Virus record (IMG/VR): IMGVR_UViG_3300009130_000013
Coordinates: 1 to 64,000 of that record
Reading direction: 5' to 3' (one strand)
Source: a virus
Length of the DNA stretch: 64,000 nt
Both the position numbers and the translations under genes were made by a program. Of the stretch, positions 1 through 64,000 are shown piece after piece; the stretch's first letter is position 1, and the number at the start of each line of letters is the position of its first letter. The notes below the pieces were generated by a model. The model did no database searches, had not been told where the DNA came from, and saw only the letters and a list, made by a program, of their open reading frames with translations.

Positions 1-1
1 C

Positions 2-520
2 GAAGTTTTTAAACTTCCAAATCTGCATTGGGCAGGTATTGGTTCGGTTGTACAACCCCAAAGTATATTCCAAATTAAAGATACAATGAAATGGTTCCTA
101 GACGGATACAGACAATACTATCCAAAGCATAGAGGCATATCATTTTTGCCAATTGTTGATCCAATGTTCTTATCAATATGTTGGTTGGACGATGATCATA
201 AAGCAGAGATAAATGTATTGCTTGATGAATGTATTGATGAATACAAAATGAACAAAAGAGAAATTCAATGGTTCCGTACTATTCGTTCAGAACTGAATAG
301 AGAAATTAGCGGACATTCTACACAAGCAATATCACCAGGTAGAAAGAAACGTTTGATGTTACAATTTGTTAGACACCAAATGGCATTAGATGAAGTACGT
401 GGTACAGATACTCTTGCTATAGAACCTAAGTTACAACGATACTATGATAGGTGTAAAAACGATTTCCAATCAGATGTATTACAGTTTGATATCGAGGGCG
501 TAGTAAACGGACCAGCATAA
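2..520 (+). CDS. C-terminal part of a radical SAM protein (partial, starts before window)
   Basis: The reading frame is open from the window edge, so the gene starts upstream and only about 172 C-terminal residues are seen; the catalytic CxxxCxxC motif would lie outside. The assignment rests on the tail: the phrase LDEVRGTD followed by a spaced P and an acidic end matches the same position in the full-length N-twitch radical SAM proteins of this window (LDQQRGTS near 16.0 kb, LDQERKQN near 20.9 kb, LDKLRDED near 17.9 kb). It is followed directly by a carrier-protein-like gene. The similarity is my own alignment by eye; another cellular enzyme tail is possible. Confidence 0.55.
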   Translation, partial: EVFKLPNLHWAGIGSVVQPQSIFQIKDTMKWFLDGYRQYYPKHRGISFLPIVDPMFLSICWLDDDHKAEINVLLDECIDEYKMNKREIQWFRTIRSELNREISGHSTQAISPGRKKRLMLQFVRHQMALDEVRGTDTLAIEPKLQRYYDRCKNDFQSDVLQFDIEGVVNGPA

Positions 521-628
521 ATGAAATATATTGATTACGTTTTACAACGAATCAATATTATAGGAAATAAACACATACTAGAATTTCCTATAACACTAGA
601 GTCAATTGAAAGGTTGAGGAAAAATAAA

Positions 629-856
629 ATGAGTATAGAAGCAATACACGTGATAAAGTTTCTGAGCAAACAATTAGACGTAGATGAAAAGCTCGTAACA
701 CCTAATGCTAATCTTATAGATGATTTAGGAGCAGATGATTTCACTATGATTGAAGTTGTAATGGGCGTCGAAAAAGAATTTAATGTAAAAATATCAGACG
801 ATCAAGCTCAAGATATCACAACTGTACAAGATATTATAGACATTATTATTAAATAA
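629..856 (+). CDS. Acyl carrier protein-like protein lacking the phosphopantetheine serine
   Basis: Seventy-five residues, the length of bacterial ACP (about 78), with strong similarity to its helix II and III region: LIDDLGADDFTMIEVVMGVE against the E. coli pattern DLGADSLDTVELVMALE, then an acidic surface and TTVQDIIDII at the end. ACPs carry acyl groups on a 4'-phosphopantetheine attached to the Ser of the DSL motif; here that position is Asp (GADDF), so normal loading looks impossible. I chose the ATG at 629 because it gives the family length and has GAGG about 11 bases upstream; an in-frame ATG at 521, just after the preceding stop, would add 36 residues. It may be a scaffold or decoy carrier rather than a working ACP. 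Confidence 0.75.
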   Translation: MSIEAIHVIKFLSKQLDVDEKLVTPNANLIDDLGADDFTMIEVVMGVEKEFNVKISDDQAQDITTVQDIIDIIIK

Positions 857-987
857 TCAGCCTATTTTACTAGTTGCAACCTCCCGCGAGTGACACAATA
901 TGTTGTGTCACGACAATTATTTCTAATCTTTTTTCAAAAATCCAATAATATCAATGACTTACAACTCCAAAAAAGACGTCATTTTGG

Positions 988-1016
988 TTGACAAATTGGC
1001 CAAAAGACTGTATTAT
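988..1016 (+). promoter_or_regulatory. Early sigma70-type promoter with TTGGCCAA spacer
   Basis: TTGACA, 17-base spacer, TATTAT. The spacer holds the palindrome TTGGCCAA, and the upstream flank (AAAAAAGACGTCATTTTGG) resembles those at 26.3, 35.4 and 53.8 kb. It drives the small-gene operon starting at 1050. Confidence 0.85.
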
Positions 1017-1049
1017 AGTAGTATAGTTAATAAAAAGGAGTAACAAAAT

Positions 1050-1316
1050 ATGTCAAATCTTACTAATGTTTTAAAAGAAATAGACAAAATGGACAGCACA
1101 GAAATTAATACAGTTGTTCAAGCAATTAAAAACAGAAGAAATGCTATAGCAAAAAATAGTGTTTTAGGTTTTCAAGTTGGTGATAAAGTAGAGTTTAATG
1201 CCAGAGGTGGTGTTATTACAGGTACTATTACTAAAAAAGCAATCAAAAATATTACAGTAGATACTGGTGCTGGCAACTGGAGAGTATCAGCAACACTACT
1301 TAGAAAGGCGGCTTAA
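1050..1316 (+). CDS. Small early protein with KOW-like beta-barrel tail
   Basis: Eighty-eight residues: a helical N-terminal half and a C-terminal beta-rich part (FQVGDKVEFNARGG ... GTITKKAIKNITVDTG ... WRVSATLLRKAA) resembling KOW/SH3-like barrels that bind nucleic acid or polymerase. It is a paralog of the gene at 32774, which repeats the pattern F-x-G-x-x-V-x-F-N, I-x-K, W-[RK]-V, L-x-K-[AV]-A. It is first in an early operon, with AAGGAG upstream of the ATG, and its stop overlaps the next start. Function unknown; interaction with host transcription or nucleic acid is only a guess. Confidence 0.85.
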   Translation: MSNLTNVLKEIDKMDSTEINTVVQAIKNRRNAIAKNSVLGFQVGDKVEFNARGGVITGTITKKAIKNITVDTGAGNWRVSATLLRKAA

Positions 1317-1522
1317 TGTCAAAAGTTAAAAATTGGGCTTGGGATAAAGCAGAAGATAAACTAGACGACGTAGTTGAAAAAGTTGAAAAAGGTTTATTAA
1401 CCAAAAGCCAAGCAGTAAAAGAAATACAAGACGCTGATGAAAATTGGGGTTTATTAGGTTTTGATACTGTTGATGATGTTATTGACTTTATTGATGAAAT
1501 AGAAATACAGGTAACAGCCTAA
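1316..1522 (+). CDS. Hypothetical acidic early protein
   Basis: Sixty-eight residues, rich in Asp/Glu and Trp, mostly predicted helical, no Cys. Starts in the overlap TAATG with the upstream gene and ends in the same overlap with the next, so translation is probably coupled. I do not recognise the family. Confidence 0.8.
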   Translation: MSKVKNWAWDKAEDKLDDVVEKVEKGLLTKSQAVKEIQDADENWGLLGFDTVDDVIDFIDEIEIQVTA

Positions 1523-1782
1523 TGAGAAATGTTAATCCATATCTTTGTAAAAAAGGTTATTACATTACAGAGCAACACTTTGGTGATATACCAGGTGACG
1601 GATATAAGTTAATTGACACATCAGATTTAAGAGGTCCTTTTAAAACATTAAAAAGAGCTCAGGAAATTTTTAGCAGTATGTTTACTAAAGAAGATTGGAA
1701 CTTTGGTATTAGAGGTCCTGAACATGATAATGATAATAAAGGATATAATACTATTTGGTATAACGTTAAGGAGACAGGATGA
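1522..1782 (+). CDS. Hypothetical early protein
   Basis: Eighty-six residues, soluble, aromatic-rich (several YxI and WNFGIRGPEH). It sits in the operon driven from 988 with start/stop overlap on both sides. No motif recognised. Confidence 0.8.
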   Translation: MRNVNPYLCKKGYYITEQHFGDIPGDGYKLIDTSDLRGPFKTLKRAQEIFSSMFTKEDWNFGIRGPEHDNDNKGYNTIWYNVKETG

Positions 1783-2198
1783 AAGCAGATATTAAACCGT
1801 TAGTTGATTTATTTAAAAAGCCTTCCATTACGGAAGTTGAGATTGTTTATGAAACTCTCGGAGTTAAAATATCTGAGACTTTAATGTTAGGTTTAGAAAA
1901 ATCAACCGACCGTCTTTATGTTTTTGAATGGATGGTATATAACGAAGGCACACCAGCTGAAACAGGCGACTGGGTGGCTGGACGTTTTTTAACTTTTGAA
2001 AATAACAGTTGGGTCAGCAGACATACAAGCCCTGTTGTTAAGTTTAAAACTTATGAAGAAATTACAAAGTACTGGAATGAGAATATGGTTCTTCATCCAG
2101 GACCAAACCCAGGTACAAAAGAATATGATGATATGATCCTCAACAGTTACATTTGTGAGATGTCGGAAGGTATGGCTTCTCTCTCACACGTAGGATGA
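1779..2198 (+). CDS. Hypothetical early protein
   Basis: 139 residues, soluble, no transmembrane segment, one CE motif near the end. Overlaps the previous gene by four bases (ATGA), with GGAGACAGG ahead of the start. Last gene of the early operon before a non-coding stretch. Family not recognised. Confidence 0.8.
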   Translation: MKADIKPLVDLFKKPSITEVEIVYETLGVKISETLMLGLEKSTDRLYVFEWMVYNEGTPAETGDWVAGRFLTFENNSWVSRHTSPVVKFKTYEEITKYWNENMVLHPGPNPGTKEYDDMILNSYICEMSEGMASLSHVG

Positions 2199-2226
2199 AA
2201 GAATTCTTGCTAGTTACTAGTAAGGA

Positions 2227-2269
2227 GTTCGAGAATGTTTTTGCCGGTGCGGCTGTTTAGAACTCGAAC
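2227..2269 (+). other. Inverted repeat downstream of early operon
   Basis: GTTCGAG at 2227-2233 pairs with CTCGAAC at 2263-2269, followed after 14 bases by an A-rich run. The stretch 2199-2473 has no gene; it holds this hairpin and the terminator-like hairpin at 2404. Confidence 0.4.
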
Positions 2270-2403
2270 ATAATGAAGATAAAAAAAAACAAATCGCGAG
2301 TCACTCTTTTTTGGCTTTTTATATAAGACTCACAAACTGATAAAAACGCCAAGTCAACTTTAAGTTAGTTTCTTTGACTTTAAATTAAAAACAGCACGTG
2401 AAG

Positions 2404-2454
2404 ATGCTCCGGCGAATTACTCCTAACCCGAGTTAACTGTTGGAGCATTTTTTT
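2404..2454 (+). terminator. Terminator-like hairpin
   Basis: ATGCTCC (2404-2410) pairs with GGAGCAT (2442-2448) and is followed by a T run; a small TAAC/GTTA stem lies in the loop. Placed between the early operon and the gene at 2474. Confidence 0.55.
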
Positions 2455-2473
2455 AACCTTTGGAGGAAGGGTT

Positions 2474-2671
2474 ATGACAAGGAGGAATTTAAAGGATCAA
2501 GTATATCCTGCTTGTGTTGGTTTGGGCAGAACTGGATTGTACCCAAACAGAGTTCACGAAGTTTGGAATGATCAAGTATTAAGACCAGTACCATTTCTAT
2601 ATATGTTTATACCTATGAGATGGCTGGACTGGAATAACAAAGGAGTTATGTTAAAATGGAACAAGAATTAG
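2474..2671 (+). CDS. Hypothetical basic small protein
   Basis: Sixty-five residues with many Trp, Arg, Pro and Tyr; GGAGGAAGG lies just before the ATG. Overlaps the membrane microprotein at 2656 in another frame. Family not recognised. Confidence 0.65.
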   Translation: MTRRNLKDQVYPACVGLGRTGLYPNRVHEVWNDQVLRPVPFLYMFIPMRWLDWNNKGVMLKWNKN

Positions 2672-2763
2672 TCCCCCTAGTTGGCTTAGGTTTTATAATG
2701 CTAACATTATTATTTGTAGTATGGATGATGATTAAGTGGAACAAGGAAGATCCACATAAGTAA
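2656..2763 (+). CDS. 35-residue single-pass membrane microprotein
   Basis: A short ORF whose centre (residues 7-27) is one hydrophobic helix ending in charged residues (KWNKEDPHK). It overlaps the end of the previous gene and stops six bases before the lipoprotein gene, which supports a real gene in an operon. Role unknown. Confidence 0.6.
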   Translation: MEQELVPLVGLGFIMLTLLFVVWMMIKWNKEDPHK

Positions 2764-2769
2764 TATATC

Positions 2770-3036
2770 ATGAAACTCATATTAGTACTTTTATTATCAA
2801 TTGTACTAAACGGGTGTGGCGTTATCGCACCAATAGGTACAGCAGGTACTTCTGGATATCAAACTTATAAGACAGTAACAATGGCTAAGGCAGGTGTCGA
2901 CGTGGCCTTAACAGCTAACGACAAACAAACAACAACCGACAAAGCAGTTTCAATACTAGTAGGTCGTGAATGTAAATTAAGTCGTAGTTTAAAAGAGAAA
3001 GACCTTACTGTCTATTGTAAAGAATTAGAAGATTAA
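2770..3036 (+). CDS. Putative lipoprotein
   Basis: Eighty-eight residues with a lipoprotein signal peptide: MKLI, a hydrophobic stretch and the lipobox LNGC at residues 13-16, so the mature protein should be anchored at Cys16. The mature part is threonine-rich with two more Cys that could form a disulfide in the periplasm. The pattern TTTDKAVSILVGRECK resembles small alphaproteobacterial lipoproteins, from memory only. The stop abuts tRNA-Arg. A spanin-type lysis role is possible but there is no direct sign. Confidence 0.75.
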   Translation: MKLILVLLLSIVLNGCGVIAPIGTAGTSGYQTYKTVTMAKAGVDVALTANDKQTTTDKAVSILVGRECKLSRSLKEKDLTVYCKELED

Positions 3037-3113
3037 CTACCTGTAGCTCAGTTGGATAGAGCGTTAGTTTGCGGAACTAAAGGTCAGGAGTTCGAATCTC
3101 TTCAGGTAGGCCA
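3037..3113 (+). tRNA. tRNA-Arg (anticodon GCG)
   Basis: Full cloverleaf: acceptor CTACCTG/CAGGTAG, D-arm GCTC/GAGC, anticodon stem TTAGT/ACTAA with loop TTGCGGA, T-arm with TTCGAAT, and an encoded CCA. The anticodon GCG reads CGC (Arg); bacteria normally use ACG (inosine) here. It starts at the base after the stop codon of the lipoprotein gene. Confidence 0.95.
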
Positions 3114-3307
3114 AGTTTATATTCGATATCTCGTTTAGTTTCTTTAGGTAATTTATAAGGTAATAAGAATAAATCTTGTAGGAACTTTTTATTTTTCTTT
3201 ATATATTCTTCTTTAGTATAGTCAGGTGAACGACCTTCCCAGATAGCTAACTCGTCCTGGTGTTCATTCCATTTGTTGTTACAAAAAAATTCCCAATAAG
3301 AATACAT
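3077..3307 (-). CDS. Hypothetical protein whose 3' end overlaps the tRNA antisense
   Basis: Seventy-six residues; the first 65 look like a normal phage protein (aromatic, charged, DYTKEEYIKKNKK), but the last ones (PEEIRTPDL) are the well-known antisense translation of a tRNA. Either the gene truly ends inside the tRNA on the opposite strand or it has been truncated there. Weak ribosome site (TAAGAG). Confidence 0.4.
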   Translation of the reverse strand: MYSYWEFFCNNKWNEHQDELAIWEGRSPDYTKEEYIKKNKKFLQDLFLLPYKLPKETKRDIEYKLGLPEEIRTPDL

Positions 3308-3365
3308 ATACTCTTACTTATCTTAATTAATCATTATATGAGTAGTTAATGGATTATTCTTAAGA

Positions 3366-4826
3366 TTAACTTTCTAATGCTGTAATTCTAGCCTCTAACT
3401 CTTGTATCGTTTTAACCAATAAAGGTACTAGTTTACTTTGGTCTATTCCTTGAGGATCAATTTCAGATGAATGAAATTCTTTAAAGTCACCAATTGCTTT
3501 AGTAGGATTTTCGCCTTGTGTTTCAGCGTCAGCACTTGTATATAATATTGGTTTCATAGCATCTTTGGCTCCTGTAACTGCTTCTGGAACTACACTAGAT
3601 ACTTCGTGTGCTATAAAGCCATCTACTAATGTATTATCGCTGTCTGCTATAAAGTTAAACCTTGCCGGCTTTAATTGTTTTAATCTAGTTGTGGCATCCC
3701 AATCATAGTCAACATTTTCTTTAAGTCTATAATCCGATGAAGTATTATATGTTGTACTCGAACTACTAGTTTGTATTCTGCCAACTAACCCATTGCCGTT
3801 GTTAAAATGCATTAAGTCCCTAGTAGTAGTAAGGTTTGTTTCTATTAGTATCATACCTTGATTACCATCAGCATTTAGTTTGTAGCCAGAACCAGTACCG
3901 TTACCAACCCAGTACCTTGATCTTACATCACCATCACTAGTAACTTCTACCGACCTTGTCGTGCCGTGACCAATGCCCCAACGTTGTCCATTCTGTACAT
4001 AGATACCCGCTGAAACATCTGAACCACTGCCAGTCATACTAGCCTGTGTGGCATGATATAAAACTGTTGAGCCAGCATCAGAACCACTGCCATTGTGTCG
4101 TAAACTGTAAGCGGCTTTGTAATTAGTTTTTGATATAATGGCTAGTGTTTCATCATTGCCCATTAAGTTATTTCCATAACCAGCATAGGTACCATTAGTA
4201 CTTAATGTTCCATCTATACTAGTGGCGCCAGTAAGATCAACACCCGATGAGGTTGTTTCAACTTTTATTGAACCATTGTACATTAATTGTGTTTTTCCAG
4301 CGGCATCGGCCCTGATACCAACAACAGTACCTCCAGGATTCATTACATAAAAGTTACCTGCCCTAACTGATAAATTACCAGTTCCATCTTCTTTAATAAT
4401 AGAGTCACCGCCATCGTGATAAATCTGTAGGTCAGACCCATTGCCAAAGATGGCTTTGTTGTTATCGCCAAAAGTTACATTACCAGTAAGTGTACCGCCT
4501 GCTAAAGGCATCTTTGTTGAGTCAGTAGCAGTAATACCGGTTAAGTTAGAACCATCACCGTGAAACTCATCTGCTTTAATATTAGCATAACTTGTTATAG
4601 TAACATTGCCTGATGTTGTTCCTGTTTCACTAGTATTAATTACAGCAAATTGATCAGCTGATTCATCCCATATGATAGCAACGTTGGCATCACTACCACG
4701 TTCTATTACTATGCCAGCATCAACATCATTGCTACCTGACTTACCTTTGTTTAAACCTATTAGAGGGTCTGATAAGTTAGTAACATCAAAGTTTATTTGT
4801 GTGGCTTTAGGTCTTGTTAATCCCAT
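3366..4826 (-). CDS. Tail fibre protein with C-terminal S74 intramolecular chaperone
   Basis: 486 residues. The body is Gly/Ser/Thr/Asn-rich with beta-strand repeats (LTGNVTFGDN, IYHDGGDSIIKEDGTGNL) typical of trimeric fibres. The end (about residue 370 on) has SDYRLKENV, then KPARFNF and GFIAHEVSSVVPEAV, the signature of the peptidase S74/endosialidase chaperone domain, which helps the trimer fold and then cuts itself off. A short coiled coil (VKTIQELEARITALE) closes the protein. It is expressed from the late promoter at 4850-4859. It probably contacts the host surface. Confidence 0.9.
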   Translation of the reverse strand: MGLTRPKATQINFDVTNLSDPLIGLNKGKSGSNDVDAGIVIERGSDANVAIIWDESADQFAVINTSETGTTSGNVTITSYANIKADEFHGDGSNLTGITATDSTKMPLAGGTLTGNVTFGDNNKAIFGNGSDLQIYHDGGDSIIKEDGTGNLSVRAGNFYVMNPGGTVVGIRADAAGKTQLMYNGSIKVETTSSGVDLTGATSIDGTLSTNGTYAGYGNNLMGNDETLAIISKTNYKAAYSLRHNGSGSDAGSTVLYHATQASMTGSGSDVSAGIYVQNGQRWGIGHGTTRSVEVTSDGDVRSRYWVGNGTGSGYKLNADGNQGMILIETNLTTTRDLMHFNNGNGLVGRIQTSSSSTTYNTSSDYRLKENVDYDWDATTRLKQLKPARFNFIADSDNTLVDGFIAHEVSSVVPEAVTGAKDAMKPILYTSADAETQGENPTKAIGDFKEFHSSEIDPQGIDQSKLVPLLVKTIQELEARITALES

Positions 4827-4849
4827 ATGGTTGGTTCCTTTTATATATT

Positions 4850-4859
4850 GTATTTATTA
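4850..4859 (-). promoter_or_regulatory. T4-type late promoter
   Basis: TAATAAATAC read on the minus strand, followed by a leader with AAGGAA before the fibre start at 4826. Confidence 0.6.
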
Positions 4860-4882
4860 TTTTTAAGATAAGTACATATATT

Positions 4883-5557
4883 ATGATATTCGAAACTTCT
4901 CAAGACACATATAATTTCACTGATTTAAATACTGTAAACAATATAGGTATTAAAATATCTGGTGGACTTGATAGTGCTATTCTTTGTTATATGTTATTTA
5001 AAACTATACACGAACAAAAACTTAATACTAATGTATATATTATAACAACTAATATGATTGGCAAAGCATATCAAGTAGAGTATTCTACTAAGGTATGGAA
5101 ATGGTGCTGGAATAAGTTTGAGAATGTTACGTTGAAAGATCATGTTACTAATGAATGTAACCCCGATAATGAAGACTATGCTGAAGTTCAGAGAAAATTA
5201 TTAGACGAACTTTATAATAACAAAACAATTGACAGGCATTATATGGGTGTTACAGCCAATCCTCCAGAAGAAGTATACGAAACTTTTGACGATATTAAAG
5301 GTGGTGATTGGATTGATGCTAGAGATTCAAATACTAAAAAACCACAAACAAGCAAATCTAAAAGCTGGCATCGACCTTTTGTTAACACAAACAAGGCAGG
5401 TATAAAAGAATTATATGACCAGTTTAATCTATTAGAGCCTGGTTCATTGTTTGATCAAACTAGAACCTGTGAGGAATGGACCAACGACTTTAGTAAGCAT
5501 TGTGGTAAGTGTTGGTTTTGTAAAGAACGCTTATGGGGATTTGGTAAGTTAGATTAA
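4883..5557 (+). CDS. PP-loop ATP pyrophosphatase, QueC-like
   Basis: 224 residues. The PP-loop ATP-binding motif KISGGLDSA sits near residue 26, and the C-terminus carries CEEW...HCGKCWFCKERLWGF, matching the zinc site (C...CGxCxxCxxR) of QueC, which makes preQ0 for queuosine and deazaguanine DNA modification. Phages use QueC homologs to modify DNA or tRNA, but no QueD, QueE, FolE or DpdA-like gene is in the window, so the substrate is uncertain. I moved the start to the ATG at 4883: the upstream hydrophobic extension covers the fibre gene's promoter on the other strand. Confidence 0.75.
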   Translation: MIFETSQDTYNFTDLNTVNNIGIKISGGLDSAILCYMLFKTIHEQKLNTNVYIITTNMIGKAYQVEYSTKVWKWCWNKFENVTLKDHVTNECNPDNEDYAEVQRKLLDELYNNKTIDRHYMGVTANPPEEVYETFDDIKGGDWIDARDSNTKKPQTSKSKSWHRPFVNTNKAGIKELYDQFNLLEPGSLFDQTRTCEEWTNDFSKHCGKCWFCKERLWGFGKLD

Positions 5558-5707
5558 TTAAAAAGCCTGAAGGACAAGGTATCCTAATCCTATAAGCAAT
5601 ATACAATCCGCACAGACACTCCAAACGATATATGCTTTAAACATATGACTCGCCATTCTCTTTATGGGTTCTGGCATTCGACTTGCTAGGTTCCGGATCT
5701 GGTTCAT
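5558..5707 (-). CDS. 49-residue membrane microprotein
   Basis: Starts after a strong GGAGGG site; the N-terminal half is basic and amphipathic (RNLASRMPEPIKRMAS), the C-terminal half is one hydrophobic helix (ILLIGLGYLVLQAF) with two Cys. It ends at the base next to the stop of the convergent QueC-like gene. Unknown role. Confidence 0.65.
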   Translation of the reverse strand: MNQIRNLASRMPEPIKRMASHMFKAYIVWSVCADCILLIGLGYLVLQAF

Positions 5708-5765
5708 CGTTCTGACCCTCCGTAATCATAGCTATATTACAACATGAATTAATAAAATAATACAT

Positions 5766-5812
5766 ATACTGCCTCCTTTATAACGACTGTTATTTATAAT
5801 CGGAGGCAGTAT
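5766..5812 (-). terminator. Long hairpin terminator with late-promoter motif in its loop
   Basis: ATACTGCCTCC (5766-5776) pairs perfectly with GGAGGCAGTAT (5802-5812), followed on the minus strand by a T-rich run. It lies just after the synthetase-like gene. The loop contains TTATAAATAAC on the minus strand, a possible late promoter for the microprotein at 5707. Confidence 0.65.
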
Positions 5813-5825
5813 TCATGTAATTAAC

Positions 5826-6677
5826 TTACATTGCCGCGGCTATTTTGGCAACTTTAAACATTTCATTAGCTCGTATTAATCTAGTTATACCAATACCTCC
5901 ACCTACTCTAGGTATAAAGTCTAATGATAGGAAGTCATTTAATTCCTGTTCTACACGTTCTTTACCAAACTTACCAAACAACAAGTCAGCATACATACCA
6001 TCACTTATTGTATGAAACATCTCTCTCATCTCCGCTGTGTCTGAGGAGCGTTCAGCTGAACCTATTGTTTCTTGTCCTGCTATAATAACATCTATCTTAG
6101 ATGCTGTACCATCTCCGTTTTGTTTCATATTCCAAAATGGACTAGTATGGTTTGGAAAGTTTTTAATCATACAAGCTCTTCCATTCCAATTTTGGCACAT
6201 ACGTTCTTCGTGTTCATGTGTTAGCTCATCTACTTTGTATATGTCTGCCCATTCTTTATAGTCTTTAGAAACTACATCATGCCTAGAACAAAAGTCCAAA
6301 TGCTCTACTAACTCTTTTTCCATCTCTTCTAACTCTACTATTGTTCCTGGGAATTCAAATTCAAACATAGGAAATATTAAATCGTGTCTACCACTTATAG
6401 GATTTGGCTCTTGCCTATAGGAAGTGGAGACACAAAAAAACCCTGGCGTAGCAGGGTCATTAAGTAATTCATATTCGAGCCACATCTGGCCCGTCTGTGG
6501 CAGAGGCCACACTTGCCCTGAATAGTCATATGTTGAAACTGTAGTTGGATCTTCACAAGCGGCTAATATGCTTAACCTATTTTGTGTATGAACTTCTACG
6601 AAACCCTTGTCAATAAAAAAGGCTCTTAAAGAGCCTGTAACTTCTGCGAATTGTTTTGGTCGTATTAATTGTGTCAT
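5826..6677 (-). CDS. Class II aminoacyl-tRNA synthetase-like catalytic core (Asp/Asn-type or AsnA-like)
   Basis: 283 residues. Motif 2 is seen as VSTSYRQEPNPISGRHD...FPMFEFE and motif 3 as RVGGGIGITRLIR; between them, GQETIGSAERS resembles the GQ-E-xxGSxR segment of the AspRS/AsnRS group. The protein is only a catalytic core: there is no N-terminal OB anticodon-binding domain, as in AsnA (asparagine synthetase A) or EpmA paralogs. GGGIG also recalls AsnA. It could make asparagine, modify a protein, or charge a tRNA unusually. It lies beside the minus-strand tRNA cluster under a late-type promoter. Confidence 0.8.
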   Translation of the reverse strand: MTQLIRPKQFAEVTGSLRAFFIDKGFVEVHTQNRLSILAACEDPTTVSTYDYSGQVWPLPQTGQMWLEYELLNDPATPGFFCVSTSYRQEPNPISGRHDLIFPMFEFEFPGTIVELEEMEKELVEHLDFCSRHDVVSKDYKEWADIYKVDELTHEHEERMCQNWNGRACMIKNFPNHTSPFWNMKQNGDGTASKIDVIIAGQETIGSAERSSDTAEMREMFHTISDGMYADLLFGKFGKERVEQELNDFLSLDFIPRVGGGIGITRLIRANEMFKVAKIAAAM

Positions 6678-6750
6678 CTTCTTTTTCTCCGGTCAAAAAA
6701 AATTTACTCAAAAAAATTTTGTCATAAGACCGACAAAATTTTCTTCACAA

Positions 6751-6760
6751 GTATTTATAC
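6751..6760 (-). promoter_or_regulatory. T4-type late promoter
   Basis: GTATAAATAC on the minus strand between the tRNA-Arg and the synthetase-like gene; a full TATAAATA match. Confidence 0.65.
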
Positions 6761-6773
6761 AAAAGATAATAAA

Positions 6774-6849
6774 TGGCTCCGCGAGCTGGATTCGAACCAG
6801 CGACCCACAGCTTAGAAGGCTGTTGCTCTATCCACTGAGCTATCGCGGA
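6774..6849 (-). tRNA. tRNA-Arg (anticodon TCT)
   Basis: Acceptor TCCGCGA/TCGCGGA, anticodon stem ACAGC/GCTGT with loop CTTCTAA, T-loop TTCGAAT, encoded CCA. Reads AGA, a favoured Arg codon in AT-rich phages. Confidence 0.95.
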
Positions 6850-6855
6850 ACAGAG

Positions 6856-6930
6856 TGGAGTTGCGGGTAGGAATCAAACCTACATAAAAAGGATTTGCAA
6901 TCCTTCGCATAATCATTCTGCCACCGCAAC
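6856..6930 (-). tRNA. tRNA-Cys (anticodon GCA)
   Basis: Acceptor GTTGCGG/CCGCAAC, anticodon stem AAGGA/TCCTT with loop TTGCAAA, T-arm TAGG/CCTA, encoded CCA. Useful given the many Cys-rich proteins in this genome. Confidence 0.93.
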
Positions 6931-6932
6931 AT

Positions 6933-7007
6933 TGGTACACCGTAGGAGAATCGAACTCCTCTTGCCGGGATGAAAACCCGGTGTCCTAACCGATAGACGA
7001 ACGGTGC
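6933..7007 (-). tRNA. tRNA-Glu (anticodon TTC)
   Basis: Acceptor GCACCGT/ACGGTGT, anticodon stem CCGGG/CCCGG with loop TTTTCAT, T-arm AGGAG/CTCCT, encoded CCA. Confidence 0.93.
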
Positions 7008-7009
7008 CC

Positions 7010-7085
7010 TGGTTCCGGAGAATGGACTTGAACCACTGACACAAGGATTTTCAGTCCTTTGCTCTACCAACTGAGCTACTCCGGA
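7010..7085 (-). tRNA. tRNA-Phe (anticodon GAA)
   Basis: Acceptor TCCGGAG/CTCCGGA, anticodon stem AAGGA/TCCTT with loop CTGAAAA, encoded CCA. Third in the five-tRNA string. Confidence 0.93.
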
Positions 7086-7130
7086 TTAAGATTATATTAT
7101 ACATTAAGTTGAATCACTTGTCAAGTCATA

Positions 7131-7220
7131 TGGCGGAGAGAGTGAGATTCGAACTCACGAAAGAGTTGCCCCTTTGCTGGTTTTCAAGACCAGTGCTTTC
7201 AACCGCTCAGCCATCTCTCC
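7131..7220 (-). tRNA. tRNA-Ser (anticodon TGA)
   Basis: Ninety bases with the long variable arm typical of tRNA-Ser; acceptor GGAGAGA/TCTCTCC, anticodon stem CTGGT/ACCAG with loop CTTGAAA, encoded CCA. It is the first tRNA of the minus-strand cluster. Confidence 0.95.
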
Positions 7221-7228
7221 TGACGTAA

Positions 7229-7236
7229 TATTTATA
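7229..7236 (-). promoter_or_regulatory. Late promoter for tRNA cluster
   Basis: Perfect TATAAATA on the minus strand; the expected start site is within a few bases of the 5' end of tRNA-Ser (7220). Confidence 0.65.
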
Positions 7237-7372
7237 GGTGGGGTTAGGAGGCGGACATAAATGCGAAGCTTAAAAATTTTTTTGGTGGGTTACAAATTGC
7301 TACGATTCGTAGCACACGACCAGGCTCCTGTTGTGTAGCACAACGGTGCTACCCAACCACAAATGTCAAGCC

Positions 7373-7627
7373 TTATTGAGTGTCGTCTGGAAGCTCTTCT
7401 GGTTTAGGGATAGTCCAAGTTTCATATGGTATCTGGCGCCATGGAATAGCGTTGCCGTTTGAGTCTAACAGTAGTCCTTCTTCTATCTGACCACACATTA
7501 TTCTAGACCCTCCCGTACGAACGTATAAGCAAGGCTTTACTGTTTCACCATTGTAGGTTTTTTTAATCTGATCTTGTTTTGGTTTTCTATTAACCTTGTA
7601 TCCTGCCATAAAGCCTTTACTAGACAA
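7373..7627 (-). CDS. Hypothetical protein
   Basis: Eighty-four residues, basic N-terminus, two Cys (KPCLYVRTGG, IMCGQIEEG), Pro-rich acidic end. Soluble. The stretch downstream (7221-7372) holds small hairpins such as GTAGCAC/GTGCTAC but no gene. Family not recognised. Confidence 0.65.
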   Translation of the reverse strand: MSSKGFMAGYKVNRKPKQDQIKKTYNGETVKPCLYVRTGGSRIMCGQIEEGLLLDSNGNAIPWRQIPYETWTIPKPEELPDDTQ

Positions 7628-7779
7628 TAGTTATCTGAGTACGTCTATAAACTACCGTTAAGACGTATTACCAGGCGGTTTTATTTTTAGCAGATAAATA
7701 ACAGCGAAAGTACATAGGCGTACTAAGGTTCCATCGTACATTGTCGTACATTAATCAAATTACATATAAGGAAAGATAA

Positions 7780-7968
7780 ATGACAGAGGTCGTTAAGAAT
7801 GCCATTGTGAATTACTTTGGCAGAAGGAATAGAAGGACAAGTAAAGATTTAGTTAGTTGGGCTAAAACAGAATACGGAAGTGATTGGCAATATGCTTTAC
7901 AGCATATGATTGATACTGGACAGAAGCCCAAGGAGTATGAGAAATATATTGTTAAACAATGCCTTTAA
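7780..7968 (+). CDS. Hypothetical small protein
   Basis: Sixty-two residues, helical and basic (GRRNRRTSK), isolated on the plus strand within a minus-strand region. AAGGAAAG before the ATG; GATAAATAAC about 80 bases upstream could be a late promoter. Unknown. Confidence 0.65.
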   Translation: MTEVVKNAIVNYFGRRNRRTSKDLVSWAKTEYGSDWQYALQHMIDTGQKPKEYEKYIVKQCL

Positions 7969-8054
7969 AAGATTAGTGTGTAGAGTAGATATACAAATAC
8001 TGAAACGATAACTGCTACGGAGATTAGCCCAGCGATGGTGTACAGTTTATTCAT
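7965..8054 (-). CDS. 29-residue membrane microprotein
   Basis: Nearly the whole chain (residues 7-29) is one hydrophobic helix. Its ATG overlaps the upstream stop as TAATG. Last of four chained tiny membrane genes (8390 down to 7965). Confidence 0.6.
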   Translation of the reverse strand: MNKLYTIAGLISVAVIVSVFVYLLYTLIF

Positions 8055-8209
8055 TAGCTATTAAGTAGAACAACAAACACGCCTACAAGAATAATCCAAA
8101 ACAGTATAATCATCTTATACCAAAAGACTTTAGGGTCTATTTGTTCCCACTTCTTTTTTTCTTCTTCGCTTACAGTACTAACAGGTATTGACCAAGGACC
8201 CCATACCAT
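8054..8209 (-). CDS. 51-residue tail-anchored membrane protein
   Basis: Soluble N-terminus (MVWGPWSIPVSTVSEEEKKK) then a C-terminal transmembrane helix (about residues 31-49). I chose the ATG at 8209 because it overlaps the upstream stop (TAATG); a longer in-frame start at 8278 would read through the neighbouring microgene. Confidence 0.65.
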   Translation of the reverse strand: MVWGPWSIPVSTVSEEEKKKWEQIDPKVFWYKMIILFWIILVGVFVVLLNS

Positions 8210-8286
8210 TATCTTTTTAGTCCTTCGCTTAATAAGAATACGCCTGCTACTATACAAAACATTATTACTATTATACAAGTTATCAT
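8209..8286 (-). CDS. 25-residue membrane microprotein
   Basis: One hydrophobic helix (residues 2-19) with a short basic tail (SEGLKR). Start overlaps the upstream stop (ATGA) and its own stop overlaps the next start (TAATG). Confidence 0.55.
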   Translation of the reverse strand: MITCIIVIMFCIVAGVFLLSEGLKR

Positions 8287-8390
8287 AGAGCGTAACTTAA
8301 TATCATCAAAATTACAATTACAATACAAACAGCAAATATATAATTTATGTTATCAGTAACTAGTTTCTTAAACCAATGTAACCAATCCAT
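8283..8390 (-). CDS. 35-residue membrane microprotein
   Basis: Amphipathic start (MDWLHWFKKLV) followed by a transmembrane helix (about residues 17-35). It begins in the TAATG overlap with the SET-domain gene and ends in an ATGA overlap with the next microgene, so it is likely translated by coupling. Confidence 0.6.
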   Translation of the reverse strand: MDWLHWFKKLVTDNINYIFAVCIVIVILMILSYAL

Positions 8391-8710
8391 TAATTTCCTT
8401 TCTCATCGAAGTCCATATACAATGTGTACTTCGCTGTTAATTCTTCGCCTGCTTTAATAGGCTTAATTGACATTAGATATACTACTGGCAGTTGATGCCA
8501 GAAGCCCTGTATTGATTTACAATTAGGATTATCTGAATGATTATAAAAGGCACCTAGTGCCGTTCTAATATGTCCGTGTGGAAAGTTTTTATTCTTTATA
8601 TGTACAATGCCGAATACTGTATCAGCATTGAAATCTTTTGTAGCATAAAGTCCTAGACCTTGTACTTTAGATTCTTTAATAGTAATACCATCGGGTAACG
8701 GTTTGTACAT
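8390..8710 (-). CDS. SET-domain protein (putative lysine methyltransferase)
   Basis: 106 residues, the size of a minimal viral SET domain. Visible motifs: SKVQGLGLYAT near the start (SAM-binding GxG), NHSDNPNC in the middle, and GEELTAKYTLY at the end (catalytic Tyr). SET enzymes transfer methyl groups from S-adenosylmethionine to lysines; a host or virion protein could be the target. The post-SET Cys cluster is absent. Coupled by TAATG to its upstream neighbour. Confidence 0.8.
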   Translation of the reverse strand: MYKPLPDGITIKESKVQGLGLYATKDFNADTVFGIVHIKNKNFPHGHIRTALGAFYNHSDNPNCKSIQGFWHQLPVVYLMSIKPIKAGEELTAKYTLYMDFDEKGN

Positions 8711-9048
8711 TATACTAAACCTTTCCAGTCGTTGTTATCTTGTTCCGGTGTGTCAATGTTTGCTAAACGTTTAACCAGGTTATTAGGTTTGCTAATTGGT
8801 AAGCCACATCTATCAAAGTATCTATTGTCTTCTGTCTTGTATACGTGACTTAGAAATCCCCATCTTGTTCTAATGCTTTTCTTTTCTATCTTGCCTGTGT
8901 ATACAGTTCCATCTTTTTGAATTAGTTTACGATCATCACCTTTCCATATACTTCCATATATTCTATCAAAAGGTTCCTCGTCGACTTTGTTAGTCTCTGG
9001 TATTATTATATCTTCTTTAAGATAATCTATTGACGGAGGCATAACCAT
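8710..9048 (-). CDS. Hypothetical protein
   Basis: 112 residues, soluble, basic centre (KKSIRTRWGF). Start ATG lies about three bases after the late-promoter motif on the minus strand and has no Shine-Dalgarno, which suggests a leaderless mRNA. First gene of the SET/microprotein string. Family not recognised. Confidence 0.7.
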   Translation of the reverse strand: MVMPPSIDYLKEDIIIPETNKVDEEPFDRIYGSIWKGDDRKLIQKDGTVYTGKIEKKSIRTRWGFLSHVYKTEDNRYFDRCGLPISKPNNLVKRLANIDTPEQDNNDWKGLV

Positions 9049-9051
9049 ACT

Positions 9052-9060
9052 AATATTTAT
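9052..9060 (-). promoter_or_regulatory. Late promoter abutting start codon
   Basis: ATAAATATT on the minus strand ends four bases before the ATG at 9048. Confidence 0.5.
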
Positions 9061-9269
9061 TAACCTACTATTGTGATCTCTTCTACTGTAGCCTGAGGTA
9101 CAGGTTCTGAATAGAATACATCTGGATAGTTCTTTAAGTAATACATTTGAGCTTTATGAAGTTGATCTTCTAACGTTTGACATCCTGTTAAGAATGCTAC
9201 TGCTATAAAGCCTACAAATAGTAATACTATAAATTCCTTTTTCCTAAACTTCTTTGATTTCTTTTTCAT
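9060..9269 (-). CDS. Putative lipoprotein
   Basis: Sixty-nine residues: KKKSKKFRKKE, a hydrophobic stretch and the lipobox FLTGC. The mature part is short and acidic, ending VEEITIVG. Start chosen at 9269 because AAGGG precedes it and it follows directly on the previous stop. Outer-membrane spanin is one option. Confidence 0.7.
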   Translation of the reverse strand: MKKKSKKFRKKEFIVLLFVGFIAVAFLTGCQTLEDQLHKAQMYYLKNYPDVFYSEPVPQATVEEITIVG

Positions 9270-9270
9270 G

Positions 9271-9609
9271 TTAACCCTTGAATTGATTGCCACACTCTGG
9301 ACAAGTGTGAACTAGTGAATGTGTATGTGTTGATTCTGGAGTATCTTTTTGAAACCATAAGGAAAACAAAGTAGCAACTTCAGGATCAGCAAACGAATAA
9401 CAGTACTCGCCTGTTGTTTTATCTGCTGTGAAATCGTAATCTTTATTCTTTCTCATACCCATACCTGCTAGAAAGTTCCTAGCATTAGGTAAAGGTCTTA
9501 TCTTACTGCCCCAAACAACTTGTCCATTTTGATTTTTAAAGGTAAATGAGTACGTCATATCCTTTTTATTTTCTGCTTTAACTACAACGTCTGTCCAATC
9601 ACTTAACAC
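9271..9609 (-). CDS. Hypothetical protein with C-terminal zinc-ribbon-like motif
   Basis: 112 residues; GTG start preceded by a perfect AGGAGG. The body is beta-rich; the end has H-x-H...HTCPECGNQFKG, a half zinc ribbon with nearby His that could bind metal. Unknown role. Confidence 0.75.
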   Translation of the reverse strand: MLSDWTDVVVKAENKKDMTYSFTFKNQNGQVVWGSKIRPLPNARNFLAGMGMRKNKDYDFTADKTTGEYCYSFADPEVATLFSLWFQKDTPESTHTHSLVHTCPECGNQFKG

Positions 9610-9618
9610 TTTAACCTC

Positions 9619-9759
9619 CTATGAGAATAGTTTGACAAGAATCACAACTTGAAGTACTAGAACAAGTAGAGCTGTAACAGTTCTAATCAGTTCCATTGTG
9701 TGATTCATTGTATCCAATTTGACTTCCAACTTCGTTTTATTATTATTTTTCTTTTTCAT
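9619..9759 (-). CDS. 46-residue membrane microprotein
   Basis: Basic start (MKKKNNNKTK), an amphipathic segment, then a transmembrane helix (about residues 27-45). A sigma70 promoter ends six bases before the ATG, so the mRNA should be leaderless. Confidence 0.6.
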   Translation of the reverse strand: MKKKNNNKTKLEVKLDTMNHTMELIRTVTALLVLVLQVVILVKLFS

Positions 9760-9764
9760 GCTTT

Positions 9765-9793
9765 ATTATAACACGAAATTGGAATTGTGTCAA
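9765..9793 (-). promoter_or_regulatory. Sigma70-type promoter
   Basis: TTGACA, 17 bases, TATAAT on the minus strand; the ATG of the next gene begins at about +1. Confidence 0.8.
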
Positions 9794-9796
9794 GTC

Positions 9797-10003
9797 TTAT
9801 TCGATGTTTTTACAAGCTTCTTTGGATGCTTCTAGGCCAGCTTCTTTGTCGTATACCCAAACTGTACTGTAAACTACTTGCCCATCTTCAGCTACTGTAC
9901 ACTTTTTTCCAAAAGAAAAACTTGGATTATCGGGTAATTTGGCACAACCTTGGATCGCTATCGCAAATCCTAGTATTGTTATTGCTTTTAGTATATGTTT
10001 CAT
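9797..10003 (-). CDS. Putative lipoprotein
   Basis: Sixty-eight residues with a signal peptide and lipobox IQGC (Cys20). The mature part has two further Cys (KKCTV, EACKNIE), probably a disulfide. Promoter -10 lies immediately before the ATG, again predicting a leaderless mRNA. Confidence 0.75.
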   Translation of the reverse strand: MKHILKAITILGFAIAIQGCAKLPDNPSFSFGKKCTVAEDGQVVYSTVWVYDKEAGLEASKEACKNIE

Positions 10004-10008
10004 TCTAT

Positions 10009-10037
10009 ACTATAGCATTGATTTTGGGTATTGTCAA
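10009..10037 (-). promoter_or_regulatory. Sigma70-type promoter
   Basis: TTGACA, 17 bases, TATAGT on the minus strand, with CGG before the -35 as in other early promoters here. Confidence 0.75.
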
Positions 10038-10056
10038 CCGAAATGTTTGATTATTT

Positions 10057-10242
10057 CTATGATGTATGTCGTAAGCCTTTTAAAAACTTGACATCTTTTT
10101 TGAGTTTTTGGATTTGTTTGGTAAGTTCTTCTATTTCTTTTTTCAGTTTTAGTATCTCTTCCAATCCTCTATAGCCATACTCAGTGTAACCTTCACGTGT
10201 TTTTTCTGGGGGATTGAAATATTTGTTATAATCATTAACCAC
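10057..10242 (-). CDS. Coiled-coil small protein
   Basis: Sixty-one residues; the second half is a clear coiled coil (LEEILKLKKEIEELTKQIQK), rich in Lys/Glu with heptad Leu/Ile. GGAGT precedes the start. Unknown partner. Confidence 0.7.
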   Translation of the reverse strand: MVNDYNKYFNPPEKTREGYTEYGYRGLEEILKLKKEIEELTKQIQKLKKDVKFLKGLRHTS

Positions 10243-10272
10243 CTCTTACTCCTTATTGTTAATGTTATTGAG

Positions 10273-11493
10273 TTATTCTATTAATTTCCACAACAAATAT
10301 TGTGGGTTTGTTAGTTTTTGAATTCTTACTGTAGGGTTTGAAGCAAACAACCCGTTAGCATATCTAATATAAAGTTCTAATGTAGCATACTTAGATGGAT
10401 CTATATCACCTTCTGCTGTGTTTTGAACGTTAACAAAGAACTTTTGACTTGACCCATCAGCTTCAGCGGGTACTATATCTCCTACTATTTGAAGTTTAAC
10501 AGCTTTCTTTCCTGCTGGTACTTCATATAACTTTGTATCATTAGCATAGAAGTATGATTTCTTTTCATTCATTTGTAATAGTTTATTCAACACTTCTGGT
10601 TTCTTAGCAAATGTATTGTTTAATGTTTTTATTGCTGTCTCACCAAACTTTTTAAACAAAGCCTTTTGCCATGATATGACTGTTGGGTTTTTTATAAGTT
10701 CAGCTTGATACCAATCACCAAATACACGTTGTACTAAACTATTACCTTCTTTAGCTAATTTCTTTATCTCTTCCTTTTTAAATGGTTTTCTATGCCAACC
10801 GCTTTCACTTGTACCTTTGCCATACCATATAGTGTAAGTATTTGCTGGGTATTCATTGCCAGCTTTATCTGTGTGAGCTTGTTTATTAAATTGTATTGCT
10901 CTTATTTTATCACCACCACCTAACTTTGCTTTTGCTCTGCCAGCCTTTGTATCAGGTGTAGGATGTACTCGACCATCGTTTGCTAAATTTAATACTGCTT
11001 CTACAATTTTCAGTTTCCATGTCTCCCACTCTTTACCGTGGTAGCTTTGGAATATGTCTCCTTTATATTCAAACCCTAATACAACAGGTGTTGTGTTAGC
11101 TAGTGTAATTCCTGTTTTCTCTTTTATTGATATACCTGAGTGTGTCTTAGAATCAAACATTACATCTGCTACAGCACCAGCATTACCTTGACCTACACCA
11201 TCCCAACCTACTTTACCTGAGTAACCTATCTTATCTTTAATCCAGGCTCCACGCTTAACCCAAGCGTTGAGACCTTTCTTTGCTAGTTTCTGATTATCAG
11301 TTGCTTGTTGTATAACAAGATCAGGATTGATTAATTTGCCTTGATGATCAGCTAATACTTTTAAAAAGTTTCCTGTATTTGCTTTAGGATTTAAAAAGCC
11401 AAGTAGACAACCTAACTCACTATTGTATTGAGTTGCGGCTGAGCTCTCGCCCTCGTCTATAAGTTTTTCTGAAATGAATTCGTTGGCTCTCAT
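10273..11493 (-). CDS. Large hypothetical phage protein (MRANEF-type start)
   Basis: 406 residues, soluble. The start MRANEFISE resembles the MRAxEF/MKxxxEF opening of several marine T4-like phage proteins, from memory. The middle contains GAVADVMFDSKT...GISIKEKTG, which could be a degenerate PD-(D/E)XK nuclease core (Asp, then a strand with Lys), and WETWKLKIVEAV. The C-terminal part is beta-rich. The late-promoter motif TAAATATAG ends two bases before the ATG and there is no Shine-Dalgarno. Nuclease activity is only a guess. Confidence 0.75.
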   Translation of the reverse strand: MRANEFISEKLIDEGESSAATQYNSELGCLLGFLNPKANTGNFLKVLADHQGKLINPDLVIQQATDNQKLAKKGLNAWVKRGAWIKDKIGYSGKVGWDGVGQGNAGAVADVMFDSKTHSGISIKEKTGITLANTTPVVLGFEYKGDIFQSYHGKEWETWKLKIVEAVLNLANDGRVHPTPDTKAGRAKAKLGGGDKIRAIQFNKQAHTDKAGNEYPANTYTIWYGKGTSESGWHRKPFKKEEIKKLAKEGNSLVQRVFGDWYQAELIKNPTVISWQKALFKKFGETAIKTLNNTFAKKPEVLNKLLQMNEKKSYFYANDTKLYEVPAGKKAVKLQIVGDIVPAEADGSSQKFFVNVQNTAEGDIDPSKYATLELYIRYANGLFASNPTVRIQKLTNPQYLLWKLIE

Positions 11494-11495
11494 AA

Positions 11496-11504
11496 CTATA
11501 TTTA
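11496..11504 (-). promoter_or_regulatory. Late promoter abutting start codon
   Basis: TAAATATAG on the minus strand just before the ATG at 11493. Confidence 0.5.
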
Positions 11505-11813
11505 TTATATTGTAAGCAGGTCTGGGTCTGCCATCTCTGGTTGAATTGAGTCAGCATCAAACTTATTCTCAGTACTAGGTGGGAGAACTATACCTGGTAG
11601 TTTATCTTCTGGTACACAATATATCTGTTCAATAGGACGATTCGGACCGTAGTAGCTTTGAGTATGAAACAATAGTTCCACAGCATTCTCCATAACATAC
11701 TCTTTACATATTTCCGAACTTGTATGCTTTGGATTATCGAAGATATATATGTCCTTATTCCCCTCTGGATTGAATCCAAGCATTACAACTATTATAATCC
11801 ACACCTTAGCCAT
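11505..11813 (-). CDS. Membrane-anchored or secreted small protein
   Basis: 102 residues: short hydrophobic N-terminus (AKVWIIIVVMLGF), then a soluble part with two Cys (SSEICKEYV, QIYCVPED) likely disulfide-bonded outside the cytoplasm. Start at 11813 chosen for the AGGAG site six bases upstream. Unknown function. Confidence 0.65.
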   Translation of the reverse strand: MAKVWIIIVVMLGFNPEGNKDIYIFDNPKHTSSEICKEYVMENAVELLFHTQSYYGPNRPIEQIYCVPEDKLPGIVLPPSTENKFDADSIQPEMADPDLLTI

Positions 11814-11935
11814 TACCACTCCTATATATAGCCCTGTCGCCAATTGTAAGCGTCATACAAGCGTCTTAATGAGTCATTGCTGTCAAACAGTTATCTAATA
11901 AAAACTCGACGCTGTAGTCTGCGGATATCTCGGAC

Positions 11936-12004
11936 CTAACCTTCCAAAACACCCAATATCCATAACGTGCCAAAGAACACTAAACTAATTGTTACCGGAT
12001 CCAT
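11936..12004 (-). CDS. 22-residue hydrophobic microprotein
   Basis: Mostly one hydrophobic helix (VTISLVFFGTLWILGVLEG). Its ATG overlaps the upstream stop as TAATG, as in the 8.0-8.4 kb chain. Confidence 0.4.
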   Translation of the reverse strand: MDPVTISLVFFGTLWILGVLEG

Positions 12005-12063
12005 TAGAACAGAACCATAACAAGAAGTATAATAATGACACACAATATTATACCTTTTAACAT
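12004..12063 (-). CDS. 19-residue hydrophobic microprotein
   Basis: MLKG followed by an all-hydrophobic helix; coupled by TAATG to the next microgene. Very short, so judged mainly by its pairing with 11936. Confidence 0.35.
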   Translation of the reverse strand: MLKGIILCVIIILLVMVLF

Positions 12064-12185
12064 AGTAATACTTATCGGAATTAAGACCGGTCTATACAAC
12101 TATCCGAAAAAAAATACAGCGTAAAAATTTTCAAACCACTCTCGTTATAGAATCAAAACTTTACAGCTTTATAAGGGGAAGAAAA

Positions 12186-12260
12186 ATGAGAACAATAAAG
12201 ACTGTAGTGATAACCATAAGACTATTAGTAGTAACAGTAACTATAACATTAGAAAGATAA
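12186..12260 (+). CDS. Possible 24-residue peptide
   Basis: AGGGGAAG precedes the ATG; the peptide is Val/Thr/Ile-rich (MRTIKTVVITIRLLVV). Isolated on the plus strand. Weak call. The rest of 12064-12340 shows no gene. Confidence 0.25.
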   Translation: MRTIKTVVITIRLLVVTVTITLER

Positions 12261-12305
12261 CGTGTAGTAAGAACTTATAAGAGAGTAATGAAAACGATAA
12301 AGGGC

Positions 12306-12407
12306 TTAAAGGGGTCTATAGACTGTTGATGAATTTTTGAGAATCAGGCTAGCCGCCGTGGCATTTCTGCCACAGATTTCTACTGTATGACCACCACCCC
12401 CAGACAT
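12306..12407 (-). CDS. Possible 33-residue Gly-rich peptide
   Basis: ORF starting MSGGGGHTVEICGRNATAA, overlapping the structured-RNA stretch; no clear ribosome site. It could be coding or simply an open frame inside the RNA. Confidence 0.3.
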   Translation of the reverse strand: MSGGGGHTVEICGRNATAASLILKNSSTVYRPL

Positions 12408-12616
12408 TTTATTTTCATTCGTCGCCGGAGAGGGCTGACCCGATGTCCTCCGGCTTAAGAATAGATTCACTGTAATCTACTATAGCGTACAGTAGCTCAC
12501 GCTGTACGGCCCCGCGTGTAGCTGGCTCGAGCTTCTAGCTCACGCGACTACACACGATTTTATTCGGGCCGTAAGACCCCAGTCACCGCGGCAGAGATGT
12601 GTGGTGTCCTGCCGCT
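12350..12616. ncRNA. Candidate structured RNA, hairpin-rich and GC-rich
   Basis: Serial inverted repeats: GTGGC/GCCAC (12358-12373), GCCGGAG/CTCCGGC (12424-12454), CGTACAG/CTGTACG (12486-12508), a long-range TACGGCCC/GGGCCGTA stem (about 12504-12573) enclosing CGCGTG/CACGCG with TAGCT/AGCT, and GCGGCAG/CTGCCGC (12588-12615). GC is clearly above the surroundings. It lies just downstream of tRNA-Gln on the minus strand, so it may be processed from the same transcript. Strand and class unknown. Confidence 0.55.
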
Positions 12617-12629
12617 ATAAGACTGTTAA

Positions 12630-12703
12630 TGGCTGGGCTACATAGACTCGAACTATGACTAACAGAATCAAAATCTGTCGTGCTACCATTACACTATAGC
12701 CCA
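12630..12703 (-). tRNA. tRNA-Gln (anticodon TTG)
   Basis: Acceptor TGGGCTA/TAGCCCA, anticodon stem ACAGA/TCTGT with loop TTTTGAT, T-loop TTCGAGT, encoded CCA. Confidence 0.95.
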
Positions 12704-12713
12704 GCACTTGTTA

Positions 12714-12735
12714 CAAGAGTGAGTACTCACTCTTG
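12714..12735. repeat. Perfect 22-base palindrome
   Basis: CAAGAGTGAG-TA-CTCACTCTTG, just upstream of the tRNA-Gln on the minus strand. It has no T run, so it is more likely an operator or processing hairpin than a terminator. Confidence 0.6.
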
Positions 12736-12818
12736 GCCTCCTCCTACCCCTGTGTAGTCCTCAGGTACTCTTGCGGGACCTACATACAGCCTACCCTTTT
12801 TCTTCCCTACGGTTTATT

Positions 12819-13064
12819 CTACACGTTGTCTTTTCTGGCATTCTCATTATATTCATATAGTGATACTTCATCACGCTCAACCCAGCGTGTATGGTCACCA
12901 TTAGCTATGAGGTAGCCTAGTCTATTAGCAAAGCATATGGTCGGACATATCTTTATTACTTCCCATATATACTTCTTCTCTTGCGATCGTAACTGCCGGT
13001 TTCGATTATTAGATGGCAAGAGTTCAACCAGATCGCCTGGCATCAATTGTGTTTTAAATGTCAA
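12819..13064 (-). CDS. Hypothetical protein
   Basis: Eighty-one residues; TTG start with AAAGG nine bases upstream (an in-frame ATG follows seven codons later). Beta-rich, with PGDLVELLPSN near the start like a small SH3-type barrel, and two Cys. Unknown. Confidence 0.65.
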   Translation of the reverse strand: MTFKTQLMPGDLVELLPSNNRNRQLRSQEKKYIWEVIKICPTICFANRLGYLIANGDHTRWVERDEVSLYEYNENARKDNV

Positions 13065-13077
13065 TGTTTAATACCTT

Positions 13078-13188
13078 TTAGGATTCATCTAACTTATTAA
13101 TACGATCGTTCTCATCAAGGAAGAAGGGAACGAATACCGCCGAAGCAAGTACTAATACAAATACTGTAAGGATACTATATTCAACCAT
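13078..13188 (-). CDS. 36-residue membrane microprotein
   Basis: Strong AGGAGG before the ATG; one transmembrane helix (about residues 5-23) and a charged tail (DENDRINKLDES). Confidence 0.65.
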   Translation of the reverse strand: MVEYSILTVFVLVLASAVFVPFFLDENDRINKLDES

Positions 13189-13198
13189 TGCTGGCCTC

Positions 13199-13447
13199 CT
13201 ATACGTTATCTAGTGGGTACAACTCTTTAGGAACAGACCTACCGCAACTACAACTCTCATCTGGCAGGAAGTCTCCCGGCTTTAATACACTTTTTACAAT
13301 GTAGCCTAGGGGCCTAACAATAGCAGACGCTTTAGCATCGGCTTCGTCGGCGGTTAAGGCTTTAATGTAAGTAACGTCTTCGTGACTACAGTCAGCTATA
13401 CGCGGTCTAATACCAATCTGATATGTATTCATTAGACTGTTTAACAT
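13199..13447 (-). CDS. Hypothetical small protein with CxC motif
   Basis: Eighty-two residues, soluble; ESCSCGRSVPKE near the end plus an earlier Cys/His (DCSHEDV) might bind metal. In a minus-strand operon under the promoter at 13863. Unknown. Confidence 0.7.
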   Translation of the reverse strand: MLNSLMNTYQIGIRPRIADCSHEDVTYIKALTADEADAKASAIVRPLGYIVKSVLKPGDFLPDESCSCGRSVPKELYPLDNV

Positions 13448-13481
13448 AGATACTCCTGGTAGTTATAATAAAGGGGGTGGG

Positions 13482-13832
13482 TTAAGCGACGTCTTTGAAG
13501 CCCCAGTTAGCAACAACACTCATTTTGCCTGTAGGATCTTCAACAATATCTGAAACTGATACAGAATACATCTTACCTAAACGCTCGATCGCCTCTTCTG
13601 GACCAGCGTTTCCTACGTGGAACACGCCTTCTAGGCCGCCTTCTGTAGTAATATTACTCACGTGTGTGTAGTAACCTAGGTCAAAACACTCCTTGGCAAT
13701 GGCTCCTGTGTCGTTTTTGCTGAAGCTCATGTCTAATTTCAGCTTCTGTTTGTGAACAGAATCGTGTCCATCACGGTTAATTTTGTCAACTTCTGGCTTT
13801 GTTAAGTGTATTTGGTGTAATTTGTACTTCAT
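13482..13832 (-). CDS. Hypothetical early protein
   Basis: 116 residues, soluble; KYKLHQIHLTKPEVDKIN at the start, VVANWGFKDVA at the end. First gene after a near-consensus early promoter. Family not recognised. Confidence 0.75.
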   Translation of the reverse strand: MKYKLHQIHLTKPEVDKINRDGHDSVHKQKLKLDMSFSKNDTGAIAKECFDLGYYTHVSNITTEGGLEGVFHVGNAGPEEAIERLGKMYSVSVSDIVEDPTGKMSVVANWGFKDVA

Positions 13833-13862
13833 ATTTTATCCGTTTTCTTATTTTATATGTAT

Positions 13863-13891
13863 ATTATACATTCAATTTTCCAATTTGTCAA
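13863..13891 (-). promoter_or_regulatory. Early sigma70-type promoter
   Basis: TTGACA, 17 bases, TATAAT on the minus strand; upstream it shares AATCAACGACTTA and ATTTGG with the plus-strand early promoters. Confidence 0.85.
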
Positions 13892-13980
13892 CCAAATACG
13901 CAGGTATTTGGCCTGTGTAAGTCGTTGATTTATATAGATTAATTAAAAAATAGTAAAAATATGCGTACTATCTTGGTCCA

Positions 13981-14003
13981 ATCAGGGGCCGGAGGCCCCT
14001 GAT
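13981..14003. terminator. Hairpin, possible terminator
   Basis: ATCAGGGGCC/GGCCCCTGAT with a three-base loop, between two minus-strand genes; a second stem CCACACAA/TTGTGTGG follows. Confidence 0.5.
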
Positions 14004-14064
14004 TCATTCAAGAAACCACACAAATTGTGTGGGTATTTGGTAGATTTGGTGATGAATAGCCAAT

Positions 14065-14089
14065 AAAAAAGGCCCCGAAGGGGCCTTTA
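14065..14089 (-). terminator. Strong bidirectional terminator
   Basis: AAAGGCCCC-GAA-GGGGCCTTT with A/T runs on both sides, just after the gene at 14111. Confidence 0.8.
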
Positions 14090-14110
14090 ATACCGTCTGA
14101 AGAAGCGAGA

Positions 14111-14359
14111 TTACGCTAGTTCTTCGTCAGTTACCATTGGATCTAATGAATCAACAGTAGCGTTTTCAGGGATTTCCTGTTTTACAACTGGATTAATCTC
14201 TTCAAACTGAAGCTCTGTTTGACCTTCCAACGGTTTGTAACCATTGTCCATAAGAACAATAGCTCTATCCTCCGGCTTGTTAGTATACCTAACAACAACT
14301 TTTCCCGTAGGATGTACCAATTTTACTCTGTGAGAGTACTTCGTTTCCTTAATTTTCAT
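14111..14359 (-). CDS. Hypothetical early protein
   Basis: Eighty-two residues; N-terminal half basic and beta-rich (SHRVKLVHPTGKVVVRY), C-terminal half acidic. Under its own early promoter with an array of TTGGCC-type sites upstream. Unknown. Confidence 0.75.
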   Translation of the reverse strand: MKIKETKYSHRVKLVHPTGKVVVRYTNKPEDRAIVLMDNGYKPLEGQTELQFEEINPVVKQEIPENATVDSLDPMVTDEELA

Positions 14360-14394
14360 ACTTGCCTCCTCGACATTTCAATTAAAGTACAACT

Positions 14395-14423
14395 ATTATA
14401 GCACGATCATAGGCCAATGTCAA
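14395..14423 (-). promoter_or_regulatory. Early sigma70-type promoter with operator-like repeats
   Basis: TTGACA, 17 bases containing TTGGCC, TATAAT on the minus strand. Upstream (14423-14470) are repeated ATTTGGCCA, AATTGG and TTGGCCAA copies. Confidence 0.85.
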
Positions 14424-14527
14424 CCAAAAACTGGCCAAATTTTCCAATTTATTTCCAATTTGGCCAATTAAATGTGTTGCATTTATACAACATTAGTCAT
14501 ACGGCATACGCTAGACCCCCTATTTGA

Positions 14528-14766
14528 CCACGATTCTTACGCTATAATCGTGGCCCATGTGCCCTGAGAGCCAGCTTTTCACTGGAATCTCGATGTGGGT
14601 TTCCCTAGTCCATCTATAATATATGTGTATTCATAGATGTTCGTCCGGTTAGAGAAGGCTCTTAACCCTGGTTTAGTGTGACCGGTGTCACTGATTTTCG
14701 TCTGATTTGAGTCCGCAACGTTTCCTTATTCGCCTGTTATGAGGCCTAGGAGTCCCCTGGTGCCCA
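14528..14766. ncRNA. Candidate structured RNA with at least five consecutive hairpins
   Basis: The 460-base gap before the radical SAM island holds ordered inverted repeats: CCACGATT/AATCGTGG (14528-14553), a nested stem CCCA..GAGA.CCAG/CTGG..TCTC..TGGG (14554-14599), CATCTAT/ATAGATG (14611-14639), GGTTAGAG/CTCTTAACC (14647-14667) and GTGAC/GTCAC (14678-14691), then the weaker GGCC/GGCC-type pairs to 14766. No long ORF on either strand. Strand unknown. Confidence 0.5.
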
Positions 14767-14833
14767 TTGTATATCTTCGTTTCCTTCAGGGTTTCGCATA
14801 TCTCCACGTATTGGTGCTTGGAATTTAGCAATT

Positions 14834-14841
14834 TATAAGTA
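14834..14841 (+). promoter_or_regulatory. Late-type promoter for radical SAM island
   Basis: TATAAGTA, one base from the T4 late consensus, 24 bases before the ATG at 14865, with AGGAAC in the leader. Confidence 0.55.
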
Positions 14842-14864
14842 TACTATAACACTATAGGAACAAA

Positions 14865-16055
14865 ATGTCAACCGAAAAAGCCAAAAAACCTACTTGCTAT
14901 GCCCCATTTTTTAATGTATACTTAAGATCTAGTAGTAAAGAATCGCGTGTATGCTGTACAGCCGGCCAATCACACCACTTGAAAAGCAATGAAATGTCAG
15001 AAGTATTCAATAATCCTACAGCAATTGACATACGAGAGGCCATGCTAAAGGGAGAATGGCACCCGGCCTGCTACGGTTGTTATGAAAAAGAACAATTAAA
15101 TGAGCCATCTGATCGTCAAGTATATAACGACTGGTACACAGAAGCAGTAAAACAAAACAATATAGATCCTAATAACCCACTAGAACTAGAGATGGAAGAA
15201 CCAATATGGGCAGATATTAGGCCGTCTAACTTATGTAACCTTAAATGTCGTATGTGTTATCCTGACAACAGTACAGAAGTGGCCAGAGAACAAGCAGACA
15301 TATTAAAAGATAATAAGGATACATTTCAGGTATTAGAAAAAATACCACTTAATAAGCTAGAGGAATACTCACAACGTAAACACTATACATTACCGGCCCT
15401 TAATAAATTAATTAATATAAAGCTACTAGGGGGAGAACCTACACTACAATCAGAAGTGTTCGATATAATAGATCAATTAGAACCTAATGACCATAGGTTT
15501 ATTAACATTACTACTAATGCTTCTAGCAAACAACAGTTACAAACTATTATACCTAAGTTAAAAGATGTAGCACAAGTTATGTGGAATATTAGTATAGATG
15601 GGGTTTGCGATCATTTCGAATATGTAAGAACACCTGCTAAATGGGACCGGTTCAATGAATGTGTACAGTACTTAAAAGAAACTAAAGTAGCACGACATAA
15701 TACTTTAATTGGTTTCAATTTTTGTGTACAAGCATGGAACTGGGAAAGCGTCCCACTAGTGTTAGACTATTGTGAAAGTATGGCAGGGTCCAGATATGCT
15801 ATTAATATGGTGGACCAGAACCACTTAGGCCTTGCTGTAATACCCTTAGATGCTAGAGAGCGTCTATTATCTACGCTAGAAAAAAAAGGTTGTCGGAGAC
15901 GTGAGACGATGAAAAAATGGTGCCAATCAATCCCATTCCAAGCTGAATTACTACCCAAGTTTTGGCAACATACAGTACTATTAGATCAGCAACGTGGTAC
16001 ATCATTTCCTGAATTAAATCCACTATTAGCTGAATCAATGCTTAAACACCTTTAA
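14865..16055 (+). CDS. Radical SAM protein with N-terminal twitch-like Cys domain
   Basis: 396 residues. An N-terminal Cys block (CYAPFF...RVCCTAG...WHPACYGCYEKE, residues 11-75) looks like a twitch auxiliary cluster domain; then the radical SAM core with CNLKCRMC near residue 124, a GGEPTL motif (LLGGEPT) and SIDGV. Such proteins belong to the twitch-domain radical SAM group; a [4Fe-4S] cluster cleaves S-adenosylmethionine to a 5'-deoxyadenosyl radical. The tail LLDQQRGTSFPELNP is shared with the paralogs here. The substrate is unknown; the twitch/SPASM class often acts on peptides. First gene of the island. Confidence 0.9.
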   Translation: MSTEKAKKPTCYAPFFNVYLRSSSKESRVCCTAGQSHHLKSNEMSEVFNNPTAIDIREAMLKGEWHPACYGCYEKEQLNEPSDRQVYNDWYTEAVKQNNIDPNNPLELEMEEPIWADIRPSNLCNLKCRMCYPDNSTEVAREQADILKDNKDTFQVLEKIPLNKLEEYSQRKHYTLPALNKLINIKLLGGEPTLQSEVFDIIDQLEPNDHRFINITTNASSKQQLQTIIPKLKDVAQVMWNISIDGVCDHFEYVRTPAKWDRFNECVQYLKETKVARHNTLIGFNFCVQAWNWESVPLVLDYCESMAGSRYAINMVDQNHLGLAVIPLDARERLLSTLEKKGCRRRETMKKWCQSIPFQAELLPKFWQHTVLLDQQRGTSFPELNPLLAESMLKHL

Positions 16056-16220
16056 AAATAGATTAATTAATCAATTACTCCTTTATAATAGCAAATTAAA
16101 GCAGTACGAACGATAGTGAGTACTATACGACTCTGTCGTATCTTTACTGTAGTTACTGTAGTTACTACTACTAGCTATAAGTGTTTCGACCGGTAATTCT
16201 TACACACACAGTAAAAAAGG

Positions 16221-16249
16221 TTGACATTCAGAGCAACTCGTGTTATATT
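16221..16249 (+). promoter_or_regulatory. Sigma70-type promoter, extended -10
   Basis: TTGACA, 17 bases, TGTTATATT. The predicted start site is only a few bases before the ATG at 16259. Confidence 0.75.
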
Positions 16250-16258
16250 GTGTACATA

Positions 16259-16486
16259 ATGAATATTGATACTGACGTAAAAAAGGTTAAAGTAACGTGT
16301 ACGGATAACGGTAACTCAGTTGAAGCAGTAGTTGATAGGTTCAGAGAGCATGACTTTATAGATGTTATTATGGCAAATACTAAAGTCAGATTAAAATATA
16401 ACTCTCAGTATGGCAAGGCTTATGTTGGCTCAGCTGTAGGACTTGAGTTTACTGTTAAAGGACCTACTATACAGTTTATAGACTAG
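16259..16486 (+). CDS. Hypothetical small beta-rich protein
   Basis: Seventy-five residues starting MNIDTDVKKVKVTCTDNG, soluble. I placed the start at 16259, because the longer frame from 16181 would span the promoter. Almost no leader. It sits alone between two radical SAM genes under its own early-type promoter. Unknown role. Confidence 0.7.
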   Translation: MNIDTDVKKVKVTCTDNGNSVEAVVDRFREHDFIDVIMANTKVRLKYNSQYGKAYVGSAVGLEFTVKGPTIQFID

Positions 16487-16625
16487 TAGTTTATTGTATA
16501 GCAGAAAAAATTTTAAGGCTCCGCCCTTATATGTGCCGCCGCTCTGGGTCCTAATTATAAGACGTTATATTAACCACGAAAAAATTTTTTTACTCCGTTT
16601 TTATAGGCCGCCGACCACCAATCAT

Positions 16626-16633
16626 TTAAATAC
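16626..16633 (+). promoter_or_regulatory. Late-type promoter abutting start codon
   Basis: TTAAATAC, six bases before the ATG at 16640; no Shine-Dalgarno. Confidence 0.45.
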
Positions 16634-16639
16634 AACACA

Positions 16640-17953
16640 ATGACAATAGACTGTAAATTCCTTGATCATGCTTTAGCTATACGTCCTAATGGAAGGGTGT
16701 TGCCTTGCTGTCGCTATACAGGAGATGAAGAAATACTTACTGATAATAGTGAATATAATAAAGAATTCTTGTTTAGTAGAGCTAAAGAACCTATGAAAAA
16801 AGGTAATTGGGCGTCTGGTTGTGAGAAATGTCACATACAAGAGTCAGCAGGTAATACTAGTATGCGAACAGAGTCTTTAAGGTTGTTTAATGATTTAAAT
16901 ATCTACAATTATCAGTTTATACGCGGTCCTAGACCCAATAATCCTAATATAGATGGTACATTAACGTTCTTAGAGATAATGATAGGTCGTTATTGTAATT
17001 TAAAGTGTCGTATGTGTACACCGGAGTTAAGTACAAGCTGGGACGAGGACATTAATAGAGATAATTCATTAATTAGTGAAATGTTTTATAATCCTAGTGA
17101 CTGGGAAGAGGCTAAGAAGCTACCTAAAACAGTAGATACAATGCTTAACTTAGATAAAGAAGCTTGTAAGGATCTAAACGAGATAAAAATTACAGGAGGT
17201 GAACCCTTTTTATCCGACTATCTTGACGAGTTTCTTCAACATCTAGTAGACTGGGATTTAGCACAAAATATTACATTAGATATATTCACTAATTGTACAT
17301 TTATACCTAAAGAAAAGTATATTAAAAACTTTAATAAGTTTAAAATGGTATTTCTTAATTTAAGTATAGATGGTATAGAAGAACGAGGTGAGTTTATTCG
17401 TAAAAAGAGTGATTGGAAAGCAGTAAGCAGTAATATTAAATGGTATTGCGATTATGCTCTTAATAATGAAAACATTTATGTAACTATAGCAACTACATTG
17501 GTCTTATATAATGTTTATTATTTAATTGAATTAATTAATTGGATTGATAACAATATTCCTGACAATATATTAAATGGACAAAATGAATTAAACTTTCTAT
17601 CGACAAATAAATGTTTTACGCCCACTCATTTAAGCATATACAATTTAAGTGTTGATAAAAAGAAAGAATTAATTAATAAATTAGAAAAAGATTTTAATTA
17701 CATTAATAAAGAAGTTAGCCAAGTAAAAAGAAGTAGTAAATTAGAAGGTGGCGGACAGTGGTCGTGGAATGTATATAGAATAATTAATCAAATTAAAGAT
17801 GATTTATCTAAAGGAATAGATAGTCGTAAAGGCAATAAAGCTAAAATTACTTCATTTAATTCATTTAATAAACGAGAATCTAAGTTAGATAAACTACGAG
17901 ATGAAGATTGGACTAAAGTATTCCCTGAATTAAAGGATTTTTTAAATGACTAG
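16640..17953 (+). CDS. Radical SAM protein with N-terminal twitch-like Cys domain
   Basis: 437 residues. N-terminal CKFLDHAL...GRVLPCCRYTG...GCEKCHIQE (residues 5-70) is the twitch-like block; CNLKCRMC near residue 117; ITGGEPFLS and LSIDGIEERGEF follow, as in the radical SAM TIM barrel. The tail LDKLRDEDW...FPELKDFL is the shared C-terminal signature. The last codons overlap the start of the next gene (8 bases), so it is coupled to the PxGAG protein that follows. The stretch 16487-16639 is non-coding with a GCCGCC repeat. Confidence 0.9.
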   Translation: MTIDCKFLDHALAIRPNGRVLPCCRYTGDEEILTDNSEYNKEFLFSRAKEPMKKGNWASGCEKCHIQESAGNTSMRTESLRLFNDLNIYNYQFIRGPRPNNPNIDGTLTFLEIMIGRYCNLKCRMCTPELSTSWDEDINRDNSLISEMFYNPSDWEEAKKLPKTVDTMLNLDKEACKDLNEIKITGGEPFLSDYLDEFLQHLVDWDLAQNITLDIFTNCTFIPKEKYIKNFNKFKMVFLNLSIDGIEERGEFIRKKSDWKAVSSNIKWYCDYALNNENIYVTIATTLVLYNVYYLIELINWIDNNIPDNILNGQNELNFLSTNKCFTPTHLSIYNLSVDKKKELINKLEKDFNYINKEVSQVKRSSKLEGGGQWSWNVYRIINQIKDDLSKGIDSRKGNKAKITSFNSFNKRESKLDKLRDEDWTKVFPELKDFLND

Positions 17954-18791
17954 GGATGATGTATTCAATAACGTTACATTATACTTGGTAACAATTCCAC
18001 AAGGAGCCGGAGGTGCTTTTTTAGGATATTTACAACGTGTTTATATGGGATTTAAGCCACCATTAGCAGAATCACAATTTCCTAAACTAAACAGATGGGA
18101 TGATGTTAGAGGTGCTTGGGTTGATGTACATCAAGTCTTTGCCAATGACAATGATAGATTTTTTCCATTTAAACTTGATGCTTTAATAGGTCCTCGAGCT
18201 TCAGTAAAAGAAAAGAATAATATATCAAAGAAATATAATGATGCTTTTACTATATGGTGGGATCATATATCTGGAAGAAACTACGAAACACACGATGGAA
18301 TTAATAAATTTATTCCCCCAGAGCTAATTGATGTTGATGAAAATATGATGAATCCACTTGCTGATTTTATCGCAACACAACAAATTCCTAGAACTTTAGC
18401 TGGTAATTTAGGTTACTTCTTTATTCAACATGAATATCTGTATGGAATAAACAAATATTTTAAAAAAGTAGAACACTTACTTACAATTGAATGTGATTTA
18501 GAAAGCCACATATATTGTAACAAATTAAAACGAATTAAAACAGGAATACAGAGTCTTGTAGAAGGTAGACCAGAATGTCATTTCGATAATCAAGCAAGAT
18601 CTAATAAAGAGTTTCCAGCTAAAATTAATATTAACTATAATAAATTCTTTTTTGAACAAGATATGAATGAAATAGAAAAGTTTTTAGTAGGAACACTACC
18701 AATTAATGATGTTAATCAAGAAAGATTAGACCCTATAGTTGATATGATTAAAACATATACAAAATTAAATAAGGAACTTTTAAATGAGTAA
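17946..18791 (+). CDS. PxGAG-motif protein 1 (possible P-loop/sulfotransferase-like)
   Basis: 281 residues. The N-terminal strand-loop-helix LVTIPQGAGGAFLGYLQRVY (residues 14-33) is the family motif PxGAGxxFxGxLQ and resembles a phosphate-binding loop such as the 5'-phosphosulfate loop of sulfotransferases. The end has INYNKFFFEQDMNEIEKFL followed by YTKLNKELL, again like sulfotransferase C-termini (xDYExL...). Both features recur in four other genes of the island (19011, 22183, 24277, 24750). Fold and function are inferences by eye; overlap with the radical SAM gene before it suggests they act together. Confidence 0.8.
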   Translation: MTRDDVFNNVTLYLVTIPQGAGGAFLGYLQRVYMGFKPPLAESQFPKLNRWDDVRGAWVDVHQVFANDNDRFFPFKLDALIGPRASVKEKNNISKKYNDAFTIWWDHISGRNYETHDGINKFIPPELIDVDENMMNPLADFIATQQIPRTLAGNLGYFFIQHEYLYGINKYFKKVEHLLTIECDLESHIYCNKLKRIKTGIQSLVEGRPECHFDNQARSNKEFPAKININYNKFFFEQDMNEIEKFLVGTLPINDVNQERLDPIVDMIKTYTKLNKELLNE

Positions 18792-19014
18792 TTTAGATTT
18801 ACATGGTTATTATGTACATGATGCTTGGATAGAGTTTAAAAGTTTTATTAATGAACAAAAACATTTAAAATACGTTACAGTAATCACTGGGAAAGGAAAA
18901 ATACAAGAAGAATTTCAACATTGGGTTAATACAAATCCAATATTAAAATCCTGCGAGTTACTTCCAACAGGTGGTGCTTATAAAGTATACTATAAAAAGG
19001 ATAAAAACAAATGA
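18784..19014 (+). CDS. Smr-domain protein
   Basis: Seventy-six residues, the size of a stand-alone Smr domain: LDLHGYYVHDAWIEFKSFI at the start (LDLHG motif), VTVITGKGK in the middle (TGxG motif) and a final strand. Smr domains (MutS2 C-terminus, SmrB) cut RNA or DNA, for example on collided ribosomes. It overlaps both neighbours by 4-8 bases and so belongs to the island operon. A role in RNA cleavage is from the family, not shown here. Confidence 0.85.
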   Translation: MSNLDLHGYYVHDAWIEFKSFINEQKHLKYVTVITGKGKIQEEFQHWVNTNPILKSCELLPTGGAYKVYYKKDKNK

Positions 19015-19682
19015 GAGAATTTACATTATACCCACACGGTGGAGGTCGGAACTTTTTAGGTGCTTTACAGGTTGTTATAAGAGGTATGGAAAGTCCTAAA
19101 CAAATCCAGGCTGTAATAGAAGGTCGTAACTTGTTTGACGACACTTATCCACCTGTTAATTTTAATCCTGAGTTTTTTATTCGTACACCTTGGAATAAAG
19201 AATTAATTAGATGCCAAGAAGTATGGATAGAATATTTAAGTAAAAGACGTACACAAGCATCAGCTAAAAAACAAATAATTGATTTATTAAATGAATGTTA
19301 TCAAGGATCATTTCATTTAAAAACAGCATTACCTACAATAAGTCGTTATTCAATTGTTTGTATAGTAGAAAGTCAACTATTACATCAATGGTTAGACCAA
19401 TTAGCAACAATTAAAAAAGATTTAGAGAAATATACTAAAACAAATGTTCATGAGAGTAACTTATGCTTCAGTAACAACTTAGATCTATTACATACATATA
19501 GAGCTGACTGGAGTTTTTCTTATAGCGATATGTTTTTTGAGTTAAATACAACACTACACGAAGACTTCATAAAAAGGACTGAAGATTGTTTCAAAGTTAA
19601 GTCCGCAGTTGACCTTAATACAATTACAGACTTAATCAATAATTATAATGAAAGAAATCATCAAATATTAATATATGAGTAA
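19011..19682 (+). CDS. PxGAG-motif protein 2 (divergent)
   Basis: 223 residues; family motif as LYPHGGGRNFLGALQVVI at residues 5-22 and the C-terminal YNERNHQIL. The middle is shortened and rich in Thr/Lys. It overlaps the Smr gene (ATGA) and the next radical SAM gene (8 bases). Function unknown. Confidence 0.75.
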   Translation: MREFTLYPHGGGRNFLGALQVVIRGMESPKQIQAVIEGRNLFDDTYPPVNFNPEFFIRTPWNKELIRCQEVWIEYLSKRRTQASAKKQIIDLLNECYQGSFHLKTALPTISRYSIVCIVESQLLHQWLDQLATIKKDLEKYTKTNVHESNLCFSNNLDLLHTYRADWSFSYSDMFFELNTTLHEDFIKRTEDCFKVKSAVDLNTITDLINNYNERNHQILIYE

Positions 19683-21006
19683 AACATTTTGCCCAATTCC
19701 TTGGATATTCCAAGCAGTTAGAAATAACGGTGACATAAGAGTATGTTGTCAAGCTAACGTAACGCCTAATCAAGGTGTTGTACGACATTCTGATGGCACT
19801 AGTTATAATGCTGGACGAGATTCATTTGATGAAGCCAAAAATGCTGAATTAATGAAGATAATTCGTAAGAATATGTTAGCAGGTCGCTGGAGTGAAGAGT
19901 GCGGTCGCTGTAAACAAGAAGAAGAAGCAGGATTACAAAGCAGACGCTTGTACGAAAGAGAACATTGGGATTATTCATTTGATCAAGCATTAAAAGAAAC
20001 AGCTATCGATGGAAGTATAACAGTTCGTAATCAATATTACGATTTACGCTTCGGTAATATGTGTAACTTGGCTTGTAGAATGTGTGGACCTACAGATAGT
20101 CATACATGGTATGAGCAATGGTTAGGTTACCACGGTGGAACAGGGTACGAAGATACACACGGTAAAGTTGAGCTTACTCGTAATGCTAAAGGTAGATTAA
20201 CAACTACTGACTACGATTGGCATAATTCAGAAACATTTTGGGAACAAATAGAAAAGAATATTCCTTATATTGAACACGTTTATATGGCAGGTGGTGAACC
20301 TATGATGATTGAACGTCATTATGAATTCCTACAACGCTGTATTGATAGTGGTCATGCTAAAAATATAATGATTGAATATAATACTAATATGACAAGTCTT
20401 CCACCTAGAGTATTAGAAATGTGGAAAGAATTTAAGCAAATAAGAATAGGTGCTAGTATAGATGGAATGGGAGATATGTTAGAATACCAACGTTGGCCTA
20501 TTAAGTGGAGACAAGCTAAAGTTAACCTAGAAAAAGTAGACAACTTACCTGATAATGTTATAGCCTGGATAGCCTTTACAGTTACAGCATATAATATATT
20601 TCATTTACCTGAATTTATGATGTGGAAGTTAAAAGAGTCTGGATATAAAAAGATTAATTCAAGTTCAGCAAAGCCTATTATAACACATCACGTAGCACAT
20701 GGACCTAAACGTGCTAATATTAGATTATTAAATAAAGAATTAAAACAAGATGTACACGAGCATTATGATTATTATAAGAATAAATTAGCAAAAGACGAAA
20801 CAATTGATTCTAATATTAAAAAGAAATTCAATAAAATATTAGATAGTGTAACAAACTATATGGATGCCGAAGACTATTCAGAAAAAATACCTGAATTTAT
20901 TAAGTTTACAAAGTATTTAGACCAAGAAAGAAAACAAAACATACTAATGGTTACACCGCAGTACAAGGAAATGTTTGATGAAAATAGGACCACAGGAACC
21001 AAGTGA
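19675..21006 (+). CDS. Radical SAM protein with N-terminal twitch-like Cys domain
   Basis: 443 residues: CPIPWIFQAV...DIRVCCQAN...ECGRCKQEEE (twitch-like block), CNLACRMCGP near residue 131, MAGGEPMMIE and ASIDGMG. Related by these blocks to 14865 and 16640. The tail KYLDQERKQNILM...P carries the shared signature. A 54-codon ORF begins inside its 3' end. Substrate unknown. Confidence 0.92.
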   Translation: MSKTFCPIPWIFQAVRNNGDIRVCCQANVTPNQGVVRHSDGTSYNAGRDSFDEAKNAELMKIIRKNMLAGRWSEECGRCKQEEEAGLQSRRLYEREHWDYSFDQALKETAIDGSITVRNQYYDLRFGNMCNLACRMCGPTDSHTWYEQWLGYHGGTGYEDTHGKVELTRNAKGRLTTTDYDWHNSETFWEQIEKNIPYIEHVYMAGGEPMMIERHYEFLQRCIDSGHAKNIMIEYNTNMTSLPPRVLEMWKEFKQIRIGASIDGMGDMLEYQRWPIKWRQAKVNLEKVDNLPDNVIAWIAFTVTAYNIFHLPEFMMWKLKESGYKKINSSSAKPIITHHVAHGPKRANIRLLNKELKQDVHEHYDYYKNKLAKDETIDSNIKKKFNKILDSVTNYMDAEDYSEKIPEFIKFTKYLDQERKQNILMVTPQYKEMFDENRTTGTK

Positions 21007-21142
21007 ATATAACGAAGAACTTCTTACAGACGCCCACTATCCTGAAGATGGAATACAAGTAGTGGCTGAATACGACTTTGCTGATGCTCCTGAATGGGCA
21101 ATACCTAGAGAATGGGTGATGAGGAATCAATACGATTGTTAA
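20978..21142 (+). CDS. 54-residue acidic ORF between two radical SAM genes
   Basis: AAGGA lies eight bases before the ATG. The peptide is acidic and aromatic (MKIGPQEPSEYNEELL..., DFADAPEWAIPREW) and ends QYDC. It overlaps the end of one radical SAM gene and stops four bases before the next. Size, place and single terminal Cys would fit a substrate or recognition peptide for the radical SAM enzymes, but there is no leader motif I can name; it may be an ordinary small gene. Confidence 0.6.
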   Translation: MKIGPQEPSEYNEELLTDAHYPEDGIQVVAEYDFADAPEWAIPREWVMRNQYDC

Positions 21143-21145
21143 AAG

Positions 21146-22186
21146 ATGTTTATAGATGTAGATAAAATAAAAGAATTAGAAGTAGAACTTTCTACTTATT
21201 GTAATGCTGGTTGTCCTGGTTGTAGTAGACATTGGTGGGGGACTAGTGATAAATTACCTAATTTAATAGAAGAACACCTTAGTATAGAAACTGTATCATC
21301 AGTAATATCACAAATTCCTGATCCTTCTATCTTAAAAATACAATTATGTGGTAACATTGGTGACCCAATGATGAACCCTAAGGTGTTAGATGGAATTAAA
21401 GAATGGATATTTGATTATAATGTTAAAGCTATTGCTATTGATACAAATGGTGGATTAAGAGGCGAAAGTTTCTGGCAGGAACTAGCTCAAATACCTAGAG
21501 TTTTTGTAACATTTAGCATAGATGGTATGGAAGACACTAATCACATTTACAGAGTAGGTGTTGATTGGAATAAACTGGAACGAAACTTTATAACATTTAT
21601 TGAAAATGGCGGAAATGCTGAATGGAAATTTTTGATATTTGAACACAACAAACACCAAGTTTTAGCCGCAAGAGACCTCTCAAGATATTATGGTTTTACT
21701 AGATTTGTTCCTAAAATGAGTATGAGAGAGCCAATGTCAGCAGTTGGTACCGGCAAATCATTAACTACAAAAGAAGCACAAAATATTAGAAGTGAAAAGA
21801 TTGACAACATAGATCATGGTGAAAATATTAGCTGTAAAGCATTAGATATTAAAAGAATTTATTTAAATGGCGAGGGTAGAATATGGCCTTGTTGTTATAC
21901 AGCACAACGTTACATGAAAAGCCAAGCATTTTATCCTAAACAGTTTCAAGAGAAGAATCCATACCTATTTGGATGGTATGAAAAGGGATTTAATAAAGCA
22001 AAAGATCATAGTTTAAAAGATATATTAAATCACGAAGCCTTTGCTCATATTAAAAGCGAATGGGAAAATAAAATTGATTGTGAATATAAAGTTTGCTGGG
22101 ACGTATGTAAAGGCCAAAGTTGGGAAATGAACAACGACATAGATCAATTTGACCAACTTGGAGCAGACTGGGGTGGTAATCCGTGA
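21146..22186 (+). CDS. Radical SAM protein with C-terminal SPASM-like domain
   Basis: 346 residues. CNAGCPGCSRHW near residue 18 supplies the radical SAM cluster; LCGNIGDPMMNP replaces GGEP; SIDGMED follows. The C-terminus has ISCKALDIKRIYLNGEGRIW-PCC...CEYKVCWDVCKG, a SPASM/twitch-type auxiliary cluster. The phrase FEHNKHQ links it to the radical SAM genes at 38303 and 51226. It overlaps the following PxGAG gene (GTGA). Confidence 0.92.
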   Translation: MFIDVDKIKELEVELSTYCNAGCPGCSRHWWGTSDKLPNLIEEHLSIETVSSVISQIPDPSILKIQLCGNIGDPMMNPKVLDGIKEWIFDYNVKAIAIDTNGGLRGESFWQELAQIPRVFVTFSIDGMEDTNHIYRVGVDWNKLERNFITFIENGGNAEWKFLIFEHNKHQVLAARDLSRYYGFTRFVPKMSMREPMSAVGTGKSLTTKEAQNIRSEKIDNIDHGENISCKALDIKRIYLNGEGRIWPCCYTAQRYMKSQAFYPKQFQEKNPYLFGWYEKGFNKAKDHSLKDILNHEAFAHIKSEWENKIDCEYKVCWDVCKGQSWEMNNDIDQFDQLGADWGGNP

Positions 22187-23130
22187 CACATATATACAAA
22201 CACAGCGTAATTCCTAAAACAATGCCAGAGGAAGAAGTATTTGAAAATGTTACAATATACCTAGTAACGTTTCCAGAAGGTGCTGGCAATTCTTTTATGG
22301 GATATTTACAACAAGTGTATGGTGGAGACTCTGGCTTTAAACCGTTATATGTTGATAAAAATATTTCTTGGTCAGGAAAATTTAAGACTGGTATTACTAT
22401 TTTTAATCTTTTCCCCATGGATAGTTTTTTACACCCTGATGTTGAGGGATTAAAGCCAACAGTTATAGCTCCAAGGGTAAGTATAGGAGGCAATGAAGGT
22501 GACCCTTCTTTAGCAAAAAAAATACAAGACCTTTGGGGTATAAGTTCTACTGTATGGCTTAACGATCATCCTACTGAGAGTCGATCTGAAAGGCGAAAAG
22601 AATGTATGTTTCGATTAGCTCGAATTATAGGTTCTCAAACATTCAAAAAATATAGAACTCTTAACGGAAACATTGGTGCTATATTATACTCTCATTATGC
22701 TCCATACGGAGTTGAAGGTATAAACAAATATTTTAAAAATGTAAAACACTTACTCGCAGTTAATCCTGGTGATGTAGATACAGCAATTTATTGTGAAAAT
22801 TTAAAATACACCAAAAAAAACAATTACTCTACTAATCCAAATGAAAGACAAATACTTGATAAAGCAAAATTTGTAGTAGAAACATACGAAAGTGTTCTTA
22901 AACATAATCCAGCTGAAGTTAATATAGATTATAAGAAGTTCTTTTTTGACAGAGATGAAGACGAAATAAAGAAATTTCTACAAGCTACGATGGATATTGA
23001 AGAATTTGATAACACAAAACTTAATATTGTAAGCGACATGATTAAATCATATACAAAAGTTAATATAGAATTGTTAAAAGACGTAACACTTTCTCCTGAA
23101 TTTCGAGACGTGTTAAGGAATATATCATGA
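22183..23130 (+). CDS. PxGAG-motif protein 3
   Basis: 315 residues, GTG start in overlap GTGA. Closest to the gene at 17946: ENVTIYLVTFPEGAGNSFMG then YLQQVYGG at the N-terminus, IAPRVSI in the middle, GINKYFKNVKHLL later, and NIDYKKFFFDRDEDEIKKFL then YTKVNIELL at the end. Probably a recent duplicate of that gene. It overlaps the next radical SAM gene by four bases. Function unknown. Confidence 0.8.
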   Translation: MTHIYKHSVIPKTMPEEEVFENVTIYLVTFPEGAGNSFMGYLQQVYGGDSGFKPLYVDKNISWSGKFKTGITIFNLFPMDSFLHPDVEGLKPTVIAPRVSIGGNEGDPSLAKKIQDLWGISSTVWLNDHPTESRSERRKECMFRLARIIGSQTFKKYRTLNGNIGAILYSHYAPYGVEGINKYFKNVKHLLAVNPGDVDTAIYCENLKYTKKNNYSTNPNERQILDKAKFVVETYESVLKHNPAEVNIDYKKFFFDRDEDEIKKFLQATMDIEEFDNTKLNIVSDMIKSYTKVNIELLKDVTLSPEFRDVLRNIS

Positions 23131-24284
23131 ATGATTTAAAATGGAGCAATTACGACTTTACTAAAATACCTTATGATGATTTAGTAAGAGTAGGACAACG
23201 TACTATGTTATATCGAGATATGTTTACAGTATCTTGGTTACTAGGACGTTTTTGTAACTATAAATGCTCGTACTGTTGGCCTTATGCTCGGAGTGATAGA
23301 AAAGATCATAGACCGACTCAACTATGTTTACAGACAATAGACGAAATAAAACGGCAGGCAAGAGAACGAGGATTTAATAGTTTCCACTTTAGTTTAAGTG
23401 GAGGCGAACCCACATTTCACCCAGGTTACTTAGATATAATGAAGCACTTGGCTGATGATGTGGGTAATACAAACTTTACTAGTGTACACATGACTAGTAA
23501 TATATCTAGAAATATGAAATGGTTTGAAGAATATGTTAAAATTGTATCATCGTTCCATAGAGCCAGTATTACGGCTTCATACCACAGGGAACACGTTAAC
23601 ACACAAGAGAAAAGAAAAGAATTCGCAGATAAACTTTGCTTTGTCCAAGAACACGACGTCCAAGTCACAATTAACCAAGTCATGGTCCCAGAATGGTTTG
23701 ACGAATTATACGAGGAGTCATTATATTTCCACGGCAGAGGCATTAATGTTACGCTCAAGCCTCAATCAGATCCTACAGCGTCAAAAGTCGTTGAAGGCTA
23801 CACGGAAGAGATGCTTGAGAAGTTACACAACGGAATGCCACAAAGAGCATTCACTGAATCTAAAAATATAAATGTAGTAAGACCAAAACCTCAATTTATG
23901 AGGGCACCAGACCCTATATATAAAAACTTTGATGAGGATAGTATACCACAACATTTTCAAGTTGAATTTAAAGACAGTAAACACAAAGAATGGTACATGG
24001 ACCAAGCAGAAAGGTTTAATGCTTTTAACTTTAACAAATTCACAGATTGGGAGTGTAGTTCAGGTTATCGTAGTATCATAATCAGAGAACCAGACGGCAG
24101 TATAAAAAGAAGTTACAGTTGTATGGATGTTCCACTAGGTAATATTGAAACAGGATTTAAATTGTTCAGTAAGCCTATGAAATGTATTAGCCCGTCTTGT
24201 GTAAGTTCAGCTGATAGTAAGATACCAAAACGTGCCCCTGGAACTAAACTACCACTATTTCCAGGAGACACAACATATGAATAA
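23127..24284 (+). CDS. Radical SAM protein, third type
   Basis: 385 residues. CNYKCSYCWPYA near residue 43, FSLSGGEPTFHPGYLDIMKH (full GGEP motif), TASYHREHV, and a C-terminal Cys group (CSSGYR, SYSCMDVP, MKCISPSCVSS) that may hold an auxiliary cluster. No N-twitch domain. Flanked on both sides by PxGAG genes with short overlaps. Substrate unknown. Confidence 0.92.
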   Translation: MNDLKWSNYDFTKIPYDDLVRVGQRTMLYRDMFTVSWLLGRFCNYKCSYCWPYARSDRKDHRPTQLCLQTIDEIKRQARERGFNSFHFSLSGGEPTFHPGYLDIMKHLADDVGNTNFTSVHMTSNISRNMKWFEEYVKIVSSFHRASITASYHREHVNTQEKRKEFADKLCFVQEHDVQVTINQVMVPEWFDELYEESLYFHGRGINVTLKPQSDPTASKVVEGYTEEMLEKLHNGMPQRAFTESKNINVVRPKPQFMRAPDPIYKNFDEDSIPQHFQVEFKDSKHKEWYMDQAERFNAFNFNKFTDWECSSGYRSIIIREPDGSIKRSYSCMDVPLGNIETGFKLFSKPMKCISPSCVSSADSKIPKRAPGTKLPLFPGDTTYE

Positions 24285-24753
24285 TTTAACAGTTGTACCT
24301 GTAGGAGCAGGTAGTAATTTTATAGGCTACTTACAGCAATATATGAACAAAGGAACATTAGCATCAGTTGATCTTAAAGCAAAAAGAAAAAAGAATTGTT
24401 GGAATGAATATAATATTAATTCAGACGTAGAGTTTTTTATAGATTGCGATAAAGATACATTTACCTGGTGTTATAAGTTAGCTAACATTAAAGAAAATAA
24501 AAAGATGGCTAAACAAAATGAAATTAACAAGTCATGGGATGACTATTTAGAAACTAAAGTAGAATATAGTTTAAAACTTACATCTTTTAACTATCTTGAT
24601 ATATTTGAAAGAGCAGATCCTAAAATTTGTGAAGAGTTTTTACGAAAATTATACACTAGTTCTAAACCTTTGTATCCTACGTTCAAAATAGATAATGCTA
24701 TTAATATGATTAAACAATATAACAAACATAACAAAGAAATATTAGCAAGATGA
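24277..24753 (+). CDS. PxGAG-motif protein 4 (minimal form)
   Basis: 158 residues, the shortest member: VVPVGAGSNFIGYLQQYM at residues 6-23, FFIDCDKDTFTWCYKLANIK in the middle, and a C-terminal YNKHNKEIL. The start was set at 24277 because AGGAG precedes it and it overlaps the upstream stop. The middle segment recurs in the next gene (LFMDCTWERFKWCYLLAFFK), so the two are close relatives. Confidence 0.8.
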   Translation: MNNLTVVPVGAGSNFIGYLQQYMNKGTLASVDLKAKRKKNCWNEYNINSDVEFFIDCDKDTFTWCYKLANIKENKKMAKQNEINKSWDDYLETKVEYSLKLTSFNYLDIFERADPKICEEFLRKLYTSSKPLYPTFKIDNAINMIKQYNKHNKEILAR

Positions 24754-25745
24754 ATGATGTAGCACATCCTAAATATGAAAGATTACAAGCATATAAAAAT
24801 ACATTTGCTAGTATAGAAGATTGGAATGAATTTGTAGGGAAACTAGGTTTAATAGAATTACAAAATATTACCGAAGAGCTCTGGTTATATTTGTTAGAAA
24901 ATAACGAATACAAAGCATTTAACAGTCTTCACAAGCAAAATCAAGCAAAGATAGATGTATTAGATTTTTATTGGAATGTAATACCAACTGGTGCTGGCAG
25001 TAGTTTTATAGGTGCTCTACAATCATATCTATTGTTTAACTATGAAGTACCAGATCCTAATAAACGAAAAAATAACTTATGGGACGACGAGTATGGTACT
25101 AGAATGACAATGAACTATCCTCAAGTTGAGAACAAAATAATTAAAGGTAATAGTGACTATCAAGACAAAATAGTATCTTCAGAAAGAATATTTCAAAGAT
25201 TATTTAACGGGTATGAAACTTGGTATACGTTATTTGAACAATATTATTCTACCCTAACAAGTACTATGACTCATAACGCTCAAAACTTTCGAGGGGCTGA
25301 AAAGGTATTTGTAGAATTTACTGTACACAATTATCTTTTATTATTTGAATTGTTTGGTAATTCTAAAATAAATCTGTTTATGGATTGTACCTGGGAAAGA
25401 TTTAAATGGTGTTATCTTTTAGCATTTTTTAAACATGAAGAAAAGGGAATAAACCCTGAATACAAAGTATCTGCTACTAGAAGAGCATGGTACTGTAAAA
25501 GGGCATGGGAAATATATAAAATAACAAAGCAGTATCACAAACCATTAATCACAATTGACTATGAATTACTTTTTATACATCAAGATGAGGATACTATTAA
25601 AAAACTTATATATGAAACACTACAAAGAGACCCTACTGATAGGCAAATAGAATATTTAGGCAAACATTTAAATATGTATACAAACAGAAACAATAAAATA
25701 ATGGAAACTATCCCAACAAAATTATGGGATAAATTTACAAAATGA
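24750..25745 (+). CDS. PxGAG-motif protein 5 (with N-terminal extension)
   Basis: 331 residues. About 75 residues of helical extension precede the motif NVIPTGAGSSFIGALQSYLL; then LFMDCTWERFKWCYLL, ITIDYELLFIHQDEDTIKKL and YTNRNNKIM. Overlaps both neighbours by four bases. As for the family, function is unknown. Confidence 0.8.
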   Translation: MNDVAHPKYERLQAYKNTFASIEDWNEFVGKLGLIELQNITEELWLYLLENNEYKAFNSLHKQNQAKIDVLDFYWNVIPTGAGSSFIGALQSYLLFNYEVPDPNKRKNNLWDDEYGTRMTMNYPQVENKIIKGNSDYQDKIVSSERIFQRLFNGYETWYTLFEQYYSTLTSTMTHNAQNFRGAEKVFVEFTVHNYLLLFELFGNSKINLFMDCTWERFKWCYLLAFFKHEEKGINPEYKVSATRRAWYCKRAWEIYKITKQYHKPLITIDYELLFIHQDEDTIKKLIYETLQRDPTDRQIEYLGKHLNMYTNRNNKIMETIPTKLWDKFTK

Positions 25746-25990
25746 GATATGAATTTGAGGACTATCGCAAACCTAAAAAAGAACCTGAGCTAGAATCGTG
25801 GCCTTTTTGGGTGTTACCTATTGAAAATGTTAGAGGGTATTTTATAAGATTCTTTCTTTTATTGTTTATTTTACCAATAGCTTTCACTGGCTACTTGTTT
25901 ACACCGGCCACAACATTTATGTATTTTATAATATTTGATTTAGCTGAATACTGGAAAGTAAAACGTGGTAAAGGAATGTTTGAACCATAA
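25742..25990 (+). CDS. Small membrane protein
   Basis: Eighty-two residues with two hydrophobic helices (about 34-52 and 55-70). Overlaps the last PxGAG gene (ATGA), so it ends the island operon. Unknown; a membrane site for the island products is possible. Confidence 0.75.
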   Translation: MRYEFEDYRKPKKEPELESWPFWVLPIENVRGYFIRFFLLLFILPIAFTGYLFTPATTFMYFIIFDLAEYWKVKRGKGMFEP

Positions 25991-26026
25991 GATAAATACT
26001 GTTAAGCACAATAAAAGACTATCACT

Positions 26027-26296
26027 ATGAACAACCCATTTACCAAGCACCCGAAAAGTGTTAATGAATCTTACTTGGTACATTTGGTTCATGCCCTAAG
26101 ATTTGCGGCAGAATTTTACATATTACATTTAATAGTTATAGTTCATGCTTTCCTTCCTTTTTTATTCCAAACTACAGCTAGTGATAGGATTAGGAAACTA
26201 ATCACCAAAATGGACCGTCAAGATCCGTCAAAAAACCCCCCAAAACCACGAAATCCGTCAATTTCCGACTGGAAACCACCCGTAAGAATACCATAA
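26027..26296 (+). CDS. DUF6356-like membrane protein
   Basis: Eighty-nine residues. The pattern FTKHPKSVNESYLVHLVHAL, one hydrophobic helix, HAFLPFLFQTTASDRI and KLITKM matches the DUF6356 family of alphaproteobacteria (HPxSVxEtYxxH ... HAFLPFLF). The Pro/Lys-rich tail is extra. GATAAATAC 40 bases upstream may be a late promoter. A hint at the host group; function unknown. Confidence 0.75.
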   Translation: MNNPFTKHPKSVNESYLVHLVHALRFAAEFYILHLIVIVHAFLPFLFQTTASDRIRKLITKMDRQDPSKNPPKPRNPSISDWKPPVRIP

Positions 26297-26346
26297 AACC
26301 TAGTAAAATCAAGGGTTTATACCACCAAAAAAAGACGTAATTTCGG

Positions 26347-26375
26347 TTGACAGATTGGCCAAACGACTGTATACT
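26347..26375 (+). promoter_or_regulatory. Early sigma70-type promoter with TTGGCCAA spacer
   Basis: TTGACA, 17 bases with TTGGCCAA, TATACT; same flanks as the promoter at 988. Drives the ligase operon. Confidence 0.85.
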
Positions 26376-26405
26376 ATGTAGTATAGTTAATAAAAAAGGA
26401 ATAAA

Positions 26406-26717
26406 ATGAAGTTAGATAGATTTACAATTTTTGCTTGTTTTTCAGCCGAAGAACAAGAACTCATATCAAAATATATTAGTCCTGACTGTGAATACAGCAG
26501 TTTTAAAAATATTCCTATGTCATTATATGACCAGATAACTAGATTGTTACCTAAGAAGAATAGAAGAATTAGATTTAGAGGTACAAGCAAATCAAATTAC
26601 AACAGGCCTAGAGACTTTATACATAAAGACAAGGCTGACACTTTCGCAATATATTACGACAACAACACAACATTACATTTAGGTGACCCTAGATACGGAG
26701 GAGGAGCAACAGTATGA
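26406..26717 (+). CDS. Hypothetical early protein
   Basis: 103 residues, soluble and basic; FACFSAEEQELISKYI near the start. Coupled to DNA ligase by a four-base overlap. Unknown. Confidence 0.8.
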   Translation: MKLDRFTIFACFSAEEQELISKYISPDCEYSSFKNIPMSLYDQITRLLPKKNRRIRFRGTSKSNYNRPRDFIHKDKADTFAIYYDNNTTLHLGDPRYGGGATV

Positions 26718-28024
26718 ACCAACCATGGGAAGTAATACAAAAATTAGGATCTGATAATAGCAGACTGTTTAAAGAATCTGTTATATTAGATGAAATTAAC
26801 AATAAGAATCACATATTCTTTCATGGTAGTAAGTTAGCATTAGACAAACTTATTACTTTTGGTGTTAAACAAGTACCTGAAGCAAAAGCAGATGGTAAGG
26901 GTTTACCGTGGAGCGAATTTATAACTGAACTAGCAACACCTTTACAAAACAGAGAGTTAACAGGTCACGATGCTAGGGATAAAATTATTGAATTAATGGA
27001 AAGAGCTACAGTTGAACAATGGAACGACTGGTATAGACTTATTCTTATTAAAGATTTTAAATGTGGTACAAGTGAAAAGACTATAAACAATGTTGCCAAG
27101 AAAGCAAAGGCAAAAGAGTATATGGTTCCTACATTTACTTGTCAATTAGCACACGATTCTGCTAACCACGAAAAGAAATTAGCAGGTACTAAACAAATTG
27201 AAATTAAACTTGATGGTGTAAGAGTTATTACTATTGTTAAGAAAGATTCAGTTGAAATGTTTAGTAGAAATGGTAAGCAGTTTACTAACTTCGATCATAT
27301 ATGTGAGGAAATTAAAGCAGTAGCAAACTTTGATGAAGACATGGTATTAGATGGTGAAGTTATGAGTGAAAACTTTCAAGATTTAATGAAACAAGTTCAC
27401 AGAAAGAGTTCAGCAGGGGCAGTTGATGCCGTGCTGTACTTGTTTGACCTAATTCCATTAGCAAACTTCAAGAAAGGTTTGTGGGATAAACCTCAAAACA
27501 AAAGAAGTGAAAGTGTGAAGGTCTGGGTCGAAGCAAATAGCCAAGCACTTCCACACGTTAGAGGTTTAGAGTGGGAAGATGTTGACCTCGACTCCCCACA
27601 AGGTCAAGCAAGGTTTAAAGATATTAACAAGAAAGCAGTTGAAGGTGGTTACGAAGGTGTAATGATTAAAGACATTGAAGCTGGTTATACTTGTAAAAGA
27701 AGTCACAGTTGGTTAAAGATGAAACCATTTATTGAAGTTTCATTAGAAGTAAAAGCAACAGAAGAAGGCACAGGTAAAAACGAAGGTAAATTAGGTGCTT
27801 TGGTTTGCGAAGGAACTGACGATGGTAAAGATATTAAAGTTAATGTTGGTAGTGGTTTAACAGACGACCAAAGAGATAGTTTTTGGGCAGACAAAGAATC
27901 ACTAATTGGACAAATAGCAGAAGTAAGAGCAGATGCTGTTACACAAAACCAAGATGGAACTTACAGTTTAAGATTTCCAAGGTTCAAAACTTTTAGAGGT
28001 TTTGAGATAGGAGAAAAAATATAA
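26714..28024 (+). CDS. ATP-dependent DNA ligase
   Basis: 436 residues. Motif I EIKLDGVR with the adenylated Lys165, motif III-type MVLDGEVM, motif IV EGVMIK and motif V SWLKMKP are all present, followed by an OB-fold C-terminal domain (GKLGALVCEGTDDG, RFPRFKTF). The N-terminal part matches the T4 gp30/bacteriophage ligase arrangement, slightly shorter than T4 (487). It seals nicks during phage replication and repair. Part of an early operon. Confidence 0.95.
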   Translation: MNQPWEVIQKLGSDNSRLFKESVILDEINNKNHIFFHGSKLALDKLITFGVKQVPEAKADGKGLPWSEFITELATPLQNRELTGHDARDKIIELMERATVEQWNDWYRLILIKDFKCGTSEKTINNVAKKAKAKEYMVPTFTCQLAHDSANHEKKLAGTKQIEIKLDGVRVITIVKKDSVEMFSRNGKQFTNFDHICEEIKAVANFDEDMVLDGEVMSENFQDLMKQVHRKSSAGAVDAVLYLFDLIPLANFKKGLWDKPQNKRSESVKVWVEANSQALPHVRGLEWEDVDLDSPQGQARFKDINKKAVEGGYEGVMIKDIEAGYTCKRSHSWLKMKPFIEVSLEVKATEEGTGKNEGKLGALVCEGTDDGKDIKVNVGSGLTDDQRDSFWADKESLIGQIAEVRADAVTQNQDGTYSLRFPRFKTFRGFEIGEKI

Positions 28025-28150
28025 TGAATTTTGTGGGTGAAGGCCCTAACGACAGATGATGAACATAGCAGACGTGAAAATGATAATTCTAATCCGTCAT
28101 AAGGACTTTTGCTCGTGGCTAACACCTACAGAACAAATAAAGGAGGACAA

Positions 28151-28558
28151 ATGAGTGAAGCAGTAAAACAAGAATTTCCGCCAATCATAGACGGAACTTA
28201 CAAAAAAGATGATCCACATAAGGACATCGGTAAACAAAAATTCAGAGTTAGACAATACTATAACGCCTGGGTTGAATATGATGTAGTCGCAGAAACTAAA
28301 GACGAAGCCATAGATGCCGTAATAGATCACGGTGGTATTGAAAAAATAGAATGGCAAGAAGGTTATCATAAAGATGAGCCAGTTGAGGTTTATGCTAATG
28401 ACTATAATTATGTGGAACAAGATGACACAGTAAAAGTAGCAGAATGTGTTCCATATGAAGATTATGATTCAGACACAGGTAAACATTTTGACAACTATGA
28501 AGACCCTGAATGGACTTCAGATGATTATAGATGGAAGAAGGAAGAGGAGCCAGCTTAA
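28151..28558 (+). CDS. Hypothetical acidic early protein
   Basis: 135 residues, very acidic and tyrosine-rich; KFRVRQYYNAWVEYDVVAET looks like a small beta-sheet domain. Start at 28151 because AAGGAGG lies five bases upstream. Stop overlaps the next ATG. Unknown. Confidence 0.8.
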   Translation: MSEAVKQEFPPIIDGTYKKDDPHKDIGKQKFRVRQYYNAWVEYDVVAETKDEAIDAVIDHGGIEKIEWQEGYHKDEPVEVYANDYNYVEQDDTVKVAECVPYEDYDSDTGKHFDNYEDPEWTSDDYRWKKEEEPA

Positions 28559-28755
28559 TGTCATTACCAAGTAGATTAGATATAAAAGGCCATTCAAAAG
28601 AAATGGCCTTGCTGGGCGAAAAATCAGCATTATTAGATGTACAAAATAGTGTTCAAAAAAGACTTATCAGAGTTAATAAAAAACTACAAGATATAGAACA
28701 TAAAAGAACAGTCAATTTATTAAAGGAATCTGGGACGAATGCTAACACTAAATGA
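28558..28755 (+). CDS. Hypothetical coiled-coil protein
   Basis: Sixty-five residues, mostly helical with heptads (LLGEKSALLDVQNSVQKRLI). TAATG overlap fixes the start. Unknown. Confidence 0.7.
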   Translation: MSLPSRLDIKGHSKEMALLGEKSALLDVQNSVQKRLIRVNKKLQDIEHKRTVNLLKESGTNANTK

Positions 28756-29128
28756 TATAGGCGGAGAATTAGTTAAAAAAGATCATAGATATGAGGTCAA
28801 AGATAATAATACTCTTAAGAATCTAGTAGTAAGTTCTACAAAGATGAGGCCTAATAAAGAAACTAATGGACATAAGCACGAAGGACAAGAAGAAGTGTAT
28901 ATGTTTATTGAAGGTAACGGATATATGACTTTAGATGATGATAGATTTATGGTCCAAAAGGGCGATATGGTTTTAATCAAAGATGGAGTATTCCATAAAG
29001 TTGAATCTGGACCTGGAGGAATTTACTTTGTATGTGTGTTTGATGGCGGGCGACACACAGAAGAAGATCTAAAGCAAAAAGAAGAAGCCAATAAAATAAT
29101 AGATATGTACGCCAAGAAAGGAACATAA
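28739..29128 (+). CDS. Cupin-domain protein
   Basis: 129 residues. Cupin motif 1: GHKHEGQEEVYMFIEGNGYM (two His and Glu), motif 2: MVLIKDGVFHKVE (third His). These ligands bind a metal. Substrate unknown; relatives include isomerases and dioxygenases acting on small molecules or sugars. Confidence 0.85.
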   Translation: MLTLNDIGGELVKKDHRYEVKDNNTLKNLVVSSTKMRPNKETNGHKHEGQEEVYMFIEGNGYMTLDDDRFMVQKGDMVLIKDGVFHKVESGPGGIYFVCVFDGGRHTEEDLKQKEEANKIIDMYAKKGT

Positions 29129-29259
29129 TGATTGACACAATCAATAGATGGGCTGGCGAATGTATAATTCATTGTGGCAGAGAGCTTACAGACTTCGAAA
29201 TATACGGAATTATGCTGATTTCATTGCCATTTGTCCTATTTTTTCTTACAAAAGACTAA
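29128..29259 (+). CDS. 43-residue membrane microprotein
   Basis: TAATG overlap with the cupin gene; amphipathic start with two Cys (GECIIHCGREL) and a C-terminal helix (MLISLPFVLFFL). Confidence 0.6.
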   Translation: MIDTINRWAGECIIHCGRELTDFEIYGIMLISLPFVLFFLTKD

Positions 29260-29300
29260 AAAAGCCAACAAATTCAATGATTTAAAAGCACAAATACTGG

Positions 29301-29329
29301 TTGACAGATTGGATATTTGGTGCTATTAT
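29301..29329 (+). promoter_or_regulatory. Early sigma70-type promoter
   Basis: TTGACA, 17 bases, TATTAT, then the shared AATAGTATAGTTAATAA leader; upstream AAATTCAATGATTTA matches the other early promoters. The spacer keeps GATTGG but not the full palindrome. Confidence 0.85.
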
Positions 29330-29364
29330 AATAGTATAGTTAATAATAAAGTTAAGGAGTAAAA

Positions 29365-29703
29365 ATGTTAGAACAAGCAATTAAAACACTACAACAAGCA
29401 ATCAAACAAGACTACATCGATTGGTCTACTTCATATGGGAAGAAACCATTAACTGGTTATTCTAAAGAGCAGGTAGATAATTTCGATGATAATATGTCTG
29501 TTAAAGACGGTAAGAAATATATCAAAATTATCAGAGATAGAAGTGTTTGGGGTTTCATAGTTAAGGAAGACTTTAAACATTTTAGAAAAGGTGATATTTT
29601 AAAGGCGGCAGGTTATAATGCTCCAGCATTAAATCAAGCCAGAGGTAACATCTTAGATGGTGGTTATACAATCCAATGGACTGGACCACTTTACTTAAAA
29701 TAG
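29365..29703 (+). CDS. Hypothetical early protein
   Basis: 112 residues, soluble: helical start, then KYIKIIRDRSVWGFIVKEDF and GDILKAAGYNAPALNQARGN; similar small proteins are common in marine T4-like phages, from memory. Unknown role. Confidence 0.8.
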   Translation: MLEQAIKTLQQAIKQDYIDWSTSYGKKPLTGYSKEQVDNFDDNMSVKDGKKYIKIIRDRSVWGFIVKEDFKHFRKGDILKAAGYNAPALNQARGNILDGGYTIQWTGPLYLK

Positions 29704-29711
29704 GAGGAACA

Positions 29712-29969
29712 ATGGGATTAGAAAAGAAAGTATTAAATTCAATCAAGACTACATTTGAGTCAAAAGGTTTAACAAAACCTATGGCTTGGTTTGAGTATGG
29801 TACTCTTTGGGCTGACACAGAAAATCCGATGGCTGTTGCTCTAATAAAAGATTCAATTGAAAATGTTATTGTACCAGCAACTGGTGACCCAGATAATTTT
29901 GGAGTCAAAGTAACAAAATTTAAACCAACAAAAAGGGAGCCTTGGACACATTGGGCTTTTGATTTCTAA
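29712..29969 (+). CDS. Hypothetical protein
   Basis: Eighty-five residues, soluble. Start at 29712 (AGGAGG five bases upstream) rather than the longer frame. Unknown. Confidence 0.75.
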   Translation: MGLEKKVLNSIKTTFESKGLTKPMAWFEYGTLWADTENPMAVALIKDSIENVIVPATGDPDNFGVKVTKFKPTKREPWTHWAFDF

Positions 29970-29971
29970 AA

Positions 29972-30475
29972 ATGGATAGATTCTTTATTGGCGATACCCA
30001 TTTTGGGCATGACGCCGTATACACATTTACACATCCTGACGGAACAAGGGTTAGAGATATAGCAGATAACTCTGAGGAGGGCGATGCTATTATGGTTGAC
30101 CGTTGGAATAAGGTTGTGAAACCAAACGACAGAGTTTATCATTTAGGTGACGTAGCATTTCCTAGAAGGAAATTGGCATTACTTGATCAACTAAATGGAA
30201 ATAAGATTCTTATAAAAGGCAATCATGATATGTTTGATCTAAAAGATTACATGAAATACTTTAAAGATATCAGAGGAGCATTTGAACTTTATAAGATGAT
30301 ATTAACACATATACCTGTACATCCTGACCAGCTTTATAGGTTTGATGCTAATATCCACGGTCATATACACGATACCACGATGGGAGATCGTAGGTACGTC
30401 AACGTTTCGGTAGAGCAGATAAACTATACGCCTATCACTCTAGACGAAGTTCTCTATAGGAGGGGAAATGAATAA
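29972..30475 (+). CDS. Calcineurin-like metallophosphoesterase
   Basis: 167 residues. All motifs in order: GDTHFGH (residues 7-13), HLGDVAF, KGNHDMF, LTHIPVH, NIHGHIHD. The dimetal site hydrolyses phosphoesters; small phage members act on nucleotides or RNA ends. The 3' end overlaps the secreted protein that follows. Confidence 0.9.
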   Translation: MDRFFIGDTHFGHDAVYTFTHPDGTRVRDIADNSEEGDAIMVDRWNKVVKPNDRVYHLGDVAFPRRKLALLDQLNGNKILIKGNHDMFDLKDYMKYFKDIRGAFELYKMILTHIPVHPDQLYRFDANIHGHIHDTTMGDRRYVNVSVEQINYTPITLDEVLYRRGNE

Positions 30476-31010
30476 GAAACTATTTTTAATATTAACTTTT
30501 GCTGTAGTATGTTGGGCACTATTTTTTACTAGTTCAACAAAGGCAGAAGACAGGGGTCCTGGAGCCATTTTAATAGAATTTGGTCCAAGTGGATATGGTG
30601 ATATAGATAAAGGACCTACACTAAAAGGATTCGGTGGAGCATTTTTTGATGCTTTAGACGGTAAAGTACCTGACGACAAAGGTCCACTTTTAGATAAAAG
30701 TATGGGACTATGGGATAAAATTTATACAGATTTATTCTATCATGGATTTAGATGGGACTGGCATATTGAATTATGTGCTAGTAATAGAGCATTAGATTCT
30801 ATTAATGGCGAAGGATCATTTGATAAAAGACTTAAAGCATCTGTAGAAGCAGGTGGTATGCCTTGTCCAACAGGCGGCCCAAATCATCCAAGCTGGGCAT
30901 ATGATTGGAAAGGTCATATTGATGAACACTGGTTAAAGATTAGTGAACATAAAAAACCAATGGGGCGAATGGGAATACCTACAGCGCCTTGTTGTATGAT
31001 AAGAGGATAA
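30468..31010 (+). CDS. Secreted protein of unknown function
   Basis: 180 residues: signal peptide MNKKLFLILTFAVVCWALFF with likely cleavage after TKA, then a mature domain rich in Gly/Asp/Trp with Cys at three places (ELCASN, MPCPTGG, APCCMIRG), fit for disulfides. One base separates it from the next secreted protein, so they probably act together in the periplasm. Confidence 0.75.
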   Translation: MNKKLFLILTFAVVCWALFFTSSTKAEDRGPGAILIEFGPSGYGDIDKGPTLKGFGGAFFDALDGKVPDDKGPLLDKSMGLWDKIYTDLFYHGFRWDWHIELCASNRALDSINGEGSFDKRLKASVEAGGMPCPTGGPNHPSWAYDWKGHIDEHWLKISEHKKPMGRMGIPTAPCCMIRG

Positions 31011-31011
31011 T

Positions 31012-32376
31012 GTGAGACCAAATAGAGGATTATTTCAACTTGTTACACTAACTTTGTTATGTCTAATGATATACAGTTATGCCAATGCGAGTGAATGGCC
31101 TAGTGGTAAGACCTGGGCTTATAATTGTGCTAAAACTGGCGACTGTAATATAATAATTGATGATATAGAGAAAGAACCTAAGTTGTTTATAGGTAAAAGT
31201 GTATTCAACAATAAGAACAGAGTTATTAATATTGCTGACAAAGATAACAAATTCTCACTATCAAATTACAATGGTAAGATGGTAGGAGTATGGGGAGAAA
31301 ACTGGACATCTCGTAAAGCCATACTTGGTGAATGTCGTAAAAAACAAACAAACTATGCTCAAAATGGCAACTGTAATGAAATGTCATGGAGTGGAGAATA
31401 TGATAGTATACTTTATGCTCCTTCACCTGACGATGGCAATGAAATTTTTCTTAATAAGCAATTTAAAAATAAAATTATGGATGGTGGTGATATAAAACCA
31501 TGGAGACATACATATGATATCGCTTACTTAATACAAGCAGGTAAATTTAAATCATTAAAAATAGGTTTGGTTAAAGGAGCAGAAGGTAAATGGTTAAAAG
31601 AATTACAAGCAGATACCTACATCTATAAAAGTGGGTCATATAAAGACTACCAAGCATATAGTAGTTCCTTGAATGTCTTTTACCCTACAATTTTTTCTTT
31701 GTTAGAAGCACATATTATACTACAACGAAAAGGGTTATACACTGAAGAAGAATTTAATCTAGTACACAAATGGCTAGAAAAAAGAGTGTGGGCATTAGAA
31801 CAAGGTCCTTTAGATGGATTAGTATCAAGTGCCTGGGGCTGGAAACATTTCTTTGAACCTGCTAACCATGAGTCAATTAATAAAAGATTGGCTTATATGT
31901 TATGGGGTATTGCTGACCAAAATGATTATTATTTTAAAGCAAGTATGAATGGGTTTGAAGATGTCTATAGTACTATGAGAGAAAATGGTACATTTAAAAA
32001 CGAGCACAAAAAAGGTAACGGAGCAAACTATGGAATTTCTTCAGGTAATAAATTGGGTCAAGCAATGGTCTATATGGCAATTATACTACATAATCAAGGA
32101 TTTGATATTAAATTAAAATATCCTAAGATTGAAAAATTTGTTGAATGGGCAATTAAAAGTTATAATGATCCTAAGAAAACAGGATACACATCAGGCGGTA
32201 ATAGTAACTTAAGATTTTTAGGTGAAGACCCCCAAAAAGACAATACATTAGCATATTTGATTTTATTTGATAAAGTATTTGGAACAAATCATTTAAATAA
32301 TAAAGACATATTTGATAATGGCAGAGCTTATATACCACTTGGTATTTCAGATGCCAATAAAATTAGAATAAAATAA
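31012..32376 (+). CDS. Secreted alginate-lyase-like (alpha/alpha toroid) protein
   Basis: 454 residues, GTG start, signal peptide ending near YANA-SEW. The C-terminal two thirds look like an alginate_lyase-type toroid: HIILQRKGLYTEEEFNLVHKW, WALEQGPLDG, NHESINKRLAYMLWGIAD, MRENGTFKNE, NYGISSGNKLGQAMVYMA. Such enzymes break uronic-acid polysaccharides. The N-terminal part has Cys pairs. Family judged by eye; it might instead bind polysaccharide. Degradation of host capsule or slime from inside at lysis would fit. Confidence 0.6.
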   Translation: MRPNRGLFQLVTLTLLCLMIYSYANASEWPSGKTWAYNCAKTGDCNIIIDDIEKEPKLFIGKSVFNNKNRVINIADKDNKFSLSNYNGKMVGVWGENWTSRKAILGECRKKQTNYAQNGNCNEMSWSGEYDSILYAPSPDDGNEIFLNKQFKNKIMDGGDIKPWRHTYDIAYLIQAGKFKSLKIGLVKGAEGKWLKELQADTYIYKSGSYKDYQAYSSSLNVFYPTIFSLLEAHIILQRKGLYTEEEFNLVHKWLEKRVWALEQGPLDGLVSSAWGWKHFFEPANHESINKRLAYMLWGIADQNDYYFKASMNGFEDVYSTMRENGTFKNEHKKGNGANYGISSGNKLGQAMVYMAIILHNQGFDIKLKYPKIEKFVEWAIKSYNDPKKTGYTSGGNSNLRFLGEDPQKDNTLAYLILFDKVFGTNHLNNKDIFDNGRAYIPLGISDANKIRIK

Positions 32377-32390
32377 TTGTCCAAAAAAGG

Positions 32391-32418
32391 TTGACAATAA
32401 TCTAAAAGATGTTATATT
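32391..32418 (+). promoter_or_regulatory. Sigma70-type promoter
   Basis: TTGACA, 16 bases, TATATT, with GG before the -35; 30 bases ahead of the gene at 32448. Confidence 0.7.
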
Positions 32419-32447
32419 AATATAAACCATTAATGAAAGGCCGTTAA

Positions 32448-32642
32448 ATGTACCTAACGACAATCGACTACAAACACAAGAACAAAATAGAAACAACAGA
32501 AGCCTGGGAAGGCAATACATCAAAAGAAAGTATTGACAAAGCCATAAAATGTTGTGAGCGAGAAAACATTAAAGCAAATCAAATCCTTGCTATCGTTACA
32601 TTTGAAAAATGGATGCTAGGCAAGAAAGGAATTTTAGTATGA
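32448..32642 (+). CDS. Hypothetical small protein
   Basis: Sixty-four residues, with KCCEREN in the middle; GAAAGG precedes the ATG. Overlaps the next microgene by four bases. Unknown. Confidence 0.7.
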   Translation: MYLTTIDYKHKNKIETTEAWEGNTSKESIDKAIKCCERENIKANQILAIVTFEKWMLGKKGILV

Positions 32643-32758
32643 TTAAACGATTATGGAATTGGGAAGTTAAAATAATTAAAGCAAACCCTGTTTTTTGGTG
32701 TTACTTTAGTTTTTTAAAAGGCTTAATAATCGGTATGTTAATAGTATGGTATTTTTAA
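32639..32758 (+). CDS. 39-residue membrane microprotein
   Basis: Basic aromatic start (MIKRLWNWEVKIIK), then one membrane helix to the end. ATGA overlap with the previous gene. Confidence 0.6.
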   Translation: MIKRLWNWEVKIIKANPVFWCYFSFLKGLIIGMLIVWYF

Positions 32759-32773
32759 TATGAGGAGAATAAC

Positions 32774-33064
32774 GTGGCTTTTACACGAAAACAAAAAGAG
32801 CAGATGGAATCACTATTCCAGATTGCTGACAACAAGGATCTAGGAGACATTTCAGAGTTATATCAACTTCGTAGAACTTGGTTGAATAATAAAGCACGAA
32901 GAAGTTTTATTAAAGGCGAGAACGTTACATTTAATCACAACGGAAATACAATCAGAGCAATAATTAGAAAAATTAACCCTAAGACTATTGAAGTAGGGGT
33001 TACCACCGGGGGCCAAACTACTGTATGGAAAGTGGCTCCTACTTATCTTAACAAAGTAGCTTAA
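32774..33064 (+). CDS. Small early protein with KOW-like beta-barrel tail (paralog of 1050)
   Basis: Ninety-six residues; GTG start after GAGGAGAATAAC. Helical N-terminus, then FIKGENVTFNHNG...IIRKINPKTIEV...WKVAPTYLNKVA, matching the gene at 1050 position by position. Unknown function. Confidence 0.8.
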   Translation: MAFTRKQKEQMESLFQIADNKDLGDISELYQLRRTWLNNKARRSFIKGENVTFNHNGNTIRAIIRKINPKTIEVGVTTGGQTTVWKVAPTYLNKVA

Positions 33065-33078
33065 ACGAGGATCAAGCA

Positions 33079-33294
33079 ATGGCTAAGAAAGAAGTAAAAT
33101 CTACTCAATATCGAGCAGAAGAAATGGACCTGGCGGCTTCACAGGCTGTATATGGTTTACAATTAAGTAAGGATAAGGCAATACGTTTTATTCTTCGCAG
33201 GGTAAAAGGAAGTGATGTTAAGCAGGCTCGTAAAGCTCTTCATTATGTTTGTACGAGTTACAAAACTGATGAACCAGATTATGGGTTCAAATAA
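33079..33294 (+). CDS. Hypothetical small protein
   Basis: Seventy-one residues, basic and helical (AIRFILRRVKGSDVKQARKA). In the same operon as the KOW-like gene. Unknown. Confidence 0.75.
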   Translation: MAKKEVKSTQYRAEEMDLAASQAVYGLQLSKDKAIRFILRRVKGSDVKQARKALHYVCTSYKTDEPDYGFK

Positions 33295-33330
33295 ATAATA
33301 TTGCTACTTTTTAAGCATTTGAAATATATC

Positions 33331-33360
33331 TTGACAAGTAGATGATAATTATAGTATAAT
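33331..33360 (+). promoter_or_regulatory. Sigma70-type promoter
   Basis: TTGACA, 18 bases, TATAAT. Drives a long leader and then the microprotein string from 33502. Confidence 0.75.
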
Positions 33361-33384
33361 ATAACTATAATTTCGAATTGGAAA

Positions 33385-33460
33385 GACCATTAAAGTTCGC
33401 TATAATTTGTTATGTGGGCTGAACAGATCGAGAACGGCAGGAATGGTCACTTAAAGGACG
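33385..33460 (+). other. Structured 5' leader
   Basis: About 140 bases between promoter and first start codon, with GACCATT near 33386 pairing AATGGTC near 33443 and GTCACTT repeated afterwards. Could be a regulatory leader or a small RNA. Confidence 0.35.
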
Positions 33461-33501
33461 GAGACTAGGGGGTCACTTTAGGAACTGATGAGTAACTGAC
33501 T

Positions 33502-33633
33502 ATGGGCAAAAGAGCAATACCAGGAATAATAGTAAAAAGAGGCCAGCCAAGACTTAGAAAGAATATGAGTCATGGAACGTTTCGTTGTAAAAGGCATCCT
33601 AATTCAAAGAGATGTCAGAGTGGGAAAGTATAA
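33502..33633 (+). CDS. 43-residue basic microprotein
   Basis: Very basic (KRGQPRLRKN, CKRHPNSKRC), with two Cys and two His near the end; may bind nucleic acid. Stop overlaps the next ATG (TAATG). No strong ribosome site. Confidence 0.5.
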   Translation: MGKRAIPGIIVKRGQPRLRKNMSHGTFRCKRHPNSKRCQSGKV

Positions 33634-33815
33634 TGCCAACAGTAAGTGATTTCATGTATGGATGGAAAGCAGATGGAAATCCTAAACCAAATGAACACAA
33701 CAGAAAAGAAAGAAGAAAGGCGGCTAAGATAGCCTATAAGGTTTATAAGAAAACACAAAAGGCATTAAAGCAAAAGAACCAAGATGGCGTACAAAGTAAA
33801 GAGGCTAATTTGTAA
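33633..33815 (+). CDS. 60-residue basic protein
   Basis: Lys/Arg-rich helical region (NRKERRKAAKIAYKVYKKTQ). Start set by TAATG overlap. Unknown. Confidence 0.6.
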   Translation: MPTVSDFMYGWKADGNPKPNEHNRKERRKAAKIAYKVYKKTQKALKQKNQDGVQSKEANL

Positions 33816-33918
33816 ATTACGAATGTGGTATGCTGAATTAAGAGGACACAAAGGAAAACGTTGGAACTACGAACCTTCAGAACATTATATGGGAAGAGGT
33901 AGACATGGAAAAATGTAA
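33784..33918 (+). CDS. 44-residue basic microprotein
   Basis: MAYKVKRLICKLRMWYAELR start and a Gly/Arg/His-rich end (GRGRHGKM). Overlaps the previous gene and, by 14 bases, the next. Confidence 0.5.
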   Translation: MAYKVKRLICKLRMWYAELRGHKGKRWNYEPSEHYMGRGRHGKM

Positions 33919-34012
33919 AAATTGTAATCACGACGCTCACTGTCCTGAAGTATGTTCAATGGAAGAATGTACTTGTAAAAAATGTAATTGTTCAGTATGT
34001 ACAAAAGAATAA
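33905..34012 (+). CDS. Cys-rich microprotein, metallothionein-like
   Basis: Thirty-five residues, nine of them Cys (CKNC, HC, VC, CTCKKCNCSVC) plus two His. The CxC and CxxC spacing suits binding of zinc or another soft metal. GGAAGAGG before the start. Stop four bases before the next gene. A metal buffer or a small zinc-finger adaptor are both possible. Confidence 0.7.
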   Translation: MEKCKNCNHDAHCPEVCSMEECTCKKCNCSVCTKE

Positions 34013-34015
34013 TAT

Positions 34016-34537
34016 ATGACAAATGATTTAAAATGGCACGAAAGATTAAGACTTAAAATAGTCCGAATATTACTGAGCATTATAGATCGTTTATTAAAAA
34101 GAAATCCAAACTCATTACAGAAATTTATTGAGCAGAAAAATGTTGCTATGGATTCAGCTTTAACAGAAGCTGTCAATAAAAAAATGGCAAGCGATATTGC
34201 CAAAGTATTAATACCACCAGTACCAGAACCTACTTTCGAAGAAACTAAACCTAATCTAGCTATTAGAGATATAGATTTTAATCTATCTAATGATGAAAAG
34301 GCTAGTGATGATTTAATAATGTTTTATGCTGAACTAGAAAATTTAATTGAAAAACATATGGTCGGTACTAGTGCTCTAGTTATCGCTGGACCTTTAATGG
34401 CCCATTCAATGAAAATATATCGTACTGTATTACCTCAAAATGAATACGATCAAATACTATATCATGTTTATAATACAAGAAACAAGATAGAACCAATAAT
34501 CCTACCAGATTCAAATTCTCCAAAAACAATACACTAA
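34016..34537 (+). CDS. Hypothetical protein
   Basis: 173 residues, mostly helical with basic N-terminus; a weakly hydrophobic stretch late (GTSALVIAGPLMAHSM). Unknown family. Confidence 0.75.
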   Translation: MTNDLKWHERLRLKIVRILLSIIDRLLKRNPNSLQKFIEQKNVAMDSALTEAVNKKMASDIAKVLIPPVPEPTFEETKPNLAIRDIDFNLSNDEKASDDLIMFYAELENLIEKHMVGTSALVIAGPLMAHSMKIYRTVLPQNEYDQILYHVYNTRNKIEPIILPDSNSPKTIH

Positions 34538-34545
34538 TAAGTATT
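34536..34545 (+). promoter_or_regulatory. Late-type promoter abutting start codon
   Basis: AATAAGTATT, five bases before the ATG at 34551; no Shine-Dalgarno. Confidence 0.4.
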
Positions 34546-34550
34546 AGTAC

Positions 34551-35324
34551 ATGAACGAAAACCTAACAATTTACATTAGCCAACCTATGGAAAATAATAG
34601 CCGAACAGATAGGTTATTTGAGCATACCAAAAATAATTGTTATGAAATGTACCCAAGTGCTACGATTAATAGTTTCCCTACAGAGGATTCTCGTCAAAAA
34701 GATATCTGGAATTCAATATATTTTAATAGAGATAGCCTAGGTATTGTTTGTGTAATTTCAGCAGGACATATATTTTTAGAGCCTAACAAAACATTTGAAT
34801 TAGTATTAGAGCAAACCAAAGGTAAAACTTGGTGGGCTTTAGGCCATATGTTAGATCGTACAAACGAAGGAACATATCTGAGAATATTTAATAGTTGTTA
34901 CTTTGTAAATGTACCAGAGATTCGTTCAATCTTAAGCAAAAGAGAAAAAGGAGTATTTCCAGGCTATCGTCCTACTGGTGGAATAAAAGAACCATGGAAA
35001 AATTGGACAAGAAGTAAACAAAATCATCATGGAACCTATACTCCATTGTGGATTGAAAATGGAAAGGGTTATTACGAAGGACCCCCTTTAAAAGAACATT
35101 GTGGATCTGTAATGATACACGAAGGAATTAAAAGAAACATCAGATTTGAAAGTTTTAACCAGAAAATTAGAGATAGTAAAGAATTTGCCTATATGAATTG
35201 GGATGATTTTGGTACTATTGATTGGGAGAATATGATTGGATATTTGGACTCAAAAGTCATTCCAAACGGTGAAAATGACGATAATTATTGGTGGTTTTAC
35301 AGAGATTCCGAAATAAAATCATAA
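34551..35324 (+). CDS. Hypothetical protein
   Basis: 257 residues, soluble and Trp-rich. Starts NLTIYISQPMENNSRTDRLFE, with a central acidic/His part and a YWWFYRD end. No motif recognised. Expected as a leaderless late transcript. Confidence 0.75.
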   Translation: MNENLTIYISQPMENNSRTDRLFEHTKNNCYEMYPSATINSFPTEDSRQKDIWNSIYFNRDSLGIVCVISAGHIFLEPNKTFELVLEQTKGKTWWALGHMLDRTNEGTYLRIFNSCYFVNVPEIRSILSKREKGVFPGYRPTGGIKEPWKNWTRSKQNHHGTYTPLWIENGKGYYEGPPLKEHCGSVMIHEGIKRNIRFESFNQKIRDSKEFAYMNWDDFGTIDWENMIGYLDSKVIPNGENDDNYWWFYRDSEIKS

Positions 35325-35374
35325 AAATCCAACAAAATCAACGACATATCTAGGTAAAAAAACCGTCTTTTTGG

Positions 35375-35403
35375 TTGACAGATTGGCCAAAAGGTGGTAT
35401 AAT
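35375..35403 (+). promoter_or_regulatory. Early sigma70-type promoter with TTGGCCAA spacer
   Basis: TTGACA, 17 bases with TTGGCCAA, TATAAT; upstream AATCAACGACATATC and AAACCGTCTTTTTGG as at 53.8 kb. Confidence 0.9.
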
Positions 35404-35437
35404 AGTAGTTATATTAGTTAATTAAGGAAAGGAAAAT

Positions 35438-35809
35438 ATGTCAAATTGTTCAAAAAGCTGGATCAAAGAGAGTTTCAATTATCACGGCAAGTACTTAACA
35501 TATAAATTCGGTGGCGAAGATAAATTCGTTGGTCGTTTCAAATATGGTGGAATGGGTCATTTTAAAACCTTCCTGAAAAAGAATTTTACACCTGAAGAAT
35601 ACTTTAAAATGTATGATGAAGGTTTTACACCAGTAGGAATACTAGAAACAAAAGGTTATGTTTCTAAGAACTTACAGGAGTTCGCTAAACATTATGGGTT
35701 TGAACCTACTCAACGTGGAGTACAACAAGCTCTTAAATATGTTAGGGACGAAAAAGATCGTAAAGAAGACGCCCAGTTTTTAGGCGTTGAAGTGGAGGCG
35801 TTAGCATAA
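35438..35809 (+). CDS. Hypothetical early protein
   Basis: 123 residues, basic/aromatic; FGGEDKFVGRFKYGGMGHFK near the start. First gene of an early operon. Unknown. Confidence 0.8.
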   Translation: MSNCSKSWIKESFNYHGKYLTYKFGGEDKFVGRFKYGGMGHFKTFLKKNFTPEEYFKMYDEGFTPVGILETKGYVSKNLQEFAKHYGFEPTQRGVQQALKYVRDEKDRKEDAQFLGVEVEALA

Positions 35810-36036
35810 TGACAATTAGAGCTAAAACTGAACCAACAGAAAGAATTATAGACTTAACAGGACCAGATGGTAATGCTTTTGTCTTAATGGGATATGCCCA
35901 AAACTTCGCAAAACAACTTGGCATGATATCAGGTGAAATTGAAATAATGCTAAATGAAATGAGGTCGGGCGATTATGAAAACCTGATTCAAGTATTTGAT
36001 AGATATTTTGGATCGTTTGTAGTATTGGAGAGGTAA
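35809..36036 (+). CDS. Hypothetical early protein
   Basis: Seventy-five residues, alpha/beta (ERIIDLTGPDGNAFVLMGYA). TAATG overlaps on both sides. Unknown. Confidence 0.8.
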   Translation: MTIRAKTEPTERIIDLTGPDGNAFVLMGYAQNFAKQLGMISGEIEIMLNEMRSGDYENLIQVFDRYFGSFVVLER

Positions 36037-36269
36037 TGATAGATGTTATCACAGACATTGAAGTTTTAACAACGGCACTGGAGAACTTAAAGCCAACAGA
36101 TAAGAAAGGCAAAGCCAGTCGAGAAATGCTAGTAAACTTATTAAATAAAAAAGTAAGGATACTCGCAGACTTTGAAAGAACAGAGCCGTTAAAATGGGAG
36201 AAGGTTATAAACTCCCCAACGGCTCAAGAAGCATTTGAACCTGTAACTTTTAAGAAAGTAGGAACATGA
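36036..36269 (+). CDS. Hypothetical early protein
   Basis: Seventy-seven residues, helical, acidic start. Coupled by overlap to both neighbours. Unknown. Confidence 0.75.
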   Translation: MIDVITDIEVLTTALENLKPTDKKGKASREMLVNLLNKKVRILADFERTEPLKWEKVINSPTAQEAFEPVTFKKVGT

Positions 36270-36451
36270 ATACAAAATATTCAACAACACCTAGCACAGA
36301 AGACAGATTGCTTAATGTTAAAGTTTGGAAAAATATGAATAAAGACAACGCCTGGGTACAATTTATTAGTAAGATTTGGATCAGACGTTTAGCAAGAGAC
36401 CTTTCATTAGAAAAGGTTGGGTTAACTCATCACGATGGGTTATATAAATGA
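36266..36451 (+). CDS. Hypothetical small protein
   Basis: Sixty-one residues, basic, two Trp. ATGA overlap with the previous gene. Unknown. Confidence 0.65.
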   Translation: MNTKYSTTPSTEDRLLNVKVWKNMNKDNAWVQFISKIWIRRLARDLSLEKVGLTHHDGLYK

Positions 36452-36495
36452 ATTTGTTTGGGTACGCCAAACATTTAACTGAGGAAGGAGACAAA

Positions 36496-36963
36496 ATGAA
36501 GAAACTATATAAACAATTAGCAACAATACTTTTTATTATGGGTATGGTAATTTCTATGCCAACGTTTGCTTATAGTGAAGGGTTTATAAGACAAGGAAAG
36601 GTTATTGATCATTATAAGATGGTTATTGATCGTGTACCTTACCAAGTTGAAGTATGCCAAAAAGTAACAGGTCAACCTGGTGCTTCATCGGCTGATGTCA
36701 TAGTTGGTGCTATAATTGGTGGTGCTGTAGGTAACCAAATTGGTAAAGGCAAAGGTAACGATGCCGCAACTATTTTGGGTGCTATTTTAGGTGCCGATAT
36801 TGCCAATAAAAGTAAACCAGGTACTACAGGTTCAACTCAATGTTTTTTAGAAACTCGTTATAATGAAACTGAAAGAAACATATACAGCCATTCTGTATTA
36901 CACTTTGAATATGCTGGACGTATGTATTCTGTTTCGTTTGTAAGAGACGGCGTTAACAACTAG
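36496..36963 (+). CDS. Secreted glycine-zipper (2TM) protein
   Basis: 155 residues: signal peptide (MKKLYKQLATILFIMGMVIS...AYS) then a glycine zipper DVIVGAIIGGAVGNQIGKGK...AATILGAILGADIAN typical of outer-membrane SlyB/Rick17-type proteins, with two Cys. Start at 36496 chosen for GGAG and the signal peptide. Likely acts in the host envelope, perhaps at lysis. Confidence 0.8.
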   Translation: MKKLYKQLATILFIMGMVISMPTFAYSEGFIRQGKVIDHYKMVIDRVPYQVEVCQKVTGQPGASSADVIVGAIIGGAVGNQIGKGKGNDAATILGAILGADIANKSKPGTTGSTQCFLETRYNETERNIYSHSVLHFEYAGRMYSVSFVRDGVNN

Positions 36964-36974
36964 TAGATAAAATT

Positions 36975-37466
36975 ATGACAATGAGTTTAGCACGTGGTCT
37001 GACCATGCTGAATACAAAAAAGCGAAAACGTAAGACTATTACGGAAAAGCAAAGATTAAAGTATAAGGCAGATCTTAAAGCACATAACAAACGTTTGAGA
37101 CAACTACATCTACATAATTCTCAAATGAACCTTGATGATTATATTGATTATGTTCAAGGTTATTATCAGCCACGTAACACATTTCAAGTCCGTAAAACAA
37201 TTACCGGGCCTATTTCCACTTCACCTAGGAGTGTAGTGTCAACGGTTAGCACGGCGGTCTCCAAAACCGCAAGTGGGGGTTCGAATCCCTCCGCTTCTGC
37301 CAACCATTCTTGGCGTAACAATTCTAACGGTGGTACTAAAGATTGGAAGGAGCAACAAGAACGTATTGAGATTAGTAAACAATATGCTATTGTTCCAGCT
37401 TATAACAAAGGCCCGTACATGGTCGTATCAAAAGAGGATTTAAAGACGGCCGGGAAGAAGGTCTGA
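36975..37466 (+). CDS. Hypothetical protein with a tRNA gene inside its frame
   Basis: 163 residues if read straight. The first 75 (basic helix, NLDDYIDYVQGYYQPRN) and the last 45 (QQERIEISKQYAIVPAYNKG) look like coding sequence, but codons 85-110 are a sense-strand tRNA-Trp. The tRNA keeps the frame open. Either the protein carries the translated tRNA as a linker or the gene was split. Confidence 0.55.
   Translation: MTMSLARGLTMLNTKKRKRKTITEKQRLKYKADLKAHNKRLRQLHLHNSQMNLDDYIDYVQGYYQPRNTFQVRKTITGPISTSPRSVVSTVSTAVSKTASGGSNPSASANHSWRNNSNGGTKDWKEQQERIEISKQYAIVPAYNKGPYMVVSKEDLKTAGKKV
37227..37302 (+). tRNA. tRNA-Trp (anticodon CCA)
   Basis: Acceptor AGGAGTG/CGCTTCT with G-U pairs, D-arm GTGT/GCAC, anticodon stem GCGGT/ACCGC with loop CTCCAAA, T-arm GGGGG/CCCTC with TTCGAAT, encoded CCA. 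Lies inside an ORF on the same strand. Confidence 0.92.
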
Positions 37467-37670
37467 TTGTCCGACTCAAAAGATTCACATATATTTAAAA
37501 ATGACAGCGGTAGAAAGATTGTAAGAATTCCTGTAAAGGAATTTGTTTGTATAGGTGAAACGCCACCTATGGATCATCCACACGTTTTTTTAACTATGGG
37601 CAATAAAGATTTTATGTATTGTCCTTATTGTAGTACGAGGTATGAATATGGCGGGAATGATGAAACGTAA
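37467..37670 (+). CDS. CHCC-type zinc-finger protein
   Basis: Sixty-seven residues, TTG start right after the previous stop. FVCIGETPP, HPHVFLTMG and MYCPYCSTRYEY give a C-H-C-C ligand set like the zinc-finger proteins of alphaproteobacteria and the NDUFS6 subunit of complex I. Probably taken from a host. Function in the phage unknown. Confidence 0.8.
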   Translation: MSDSKDSHIFKNDSGRKIVRIPVKEFVCIGETPPMDHPHVFLTMGNKDFMYCPYCSTRYEYGGNDET

Positions 37671-38310
37671 ATTTAAAAAATGGACATATATAATCTTAGG
37701 ATTTATATTTGGATTAATATTAACATTTGTTGTAGGAACATTTTACCCTAACTTTTATGTTGTATCAAAATTACAACAACAATTTGATGATAAGATTCAA
37801 TCTGTTTGGGAAGACTTTGGTATAATAGAACCTGCTATAGAATATTCAAACAATAACGAATTTGTTTTATCTGTTAGTAAATGTATTCAATGGATAAATT
37901 TAGGCGTTAAAACACACGAAAGAATAGATAGAGAAATTATCATAGCAATGGCTGTTCTTGAAACAGGATACGGAAAGAGTAGATTTGCTAACGAAGGTAA
38001 TAACTTATTTGGTATTAGAACTTGGGATGATGAAATACCACAACTAAAACCATTAGGAAATCCTGACGTTGTTTGGGGTGTAAGAGTATACAAAACCAAG
38101 TGCCAATCAGTTCAAGATATGATAAGTACTATTAACAGACATCCAGCCTATGAACTGTTTAGAATTGAAAGAGCAAAACAGTTAGAAACAAATTCTATTA
38201 ACATTAATAAACAAATCGATCTTCTAAACAAATGGAGCACCAACCCTGACTACACAAAACTAATTAAGCAAAAGGTTATAAAGATTAAAAAAATATTAGA
38301 GAATGGGTGA
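37648..38310 (+). CDS. Membrane-anchored Bax/glucosaminidase-like muralytic enzyme
   Basis: 220 residues: N-terminal signal anchor (KKWTYIILGFIFGLILTFVV), then REIIIAMAVLETGYGKSRFANEGNNLFGIRTWD (two adjoining segments), the Bax/mannosyl-glycoprotein endo-beta-N-acetylglucosaminidase signature with catalytic Glu in LETGYG. Cuts peptidoglycan glycan chains; the anchor suggests a SAR-type lysin or host-wall remodelling. Start at 37648 has GAGG seven bases before it. Confidence 0.85.
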   Translation: MAGMMKRKFKKWTYIILGFIFGLILTFVVGTFYPNFYVVSKLQQQFDDKIQSVWEDFGIIEPAIEYSNNNEFVLSVSKCIQWINLGVKTHERIDREIIIAMAVLETGYGKSRFANEGNNLFGIRTWDDEIPQLKPLGNPDVVWGVRVYKTKCQSVQDMISTINRHPAYELFRIERAKQLETNSININKQIDLLNKWSTNPDYTKLIKQKVIKIKKILENG

Positions 38311-39553
38311 ACCGATTTATAGTTTAAAAAATCTCAACACAATCCAAGTAGAACTTACAGCCAATTGTAATGCTATGTGTCCTGCTTGTGACCGGTGGGT
38401 TAGAGATACCGATAATAAAGATAAAACACTAAAGGTTGGTGACTTAAACCCTACCATTAAACCTTACCAAGGTAGTAAAGGACATTTTACTTGGGAGGCT
38501 TGGCAAAATTTATTCAATAAAGAAACATTAGCAGACTTAAGAATGATCACCTATAATGGAACTTGGGGTGATGCTATTTTACATCCTGATATATTTTCGT
38601 ATACACAACATATCATTGATACAATAAAAGAAACAGATAATAAATTTTGTGCTCTTGAAATTAGTACCAATGCTGGTTTACATTCTACAGATTGGTGGAG
38701 AGAATTAGCAAACTTAAACAAACAATTTTATCAGCCATGGAGTAAAGTTATATTTTGTATAGATGGACTTGATGATAAAACCCATCAACTATATCGTAGA
38801 GCAGTTAAGTGGGAAAAGGTTATGGAAAATGCCAAAGCATATATAGACGAAGGTGGTAGAGCTGTTTGGCAATGGTTACAATTTGATCACAATAAACATC
38901 AAACAGAACAAGCAGAGGAATTAGCAAAAGAATTAGGGTTCGCTGAATTTTGGTTAAGAGGCAGTCGAGGTGAACGTTTAGCAGTACAAAAAACAATAGC
39001 AAAATTAGGTGACGACGATACTGATATCGGAAATGTAGACGTAGCCTTGTATAATAGCAAAGCAGTAAACAGACGTGTTAAACATAATGAAGCGAAAGAG
39101 GGCTCTATATCGTATATTACAGATAAGGATAAAGTATCAGTTAATACAAAAGAAATAACATCTAAATATAAGAATTACGAAGATTATAGAGAGAATACAA
39201 CGATTTCTTGTTCCTGGGGGAACAAAGGAAAAATCAACGTGGAGTTCAACGGTTTAGTCCATCCATGTTGTTACGTTAACCACTATATGAATAACTTCTG
39301 GAGTAAAGAACTAGATGGTCATTTAGAGGGTAGCGAATATGAGATTATGACAGATAGTTATGTTGGTCATTGGAATAATTTGAACCATAACAATCTACAG
39401 AACATATTATCTCATAACTTTTATATGAACGACCTGGAGCAATCTTGGAAAAATAAGACAGGTGATTTAGAACTTCCAAGACTAGGTGTTTGTGTAAGTC
39501 ATTGTGGTGAAGGCCACGAAAACATCAGAAGTTATGATGTAAGCAAACTGTAA
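38303..39553 (+). CDS. Radical SAM protein with C-terminal SPASM-like domain
   Basis: 416 residues. CNAMCPACDRW near residue 23; TYNGTWGDAILHP in place of GGEP; FCIDGLDDKTHQLYRRAVKW; FDHNKHQTEQAEELAKELGF; C-terminal ISCSWGNKGKINVEFNGLVH-PCC and VCVSHCGEG (auxiliary cluster). A clear paralog of the gene at 51226 (same DDKTHQLYRR and FDHNKHQ). Overlaps the muralytic gene by eight bases and is followed by ferredoxin and Fe-S carrier genes. Substrate unknown. Confidence 0.92.
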   Translation: MGEPIYSLKNLNTIQVELTANCNAMCPACDRWVRDTDNKDKTLKVGDLNPTIKPYQGSKGHFTWEAWQNLFNKETLADLRMITYNGTWGDAILHPDIFSYTQHIIDTIKETDNKFCALEISTNAGLHSTDWWRELANLNKQFYQPWSKVIFCIDGLDDKTHQLYRRAVKWEKVMENAKAYIDEGGRAVWQWLQFDHNKHQTEQAEELAKELGFAEFWLRGSRGERLAVQKTIAKLGDDDTDIGNVDVALYNSKAVNRRVKHNEAKEGSISYITDKDKVSVNTKEITSKYKNYEDYRENTTISCSWGNKGKINVEFNGLVHPCCYVNHYMNNFWSKELDGHLEGSEYEIMTDSYVGHWNNLNHNNLQNILSHNFYMNDLEQSWKNKTGDLELPRLGVCVSHCGEGHENIRSYDVSKL

Positions 39554-39564
39554 AGGAGAATATT

Positions 39565-39723
39565 ATGGATTATGTTACAGATAGAATGAAAGAAAAAGCA
39601 TCGCACGGTGGAGCAGGCTTAATCGCTATTGGAGTTTTAGTTTTAGTAGGCGGTAGTTTGGTACATTGGGCGGCCTGGGCCGCGATTGCCTATGGTGCTT
39701 ATCAAGTATTAAGCAAAGGCTAA
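39565..39723 (+). CDS. 52-residue membrane protein (holin-like)
   Basis: AAGGAG before the ATG; charged start, then a long Gly/Ala hydrophobic stretch (residues 15-48) that could form one long or two short helices. Holin-like in size and pattern only. Confidence 0.6.
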   Translation: MDYVTDRMKEKASHGGAGLIAIGVLVLVGGSLVHWAAWAAIAYGAYQVLSKG

Positions 39724-39731
39724 TTTTAACT

Positions 39732-40043
39732 ATGAGTACGTTCAAATGTATTACAAGATCGGGACGTGAATTTGATGTTGAGTACAATGAGAACGATAAC
39801 ATCATGGTGGCACTATATGATCACTTCAAAGGCGAACCTTGGGGAGACTGTGGAGGGTGTTGTATATGTGCCACCTGTCATGTTGAAATTATAAAAGGGT
39901 ATCCTAATATACCACACGAAGATGAAGAGGATACCTTAGAAGGGTCTTTTGAGAAGGTTGACAATAGCCGACTAGGTTGTCAATGTCCATTAAAAGGCAT
40001 AAAAGATAAGTCACTAGTCGTGAAAGTTCATCATATAGACTAA
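39732..40043 (+). CDS. [2Fe-2S] ferredoxin, adrenodoxin type
   Basis: 103 residues. Ligands Cys40, Cys46 and Cys49 in WGDCGGCCICATCHVEI and Cys83 in LGCQCPL follow the adrenodoxin/Fdx pattern (C-x5-C-x2-C...C). Such ferredoxins carry electrons for Fe-S assembly and P450s. It sits between a radical SAM gene and an A-type carrier; giving electrons to the radical SAM enzymes is an inference. Start set at 39732, short of the upstream frame. Confidence 0.9.
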   Translation: MSTFKCITRSGREFDVEYNENDNIMVALYDHFKGEPWGDCGGCCICATCHVEIIKGYPNIPHEDEEDTLEGSFEKVDNSRLGCQCPLKGIKDKSLVVKVHHID

Positions 40044-40077
40044 TAACGATAAGTATTATTAGTTAGGAATTATTAAA

Positions 40078-40410
40078 ATGATAGAAGTAACACAAAAAGC
40101 AAAAGACTATCTACTACAAGCTACAAACAGAAATGATCAACAATATGCTACTTTTTCTATAAAAGGTGGTGGTTGTAGTGGATTTACCTACGAATGGGAA
40201 TTTGCTAACGAAATAAAAGATCCTAAAGAATGGATTGAAGTACAATTAAGCGATAAATCAGATAAAAAATTAATGATAAATCGTCTCGCTGAAATGTATG
40301 TTTTAGGTAGCACAATAGACTATGTAGAAGAATTAGGTGGTTCCTTCCTAGCAATTAAGAACCCACAAGCCAAATCAAGCTGTGGCTGTGGCGATTCATT
40401 TGCTGTTTAA
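40078..40410 (+). CDS. A-type iron-sulfur carrier (IscA/ErpA/HesB family)
   Basis: 110 residues with the three invariant Cys: Cys33 in GGGCSGFTYEW, Cys102 and Cys104 in SSCGCGDSF. These proteins pass Fe-S clusters to [4Fe-4S] enzymes. Together with the ferredoxin it forms a likely cluster-supply pair for the many radical SAM proteins here. CGATAAGTATT upstream may be a late promoter. Confidence 0.92.
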   Translation: MIEVTQKAKDYLLQATNRNDQQYATFSIKGGGCSGFTYEWEFANEIKDPKEWIEVQLSDKSDKKLMINRLAEMYVLGSTIDYVEELGGSFLAIKNPQAKSSCGCGDSFAV

Positions 40411-40413
40411 GAA

Positions 40414-40422
40414 TATAAATAC
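40414..40422 (+). promoter_or_regulatory. T4-type late promoter
   Basis: TATAAATAC, followed by a leader with AGGAAC before the structural gene at 40451. Confidence 0.7.
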
Positions 40423-40450
40423 AATATAACATAAAAATAGGAACACGGAA

Positions 40451-41116
40451 ATGGCAAAACAAACTGTAAATCTAGGTAGTTCAGCAAATGACGGAACAGG
40501 TGATCCGTTAAGAACAGCCTTTGATAAAATTAATGATAATTTCGACGAACTATATAGTGCTGGAGCGGCCGGTACAAACTTAGACTTAACCGGAAACAGT
40601 ATAACAAGCATAGACACAAACGGCAATATTACACTTGATCCAAACGGAACAGGTAAAGTAGTAGTTAATACAGCCGCTAAACTAAACCTAGCTGACCATA
40701 ATGACCATTCCATCCTATTTACAAATACAGCAGGTGATGTTAGCAATAGCACAAAATTAACTTTTAATGCCGCAACTAGCACTTTCTCATTTGAAGATCT
40801 ATCAGTAAATGCTAGTACTATTTCATCTAATAACTCAAATCAAGATATAACACTTGACCCAGCTGGTACTGGAAGAGTAGCTGTTAACAGTTCACTAATT
40901 CCAGTTGATACAGCACAAGAAAGTTTAGGATTAGCAACTAAACAATGGTTAACTGTATTTGCTAGTACAGGTACATTTGGTACAACTAGTGCTAATTCAT
41001 CTTTACACAATCCAGGTTCGGCTCCAGGTTCACCAACAAATGGTATGATCTATTATGATAGTACAGCCCATAAATTCAAAGGCTATGCCAATGGTGCTTG
41101 GGTTGACTTACATTAA
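40451..41116 (+). CDS. Virion structural / fibre protein
   Basis: 221 residues. Opens QTVNLGSSANDGTGDPLRTA then FDKINDNFDELY, a common start in marine T4-like structural proteins. Two repeats ITLDP[NA]GTG[KR]V, and a C-terminal GMIYYDSTAHKFKGYANGAW module shared with the next gene. First of four consecutive fibre-type genes. Confidence 0.8.
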   Translation: MAKQTVNLGSSANDGTGDPLRTAFDKINDNFDELYSAGAAGTNLDLTGNSITSIDTNGNITLDPNGTGKVVVNTAAKLNLADHNDHSILFTNTAGDVSNSTKLTFNAATSTFSFEDLSVNASTISSNNSNQDITLDPAGTGRVAVNSSLIPVDTAQESLGLATKQWLTVFASTGTFGTTSANSSLHNPGSAPGSPTNGMIYYDSTAHKFKGYANGAWVDLH

Positions 41117-41129
41117 TAGGTAATACTTA

Positions 41130-42548
41130 ATGGCATATACAAGACAGATAGTAAACGTAGGTACAACAGCAGACGACGGTTCTGGTGATTACTTACGTGA
41201 TGCTTTAATAAAAGTTAATTCAAACTTTGAAAACTTATGGAGTGTCACAGCAGTAAATTCTGATTTAGACTTTACTGGTTCTACTATTTCGTCTGTGGTT
41301 ACTAACGAAGATATTATTTTAGATCCAGCAGGTACTGGTAAAATTATAGTAGCTAGTTCAATAGAACCACAAACAACAGCAACAGCTACATTAGGTTCAT
41401 CTAGTAAAGAATTTTCAAATGTTTATTCAGACATTGTAACAACAGATACATTAGCTTTAAATGGTTTATCTTCTGCTCCTTCAAGTCCAGCAGATGGTTA
41501 TTTGTATTATGATAGTGCTACTAAAAAGTTTGTTGGTCGTGTAGACGGTGGTTGGTTAAACGTACAAACTGTTGCCGTAGGTGCTGACAATAAATGGACA
41601 ACTTTTAATGCTGACACAGGAAGTACGGCGGCAAATACAACTACAGACGCTTTAACAATTACAGGTGGTACAGGAATTACTACAGCAATAAGTGGTGATA
41701 CAGTTACTATTACAAGTTCAAATCCTTCAGGATTAGATAATGTTGTAGAAGATACTACACCTCAACTAGGTGGTGGATTAGATACACAAGGTAATATTGT
41801 TTCAGCAAGTACTGGATACTTAAAATTTGGTGCGACATTACCTGGATCACTAGCAACTAGAACAGTTGGTCTTGGTGCTTATTTTACTTCAAATAGTGAT
41901 AACTCACAAAGACATTATTCTAGTAGTTGGATGAACAAACAAACATTAACAGCTAACGTCGATGCCAATAATAAAAAACAAGGTTGGTCATATGATAATA
42001 CTTTAGATATAGCAGGCTTTACACATGGAATTGACGATGCTACTAATTCTTCTAAAAACTGGGGCGATTATGAATATACTATTGTTACAAATTCAAGTGC
42101 TTCAGCTAAATCAATAAATGGTGTAACAGGTAGATTTGTTAAAGGTGAAATTGCTTACGATTCAACTGGAGATATTTCAGCAACTAACGTAATTGGTTTA
42201 GAAGCAGTAGGATCAACTGACACAGGCGGAACAACTACAAACTTAATTGGTGTTAAGGCTAAAACTGATAAAGGTGGTAGTACTACAGTAACAAATAGAT
42301 ATTCAATTTATGCTGATAATAGTGACGATACATTGTATAGTGTAGGTCCTATTAAAACAGATGCTAAAGTAACAACTACAAGCGATAAATTTAATGTAGC
42401 AACTAAACTTACACCTGGTTCAGCAGTAGGATCAGCTGGTGATGTTACTGGTGATATTGCTTTTGATGATGATTACATCTACTACTGTACAGCTGATCAT
42501 GACGGTTCAACAGCTATTTGGAAAAGATCAGCACTCTCTACTTGGTAA
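41130..42548 (+). CDS. Virion structural / fibre protein
   Basis: 472 residues, beta-rich with Thr/Gly repeats. Same N-terminal VGTTADDGSGDYLRDALIKV as its neighbour, IILDPAGTGKI, an internal GYLYYDSATKKFVGRVDGGW module, and a C-terminal YYCTADHDGSTAIWKR module also found at 45.6 kb. Late structural gene. Confidence 0.8.
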   Translation: MAYTRQIVNVGTTADDGSGDYLRDALIKVNSNFENLWSVTAVNSDLDFTGSTISSVVTNEDIILDPAGTGKIIVASSIEPQTTATATLGSSSKEFSNVYSDIVTTDTLALNGLSSAPSSPADGYLYYDSATKKFVGRVDGGWLNVQTVAVGADNKWTTFNADTGSTAANTTTDALTITGGTGITTAISGDTVTITSSNPSGLDNVVEDTTPQLGGGLDTQGNIVSASTGYLKFGATLPGSLATRTVGLGAYFTSNSDNSQRHYSSSWMNKQTLTANVDANNKKQGWSYDNTLDIAGFTHGIDDATNSSKNWGDYEYTIVTNSSASAKSINGVTGRFVKGEIAYDSTGDISATNVIGLEAVGSTDTGGTTTNLIGVKAKTDKGGSTTVTNRYSIYADNSDDTLYSVGPIKTDAKVTTTSDKFNVATKLTPGSAVGSAGDVTGDIAFDDDYIYYCTADHDGSTAIWKRSALSTW

Positions 42549-42567
42549 AATCCTAACTATATTTTCT

Positions 42568-42576
42568 GATAAATAC
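42568..42576 (+). promoter_or_regulatory. Late promoter abutting start codon
   Basis: GATAAATAC, four bases before the ATG at 42581; no Shine-Dalgarno. Confidence 0.5.
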
Positions 42577-42580
42577 TTGT

Positions 42581-44902
42581 ATGAGTAAACCCATATGGAC
42601 AACGCCAGCGGGTAGTCTAGGAACTATCCAAGAGAACGAATATTATAGCCTTCCAATAGAATGTGATTACGGTGAAAGGCATGATATTGTTTATACCCTA
42701 CAGGCTGGCAAATTACCACAAGGATTATTAATTAGACGAGACGGTATCTTAGAAGGACAACCTACTTGTAAGGTTGATGTTGCTGGTATTCCAGTGGAAG
42801 TAGGGCAAGATGTCAAAAGCACATTTGCCATAAGGGCTTCAGCAGATGGGTTTGTAACAGATAGAACATTTGAATTAACAGTAACAGGACAAGATGCTCC
42901 TATGTTTACTACATCAGCAGGTGTTATTGGAACATTTGTAGATGGTCAAGAAGTTAATTTACAACTAACAGCACACGATCCAGACCCAGACGACACATAT
43001 ACATTTTTAAAAACATCAGGTGAATTACCACCAGGTGTTACAATGGATTCAAGTGGTAAAATTACAGGGTTTATTACACCTTCTAAAATACCTGGATCAC
43101 CTGATCCTGGTTTAGATAAAACATACTTTGACCTGTATAGTTTTGACTTCACAAACAACTATATTAGTAAAGCATATGAATGGACAGTAGCAGTAACTGA
43201 TAGTAAAGATACAGCAATAAGAACATTTGCTATTGATGTTAAAGCATCTTCTACATTAAGAGCCTCAACTGATGCCATAAAAGCCAGTAACACAATAATG
43301 ACAGCTGATTCTAGTGTTTTTCATCCACCACAAATAACAAATAAAAGTTATGTGTTTGATAATATCTTACATAGTAACAAATGGTACTTACAAGTACTTG
43401 GTTACGACTATGACGAAACACCTATAACATATAGTATTAGTTCTGGAGCACTACCATCTGGGCTATCAATTAATTCAACATCAGGTTGGATAACAGGAAA
43501 CTTACCATCTATTACTGACATCAAAAAACAATACAAGTTTACAGTAAGGGTTACAAAATCAGACAATCCAAATTACTATAGCGAAAAAGAATTTACACTT
43601 AACCTTGTAATAGATAGTGCTGTTACTCCTACATGGAAAACTCCTGCTATATTAGGAACAGTTATTAGTGGAGAACCTAGTAGACTTTATGTTGAAGCTA
43701 CAAGTACAATGTCAGAAAGTTTTTCTTACAGAATTAAATCAGGAACTAAAAGTGGATTGCCACAAGGACTACAACTAGAAACAGATGGAACAATATCTGG
43801 TGTACCTAGCTTTGGTAGTTTCTCAAATGATAATAATACTACAACATATGATAACAAGTTATTAACATTTGACAAATCATTTAAGGTTACAATCCAAGCC
43901 GTTAATGCCAACGGAAGTGTAAGGGCTGAAAGAGAATTTACAATATTAATTAAGAACGAAAACTTTAAGCCTTATGAAAATGTTTATGTTGTTAATCAAT
44001 CAACTGATGTTAATAGAACAGCTTGGTTTAATATGGTTAACAATCATGATAACATACCAAACGAATTTATATATAGACCAAACGATCCATTTTATGGTGT
44101 TGAACGAAGTCCTAAAATATTATTAGCACATGGATTATATCCTAAATTAAGTTCTGAATACATGACAGTTTTACAGAAAAACTTTTATAAAATAGACTTA
44201 AACTATGGAGAAATAAAAACAGCTCAAGCAGTTGATCCTGATACTGATAAAGTAGTATATGAAGTTGTATATGCTGAAATAGTAGATCGACACACCGAAA
44301 AGAACACAGATGGAAAACTAATCCCAGGCAATGTAAAAATTGTAGCCAATTCGGCAACTACAATTACCAGTTATAGTTCTCCTTTAACAGTTGATGAGAT
44401 AACTAAAGGTAACACTAATTTAATTACTGGTGATGTTAAAAACAAAACAATACTTTATCCAAGTGGACTTGAAATTATGCGACAAGCTATTATTTCAAGT
44501 ATTGGACATTTAGATAGTAGAGTTTTACCATTATGGATGAGAAGTGCTCAAGCAGATGGCAAGATTTTAGGTTACATACCAGCAGTTATCTTATGTTATG
44601 CTAAACCAGGCAAAGCGGCACAGATCAAGTATTATTTAGATAAAGATAAAACAATAGACTTAAAGAAACAAATATTTACTGTAGATAGATTCCTTTGGGA
44701 TAACAGTCGAAGTAAAAACTTTAATAAAACTACTCAAAAGTGGAGTACAACAACTGAAACAACATATGATGGTGATACAACTACTTTTGAGGGCTCTTAT
44801 ACCAGCTTTTTTGGTAATGTTGATAAAAGAGAACAAAATTGGAACACAGGCGATCAATATTTGAAGTTCCCGAGAGAACATATAATGGATACGCCGAACT
44901 AA
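42581..44902 (+). CDS. Large tail/fibre protein with repeated Ig-like (He_PIG) domains
   Basis: 773 residues. At least four putative-Ig repeats, recognised by the phrase PxGLxxxxxGxIxGxP (PQGLLIRRDGILEGQP, PPGVTMDSSGKITGF, PSGLSINSTSGWITGN, PQGLQLETDGTISGVP). The C-terminal 300 residues are different and may attach to the virion (ILAHGLYPKLSSEYM, DSRVLPLWMRSAQ). Ig-like domains on virions bind cell-surface sugars. Predicted leaderless from the late motif in front. Confidence 0.85.
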   Translation: MSKPIWTTPAGSLGTIQENEYYSLPIECDYGERHDIVYTLQAGKLPQGLLIRRDGILEGQPTCKVDVAGIPVEVGQDVKSTFAIRASADGFVTDRTFELTVTGQDAPMFTTSAGVIGTFVDGQEVNLQLTAHDPDPDDTYTFLKTSGELPPGVTMDSSGKITGFITPSKIPGSPDPGLDKTYFDLYSFDFTNNYISKAYEWTVAVTDSKDTAIRTFAIDVKASSTLRASTDAIKASNTIMTADSSVFHPPQITNKSYVFDNILHSNKWYLQVLGYDYDETPITYSISSGALPSGLSINSTSGWITGNLPSITDIKKQYKFTVRVTKSDNPNYYSEKEFTLNLVIDSAVTPTWKTPAILGTVISGEPSRLYVEATSTMSESFSYRIKSGTKSGLPQGLQLETDGTISGVPSFGSFSNDNNTTTYDNKLLTFDKSFKVTIQAVNANGSVRAEREFTILIKNENFKPYENVYVVNQSTDVNRTAWFNMVNNHDNIPNEFIYRPNDPFYGVERSPKILLAHGLYPKLSSEYMTVLQKNFYKIDLNYGEIKTAQAVDPDTDKVVYEVVYAEIVDRHTEKNTDGKLIPGNVKIVANSATTITSYSSPLTVDEITKGNTNLITGDVKNKTILYPSGLEIMRQAIISSIGHLDSRVLPLWMRSAQADGKILGYIPAVILCYAKPGKAAQIKYYLDKDKTIDLKKQIFTVDRFLWDNSRSKNFNKTTQKWSTTTETTYDGDTTTFEGSYTSFFGNVDKREQNWNTGDQYLKFPREHIMDTPN

Positions 44903-44925
44903 ATACAGTATACGGAGAATAGAAA

Positions 44926-45696
44926 ATGGCAAGTAGTATTACACCGACTAACATAAGCGTAACTTTCCCAATAGCTGGGCAAGATAACGACTCGCAAGGG
45001 TTTAGAGATAACTTTAATAACATTAAAACTAACCTAACTTATGCTAAAACAGAATTAGAAGATATACAAGCAAAAGGTATATTTAAAAGTGCTTTAACAG
45101 GTACAACACTATCTAATGATGGTGCTGGTGCTGTTCTTGAAGACTTTGAACTTAAAGACATTTCCGAAACTAAAATTGACAAAGGTACAAACTCAGGTAC
45201 TGTAGCAATTGATTTCTCCGCAGGTCATTTCCAAACAATTCAAACAAGTGGTGATGTTACTTTAGACTTTACTAATTTTCCAGCAAGTGGTAAAATTGGT
45301 TCTGTAACAGTTGAAGTTAACGTTACTACAGCACACAAATTAGGATTACCTGCTACAGTAACTATTGGCGTTGCTGACTTGGCAGACTATAATTCAACAG
45401 CTAGAAAAATTGGGTTTGCGGCAGATGGAAAATATAGATTTAAATTTACATCATACGATGGCGGAACTTCTGTAGCAATAGAAGATCTTAATAGAGCACC
45501 AAATAGAGTACATGGTAACACATTACAACTTGTTCCAGTTCCTGGAAGTGATGTTGCTAACTTTAAAACTGTTGGTGTTGCTGGTAATAAAGCCGGAATG
45601 ATAGCCATTGATGCTGATGCTATCTATATTTGTACAGCAGATTACGATGGCTCTGCCAATATTTGGAAAAAAGCTACATTAGTAGCAAGTTCATAA
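44926..45696 (+). CDS. Virion structural / fibre protein
   Basis: 256 residues: MASSITPTNISVTFPIAGQD, NDSQGFRDNFNNIKTNL, beta-rich middle, and the same C-terminal module (AIYICTADYDGSANIWKK) as the gene ending at 42548. GGAG before the start and CTAAATAC further up. Confidence 0.8.
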   Translation: MASSITPTNISVTFPIAGQDNDSQGFRDNFNNIKTNLTYAKTELEDIQAKGIFKSALTGTTLSNDGAGAVLEDFELKDISETKIDKGTNSGTVAIDFSAGHFQTIQTSGDVTLDFTNFPASGKIGSVTVEVNVTTAHKLGLPATVTIGVADLADYNSTARKIGFAADGKYRFKFTSYDGGTSVAIEDLNRAPNRVHGNTLQLVPVPGSDVANFKTVGVAGNKAGMIAIDADAIYICTADYDGSANIWKKATLVASS

Positions 45697-45706
45697 TAAA
45701 AAATAC

Positions 45707-45736
45707 TTGACTTTGTAACCTCTTTGATGCTATAAT
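45707..45736 (+). promoter_or_regulatory. Sigma70-type promoter
   Basis: TTGACT, 18 bases, TATAAT, then a leader with GGAGG before 45758. Confidence 0.75.
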
Positions 45737-45757
45737 AGTATTTTATGGAGGCTATAG

Positions 45758-46165
45758 ATGACAACCATCTTAAACAACTATTCAAAATTTGTTGAAACTG
45801 TCACAAGCGAAGAAGCAAATGACACAAATACCCTTATAGATAAACTTAAAGAGATAGAAGCATCTTCGGGAGTAAACTTGGCTTTACTTATGAATGGTGC
45901 GATTGGTATCTCATCAGAAGGAGGAGAATTCAGTGAAATTGTTAAAAAATGTGTGTTCCAAGGTAAGCCACTTAACGATGAAACTATATTTCATTGTAAA
46001 CGAGAACTTGGTGATATTATTTGGTATTGGAGTAATTGCTGTAGGGCTCTTGGCTTGGACCCAAATAAAGTCATAGAAGAAAATATAAACAAACTATCAA
46101 GTCGTTACCCAGGCGGTTCATTTGATGTATATCATTCTGAAAATAGAAAAGAGGGAGACCTATAA
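45758..46165 (+). CDS. MazG-like nucleotide pyrophosphohydrolase
   Basis: 135 residues. The MazG metal motif is visible as SSEGGEFSEIVKK and RELGDIIWYWSNCCRALGLD, with INKLSSRYPGGSF at the end. Phage MazG proteins hydrolyse dNTPs or ppGpp-like nucleotides and may slow the host stringent response. First gene of an operon. Confidence 0.88.
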   Translation: MTTILNNYSKFVETVTSEEANDTNTLIDKLKEIEASSGVNLALLMNGAIGISSEGGEFSEIVKKCVFQGKPLNDETIFHCKRELGDIIWYWSNCCRALGLDPNKVIEENINKLSSRYPGGSFDVYHSENRKEGDL

Positions 46166-46443
46166 TGTTTAATCCACTCGCTCCTAATCTAGATGATTAC
46201 AGCATAGATGATTTAACTAAAAGATTATCCCAACTAAATGCTAGACTATCTGGTGCTATTAAAAGTGGTAACCCTACTGTAGCACAACAGGTAAGAGTAT
46301 TAATAATGGAAGCTTCTGAAGAACTTGCTAAACGTAACAGAGATTTAATGAAAAAAACACAAGAAGAAATGAATAAGGGTAAAGAACCTGTAAGAAAAGA
46401 TCTTGACCCTGAAAACACAGACCCAATGGATATAGGCGAATGA
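46165..46443 (+). CDS. Hypothetical phage protein
   Basis: Ninety-two residues, helical and acidic (LTKRLSQLNARLSGAIKSGN). A protein of this form is usual in marine T4-like phages, from memory. Unknown. Confidence 0.75.
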   Translation: MFNPLAPNLDDYSIDDLTKRLSQLNARLSGAIKSGNPTVAQQVRVLIMEASEELAKRNRDLMKKTQEEMNKGKEPVRKDLDPENTDPMDIGE

Positions 46444-46682
46444 AAGGAATCAGAGCACACAAACGGAAACCAAAAGAAAAAGATTTCTTAGAAGAAGCCG
46501 AAAAGGAGAAAAGAGAATTGAACGAATCTTATCAAGAGTCAAAACGACAAACTAAAGAAAGAAAATATCAAAACCTAGCTGACTGTATTAGATCCGATCA
46601 GTTATCAGCAAGACAAGTAGTACAAGAAATGGAAGCTGATCCTGAGTTTAAAGAATGGTACAAAAAAAGGTACTTAAAATGA
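46440..46682 (+). CDS. Hypothetical charged helical protein
   Basis: Eighty residues, highly charged coiled-coil type (EEAEKEKRELNESYQESKRQ). Overlaps both neighbours (ATGA). Confidence 0.7.
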   Translation: MKGIRAHKRKPKEKDFLEEAEKEKRELNESYQESKRQTKERKYQNLADCIRSDQLSARQVVQEMEADPEFKEWYKKRYLK

Positions 46683-46876
46683 CAACAAAGCCATTTAAAA
46701 AAATGTGGCAATTAAGAATTCCATTTCCTGATATGCCAGAGTTATGGCAAGATTGGAATTGGGAATACAATAAAGAAGAAGCAAAAGCAAACATTGAGAA
46801 AAAAATGAAAGCATGGCGTGAAAGCGAAGGCGGTAAAAAGTTTTTTAAACATTTTGGTAACAGATATGATCGATAA
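46679..46876 (+). CDS. Hypothetical small protein
   Basis: Sixty-five residues, Trp- and Lys-rich. Start fixed by the overlap with the previous stop. Unknown. Confidence 0.7.
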   Translation: MTTKPFKKMWQLRIPFPDMPELWQDWNWEYNKEEAKANIEKKMKAWRESEGGKKFFKHFGNRYDR

Positions 46877-47375
46877 GTACGGGCAAGTATACTTTAATGA
46901 AAACGAAGCTATAAATTTAGTTTATGCTAACCCTAAAATAGACTTGAGTAATATTAAAATTGAAGACCCAAGTAAATTTAATAAAGCAGTAGAAGAATTA
47001 TACAGTGACGTACCAAAGTTAAAACAATATGTACCTTTGGATATAAGTATCGAAGAATTCGATAGAAACAATCAAAATAATTGGTTTATGCCTAAAGAAT
47101 ATATCGAGTTTGATATAGCAAAATGGGTATTAGAACAATGTGATGGTGATGCTGAATTACAACGGGCTGGAGAAGAATTAATGTCTTTTCAAGAACGTAA
47201 TTTATTACCATTATTAAATTTTATGTATTATCTAGTTAACATCATGAGAGAAAATAACATAGTCTGGGGTGTAGGTAGAGGATCTAGTGTATCTAGTTTT
47301 GTATTATACAAAATTGGAATTAATAGAATAAACCCGATATATTACAGTTTAGACTTCTCTGAGTTTCTAAGATAA
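46866..47375 (+). CDS. Truncated DNA polymerase III alpha (DnaE)-like protein
   Basis: 169 residues. The C-terminal VWGVGRGSSVSSFVLYKIGI then NPIYYSLDFSEFLR matches the first conserved palm segment of C-family polymerases (GPGRGS...SLVAY...DPLxxxLLFERFL), but the protein stops there; the catalytic aspartates are absent. It cannot polymerise DNA alone. It may be a relic or may bind host replication parts. Start at 46866 is chosen inside the overlap with the previous gene. Confidence 0.7.
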   Translation: MIDKYGQVYFNENEAINLVYANPKIDLSNIKIEDPSKFNKAVEELYSDVPKLKQYVPLDISIEEFDRNNQNNWFMPKEYIEFDIAKWVLEQCDGDAELQRAGEELMSFQERNLLPLLNFMYYLVNIMRENNIVWGVGRGSSVSSFVLYKIGINRINPIYYSLDFSEFLR

Positions 47376-47401
47376 TATATACATATACAGGAGAATAACT
47401 T

Positions 47402-48016
47402 ATGGCAAAAAGAGAATATAAGACAGCAAGTGGTAAAAGAGTAGACTTTGATACTTTAATGATCAAAGGCGAAGAAACTATTGCTGTTGGAAATATGGGT
47501 GTTAATGCCAGGGGTGATAAACTAGGTGAAGGTGGAGCAGTAGTTCAAAAACGTGAAGAGGTAATAGCTGATTATTACAGAATTCACAATGGCACTATTC
47601 CACAAGACCGTCCAATTCCAGATGGTTCACCAGAGCCTGATCAAGTTGATTTACAACAAACAACAGGCCCAGAAGTAACAAACATTAACCCTAGCAAAGA
47701 TCCTATTTTAGCAGAGCTAGAGACTGAAAGTCCTAGTGAACGTGATATTGTTACCAGTGATGAACTTGCTTCAGCATTGGCTTCAACAGCAGAAGTAGTA
47801 GTCCCAGCTACAGATCACGCTGAACAAAAGACTTATGAAAATGAAGTTGATAAAAGTTCAGAAACTGAAACAGTAGTAGAAGAACCCGTTGTAGAAGAAA
47901 AACCTCGTGGAGGATTGGCTTCAGCAGTAGCAAAAGTAAAATCTACAAAGCCTGTTGTTAAAGAAAAAACAGCAGATGAAACGACAAAGGCAAAGCCAGG
48001 AGTAAAACGAGTTTAG
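47402..48016 (+). CDS. Conserved phage protein, low-complexity acidic tail
   Basis: 204 residues. The start KREYKTASGKRVDFDTLMIK and AVGNMGVNARGDKLGEGG is typical of a protein conserved in marine T4-like phages; the rest is disordered, Glu/Pro/Val-rich, with a basic end. Possibly structural. GGAG before the ATG. Confidence 0.75.
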   Translation: MAKREYKTASGKRVDFDTLMIKGEETIAVGNMGVNARGDKLGEGGAVVQKREEVIADYYRIHNGTIPQDRPIPDGSPEPDQVDLQQTTGPEVTNINPSKDPILAELETESPSERDIVTSDELASALASTAEVVVPATDHAEQKTYENEVDKSSETETVVEEPVVEEKPRGGLASAVAKVKSTKPVVKEKTADETTKAKPGVKRV

Positions 48017-48017
48017 T

Positions 48018-49214
48018 ATGAAAATACTTTGTATTTTATATGACGACCCTACAAAGGGTATGCCTACAAACTATCCAGTAAAAGATTTACCCAAGCTGGA
48101 CAAATATCCTGATGGGATGACATTACCAACACCTAAAGGTAGAGATTATACTCCAGGTGAATTACTAGGTTGTGTCTCAGGAGAATTGGGTTTAAGAAAG
48201 TTCTTGGAAGACCAAGGACATACATTAGTTGTTACGTCTGATAAAGATGGTGAAGGTTGTACAGCTGATAAAGAGTTAGTTGATTCTGACATTGTTATAT
48301 CACAACCATTTTGGCCTTACTACTTAACAAGGGAAAAAATGGAATCAGCACCAAACTTAAAGATGGCAATTACGGCAGGCATAGGATCTGATCACGTAGA
48401 CTTACAAGCGGCAATGGATAATAAAGTTGACGTAGTTGAAGTAACTTATTGTAATTCAAGATCAGTAGCAGAACATATTGTTATGATGATACTAGCATTA
48501 GTTAGAGATTATCATAATCAACACGCTATCGTAAAAGCAGGCGGCTGGCATATTGCTGACGCTGTTCAAAGAAGTTATGATGTTGAAGGTATGAACGTAG
48601 GTACTATTGCGGCAGGACGTATTGGTATTGATATGTTAAGAAAAATGAAACCATTTGATGTACATTTACATTACATGGATAGACATAGATTACCTGAAGC
48701 TGTGGAGCAAGAGTTAAATCTTACTTTCCACGAAACAGTAGAATCTTTAGTAGCAGTTTGTGACGTTATTAACATTAGTTGTCCACTACACCCTGAAACA
48801 GAACATTTGTTTAATGACGAAATGATTAGTAAGTGTAAGCCTGGTGCTTATATTATTAATACAGCACGTGGTAAGATTTGTGATAAAGATGCTATTGCTA
48901 GAGGACTTGAGTCAGGTCAGTTAAGTGGTTATGCAGGAGATGTTTGGTTTCCACAACCAGCACCTAACGATCATGTGTGGAGAAGTATGCCACATCATGG
49001 AATGACACCACATACATCAGGAACAAGTTTATCAGCACAGACAAGATATGCTGATGGCGTTAGAGAAATACTAGAATGTTTCTTTGACGGTACACCAATT
49101 AGAGATCCATACTTAATTGTACAAAATGGAGAACTAGCAGGTATGGGAGCTCACTCTTATAGTAAGGGTACAGCTACTGGTGGCTCTGAAGAAGCCGCAG
49201 AATATAAAAAGTAA
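48018..49214 (+). CDS. fdh: NAD-dependent formate dehydrogenase
   Basis: 398 residues, full length and collinear with the methylotroph enzyme (EC 1.17.1.9; Pseudomonas sp. 101), which oxidises formate to CO2 and makes NADH. Residues known to matter there fall at the same numbers here: Ile122, Asn146, the Rossmann loop AAGRIG (198-203), Asp221 that selects NAD over NADP, Arg284, Asp308, Gln313, His332 and Ser334. GIGSDHVDLQ and YAGDVWFPQPAP are intact. No metal or Fe-S domain is needed. One base separates it from the upstream gene and GroES follows. It looks functional and is probably an auxiliary metabolic gene from a host. Small changes: Ser-Arg-Ser at 147-149. Confidence 0.96.
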   Translation: MKILCILYDDPTKGMPTNYPVKDLPKLDKYPDGMTLPTPKGRDYTPGELLGCVSGELGLRKFLEDQGHTLVVTSDKDGEGCTADKELVDSDIVISQPFWPYYLTREKMESAPNLKMAITAGIGSDHVDLQAAMDNKVDVVEVTYCNSRSVAEHIVMMILALVRDYHNQHAIVKAGGWHIADAVQRSYDVEGMNVGTIAAGRIGIDMLRKMKPFDVHLHYMDRHRLPEAVEQELNLTFHETVESLVAVCDVINISCPLHPETEHLFNDEMISKCKPGAYIINTARGKICDKDAIARGLESGQLSGYAGDVWFPQPAPNDHVWRSMPHHGMTPHTSGTSLSAQTRYADGVREILECFFDGTPIRDPYLIVQNGELAGMGAHSYSKGTATGGSEEAAEYKK

Positions 49215-49232
49215 GGCAGAGAGTTTAAGACT

Positions 49233-49598
49233 ATGATTAATCCTACTATTATGGGAGGTAAAGTTCCCCAATACAATGCCATTAAAGGGAAACTTATACC
49301 AATAAAAAACAATGTTATTATCGAAGACATGGCATTCGGTGAAACAGTAACAAAAGGCGGAATTATATTACGTGATGATGACGGGACAGATGAAGGAATT
49401 AAACCTCGTTGGGGCAGAGTATATGCTAAAGGCCCTGAAAACAAAGACGATTACGAGATAGGCGATTGGGTATTAATTGCCCATGGACGTTGGAGTAGAG
49501 GTATTGATGTTGAAGACCCTGACTCAGGTAACATTGTTAAACTACGAAGAGCAGACCCTGAAGACATCATGGCTGTATCAACAGAGGAACCAAATTAG
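49233..49598 (+). CDS. GroES-like co-chaperonin (gp31 analog)
   Basis: 121 residues; KGKLIPIKNNVIIEDMAFGE then TKGGIILRDDDGTDEGIKPR (mobile loop and its flank) and GRVYAKGPENKDDYEIGDWVL match the Cpn10 barrel. T4 gp31 replaces GroES to fold the capsid protein; the same job is likely here. Some extra C-terminal residues. Confidence 0.88.
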   Translation: MINPTIMGGKVPQYNAIKGKLIPIKNNVIIEDMAFGETVTKGGIILRDDDGTDEGIKPRWGRVYAKGPENKDDYEIGDWVLIAHGRWSRGIDVEDPDSGNIVKLRRADPEDIMAVSTEEPN

Positions 49599-49601
49599 TA
49601 T

Positions 49602-49772
49602 ATGACTTGGAAAAATCACGAAGATGATCCAACAGAACAAATGAGAAGACATTTATTAGCTTCAGAGGAAAGATGCTCTATACTTAAAAAGCAAATCCAA
49701 GAAGAAGTAAAAGAAAAATATGCTTTATACAAACGGATTAAAGAATTAAGAGAAGAAATAGATGCCAAATAA
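49602..49772 (+). CDS. 56-residue helical protein
   Basis: Charged coiled coil (ILKKQIQEEVKEKYALYKRI). Starts three bases after the GroES stop and overlaps the next gene. Unknown. Confidence 0.65.
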   Translation: MTWKNHEDDPTEQMRRHLLASEERCSILKKQIQEEVKEKYALYKRIKELREEIDAK

Positions 49773-49923
49773 AAATAAAGATCGTCCTAAGATATATGAA
49801 CGTAATCCTGACACTGGAGTAATACGTTGGAGATATGTAGGCGAAAGCCCTGATGATTATGGTTGGCCACATTATGGAAACATTCTAACTAAAGAAGAAG
49901 AGAAAGAGTTAGATGGCAAATAA
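49762..49923 (+). CDS. 53-residue small protein
   Basis: Soluble, with YERNPDTGVIRWRYVGESPD then DYGWPHYG. Overlaps both neighbours. Unknown, but codon use and packing fit a gene. Confidence 0.65.
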   Translation: MPNKNKDRPKIYERNPDTGVIRWRYVGESPDDYGWPHYGNILTKEEEKELDGK

Positions 49924-50233
49924 AAGAAAAATGACAACAAACGAATATGTTAGGTCACTACCGCCAAAAGATCCTAAAGACATAGCAGTTGGTATACTCC
50001 TTAAAGAAAATCGTAAAAATAGAGAACTCTTAGATACTTTAAAATTAGAATCAATCCAATCAATTGAAAATGCTAAAAAAGAATCTGATGAGTTAATGAT
50101 GGCTAAAGTTATAAAATACGAAAACGAAATAGCTATGTTAAAGAAAAACATTTCCGAACTAGAACAGCAATTACTTACAGCTCAAAACGACGCCGATGCC
50201 AACAGAGCAATGGCCAATATTCCACAATATTAA
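49913..50233 (+). CDS. Coiled-coil protein
   Basis: 106 residues; the last 60 form a long coiled coil (YENEIAMLKKNISELEQQLL). The N-terminus is basic. Unknown. Confidence 0.75.
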   Translation: MANKRKMTTNEYVRSLPPKDPKDIAVGILLKENRKNRELLDTLKLESIQSIENAKKESDELMMAKVIKYENEIAMLKKNISELEQQLLTAQNDADANRAMANIPQY

Positions 50234-50235
50234 AC

Positions 50236-50264
50236 TTGACTTTTATCATAAATTGTTATATAAT
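50236..50264 (+). promoter_or_regulatory. Sigma70-type promoter
   Basis: TTGACT, 17 bases, TATAAT; leader with AAAAGG before the clamp-loader gene. Confidence 0.75.
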
Positions 50265-50290
50265 ACTTGTTATATGAAAAGGTATAGCAA

Positions 50291-51211
50291 ATGAAAGAAC
50301 TTTGGACAGAAAAATATAGACCTACAAATCTTAATGATTATGTATTCCGTGATGAAGCACAACGAAGACAAGTAGAATCATGGATAGATTCTGGTACTAT
50401 TCCACACTTATTATTCAGTGGTGCTCCTGGTGTAGGAAAAACTACACTAGCAAAACTACTATTGGGTATATTGGAAGTAGATCAATATGACACATTAGAA
50501 ATTAATGCTAGTAGAGAAAACTCTGTAGACACAATTAGAGATAAGATAACAGGCTTTGTACAAACAATGCCATTTGGTGACTTTAAAGTAGTATTACTTG
50601 ATGAAGCAGATTATATTAGTCCAAACGGACAGGCGGCATTACGTGGTGTTATGGAAATGTATGCTCAAACGGCAAGGTTTATATTAACTTGTAACTATCC
50701 TAATAGAGTTATTCCAGCATTACATAGTAGATGTCAAGGATTTCATATTGAGAAATTAGATGTAACTGACTTTACACATAGAGTAGCAACTGTATTAGTA
50801 GAAGAAGATGTTAAAGTTGATATAGATGTATTAGATAGCTATGTTAAAGCAACATACCCTGACTTAAGAAAATGTTTAAACTTATGTCAAATGAATACAG
50901 TTAATGGTTTATTACAACGACCACACGAAGCTGAAAATAGTTCAGCAGATTATAGACTACAAATGGTAGATATGATTAAAGGTGGAAAGATTAGAGAAGC
51001 TAGACAACTATTGTGTAGTCAAGTACGCCCAGATGAAATGGAAGAACTATTTAGATGGATGTATGATAATTTAGGTTTATGGAGCACAACTGTAGAAGGT
51101 GAAGACGAAGCAATTTTAATTATAAGAAAAGGTTTAGTTAATCATCCTATGGTAAGTGATCCAGAAATTAACTTATCAGCGACATTAGTTGAATTAGCAA
51201 ATATTAAATAA
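50291..51211 (+). CDS. 44: Sliding-clamp loader ATPase subunit (T4 gp44-like)
   Basis: 306 residues. RFC-type AAA+ ATPase: WTEKYRP start, Walker A GAPGVGKTT (44-52), Walker B VVLLDEAD (100-107), sensor CNYPNR and the SRC motif HSRCQGF. With gp62 it loads the sliding clamp gp45 at replication forks. The clamp and gp62 are not in the window. Confidence 0.95.
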   Translation: MKELWTEKYRPTNLNDYVFRDEAQRRQVESWIDSGTIPHLLFSGAPGVGKTTLAKLLLGILEVDQYDTLEINASRENSVDTIRDKITGFVQTMPFGDFKVVLLDEADYISPNGQAALRGVMEMYAQTARFILTCNYPNRVIPALHSRCQGFHIEKLDVTDFTHRVATVLVEEDVKVDIDVLDSYVKATYPDLRKCLNLCQMNTVNGLLQRPHEAENSSADYRLQMVDMIKGGKIREARQLLCSQVRPDEMEELFRWMYDNLGLWSTTVEGEDEAILIIRKGLVNHPMVSDPEINLSATLVELANIK

Positions 51212-51212
51212 G

Positions 51213-51221
51213 GTTAAATAT
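51213..51221 (+). promoter_or_regulatory. Late-type promoter abutting start codon
   Basis: GTTAAATAT, four bases before the ATG at 51226; no Shine-Dalgarno close by. Confidence 0.4.
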
Positions 51222-51225
51222 TTGT

Positions 51226-52524
51226 ATGTTTTTAGACCCAACGAAACTCAGAAGAATCACGATAGAAATTACAGCAAACTGTAATAGTTTCTGCCCTCAA
51301 TGTTTGAGAAGAGTATCAGGTGATATTCCACATTTAAATTTAAAAGAAGGTGATGTTAATCCAGCAATTAAAGTAGGTAGTTCTGGTAATATGCCTATGT
51401 CTACTATTAAGAATATCTTTACTCCTACAGTAATGGGTGGACTTAAAACATTAGACTTAAATGGTTCGTTTGGTGACGCTATTAATCACCCAGACATGAT
51501 AGAGATACTTCATTATATTGCTGATGTAAGTGATAGTGTAAAGTCACAGAGATTAAAGAATGATCGTAACACTAGAACAGACCTATGGGTTAGTACTAAC
51601 GGTGCTATGAGAAACAAAGAGTTTTGGACTGACCTTGGGCATTTAGCAAGTCAACGATACAATCCTAACAACTCAGAATTAATATTTGCTTTAGATGGAA
51701 CAGATGATAAAACACATCAACTATATCGTAGAGGTTGTTCATACGAAAAAGTTTTAGAGAATGCTCGTTACTTTATGGAGGCTGGCGGCAAAGCTATATG
51801 GCAAATTATTGAGTTTGACCACAACAAACATCAAATAGAAGAAGCAAAAGAACTAGCAAAGAAATTAGGATTTGTTAGAATTGATGTAAGACGTAGTAGA
51901 TGGGCTGAAAGAATTAGTAATCAATTAAGAGAAAAAGCAATTAAAACAGGTGTTGTAAGTGTAAAAGAAAAAGAAACAGACTTCGACCATAAAGGATTTG
52001 GTAACGTTAAGAAAAAGAAGTTTGAAAACAAATCACATAAGCCACCTACAGATCATTACAAGTCAATGGAAGAAAAAGCTAAGAAAATTGTTGTAGAAAA
52101 GTTTGACAATAGTATGGATGACTATGCCAACAACTGTAACATTTGGTGCTCATGGGGTAATGAAGGAAAGTTACAAATTGAATGGGATGGTCGTGTACAC
52201 GTTTGTTGTCACTTTACAGCCTATTTTGCTCGTTCATGGCGTAAAGATATGGCTAACCCTGATGGTAGCCCTAATAATACATACCATAACAAGTATGTGT
52301 CGAACTATGATGAGAAATGGAATTATACCAGCCATCATACATTAGAAGATGTGTTAGGACATAAGTTCTTTCAAACGGATTTACAGGATAGTTGGAAAAA
52401 CCGTACTGACGATCCAATTAAACCTAGAATGGAGATCTGTGTAGATAACTGTGGTAGTATCGTACAAGAGCTCAGAGATAAAAAAGAAGATAGAATATCT
52501 TTAGACGGAGGTAAAACAACATGA
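51226..52524 (+). CDS. Radical SAM protein with C-terminal SPASM-like domain
   Basis: 432 residues. CNSFCPQCLRR near residue 19; DLNGSFGDAINHP; FALDGTDDKTHQLYRRG; FDHNKHQIEEAKELAKKLGF; a basic insert of about 60 residues; C-terminal NCNIWCSWGNEGKLQIEW, VCCHF and ICVDNCG. Paralog of 38303. It overlaps the next gene by four bases. Substrate unknown. Confidence 0.92.
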   Translation: MFLDPTKLRRITIEITANCNSFCPQCLRRVSGDIPHLNLKEGDVNPAIKVGSSGNMPMSTIKNIFTPTVMGGLKTLDLNGSFGDAINHPDMIEILHYIADVSDSVKSQRLKNDRNTRTDLWVSTNGAMRNKEFWTDLGHLASQRYNPNNSELIFALDGTDDKTHQLYRRGCSYEKVLENARYFMEAGGKAIWQIIEFDHNKHQIEEAKELAKKLGFVRIDVRRSRWAERISNQLREKAIKTGVVSVKEKETDFDHKGFGNVKKKKFENKSHKPPTDHYKSMEEKAKKIVVEKFDNSMDDYANNCNIWCSWGNEGKLQIEWDGRVHVCCHFTAYFARSWRKDMANPDGSPNNTYHNKYVSNYDEKWNYTSHHTLEDVLGHKFFQTDLQDSWKNRTDDPIKPRMEICVDNCGSIVQELRDKKEDRISLDGGKTT

Positions 52525-52847
52525 ACCCAGAAGATCAATTAGAATTAGATTTAACGTATATAAGAGACAAGATAGATGTATTATCATACGACGAAGATGA
52601 TATGTGGAGCAAAGCTGGAGCAGGATTTGATATGGGTGATACACACGAGGACCAAAGCTCTAAAATAAATGACATTGGTCAAAGATTAACTCTTATAGAA
52701 AAAGCATTAGGTATCCCACCTAAGTTAAAAGTAAATCTCGACATGGAAGAAGAGTATCCACACATTAAAAAATTACGTGAAAAATACGAGCTTGAAGTAG
52801 AGAAACACTTAACTTTAAAACTTTTAAAACCTGAGCTACCTTATTAA
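52521..52847 (+). CDS. Hypothetical acidic protein
   Basis: 108 residues, acidic, helical second half (LREKYELEVEKHL). Sits between the radical SAM gene and the SGNH-like gene with overlaps on both sides. Unknown. Confidence 0.75.
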   Translation: MNPEDQLELDLTYIRDKIDVLSYDEDDMWSKAGAGFDMGDTHEDQSSKINDIGQRLTLIEKALGIPPKLKVNLDMEEEYPHIKKLREKYELEVEKHLTLKLLKPELPY

Positions 52848-53716
52848 TGAATCAGTCGTATGCTTTTATAGGAACAAGTTATCTCGAGGCTTGTGAAGAA
52901 AGTTATACTCCGAACGCCTGGCGGACTGATCCTGCCTTATCAACCGATTCAACTTTAACTCCAAGATTTGAATACAAAACAAATCTAATTCAAGCAGTAT
53001 CTAAAAGAAATCCTAGCAACACCATTTATAATTGTAGTGAAAGTGGACATGGTATTACAACATACTATAAAAGAATACTAACTCTACTAGATAGGTATGA
53101 CCCAGATGTATTTGTATTTGAAATACCAAATGGACAACGTATGTTAGCACATACAGATAATGAGTACGGTGAAAACTACGACCTTCATTTTCCTGTACAA
53201 GTATACGAAGCAGGACAACCTCAAAACCTAGATGAAGAGTACCGCAAGGTTTCGGCCGCAATAATTGATGATTGTCAAGTACTCATGTCATCACATAGAT
53301 TAAACAAGTATTGGACTACACATACTAATATGGTATTTAATTTAGGGGACAAACAATGGCAAGGCTATACAAGAATACTATCAACTCTTGATGATGGTAT
53401 GAAGTCTAAGTTTTCAGATATTGTAGCACAATGCGAAATAATAAACGAATTTTTAGTAAGCAAAGGTAAAAAAGTATATTGGTTTAGTTGGTTTAAAGAT
53501 TACCGACTAGAAGTTAACCCTGACAAAATAACGTTATTAAGCCCAGACAACATTCAGCAATGGAAATTCGATAAAGACGGTCAAGTGTCTCCACGAGTTA
53601 GCAGACAACAAGATCTAATAAAGAAGTATTATAAGCAATTTTCTTATGATAACAGCCACTTACATTCCAAATATATGCCCGAATTTGCTGAATATTTCGA
53701 CCAAATCTTTAAATAA
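52847..53716 (+). CDS. SGNH/GDSL-hydrolase-like protein
   Basis: 289 residues. A possible SGNH fold: FIGTSYLEACEES as block I, IYNCSESGHGITTYY as a later block, DVFVFEIPNGQR as a central strand, and DNSHLHSKYMPEFAEYF as the Asp-x-x-His block V. The usual Ser of GDS is Thr/Ser here, so activity is uncertain. Such enzymes remove acyl groups from sugars or lipids. Similar proteins lie near radical SAM genes in no case I can cite. Confidence 0.45.
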   Translation: MNQSYAFIGTSYLEACEESYTPNAWRTDPALSTDSTLTPRFEYKTNLIQAVSKRNPSNTIYNCSESGHGITTYYKRILTLLDRYDPDVFVFEIPNGQRMLAHTDNEYGENYDLHFPVQVYEAGQPQNLDEEYRKVSAAIIDDCQVLMSSHRLNKYWTTHTNMVFNLGDKQWQGYTRILSTLDDGMKSKFSDIVAQCEIINEFLVSKGKKVYWFSWFKDYRLEVNPDKITLLSPDNIQQWKFDKDGQVSPRVSRQQDLIKKYYKQFSYDNSHLHSKYMPEFAEYFDQIFK

Positions 53717-53772
53717 TTTCCAAAATCTATATAAATCAACGACTTATCTCGACTAAAAAACCGTCTTTTTGG

Positions 53773-53801
53773 TTGACTTTTTGGCTAGTTTAGTGTATTA
53801 T
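53773..53801 (+). promoter_or_regulatory. Early sigma70-type promoter
   Basis: TTGACT, 17 bases, TATTAT, with the upstream AATCAACGACTTATC and AAACCGTCTTTTTGG elements and the AATAGTATAGTTAATAA leader. Confidence 0.88.
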
Positions 53802-53832
53802 AATAGTATAGTTAATAAGGAATAGTTGAAAA

Positions 53833-54636
53833 ATGTATAGAAATAATATATCCGCAGTTAATAGAGCTAGTAACTTTATGTCAACAAAATCAAGACCAAT
53901 GAGAACTTATAGTACACAAGCAGTATTAGAAGCTTCAGTGGCCGCGAATCGTTTTAACGGTGCTTATATTAAACAGAACAAAACCAAATACATTAAAGAC
54001 GAAAACGACAATGATACAACAAAGTATATTGTTGAAATGGCTTGTAATAAGTCATTAGTATATTTCCTATTAAACAAGAAATTACCAGATGTTAAGTACC
54101 ATAAAGAAGAAAATGCTTATCTGTCTAACATTCAAAATATACTTAAAGTAACAGATGCTGATAAAGAAACAGCTAACGATATTAAAGACCATTTTCAAAG
54201 CAAACTGTTTCAAGCATTAGGTGGTAAGCTAGATGAATATACTGATCAAATTTGGAAAGTATTAGATACTGAAGAGGTTACAGCACGTGAAGTAGGCTTA
54301 TTAACTAGTACGCCATCTGCTTATAATAGAGATCTTAATAAAGAAGTAGTTGAAGATACAGTTTTAGAAAGATGTGCTGATGAATATGTTGGCAGTAAAG
54401 GCGAAAAGATTGAAGGACCTGTCGAACTTGTAAATGTAATTTACTCTAGTCGATTTGAGTCATACATTTACACAGGCATTTATAAAGATAAGTTTCTTGT
54501 TAGTTTTTGGAACGGTGTAGAGCTAGGCAAGAAAGGTGAAACTATTAATCTTAAAGCAAGAATCAAAAAACTTGCTCTTAGTAGATTTTACAACGGTGCT
54601 TGGGAAACTCAATTAAATTATGTTAAGAAGGTATAA
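53833..54636 (+). CDS. Hypothetical early protein
   Basis: 267 residues, soluble, mixed alpha/beta; basic N-terminus with NRASNFMSTKSRPMRTYST, acidic middle. First gene of an early operon. No motif recognised. Confidence 0.8.
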   Translation: MYRNNISAVNRASNFMSTKSRPMRTYSTQAVLEASVAANRFNGAYIKQNKTKYIKDENDNDTTKYIVEMACNKSLVYFLLNKKLPDVKYHKEENAYLSNIQNILKVTDADKETANDIKDHFQSKLFQALGGKLDEYTDQIWKVLDTEEVTAREVGLLTSTPSAYNRDLNKEVVEDTVLERCADEYVGSKGEKIEGPVELVNVIYSSRFESYIYTGIYKDKFLVSFWNGVELGKKGETINLKARIKKLALSRFYNGAWETQLNYVKKV

Positions 54637-54950
54637 TGGTTAAAGACGTGAAACAAAAACTTAATGATAAAATAAAGGCCCTAAATTCAACTAGGGTTTT
54701 TAAAAAGATTACACCACAGTATGAACTTACTTGGTACATCAAATGGTCAGCAAGTTTATTTCTATTATTAGGAATGGCTTTAGTGACAGCAAACATACAA
54801 CCACTTCAAATGATAGTTTCACTAGTAGGTGTTGTTGGTTGGCTAGTAGTTGGAATGATGTGGCACGATAGAGCATTAATTTTTATTAACGGTATTGCCT
54901 GTTTTATATATACTACAGGTTTAATTAAATATTTCCACTCAGGATTATAA
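54636..54950 (+). CDS. Membrane protein with three helices
   Basis: 104 residues; about three hydrophobic segments (36-52, 56-73, 80-96) after a basic N-terminus. TAATG overlap with the previous gene. Unknown. Confidence 0.75.
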   Translation: MVKDVKQKLNDKIKALNSTRVFKKITPQYELTWYIKWSASLFLLLGMALVTANIQPLQMIVSLVGVVGWLVVGMMWHDRALIFINGIACFIYTTGLIKYFHSGL

Positions 54951-54951
54951 T

Positions 54952-55278
54952 ATGGATGATTTTGTACAACGAGATTTATTCGAAGACGTGGGGTTTGATG
55001 ACAAAGATCGTCAAGCAGAAGTTAAAGAAGATTTACAAACAAAAATTCTAGAAGTTACATTTACTAAAAAGGATGGCGAAGAACGAGTAATGACGTGTAC
55101 ACTTATGTCAGAAGCTATTCCTTTAGAACGTAGACCTAAACCTTTAGCAGAAGGTGAAGTACTAAAACCAAAGCCTGAAGGTTTACAAAGTGTTTGGGAT
55201 GTCAAAGCTGAAGGTTGGCGTAGTTTTTATTGGGATAAAGTAACAGCCGTTAAGGTTGCCAACATTGAAACAGTCTAA
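54952..55278 (+). CDS. Hypothetical protein
   Basis: 108 residues; acidic start, then LEVTFTKKDGEERVMTCTLM and a Trp-rich end. Similar WxVxxxGWRSFxWDKV endings occur in marine T4-like phage proteins, from memory. Unknown. Confidence 0.75.
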   Translation: MDDFVQRDLFEDVGFDDKDRQAEVKEDLQTKILEVTFTKKDGEERVMTCTLMSEAIPLERRPKPLAEGEVLKPKPEGLQSVWDVKAEGWRSFYWDKVTAVKVANIETV

Positions 55279-55726
55279 CAAATTTAAAAGCAGTTTAAGG
55301 TTTGGCAACAAACTAGAAAAGAATCATGCTCTTAGAGTAATCGAGCAAATCCATCCAAAGTGTACTATACACGAACCAGACGAATACAGAGAGAATGGAT
55401 TAGCAGTTCCTGATCATATAATAAAGAAAGGCAAAAAAATCGTAGCCTTTTATGACAGCAAAAACAAACGTTCAACATATAAAGTTACAGGTGAACCAGA
55501 AAGAATTTGGAGTGTTGATGAGAAACTTTTAGAATATAGAAAATATGCTCTAAAACATAAAGCACCTTGTTACTTAATATTCTATCATAAAGATAGCGAT
55601 AAAAATAATGTGTATATTGTGGATGTTAGTATTGAACCAAAGTTCTATAGAAGAATCAATAACAAGTACGGTGAACACTGGTACGGTTATTACATATCAC
55701 AAACAACACCATATTCAATTGATTAA
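55256..55726 (+). CDS. Putative PD-(D/E)XK-fold nuclease
   Basis: 156 residues, TTG start. VPDHIIKKGKKIVAFYDSKN fits the core PD-x(n)-(D/E)xK (Pro-Asp ... Asp-Ser-Lys), and LLEYRKYALKHKAPCYLIFY matches the following helix and strand. Restriction- or resolvase-type activity is an inference. Last gene before a terminator. Confidence 0.6.
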   Translation: MPTLKQSNKFKSSLRFGNKLEKNHALRVIEQIHPKCTIHEPDEYRENGLAVPDHIIKKGKKIVAFYDSKNKRSTYKVTGEPERIWSVDEKLLEYRKYALKHKAPCYLIFYHKDSDKNNVYIVDVSIEPKFYRRINNKYGEHWYGYYISQTTPYSID

Positions 55727-55753
55727 AAAGCCCTCTGTAAGGAGGGCTTTTTT
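55727..55753 (+). terminator. Rho-independent terminator
   Basis: AAAGCCCTC-TGTAA-GGAGGGCTTT followed by T's, at the meeting point of plus- and minus-strand operons; can work both ways. Confidence 0.85.
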
Positions 55754-55757
55754 ATGA

Positions 55758-55829
55758 TTACTTTTTCTTTTTCTTTTTATTTTTAGCCTTCGCTTTTTTA
55801 GAAGGCTTTTTTTTCTTTTTCTTAGCCAT
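55758..55829 (-). CDS. 23-residue lysine-rich micropeptide
   Basis: MAKKKKKKPSKKAKAKNKKK and three more Lys: 16 of 23 residues are Lys. Resembles histone-tail or DNA-condensing peptides. No clear AGGAGG (AAAGG further upstream), so it may be chance, but the frame is complete and uses both AAA and AAG. Confidence 0.4.
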   Translation of the reverse strand: MAKKKKKKPSKKAKAKNKKKKKK

Positions 55830-55882
55830 GTTAATGACCTTTCTAAAGGCTTAAAGCCTTTAGCTCGTATTTATGAGTCCAG

Positions 55883-56479
55883 TTACTTAATATCTTCTAT
55901 CTTATCACACAACTTTAAGGTTTTAGCCTCTTTGGCACTCAACCATACGTCCTGTGGTGGAAGTAAAAACTCTCTAATTTTCTTTTCAGTTAACCCTGTA
56001 CATTTTTTGTAGTGGTTAATCATACGTTCTGTAGTTAATTCTAGTTCTTTAACACGAGCAAATAATTCGTGTTCTTTACCAGCACTACCCCAACTATATT
56101 GATGTGATAGTATTGCTGTATTAGGTGTAAGTATTCTACGACCTTTCTTACCTGATATGAATAGTAACAAGCCACAAGAAGCAATCATACCTAATCCTAT
56201 TGTTCTAACAGGTATTGAAGATGCTCTCATAACATCAATTAAAGCAAAACAGGCATTTAAGTCTCCACCTCTGGAGCAAATTCCCAAGGTTAACTCTTTT
56301 GCCTTATTCCCTTTCTTCATATTTTCAGCAAGAATCCAATCGACGATCGGGCTCAAAGTGTCCATTGTTACATCACCCATGAACACATACATACCATTCA
56401 TAAGTAATTCTATTTTAGGTAGCATCATTTCTGGTCCAGGTGGTTTTGGGGCACCGTTAGCCGGTTTTTTATCTGACAT
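55883..56479 (-). CDS. ClpP-like serine protease
   Basis: 198 residues. Triad visible: Ser101 in GMIASCGLLLF, His126 in ILSHQYSW, Asp177 in PPQDVWLSAKEA; LGICSRGGDLNACFA is the oxyanion strand. ClpP proteases degrade proteins fed by AAA+ partners; small phage forms can also act as prohead proteases. The Pro-rich N-terminus (PANGAPKPPGPE) replaces the usual axial loops. No signal peptide. End of the minus-strand envelope module. Confidence 0.85.
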   Translation of the reverse strand: MSDKKPANGAPKPPGPEMMLPKIELLMNGMYVFMGDVTMDTLSPIVDWILAENMKKGNKAKELTLGICSRGGDLNACFALIDVMRASSIPVRTIGLGMIASCGLLLFISGKKGRRILTPNTAILSHQYSWGSAGKEHELFARVKELELTTERMINHYKKCTGLTEKKIREFLLPPQDVWLSAKEAKTLKLCDKIEDIK

Positions 56480-56494
56480 TTTCTTGTTCTCCTT

Positions 56495-56599
56495 GATCCT
56501 TTGTTATATGTTCCATTGTGTTAAAATCCCACACTAGAGTCGTTGTCTTCATAATTACGATCTTTTGTTATATGTTCCATTTTATTAAAGTCCCACAAC
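56495..56599. repeat. Direct tandem repeat of about 40 bases
   Basis: Two copies (about 56495-56535 and 56559-56599) share TTTGTTATATGTTCCATT and flanks with few changes. They cover the end of the gene at 56521 and duplicate its WDFNxMEHITKD coding segment in a second frame. Confidence 0.8.
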
Positions 56600-57039
56600 T
56601 TTAATGTTTTTTCTGTAAATTCATTACCCGAATCCTCAGGTAACATCATTTTTTGAGGAAGTCCTTGTCCTTGCCTTTGTTTGGCTTCCGATAATTTCTT
56701 TTCTCTTTCTTTAGTATATTTTATTTTATATGATCTAGGTTCCATTGACCTTGACATATCAACAGCCCAAATGTATATCCATTTTTGCTCATGTCCAACT
56801 AAATGAGTTATATAAACTTGCTCTTGTTTAGAGTTAAAATTAGTTGGATAGCCGAGCATATTTTCTATATTTGTTTTAACACTCATAGAAAGAAATAAGA
56901 TTAAAGGTATCATAACATACGTCCACCTATTTACCTTACCATATCTAATCATTGTTAACAATGAAAAAGACATTAAAACAAATATAGAAATAGTTAAGAT
57001 TGTCTTAACAGTTTCAAAATCGAAATAACTAAAGACCAT
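56521..57039 (-). CDS. Membrane protein of envelope module
   Basis: 172 residues with two to three hydrophobic segments in the first 65 residues (IVLMSFSLLTMIRYG, YVMIPLILFLSMSV), then a soluble part (VGHEQKWIYIWAVDMSRSME). The C-terminus is changed by the tandem repeat: the original ending probably read on through a second WDFNTMEHITKDQ. Overlaps the TolR-like gene. Unknown. Confidence 0.7.
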   Translation of the reverse strand: MVFSYFDFETVKTILTISIFVLMSFSLLTMIRYGKVNRWTYVMIPLILFLSMSVKTNIENMLGYPTNFNSKQEQVYITHLVGHEQKWIYIWAVDMSRSMEPRSYKIKYTKEREKKLSEAKQRQGQGLPQKMMLPEDSGNEFTEKTLKLWDFNKMEHITKDRNYEDNDSSVGF

Positions 57040-57757
57040 GTTCCGCTCCTTCTCCTGGCGCTGGATTTAAATTCGTACTTGGAATATGACCTTCTAAATC
57101 ACCTTCCGACTCATAAGCATTTTGAGTTGGTTTGCCTTTAATAAGATGTGAAGGCCTATTATTAAAACCCACCCAGTTACCTTTCTTGTCTATAGTAAAT
57201 CTGACTAGGCTTTTTTCTTCCCAACGTCTACTGTATGTTCCTTCGCCTTTATACATAACTTTATACGGGTTAATTTTAATAACTTCTATTGTATACTTTG
57301 TTGGTACCCTGTCACCTTTTATACCACCATCTACTTTCTTTACAAAAGGTCTCGCATATACGTGAAGCATAACTTGGTATTCACCAGCATAAGTACCTCT
57401 TAATGTAACTATCTCCCTATTCAATTCTATTATAGTTTCATTACCATATTCATCTATCATTTTATCGTTTTTAGAACCTAAGTCATCTTTTTCAAGATTC
57501 ATAAAACCACTAGTCTTGTTTTTAAAACTAACTACTCCACCACTTGGATCAGAAACCCAAAGATCTATATCATCTTTTGATTGGTGTTCCCATTCCATTA
57601 CAATTATATACTCTGCTTTTTTTACTATATCAGCCTCTTTTGCTGGTGGTTGAATAAGCAAAAAAGCAATAATAAACATGGCTCCGAATCCTGCTAACAA
57701 GATCCAGAGCATATCTAAGAACGAGGTTATACTTTTAAATTTTGTTCTATTCGCCAT
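57029..57757 (-). CDS. TolR/ExbD-like single-pass protein with large periplasmic domain
   Basis: 242 residues. NRTKFKSITSFLDMLWILLAG...FIIAFLLIQP is a short cytoplasmic start and one membrane helix with an Asp, as in TolR/ExbD/MotB. The periplasmic part contains DDIDLWVSDPSGGVVSFKNK, a beta-sandwich resembling DUF2135/VWA-neighbour domains, not the ordinary TolR fold. It follows, and overlaps, the TolQ-like gene, the usual Q-R order. Start at 57757 chosen; TTG at 57769 is an alternative. Confidence 0.65.
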   Translation of the reverse strand: MANRTKFKSITSFLDMLWILLAGFGAMFIIAFLLIQPPAKEADIVKKAEYIIVMEWEHQSKDDIDLWVSDPSGGVVSFKNKTSGFMNLEKDDLGSKNDKMIDEYGNETIIELNREIVTLRGTYAGEYQVMLHVYARPFVKKVDGGIKGDRVPTKYTIEVIKINPYKVMYKGEGTYSRRWEEKSLVRFTIDKKGNWVGFNNRPSHLIKGKPTQNAYESEGDLEGHIPSTNLNPAPGEGAEHGL

Positions 57758-58238
57758 CTTCTTGATCAAATTCTATATTCATTAATTGAACTTTTGTAAT
57801 TAAAGCACCTATCATACCACATATAGTAGTATACATCGCAGTTGAAAGTCCCCTAGCCATATGACCCAAAGCGTCTTTAAGATCTTCTGGGTTACTTGGA
57901 TCTATCTGGTCGAATATCATTCCAAATAAATATATCATTCCTGCGATCGTTCCAATCAATCCTAATGTCATCATTGTTTCTGAACAGAACCAACAGACAT
58001 CAATAACCTTTTTGGTGAATCCATTATACTCTTTATCTTTAGCATCAATGTTAGTTCTATAGGCGGCAATACCTGTTAGTATTGTTGCTATTAAAAATAC
58101 GCCATATATTATAAAACTAATATTAGTAACGTCAGCATGATAGATATCTTTAAATACACCAAAATGCCATAACGGATAAATGCCACACAGAGTAATCGTT
58201 GTAAGCAACCACCAACGAGGCAGAGTTTTTCTTATCAT
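57747..58238 (-). CDS. TolQ/ExbB/MotA-like proton-channel protein
   Basis: 163 residues, three to four helices. TLGLIGTIAGMIYLFGMIF and GLSTAMYTTICGMIGALI match the two signature helices of the TolQ/ExbB/MotA family, which use proton flow to energise a partner across the envelope. Overlaps the SbmA-like gene before it and the TolR-like gene after it. Confidence 0.75.
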   Translation of the reverse strand: MIRKTLPRWWLLTTITLCGIYPLWHFGVFKDIYHADVTNISFIIYGVFLIATILTGIAAYRTNIDAKDKEYNGFTKKVIDVCWFCSETMMTLGLIGTIAGMIYLFGMIFDQIDPSNPEDLKDALGHMARGLSTAMYTTICGMIGALITKVQLMNIEFDQEDGE

Positions 58239-59260
58239 TTTGTTTTTCCTTCTGCTTCATCTAGAGCTCCGTTGAATTCCCTTATACGTTTAATAACTGA
58301 TAAAAAGTCTACGATAGTAGTCCATCTATCTATAAAGAATCCCATCGAACTTTCAACTCGTCCAAAGGCGTTAAGCACTTGGAACAAGACCCCTAGAGTA
58401 ATTAGTTGATCAAAGTATGCTGGTGCTAATACAATTAAAGCTAAATTACCAACAGCTAATCCAAAAGAAGTTTGCCAAACACCAAAGCCCATATACCAGT
58501 TAAACAGTCTGTAATAGTTCTTTTTAACTGCCGAGAACATTGGAAATAAAACATCTGTAGCTCTTTCTTTAAAATTGTCTTCTGAAAATACTAATTGCTT
58601 CCTAAAAGTTGCTTCTACTTTCTGGTTGTTATATTCAAGTTTAGGAAGTTTCCAACCCAGAACAACTGATATTAGTGTACCACCCAATGATACGCCTAAT
58701 GCTACCCATACTAAAAACCCAGGAATTATTTGGCCATTCCATACTGGTAAGCCTTCTGATAAATTCCATAGGATTGGAAGGAAGGCAAACAATATCAATA
58801 TAGACGAAAAGAATCCAGTAAACAATCCTTGTAATGTTTTACCGAATATCATTAAGTCTTCTTGAATACGCTGGCTTCCACCTTCTATTTGAGCGTCACA
58901 ATTTTCCCACCTTCTTAGGTAGTAGTGTGTATTAGCCTCTCGCCAATGGAAACAATATCTTTGTGTTTGCCACGTGGCGTAAACGGCTATTGGAACATAC
59001 AAGCCTATAATTTCAATAAATGAAGGCATGGTATCTTCTGTTAGTGTAACGAAATCCCAAATCCTCTCGAGATTAAACCCTAGAAATAATTCCCAAAATC
59101 TATCTTCTTGAAGAGATTGAATAGCGTCATAAATTTCTTTATTCCAAGCATTATAAAATACTAGAATTTCTACAGTATACCAAGATATACTTAATAATAA
59201 TGACAACATAACCCAAGCATAAAAGGCCTGACTTCGTTCTAAGAAAAATGACTTTAACAT
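58235..59260 (-). CDS. SbmA/BacA-family peptide transporter
   Basis: 341 residues (SbmA 406; the extra N-terminal helix is shorter). Many helices. Motifs shared with SbmA: EGGSQRIQEDLMIFGKTL, SSILILFAFLPIL, WKLPKLEYNNQKVEATFRKQ, FSAVKKNYYRLFNWYMGF and the C-terminal WTTIVDFLSVIKRIREF. SbmA takes peptide antibiotics and microcins into the cytoplasm using the proton gradient. A phage copy could import a peptide, feed the TolQR-like proteins, or change host sensitivity. Start preceded by GAGGAGAT. Confidence 0.88.
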   Translation of the reverse strand: MLKSFFLERSQAFYAWVMLSLLLSISWYTVEILVFYNAWNKEIYDAIQSLQEDRFWELFLGFNLERIWDFVTLTEDTMPSFIEIIGLYVPIAVYATWQTQRYCFHWREANTHYYLRRWENCDAQIEGGSQRIQEDLMIFGKTLQGLFTGFFSSILILFAFLPILWNLSEGLPVWNGQIIPGFLVWVALGVSLGGTLISVVLGWKLPKLEYNNQKVEATFRKQLVFSEDNFKERATDVLFPMFSAVKKNYYRLFNWYMGFGVWQTSFGLAVGNLALIVLAPAYFDQLITLGVLFQVLNAFGRVESSMGFFIDRWTTIVDFLSVIKRIREFNGALDEAEGKTK

Positions 59261-59272
59261 TGACTATCTCCT

Positions 59273-60097
59273 CTAATCATGTGTCCCTGACAGTAAAACT
59301 CCTTCACCTGTCACTCCCCAAAAGTTTTTATAATGTGTAGCCAATGTAGCAAGTGCTGGCTTGTACTGAAAATCTCTTGGATTTAAAAAGTACATTGACG
59401 TAGATGGTACTTGAAGAAACAAGTACTTAATATCATCGTCTGTTATACCTAACTGATCAAGCAACATCATTATTGCCGCACTAGTTCTGTACGTTTGTGC
59501 CTCTAAAGCTCGTTTACCAACTTGTGGTAATACTTCATCTGGAGTTCTAGGACTATGTATACCAAAGTACACGTCACCAATTAAGTAACGTTTATCTCCG
59601 CCTAAAAATATTAATGAACACGAAGAAGCACACATAACTTTGCCGTCCTTACTTGGCCATCCTGGTATTGATACCTTGCCAGGATCGTATAGTATTTCAC
59701 CGTCTTCATTAATAACAGGTGTATCTCTAACTACTGTAACTACATTTCGATGTTTTAAATGAGCCGCCAAACAAGCCCCATCAATTAATGATCCACCGGG
59801 GCTTTCTAATATTACAGAAAAAGGCGAGCCATCATTAGGCAATTTAGCTACAATCTTTTCACAGTCGTCAACTTGAACGTAACCAGTCATTGAATATAAT
59901 GACTTTGATAATTGTTTAAATTCTAACCCCGGTAATTGTTCGTCATTAAGTGAATGAGTATAGGGCGGGAATGGCGAAGCACCAGAACCTGTATCTTGGT
60001 TGCTAACAAACCAAAAAATATTTCCCACAAGTATCGATACTAATATAATGCCCGATAATAGGAACCATCTAGTTTCCTGAAAAAACGACTTAAACAT
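59273..60097 (-). CDS. Membrane-anchored ClpP/crotonase-fold periplasmic protein
   Basis: 274 residues. One N-terminal membrane helix (FLLSGIILVSILVGNIFWFV), then a ClpP-like domain: FSVILESPGGSLIDG, MCASSCSLIFLGGDKR (candidate nucleophile Ser) and FGIHSPR (candidate His). It resembles predicted periplasmic ClpP-fold proteins (COG3904-type). Probably cleaves or binds periplasmic or membrane proteins. First gene of the module; no late-promoter close to the ATG. Confidence 0.75.
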   Translation of the reverse strand: MFKSFFQETRWFLLSGIILVSILVGNIFWFVSNQDTGSGASPFPPYTHSLNDEQLPGLEFKQLSKSLYSMTGYVQVDDCEKIVAKLPNDGSPFSVILESPGGSLIDGACLAAHLKHRNVVTVVRDTPVINEDGEILYDPGKVSIPGWPSKDGKVMCASSCSLIFLGGDKRYLIGDVYFGIHSPRTPDEVLPQVGKRALEAQTYRTSAAIMMLLDQLGITDDDIKYLFLQVPSTSMYFLNPRDFQYKPALATLATHYKNFWGVTGEGVLLSGTHD

Positions 60098-60129
60098 ACC
60101 TTTGTTTTCCTTTTCTTCTTAGTAGCCAT
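60040..60129 (-). CDS. Possible 29-residue basic peptide
   Basis: MATKKKRKTKVCLSRFFRKL..., with AGGA seven bases upstream, overlapping the start of the ClpP-fold gene in another frame. Similar in style to the Lys-rich peptide at 55758. Weak. Confidence 0.25.
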   Translation of the reverse strand: MATKKKRKTKVCLSRFFRKLDGSYYRALY

Positions 60130-60288
60130 TTTTGTTTCCTATTTGGGCTTAGAGTTATTTCTGTGACACCTATTGTCTTAATGATAGTCTACACATCCTT
60201 ATTAAAATGTTATAGTATTATTTATTTTAAAATCAAACCATAGATAAATGGCCATTAAAGTTTTTATTTTTTTAACATAAATTAGGTC

Positions 60289-60317
60289 TTGACAAGTTGC
60301 TCGAAATGTGTTATAGT
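60289..60317 (+). promoter_or_regulatory. Sigma70-type promoter
   Basis: TTGACA, 17 bases, TATAGT; drives the HAD gene at 60352. It lies in the 200-base gap between divergent operons. Confidence 0.75.
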
Positions 60318-60351
60318 ATACTAATAATAACGAAAATGAATAATCAATAAC

Positions 60352-60969
60352 ATGAAAAAAACAATATTAACAGATGTAGATGGAGTACTCTTAAATTGGG
60401 AGTATGCTTTCGATGTTTGGATGATCGAACAAGGATTTAGAAAACAAGAAGGCGAAGAATTTGTATACGGAATGAATGTTCGTTACGGAATTGAACAATC
60501 ACAAGCCAAAAAACTCATTAAAACCTTTAATGAGAGTGCTGTAATGGGGTTTATTCCTCCTTTAAGAGATGCTGTTGAATATGTAACTAAAATGGCTGAT
60601 GAAGGATATACCTTTCATGCTATTACTAGTATGAGTACACAATATCATGCTAAAAAACTTCGTAAACAAAACTTAGACAAATTATTTGGAGAAAATGTAT
60701 TTACAGAAGTTGTTTGTTTAAGTACAGGTGCTGATAAAGACGAAGCATTAGCAGTATACAAAAATAGTGGAATGTGGTGGATCGAGGATAAAGTAGTTAA
60801 CGCTCATGCGGGAGCAAGAGTAGGATTAAAGCCTATTGTTATGGAACATGGTTTTAATATGAACGATGAACATTCATTTCCTGTAGCAAAAACCTGGAAG
60901 GACATTTACAACATTGTCAAAGGTAAATCAATAAAAACCGATATACTCAAGATTCAAAAAACTGGATAA
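60352..60969 (+). CDS. HAD-superfamily phosphatase
   Basis: 205 residues. Motif I DVDGVLLNWE (Asp nucleophile), motif II FHAITSM, a Lys region, and motif IV WWIEDKVVNAHA (acidic pair). Likely a nucleotidase or polynucleotide 3'-phosphatase-type enzyme; substrate not clear. Single-gene unit with own promoter and a hairpin after it. Confidence 0.85.
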   Translation: MKKTILTDVDGVLLNWEYAFDVWMIEQGFRKQEGEEFVYGMNVRYGIEQSQAKKLIKTFNESAVMGFIPPLRDAVEYVTKMADEGYTFHAITSMSTQYHAKKLRKQNLDKLFGENVFTEVVCLSTGADKDEALAVYKNSGMWWIEDKVVNAHAGARVGLKPIVMEHGFNMNDEHSFPVAKTWKDIYNIVKGKSIKTDILKIQKTG

Positions 60970-60979
60970 TCACTCAAGA

Positions 60980-61010
60980 AAATAGAGCGATTTTAGGTCG
61001 CTCTATTTAA
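60980..61010 (+). terminator. Terminator hairpin
   Basis: AAATAGAGCG/CGCTCTATTT with a nine-base loop, after the HAD gene. Confidence 0.7.
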
Positions 61011-61022
61011 ATATTACTTTGA

Positions 61023-61130
61023 TTAACCGCCAGTTACTTCTGCCGGTGTAGGAGTGAAAATTCCGTATTGCCATAACGCCAAAGCGACAACAATAACTAT
61101 TCCTCCCCATATCCATTTATTCTTCATCAT
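61023..61130 (-). CDS. 35-residue membrane microprotein
   Basis: GAGG before a double ATG; KNKWIWGGIVIVVALALWQY is one membrane helix, then TPTPAEVTGG outside. Next to another small membrane gene. Confidence 0.65.
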   Translation of the reverse strand: MMKNKWIWGGIVIVVALALWQYGIFTPTPAEVTGG

Positions 61131-61233
61131 TTCAATTTCCTCTAAAATGAGTAAAACTGAGTGCGGTTCAGACTCGCAAAGTTTTTAATTAACTCTTAGC
61201 CACACTCGGAGTCAAACATAATATTCTAATAAC

Positions 61234-61467
61234 TTACTTCGCTTTATATAAGTTATATAAAATCCAAACAGCAACCAAACCAAGTAAACCTTGCTCTGAG
61301 AACCCTGCTAGAATTGACTGAACATTACCTATAACAGATATGTTCGGCCAGAACGGAATGTTTTGACCACTAAAAAGAACTTCAAGCACTATGCCTAAAG
61401 CTATTAGGCTTACGCCTGTGTCAGCTAGAGACGATGCCCAGCCTTTTATTTTTGTCATAATGTCCAT
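61234..61467 (-). CDS. Small membrane protein, holin-like
   Basis: Seventy-seven residues: amphipathic start, helix 1 (VSLIALGIVLEVLF), Pro/Asn loop, helix 2 (GLLGLVAVWILYNLY) and a Lys tail. Size and two-helix pattern fit class II holins, but this is not proof. GGAG before the start. Confidence 0.7.
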   Translation of the reverse strand: MDIMTKIKGWASSLADTGVSLIALGIVLEVLFSGQNIPFWPNISVIGNVQSILAGFSEQGLLGLVAVWILYNLYKAK

Positions 61468-61655
61468 ATTGGATCTCCTTTATGTTCACTGAAAAAGTTA
61501 ATCAGCAGTAATATTTACTGGTTCTCCGATCATGAGTTATAACATCTGAAATGGTCTTAGGTACCAAAAACAGCGAAACCGCCAGGACTAATATTCGTGG
61601 CCAGCCAGTTATCCACAAGTTATATAGGTGTTTAACCTCTATTCTTAATTATTCT

Positions 61656-62378
61656 TTAAATTTCGCCATATAATGCTAAAACCTCCGCAACAGCTGGATG
61701 CCGTTCGATGTCTTTGTTTGTGAACTGACAAGATCTAATATATCTCATTTCTTTTCCATTGGTGATCATGTTAAAATTCAATAACCCATTATTAGAATCT
61801 TTCTTATCAGCTTGTTTGACGTCACCGGTTACTACAATCTTTGAACCTTCACCTAAGCGGGTAAGTAACATCTTTATCTGACTTGGAGTGGCATTTTGCA
61901 TTTCATCTGCTATGATCCACGATTTTTTAAAAGTTCTTCCTCGCATGAATGCTAGTGGACTAATTTCTATTATTTCTTCTTCTAACATCCTAGTAATTTC
62001 TTTAGGACTGTAATATTCCTTCAACACGTCAAAGAGGGGCTTTGTCCACGGTTCCATTTTCGCATTTAAATCACCTGGTAAGAAACCATGTCGTTCGTCA
62101 TCAACTCCTACAGCTGGTCTTGTTAATACTAATTTATTAACGTGACTTAATCTCAAAGATCTAATAGCCGCTAACATGGCCAAATATGTTTTACCAGTAC
62201 CAGCTGGGCCGCTAGTAATAGCTATTGAACATTTGGGGTCTGTTAGTATATCCACATAGTGTTCTTGTGCTAAAGATCTAGGTATTATTTGTGGGGGTTT
62301 ATTACGAATGTTGTCAAAATGTAATGTATTATCAGCATAAGCTAGGTTATGCTTTTGTTTTCTGTGTTTTCTTGACAT
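61656..62378 (-). CDS. phoH: PhoH-like ATPase
   Basis: 240 residues. Walker A SGPAGTGKTYLAMLAA (56-71), TRPAVGVDDERHGFLPGDL, Walker B SWIIADEMQNATPSQIK and LTRLGEGSKIVVTGD: all PhoH signatures. Very common in marine T4-like phages; RNA-helicase or phosphate-stress roles have been proposed. Basic N-terminus. Good ribosome site (GGAGGC). Confidence 0.95.
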   Translation of the reverse strand: MSRKHRKQKHNLAYADNTLHFDNIRNKPPQIIPRSLAQEHYVDILTDPKCSIAITSGPAGTGKTYLAMLAAIRSLRLSHVNKLVLTRPAVGVDDERHGFLPGDLNAKMEPWTKPLFDVLKEYYSPKEITRMLEEEIIEISPLAFMRGRTFKKSWIIADEMQNATPSQIKMLLTRLGEGSKIVVTGDVKQADKKDSNNGLLNFNMITNGKEMRYIRSCQFTNKDIERHPAVAEVLALYGEI

Positions 62379-62512
62379 TAGTGCCTCCTATAAACAATGT
62401 CTAGTGGCTCGATTCTTATCCATTTCTATCAGTGGATTTATCTTAACCACTATAAGTATTTAATGAGCAGGAGCAAAACCATATAACTTATGTAATATTC
62501 TTGTTTTTCGAG

Positions 62513-62520
62513 CTAAATAC
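62513..62520 (+). promoter_or_regulatory. Late-type promoter
   Basis: CTAAATAC, 25 bases before the ATG at 62546. Confidence 0.5.
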
Positions 62521-62545
62521 AACATACATATAGACGGATTATTAA

Positions 62546-63094
62546 ATGAAAGCATTGGACATAACTGAAACACTTAAAACACTATACAACTCTGATAGTT
62601 TTACAGAAACACTAGTAGACTTTGAAAGAGTACTAGATGCTGTTCACCTTTACAGTTATAAGAACTGGTTAGACGGTGAATTAGTCTTAGGACCTGTTAC
62701 TGAACGACATTGGGTAACAGCTTCTTTTTTATGGCCTGAAAAGAAAATGCCAGACCCAGATGGTGCTAGACGACTTTTAGACTATGGTGCTAAAGTAACT
62801 TTTCGAAAAGACATTTTAGAAACACCTATGAAAATAACAGCTGACATGGTTCATAATAGAGACAGCTTTACAGACAGTGGTCGCTATCCTAAAATGATTA
62901 AAGAAAAAGTTTGGATAGTAGAAATTATTATGCCAAAGCAACTAATGACAGAAATTTATAGAGGTAGTGTTGAGATCGAAGGCGACACTTACGACATGGA
63001 AGATATTACAGCAACAAACGAAACTGGAACTACTGAAACAGATATAGTAACTCCAGAACCTGGAGCAGAAATAGACGCAGGAGTAGAAATATAA
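62546..63094 (+). CDS. Conserved phage protein, probably late
   Basis: 182 residues, soluble; WLDGELVLGPVTERHWVTAS and KVWIVEIIMPKQLMTEIYRG are the most structured parts, with a disordered acidic tail. Under a late-type promoter beside a lysin, so a virion part is likely. I cannot name it. Confidence 0.75.
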   Translation: MKALDITETLKTLYNSDSFTETLVDFERVLDAVHLYSYKNWLDGELVLGPVTERHWVTASFLWPEKKMPDPDGARRLLDYGAKVTFRKDILETPMKITADMVHNRDSFTDSGRYPKMIKEKVWIVEIIMPKQLMTEIYRGSVEIEGDTYDMEDITATNETGTTETDIVTPEPGAEIDAGVEI

Positions 63095-63552
63095 TGGGAC
63101 TCAAACACGGCGACCTTAGAATGACAATTAACGATCATGTTGAAGTAGATCGTTATAAAGCAAAAATGGGCACAGACGAAGATGTTTGTGTTGTTAACTT
63201 TTTTGTTGAAAACAAAGAAGCAGGAAAAGATTTAGTTGACTTTCTAGAATCAGGTTATGAATGGATCTTAGATGCGGCTGTGTCACCAGGCACTAATAGA
63301 CACGGAAAATATATGGTGTTTGTTGAAGCTGAAAGAGATGAAAGCATTAGAGAAAATATTGGATATATGCTTTCAGAAGTAAGCAAAGTTGCTGAAATTG
63401 AAAAATGGAAATTTAGATACAGTAAAAGCCCAATCAGTAAAGAAGTTAATGAAGAAGCATTGGCTTCAATACCAAATTCAGCTGAAACTTATAATCATTT
63501 TTTAGCTGACTCAGAAATAATTGACAATATCAAAAAGGCAATAAACTTATAA
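63094..63552 (+). CDS. Conserved phage protein, probably late
   Basis: 152 residues; LVDFLESGYEWILDAAVSPG and KYMVFVEAERDESIRENIGY are typical of a protein conserved in marine T4-like phages, from memory. TAATG overlap with the previous gene. Unknown role, probably structural. Confidence 0.75.
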   Translation: MGLKHGDLRMTINDHVEVDRYKAKMGTDEDVCVVNFFVENKEAGKDLVDFLESGYEWILDAAVSPGTNRHGKYMVFVEAERDESIRENIGYMLSEVSKVAEIEKWKFRYSKSPISKEVNEEALASIPNSAETYNHFLADSEIIDNIKKAINL

Positions 63553-63601
63553 TTGCCTTTAATAAGTATGTTAGAAGCATACAACTAGAAGGACATATCA
63601 A

Positions 63602-64000
63602 ATGAGTTTTAAGTTCGATTTTACAAAAGATCAATTATCAAGTATTCTATCAAAAAACAATGAAGTAAATGAATGGTATGAACTAATGAAAGACTTACTA
63701 CCAAAATACGACATTGATACAGAAAATAGAGTAGCAGGATTTTTAGCACAATGCGGACATGAAAGTTTACAGTTTACAGTATTAAAAGAAAACTTAAACT
63801 ACAGTTCAGATGCTCTTAACAGAGTATTTCCAAAGTATTTTAAAAATGCTGGCAGAGATGCTACAGAGTATCACAGGCAACCTGAAAAAATTGCTAACGT
63901 TATCTATGCTAATAGGATGGACAACGGAGACACAGCGTCAGGAGATGGATATAGATTCCGTGGACGTGGTGTAATACAATTAACAGGTAGAAGTAACTAC
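63602..64000 (+). CDS. GH19 chitinase-like lysin (partial, cut by window end)
   Basis: 133 residues visible. FLAQCGHESLQF has the GH19 catalytic Glu, ENLNYSSDALNRVFPKYF follows, and IANVIYANRMDNGD...GYRFRGRGVIQLTG the second conserved part. GH19 phage enzymes cut peptidoglycan like lysozyme. AAGGAC before the ATG. The end lies beyond the window. Confidence 0.92.
   Translation, partial: MSFKFDFTKDQLSSILSKNNEVNEWYELMKDLLPKYDIDTENRVAGFLAQCGHESLQFTVLKENLNYSSDALNRVFPKYFKNAGRDATEYHRQPEKIANVIYANRMDNGDTASGDGYRFRGRGVIQLTGRSNY

Follow-up and report, generated by a model that had tools for sequence, protein, structure and literature searches.

We tentatively interpret a gene island in this DNA, from a marine T4-like virus of bacteria, as a lineage-specific variant, carrying proteins of the PxGAG family, of a radical SAM island that is widespread in T4-like phages; it would be a translationally coupled operon in the tail-fibre-bearing part of such a genome and may tailor a surface glycan or peptide. 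The stretch analyzed (the window) comprises bases 1-64,000 of a virus record that is 93,195 bases long. Its phage origin is borne out by genes for a T4-like polymerase, a clamp loader, a ligase and a tail fibre, together with PhoH. The initial annotation described five radical SAM genes and five PxGAG-family genes, and all ten reading frames are open, as listed here with the features between them:

14865-16055, + strand: rSAM-A, N-terminal twitch radical SAM protein (NF033640, 229 bits)
16221-16249, + strand: possible promoter, TTGACA-17-TATATT, ahead of the operon (agrees with the consensus at 11 of 12 positions; weak, the count of such sites in the region being not clearly above that in shuffles)
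16259-16486, + strand: protein of 75 aa in the interval from rSAM-A to the operon (the gene maps of two relatives show a similar small ORF there)
16640-17953, + strand: rSAM-B, N-terminal twitch radical SAM protein (NF033640, 252 bits)
17946-18791, + strand: PxGAG1 (homology tests; AF2 model)
18784-19014, + strand: stand-alone Smr domain protein (PF01713, E 5e-9, over the Pfam cut-off)
19011-19682, + strand: PxGAG2, PHGGG here and HGAG in orthologues (in four of four arrays, before rSAM-C)
19675-21006, + strand: rSAM-C, N-terminal twitch radical SAM protein (NF033640, 380 bits)
20978-21142, + strand: conserved protein of 54 aa that may be a precursor peptide or a partner (conservation in one relative)
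21146-22186, + strand: rSAM-D, radical SAM protein with SPASM-like C-terminus (phrog_21308, E 2.5e-20; PF04055 and SPASM below cut-off)
22183-23130, + strand: PxGAG3, 38% identical to PxGAG1 (also in 3300012954_000057)
23127-24284, + strand: rSAM-E, hyper-conserved radical SAM enzyme (tblastn of viral stretches)
24277-24753, + strand: PxGAG4, short copy (158 aa versus 221 aa for the relative in 3300012954_000057)
24750-25745, + strand: PxGAG5, with N-terminal extension (orthologues in four of four arrays)

From 16640 onward the junctions measure -8, -8, -4, -8, -29, +3, -4, -4, -8, -4 and -4 bases. The near-universal short overlaps reported earlier for this interval are therefore real, with 10 of 11 junctions overlapping and nine of the 11 by 4-8 bases; for comparison, a 1-20 base overlap occurs at 23 of 105 same-strand junctions in the rest of the genome. 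Co-translation is probable on the basis of these overlapping genes, consistent with the proposal that the island products are made together. The T4 late-promoter motif TATAAATA is absent from the island, a motif that is T4's and may not be that of this phage. The family search gave no significant match for the 75-aa protein. The Smr gene is genuine (PF01713 at 36.6 bits versus a cut-off of 25.7).

All five radical SAM proteins carry the motif CNxxCxxC and match PF04055 significantly, rSAM-D below the cut-off. Judged by the curated cut-off of 170 bits for N_Twi_rSAM (NCBIfam NF033640), a family named by domain only and with no stated function, rSAM-A, rSAM-B and rSAM-C are members, whereas rSAM-D (58 bits) and rSAM-E (40 bits) lie outside it and are radical SAM proteins by Pfam and NCBIfam core matches. 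Orthologues of rSAM-A (46-53% identical) are present in two relatives, a clear orthologue of rSAM-B (47%) is found in the one relative that also bears PxGAG1, and rSAM-C has 37 loci with more than 45% identity. Two radical SAM genes beyond the five described earlier were also found in the window:

38303-39553, + strand: additional radical SAM gene in this phage (PF04055 over cut-off)
51226-52524, + strand: additional radical SAM gene (PF04055 below cut-off; 36% identical to the 38303 protein)

The five PxGAG proteins belong to one family. Leave-group-out profiles recovered the other groups at E values of about 1e-3 to 1e-21 (the profile of x2, a single odd copy, was weaker), and hhalign gave probabilities of 97-99.5% between the four main groups, so that their relatedness survives the profile comparison by which the initial annotation proposed to challenge it. 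The motif itself is less uniform than first described, since the protein at 19011 belongs to the family and reads PHGGG, not PxGAG. Across 18 PxGAG proteins the strictly invariant residues, apart from the start Met, lie in the loop motif (one Gly, one Gln), in a later helix (one Leu, one Lys) and close to the C-terminus (one Asn). The family was rightly called unrecognized: no Pfam, PHROGs, NCBIfam or PADLOC match was obtained among the members tested, and we found no description of it in the literature. Profile and pattern scans located PxGAG genes in five other viral contigs, giving a sample of six contigs, most of them fragments; viral scans with the single proteins PxGAG3 and PxGAG1 gave no match, and the profile scan gave five loci. 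Nine genomes with rSAM-E gave no match to the profile, nor did 369 genomes of one class or 385 of another, and a pattern scan of cellular genomes yielded no confirmed case, all in searches that had no positive cellular control. Judged by these scans, the family appears so far to be viral only.

Four of the six contigs have multi-radical-SAM arrays, the relatives being 3300006947_000007, 3300012954_000057 and 3300025676_000084 (the last starts just before PxGAG2). Gene order is largely kept: rSAM-A, [rSAM-B with PxGAG1], PxGAG2, rSAM-C, rSAM-D, [PxGAG3], rSAM-E, [PxGAG4], PxGAG5. Three of the four arrays hold four to six PxGAG copies per phage, suggesting that some product, for instance a surface structure, has been diversified. 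The remaining two contigs, both short and related, each carry one PxGAG gene near clamp-loader genes and genes that we read from the sequence as baseplate-like, and no radical SAM gene was detected in them. These lone copies suggest a role separable from the radical SAM enzymes, which counts against surface tailoring.

The rSAM-E enzyme is distributed far more widely. Using tblastn we found it in 580 viral stretches at E <= 1e-3, and as the best 80 of these 580 are 68-90% identical, its sequence has by alignment hardly changed in at least 80 uncultured viruses. No match was found among 50,697 phage records, nor any description of the hyper-conserved enzyme in the literature. Hundreds of candidate loci in uncultured viruses, together with the absence from those records, point to a common environmental-phage enzyme without known function. 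In cells, rSAM-E occurs at 59-66% identity, mostly in Bdellovibrionota MAGs and several times on long contigs; two more loci at 75-82% in other MAGs are on contigs that look phage-like. Ten Bdellovibrionota rows split from the viral rows in the rSAM-E tree (support 100/99), one long-branched Acidimicrobiaceae row is placed within the viral part, and the three rows with PxGAG that the tree covers group as a single clade (support 100/99). The bacterial homologues offer a tractable route to the substrate.

Same-strand runs around 78 rSAM-E genes contain a median of five radical SAM genes, and at least five in 50 runs, yet PxGAG is present in only 4 of the 78. As rSAM-E and the array are far more widespread than PxGAG, and the PxGAG rows fall in one clade, PxGAG appears to have joined an older radical SAM island in one lineage. 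The initial annotation had paired each enzyme with a partner of its own. This is contradicted for rSAM-D and rSAM-E, relatives of which are found in dozens of PxGAG-less arrays, and further by the two contigs with a lone PxGAG and by rSAM-E being trailed by both PxGAG4 and PxGAG5. One-to-one pairing may apply to rSAM-B with PxGAG1, which occur together in both contigs bearing either, and to rSAM-C with PxGAG2, which stands just before it in all four arrays (three directly, one with short genes between).

AlphaFold modeled the PxGAG1 of the window with pLDDT 82 and pTM 0.82; because of low-confidence loops in this model, a second was built from a compact PxGAG relative (pLDDT 79.7, pTM 0.80). 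The top five PDB matches of the compact model (Foldseek) were the glycopeptide sulfotransferases Teg12 and StaL, with probability 0.97-1.00, E 0.002-0.013 and TM 0.39-0.44; P-loop kinases and other sulfotransferases ranked next. The model of the window protein gave weaker matches in the same direction (tyrosylprotein sulfotransferase, E 0.15). While PAPS-dependent sulfotransferases (Teg12, StaL, TPST, SULT) are the best fold matches of both models, the residues by which they hold the donor are not conserved in PxGAG. The donor-loop (5'-phosphosulfate) Lys/Arg is conserved in no assignable column of the 18 proteins, PxGAG1 position 19 reading Q, E, V, T, H, A, E, Y, H, A, E, H, M, Y, Y, P, H and Y in a register that is our own reading; there is no conserved Arg at the expected 3' PAPS site, and hhalign against the Sulfotransfer_2/3 profiles gave a probability of about 0.1%. 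Given the missing donor-loop Lys/Arg and the negative profile comparison, we regard PxGAG as sulfotransferase-like in predicted fold and not as a member of that family. It is improbable that PxGAG proteins are instead P-loop kinases: nucleotide kinases do appear after the sulfotransferases in both fold searches, but the Walker A lysine is not conserved and the positions after GxG are variable.

Other rSAM-E arrays contain two Pfam sulfotransferases, proteins that start with a sulfotransferase-like NRTGSTV loop right after rSAM-E (four loci), 2-oxoglutarate oxygenases including the Asp/Asn hydroxylase type, members of the nitroreductase family and PP-loop proteins. Proteins resembling aminotransferases, AMP ligases, SGNH proteins and glycosyltransferases are found in other arrays as well, as judged by sequence motif only. 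From such gene content the island looks to be of a tailoring or biosynthetic type. The radical SAM core could instead build a diffusible small molecule or nucleotide analogue that the accessory genes vary, which we consider unlikely. The nitroreductase, aminotransferase-like and AMP-ligase-like genes would fit such a product, and so would the constancy of rSAM-E: between phages and Bdellovibrionota identity stays at 58% or more, and 15 sequences share over 120 invariant positions, which is what a small substrate that does not vary would lead one to expect. However, no complete known pathway was found, and viperin models (NF038283, cut-off 180) matched only the generic core domain, with a best score of 43.7 bits, far below the NCBIfam cut-off.

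Twitch/SPASM radical SAM enzymes often modify peptides, and those of the island might have as substrate a small peptide, either the 54-aa protein or an unlinked one, or else ribosomal or virion proteins, with PxGAG as recognition partners. The 54-residue ORF proposed earlier is indeed conserved, 75% identical at the same place beside rSAM-C in 3300012954_000057, with 8/6/15 changes by codon position, and the Asp/Asn hydroxylase-type oxygenases also favor modification of peptides or proteins. We nevertheless think this rather doubtful: the 54-aa gene was undetected in two of the four arrays and in the many other rSAM-C/E loci examined; an adjacent precursor that recurs with the enzyme is the mark of RiPP radical SAM systems, and the 54-aa ORF is conserved in only two of the four arrays; no repeated precursor was found and no recognized peptide-maturase cut-off reached. 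A likeness of the 54-aa ORF to some twitch radical SAM proteins at 'ADGPEW' was short (E 0.06-0.08) and was set aside. An RNA or tRNA modification island seems less plausible still. The Smr domain, a QueC-like PP-loop gene at 4814 and eight tRNA genes in the window would suit it, but the position of Smr is occupied by other genes in relatives, Smr was not seen in the other arrays, and the radical SAM genes resemble twitch/SPASM enzymes and not known RNA methylthiotransferases.

Surface tailoring, our favored if tentative reading, is consistent with the retention of the island in four contigs, three of them one clade in the rSAM-E tree, with sulfotransferases being the best matches of both PxGAG models, the top five for the compact one being glycopeptide-antibiotic enzymes, and with the sulfotransferases, NRTGSTV-loop proteins, oxygenases, nitroreductases and PP-loop proteins of other arrays. 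Counting against it, the neighbourhood of the operon yielded no Pfam-recognized glycosyltransferase, and Pfam matches none of the glycosyltransferase-like proteins that recur elsewhere; PAPS-binding residues and a profile link of PxGAG to sulfotransferases are lacking, and Smr and PP-loop genes may instead be a sign of RNA. The core enzymes rSAM-E and rSAM-C would make a conserved radical modification, and the variable radical SAM proteins and sulfotransferase-fold PxGAG would decorate either the same acceptors or related ones. In this PxGAG may serve as a partner that binds the acceptor or transfers a group, with PAPS no longer used in its normal manner. The end product would most likely be a modified surface molecule, such as a host-envelope glycan or glycopeptide, with the tail fibre a less likely acceptor, and might change receptor properties or block superinfection. 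A bolder version, which we offer as conjecture, is that T4-like phages share a common undescribed radical SAM pathway in which rSAM-E makes a new modification shared with Bdellovibrionota, and that one lineage duplicated PxGAG, a virus-only family with the sulfotransferase fold whose active site was rebuilt so as not to use PAPS, diversifying the product.

Phages rich in radical SAM genes have been described. The T4-like genome TARA_ERS488813_N000010 has 12 radical SAM genes plus Fe-S genes, including an Fe-S A-type carrier (Nishimura et al. 2017, PMC5332604); the text concerned gives gene counts, assigns the enzymes no function and describes no PxGAG family, operon or partner gene. Host-recognition clusters of pelagimyophages, a hypervariable region with tail fibres, differ by radical SAM cassettes (PMC7029224), for which the relevant section proposes no function and mentions no PxGAG. 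The initial view that no such phage system had been described is thus correct only in part. The location of those cassettes, together with the tail fibre gene at 3366 in the window, argues for surface tailoring, as do Fe-S supply genes nearby:

39666-40043, + strand: ferredoxin (PF00111 over cut-off)
40078-40410, + strand: Fe-S A-type carrier (PF01521 over cut-off)

It is possible that these two supply Fe-S clusters to the radical SAM enzymes. By sequence, a relative has a likely cysteine desulfurase, and 3300012954_000057 carries a paaD-like gene.

In other arrays, rSAM genes are adjoined by small Cys-rich proteins. Read by eye, these resemble SPASM/twitch domains standing alone, which would fit a split of some radical SAM enzymes into separate proteins:

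L102, 6181-6672, small Cys-rich protein (by-eye reading)
L068, 8658-9008, small Cys-rich protein (by-eye reading)
L054, 7366-7695, small Cys-rich protein (by-eye reading)

At the Bdellovibrionota MAG loci (L109-L119), rSAM-E is adjoined by twitch rSAM genes and also by glycosyltransferase-like 'VDGD' proteins, the latter without a Pfam match.

Two short related viral contigs, on neither of which an rSAM was detected, each carry a lone PxGAG gene near clamp-loader and baseplate-like genes:

L009, 2940-3605, lone PxGAG gene
L008, 3454-4116, lone PxGAG gene

A further family is represented in the window:

4814-5557, QueC-like PP-loop protein (PF06508 over cut-off)

Members of this family are present in 39 loci or contigs among those compared, with three copies, by sequence, on contig 3300006947_000007 (L011) of a related phage, which also encodes a putative cysteine desulfurase of the IscS type (9865-11085). 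Read by eye, window positions 521-856 hold a sequence similar to acyl-carrier-protein, LIDDLGADDFTMIE, with Asp replacing the usual phosphopantetheine serine.
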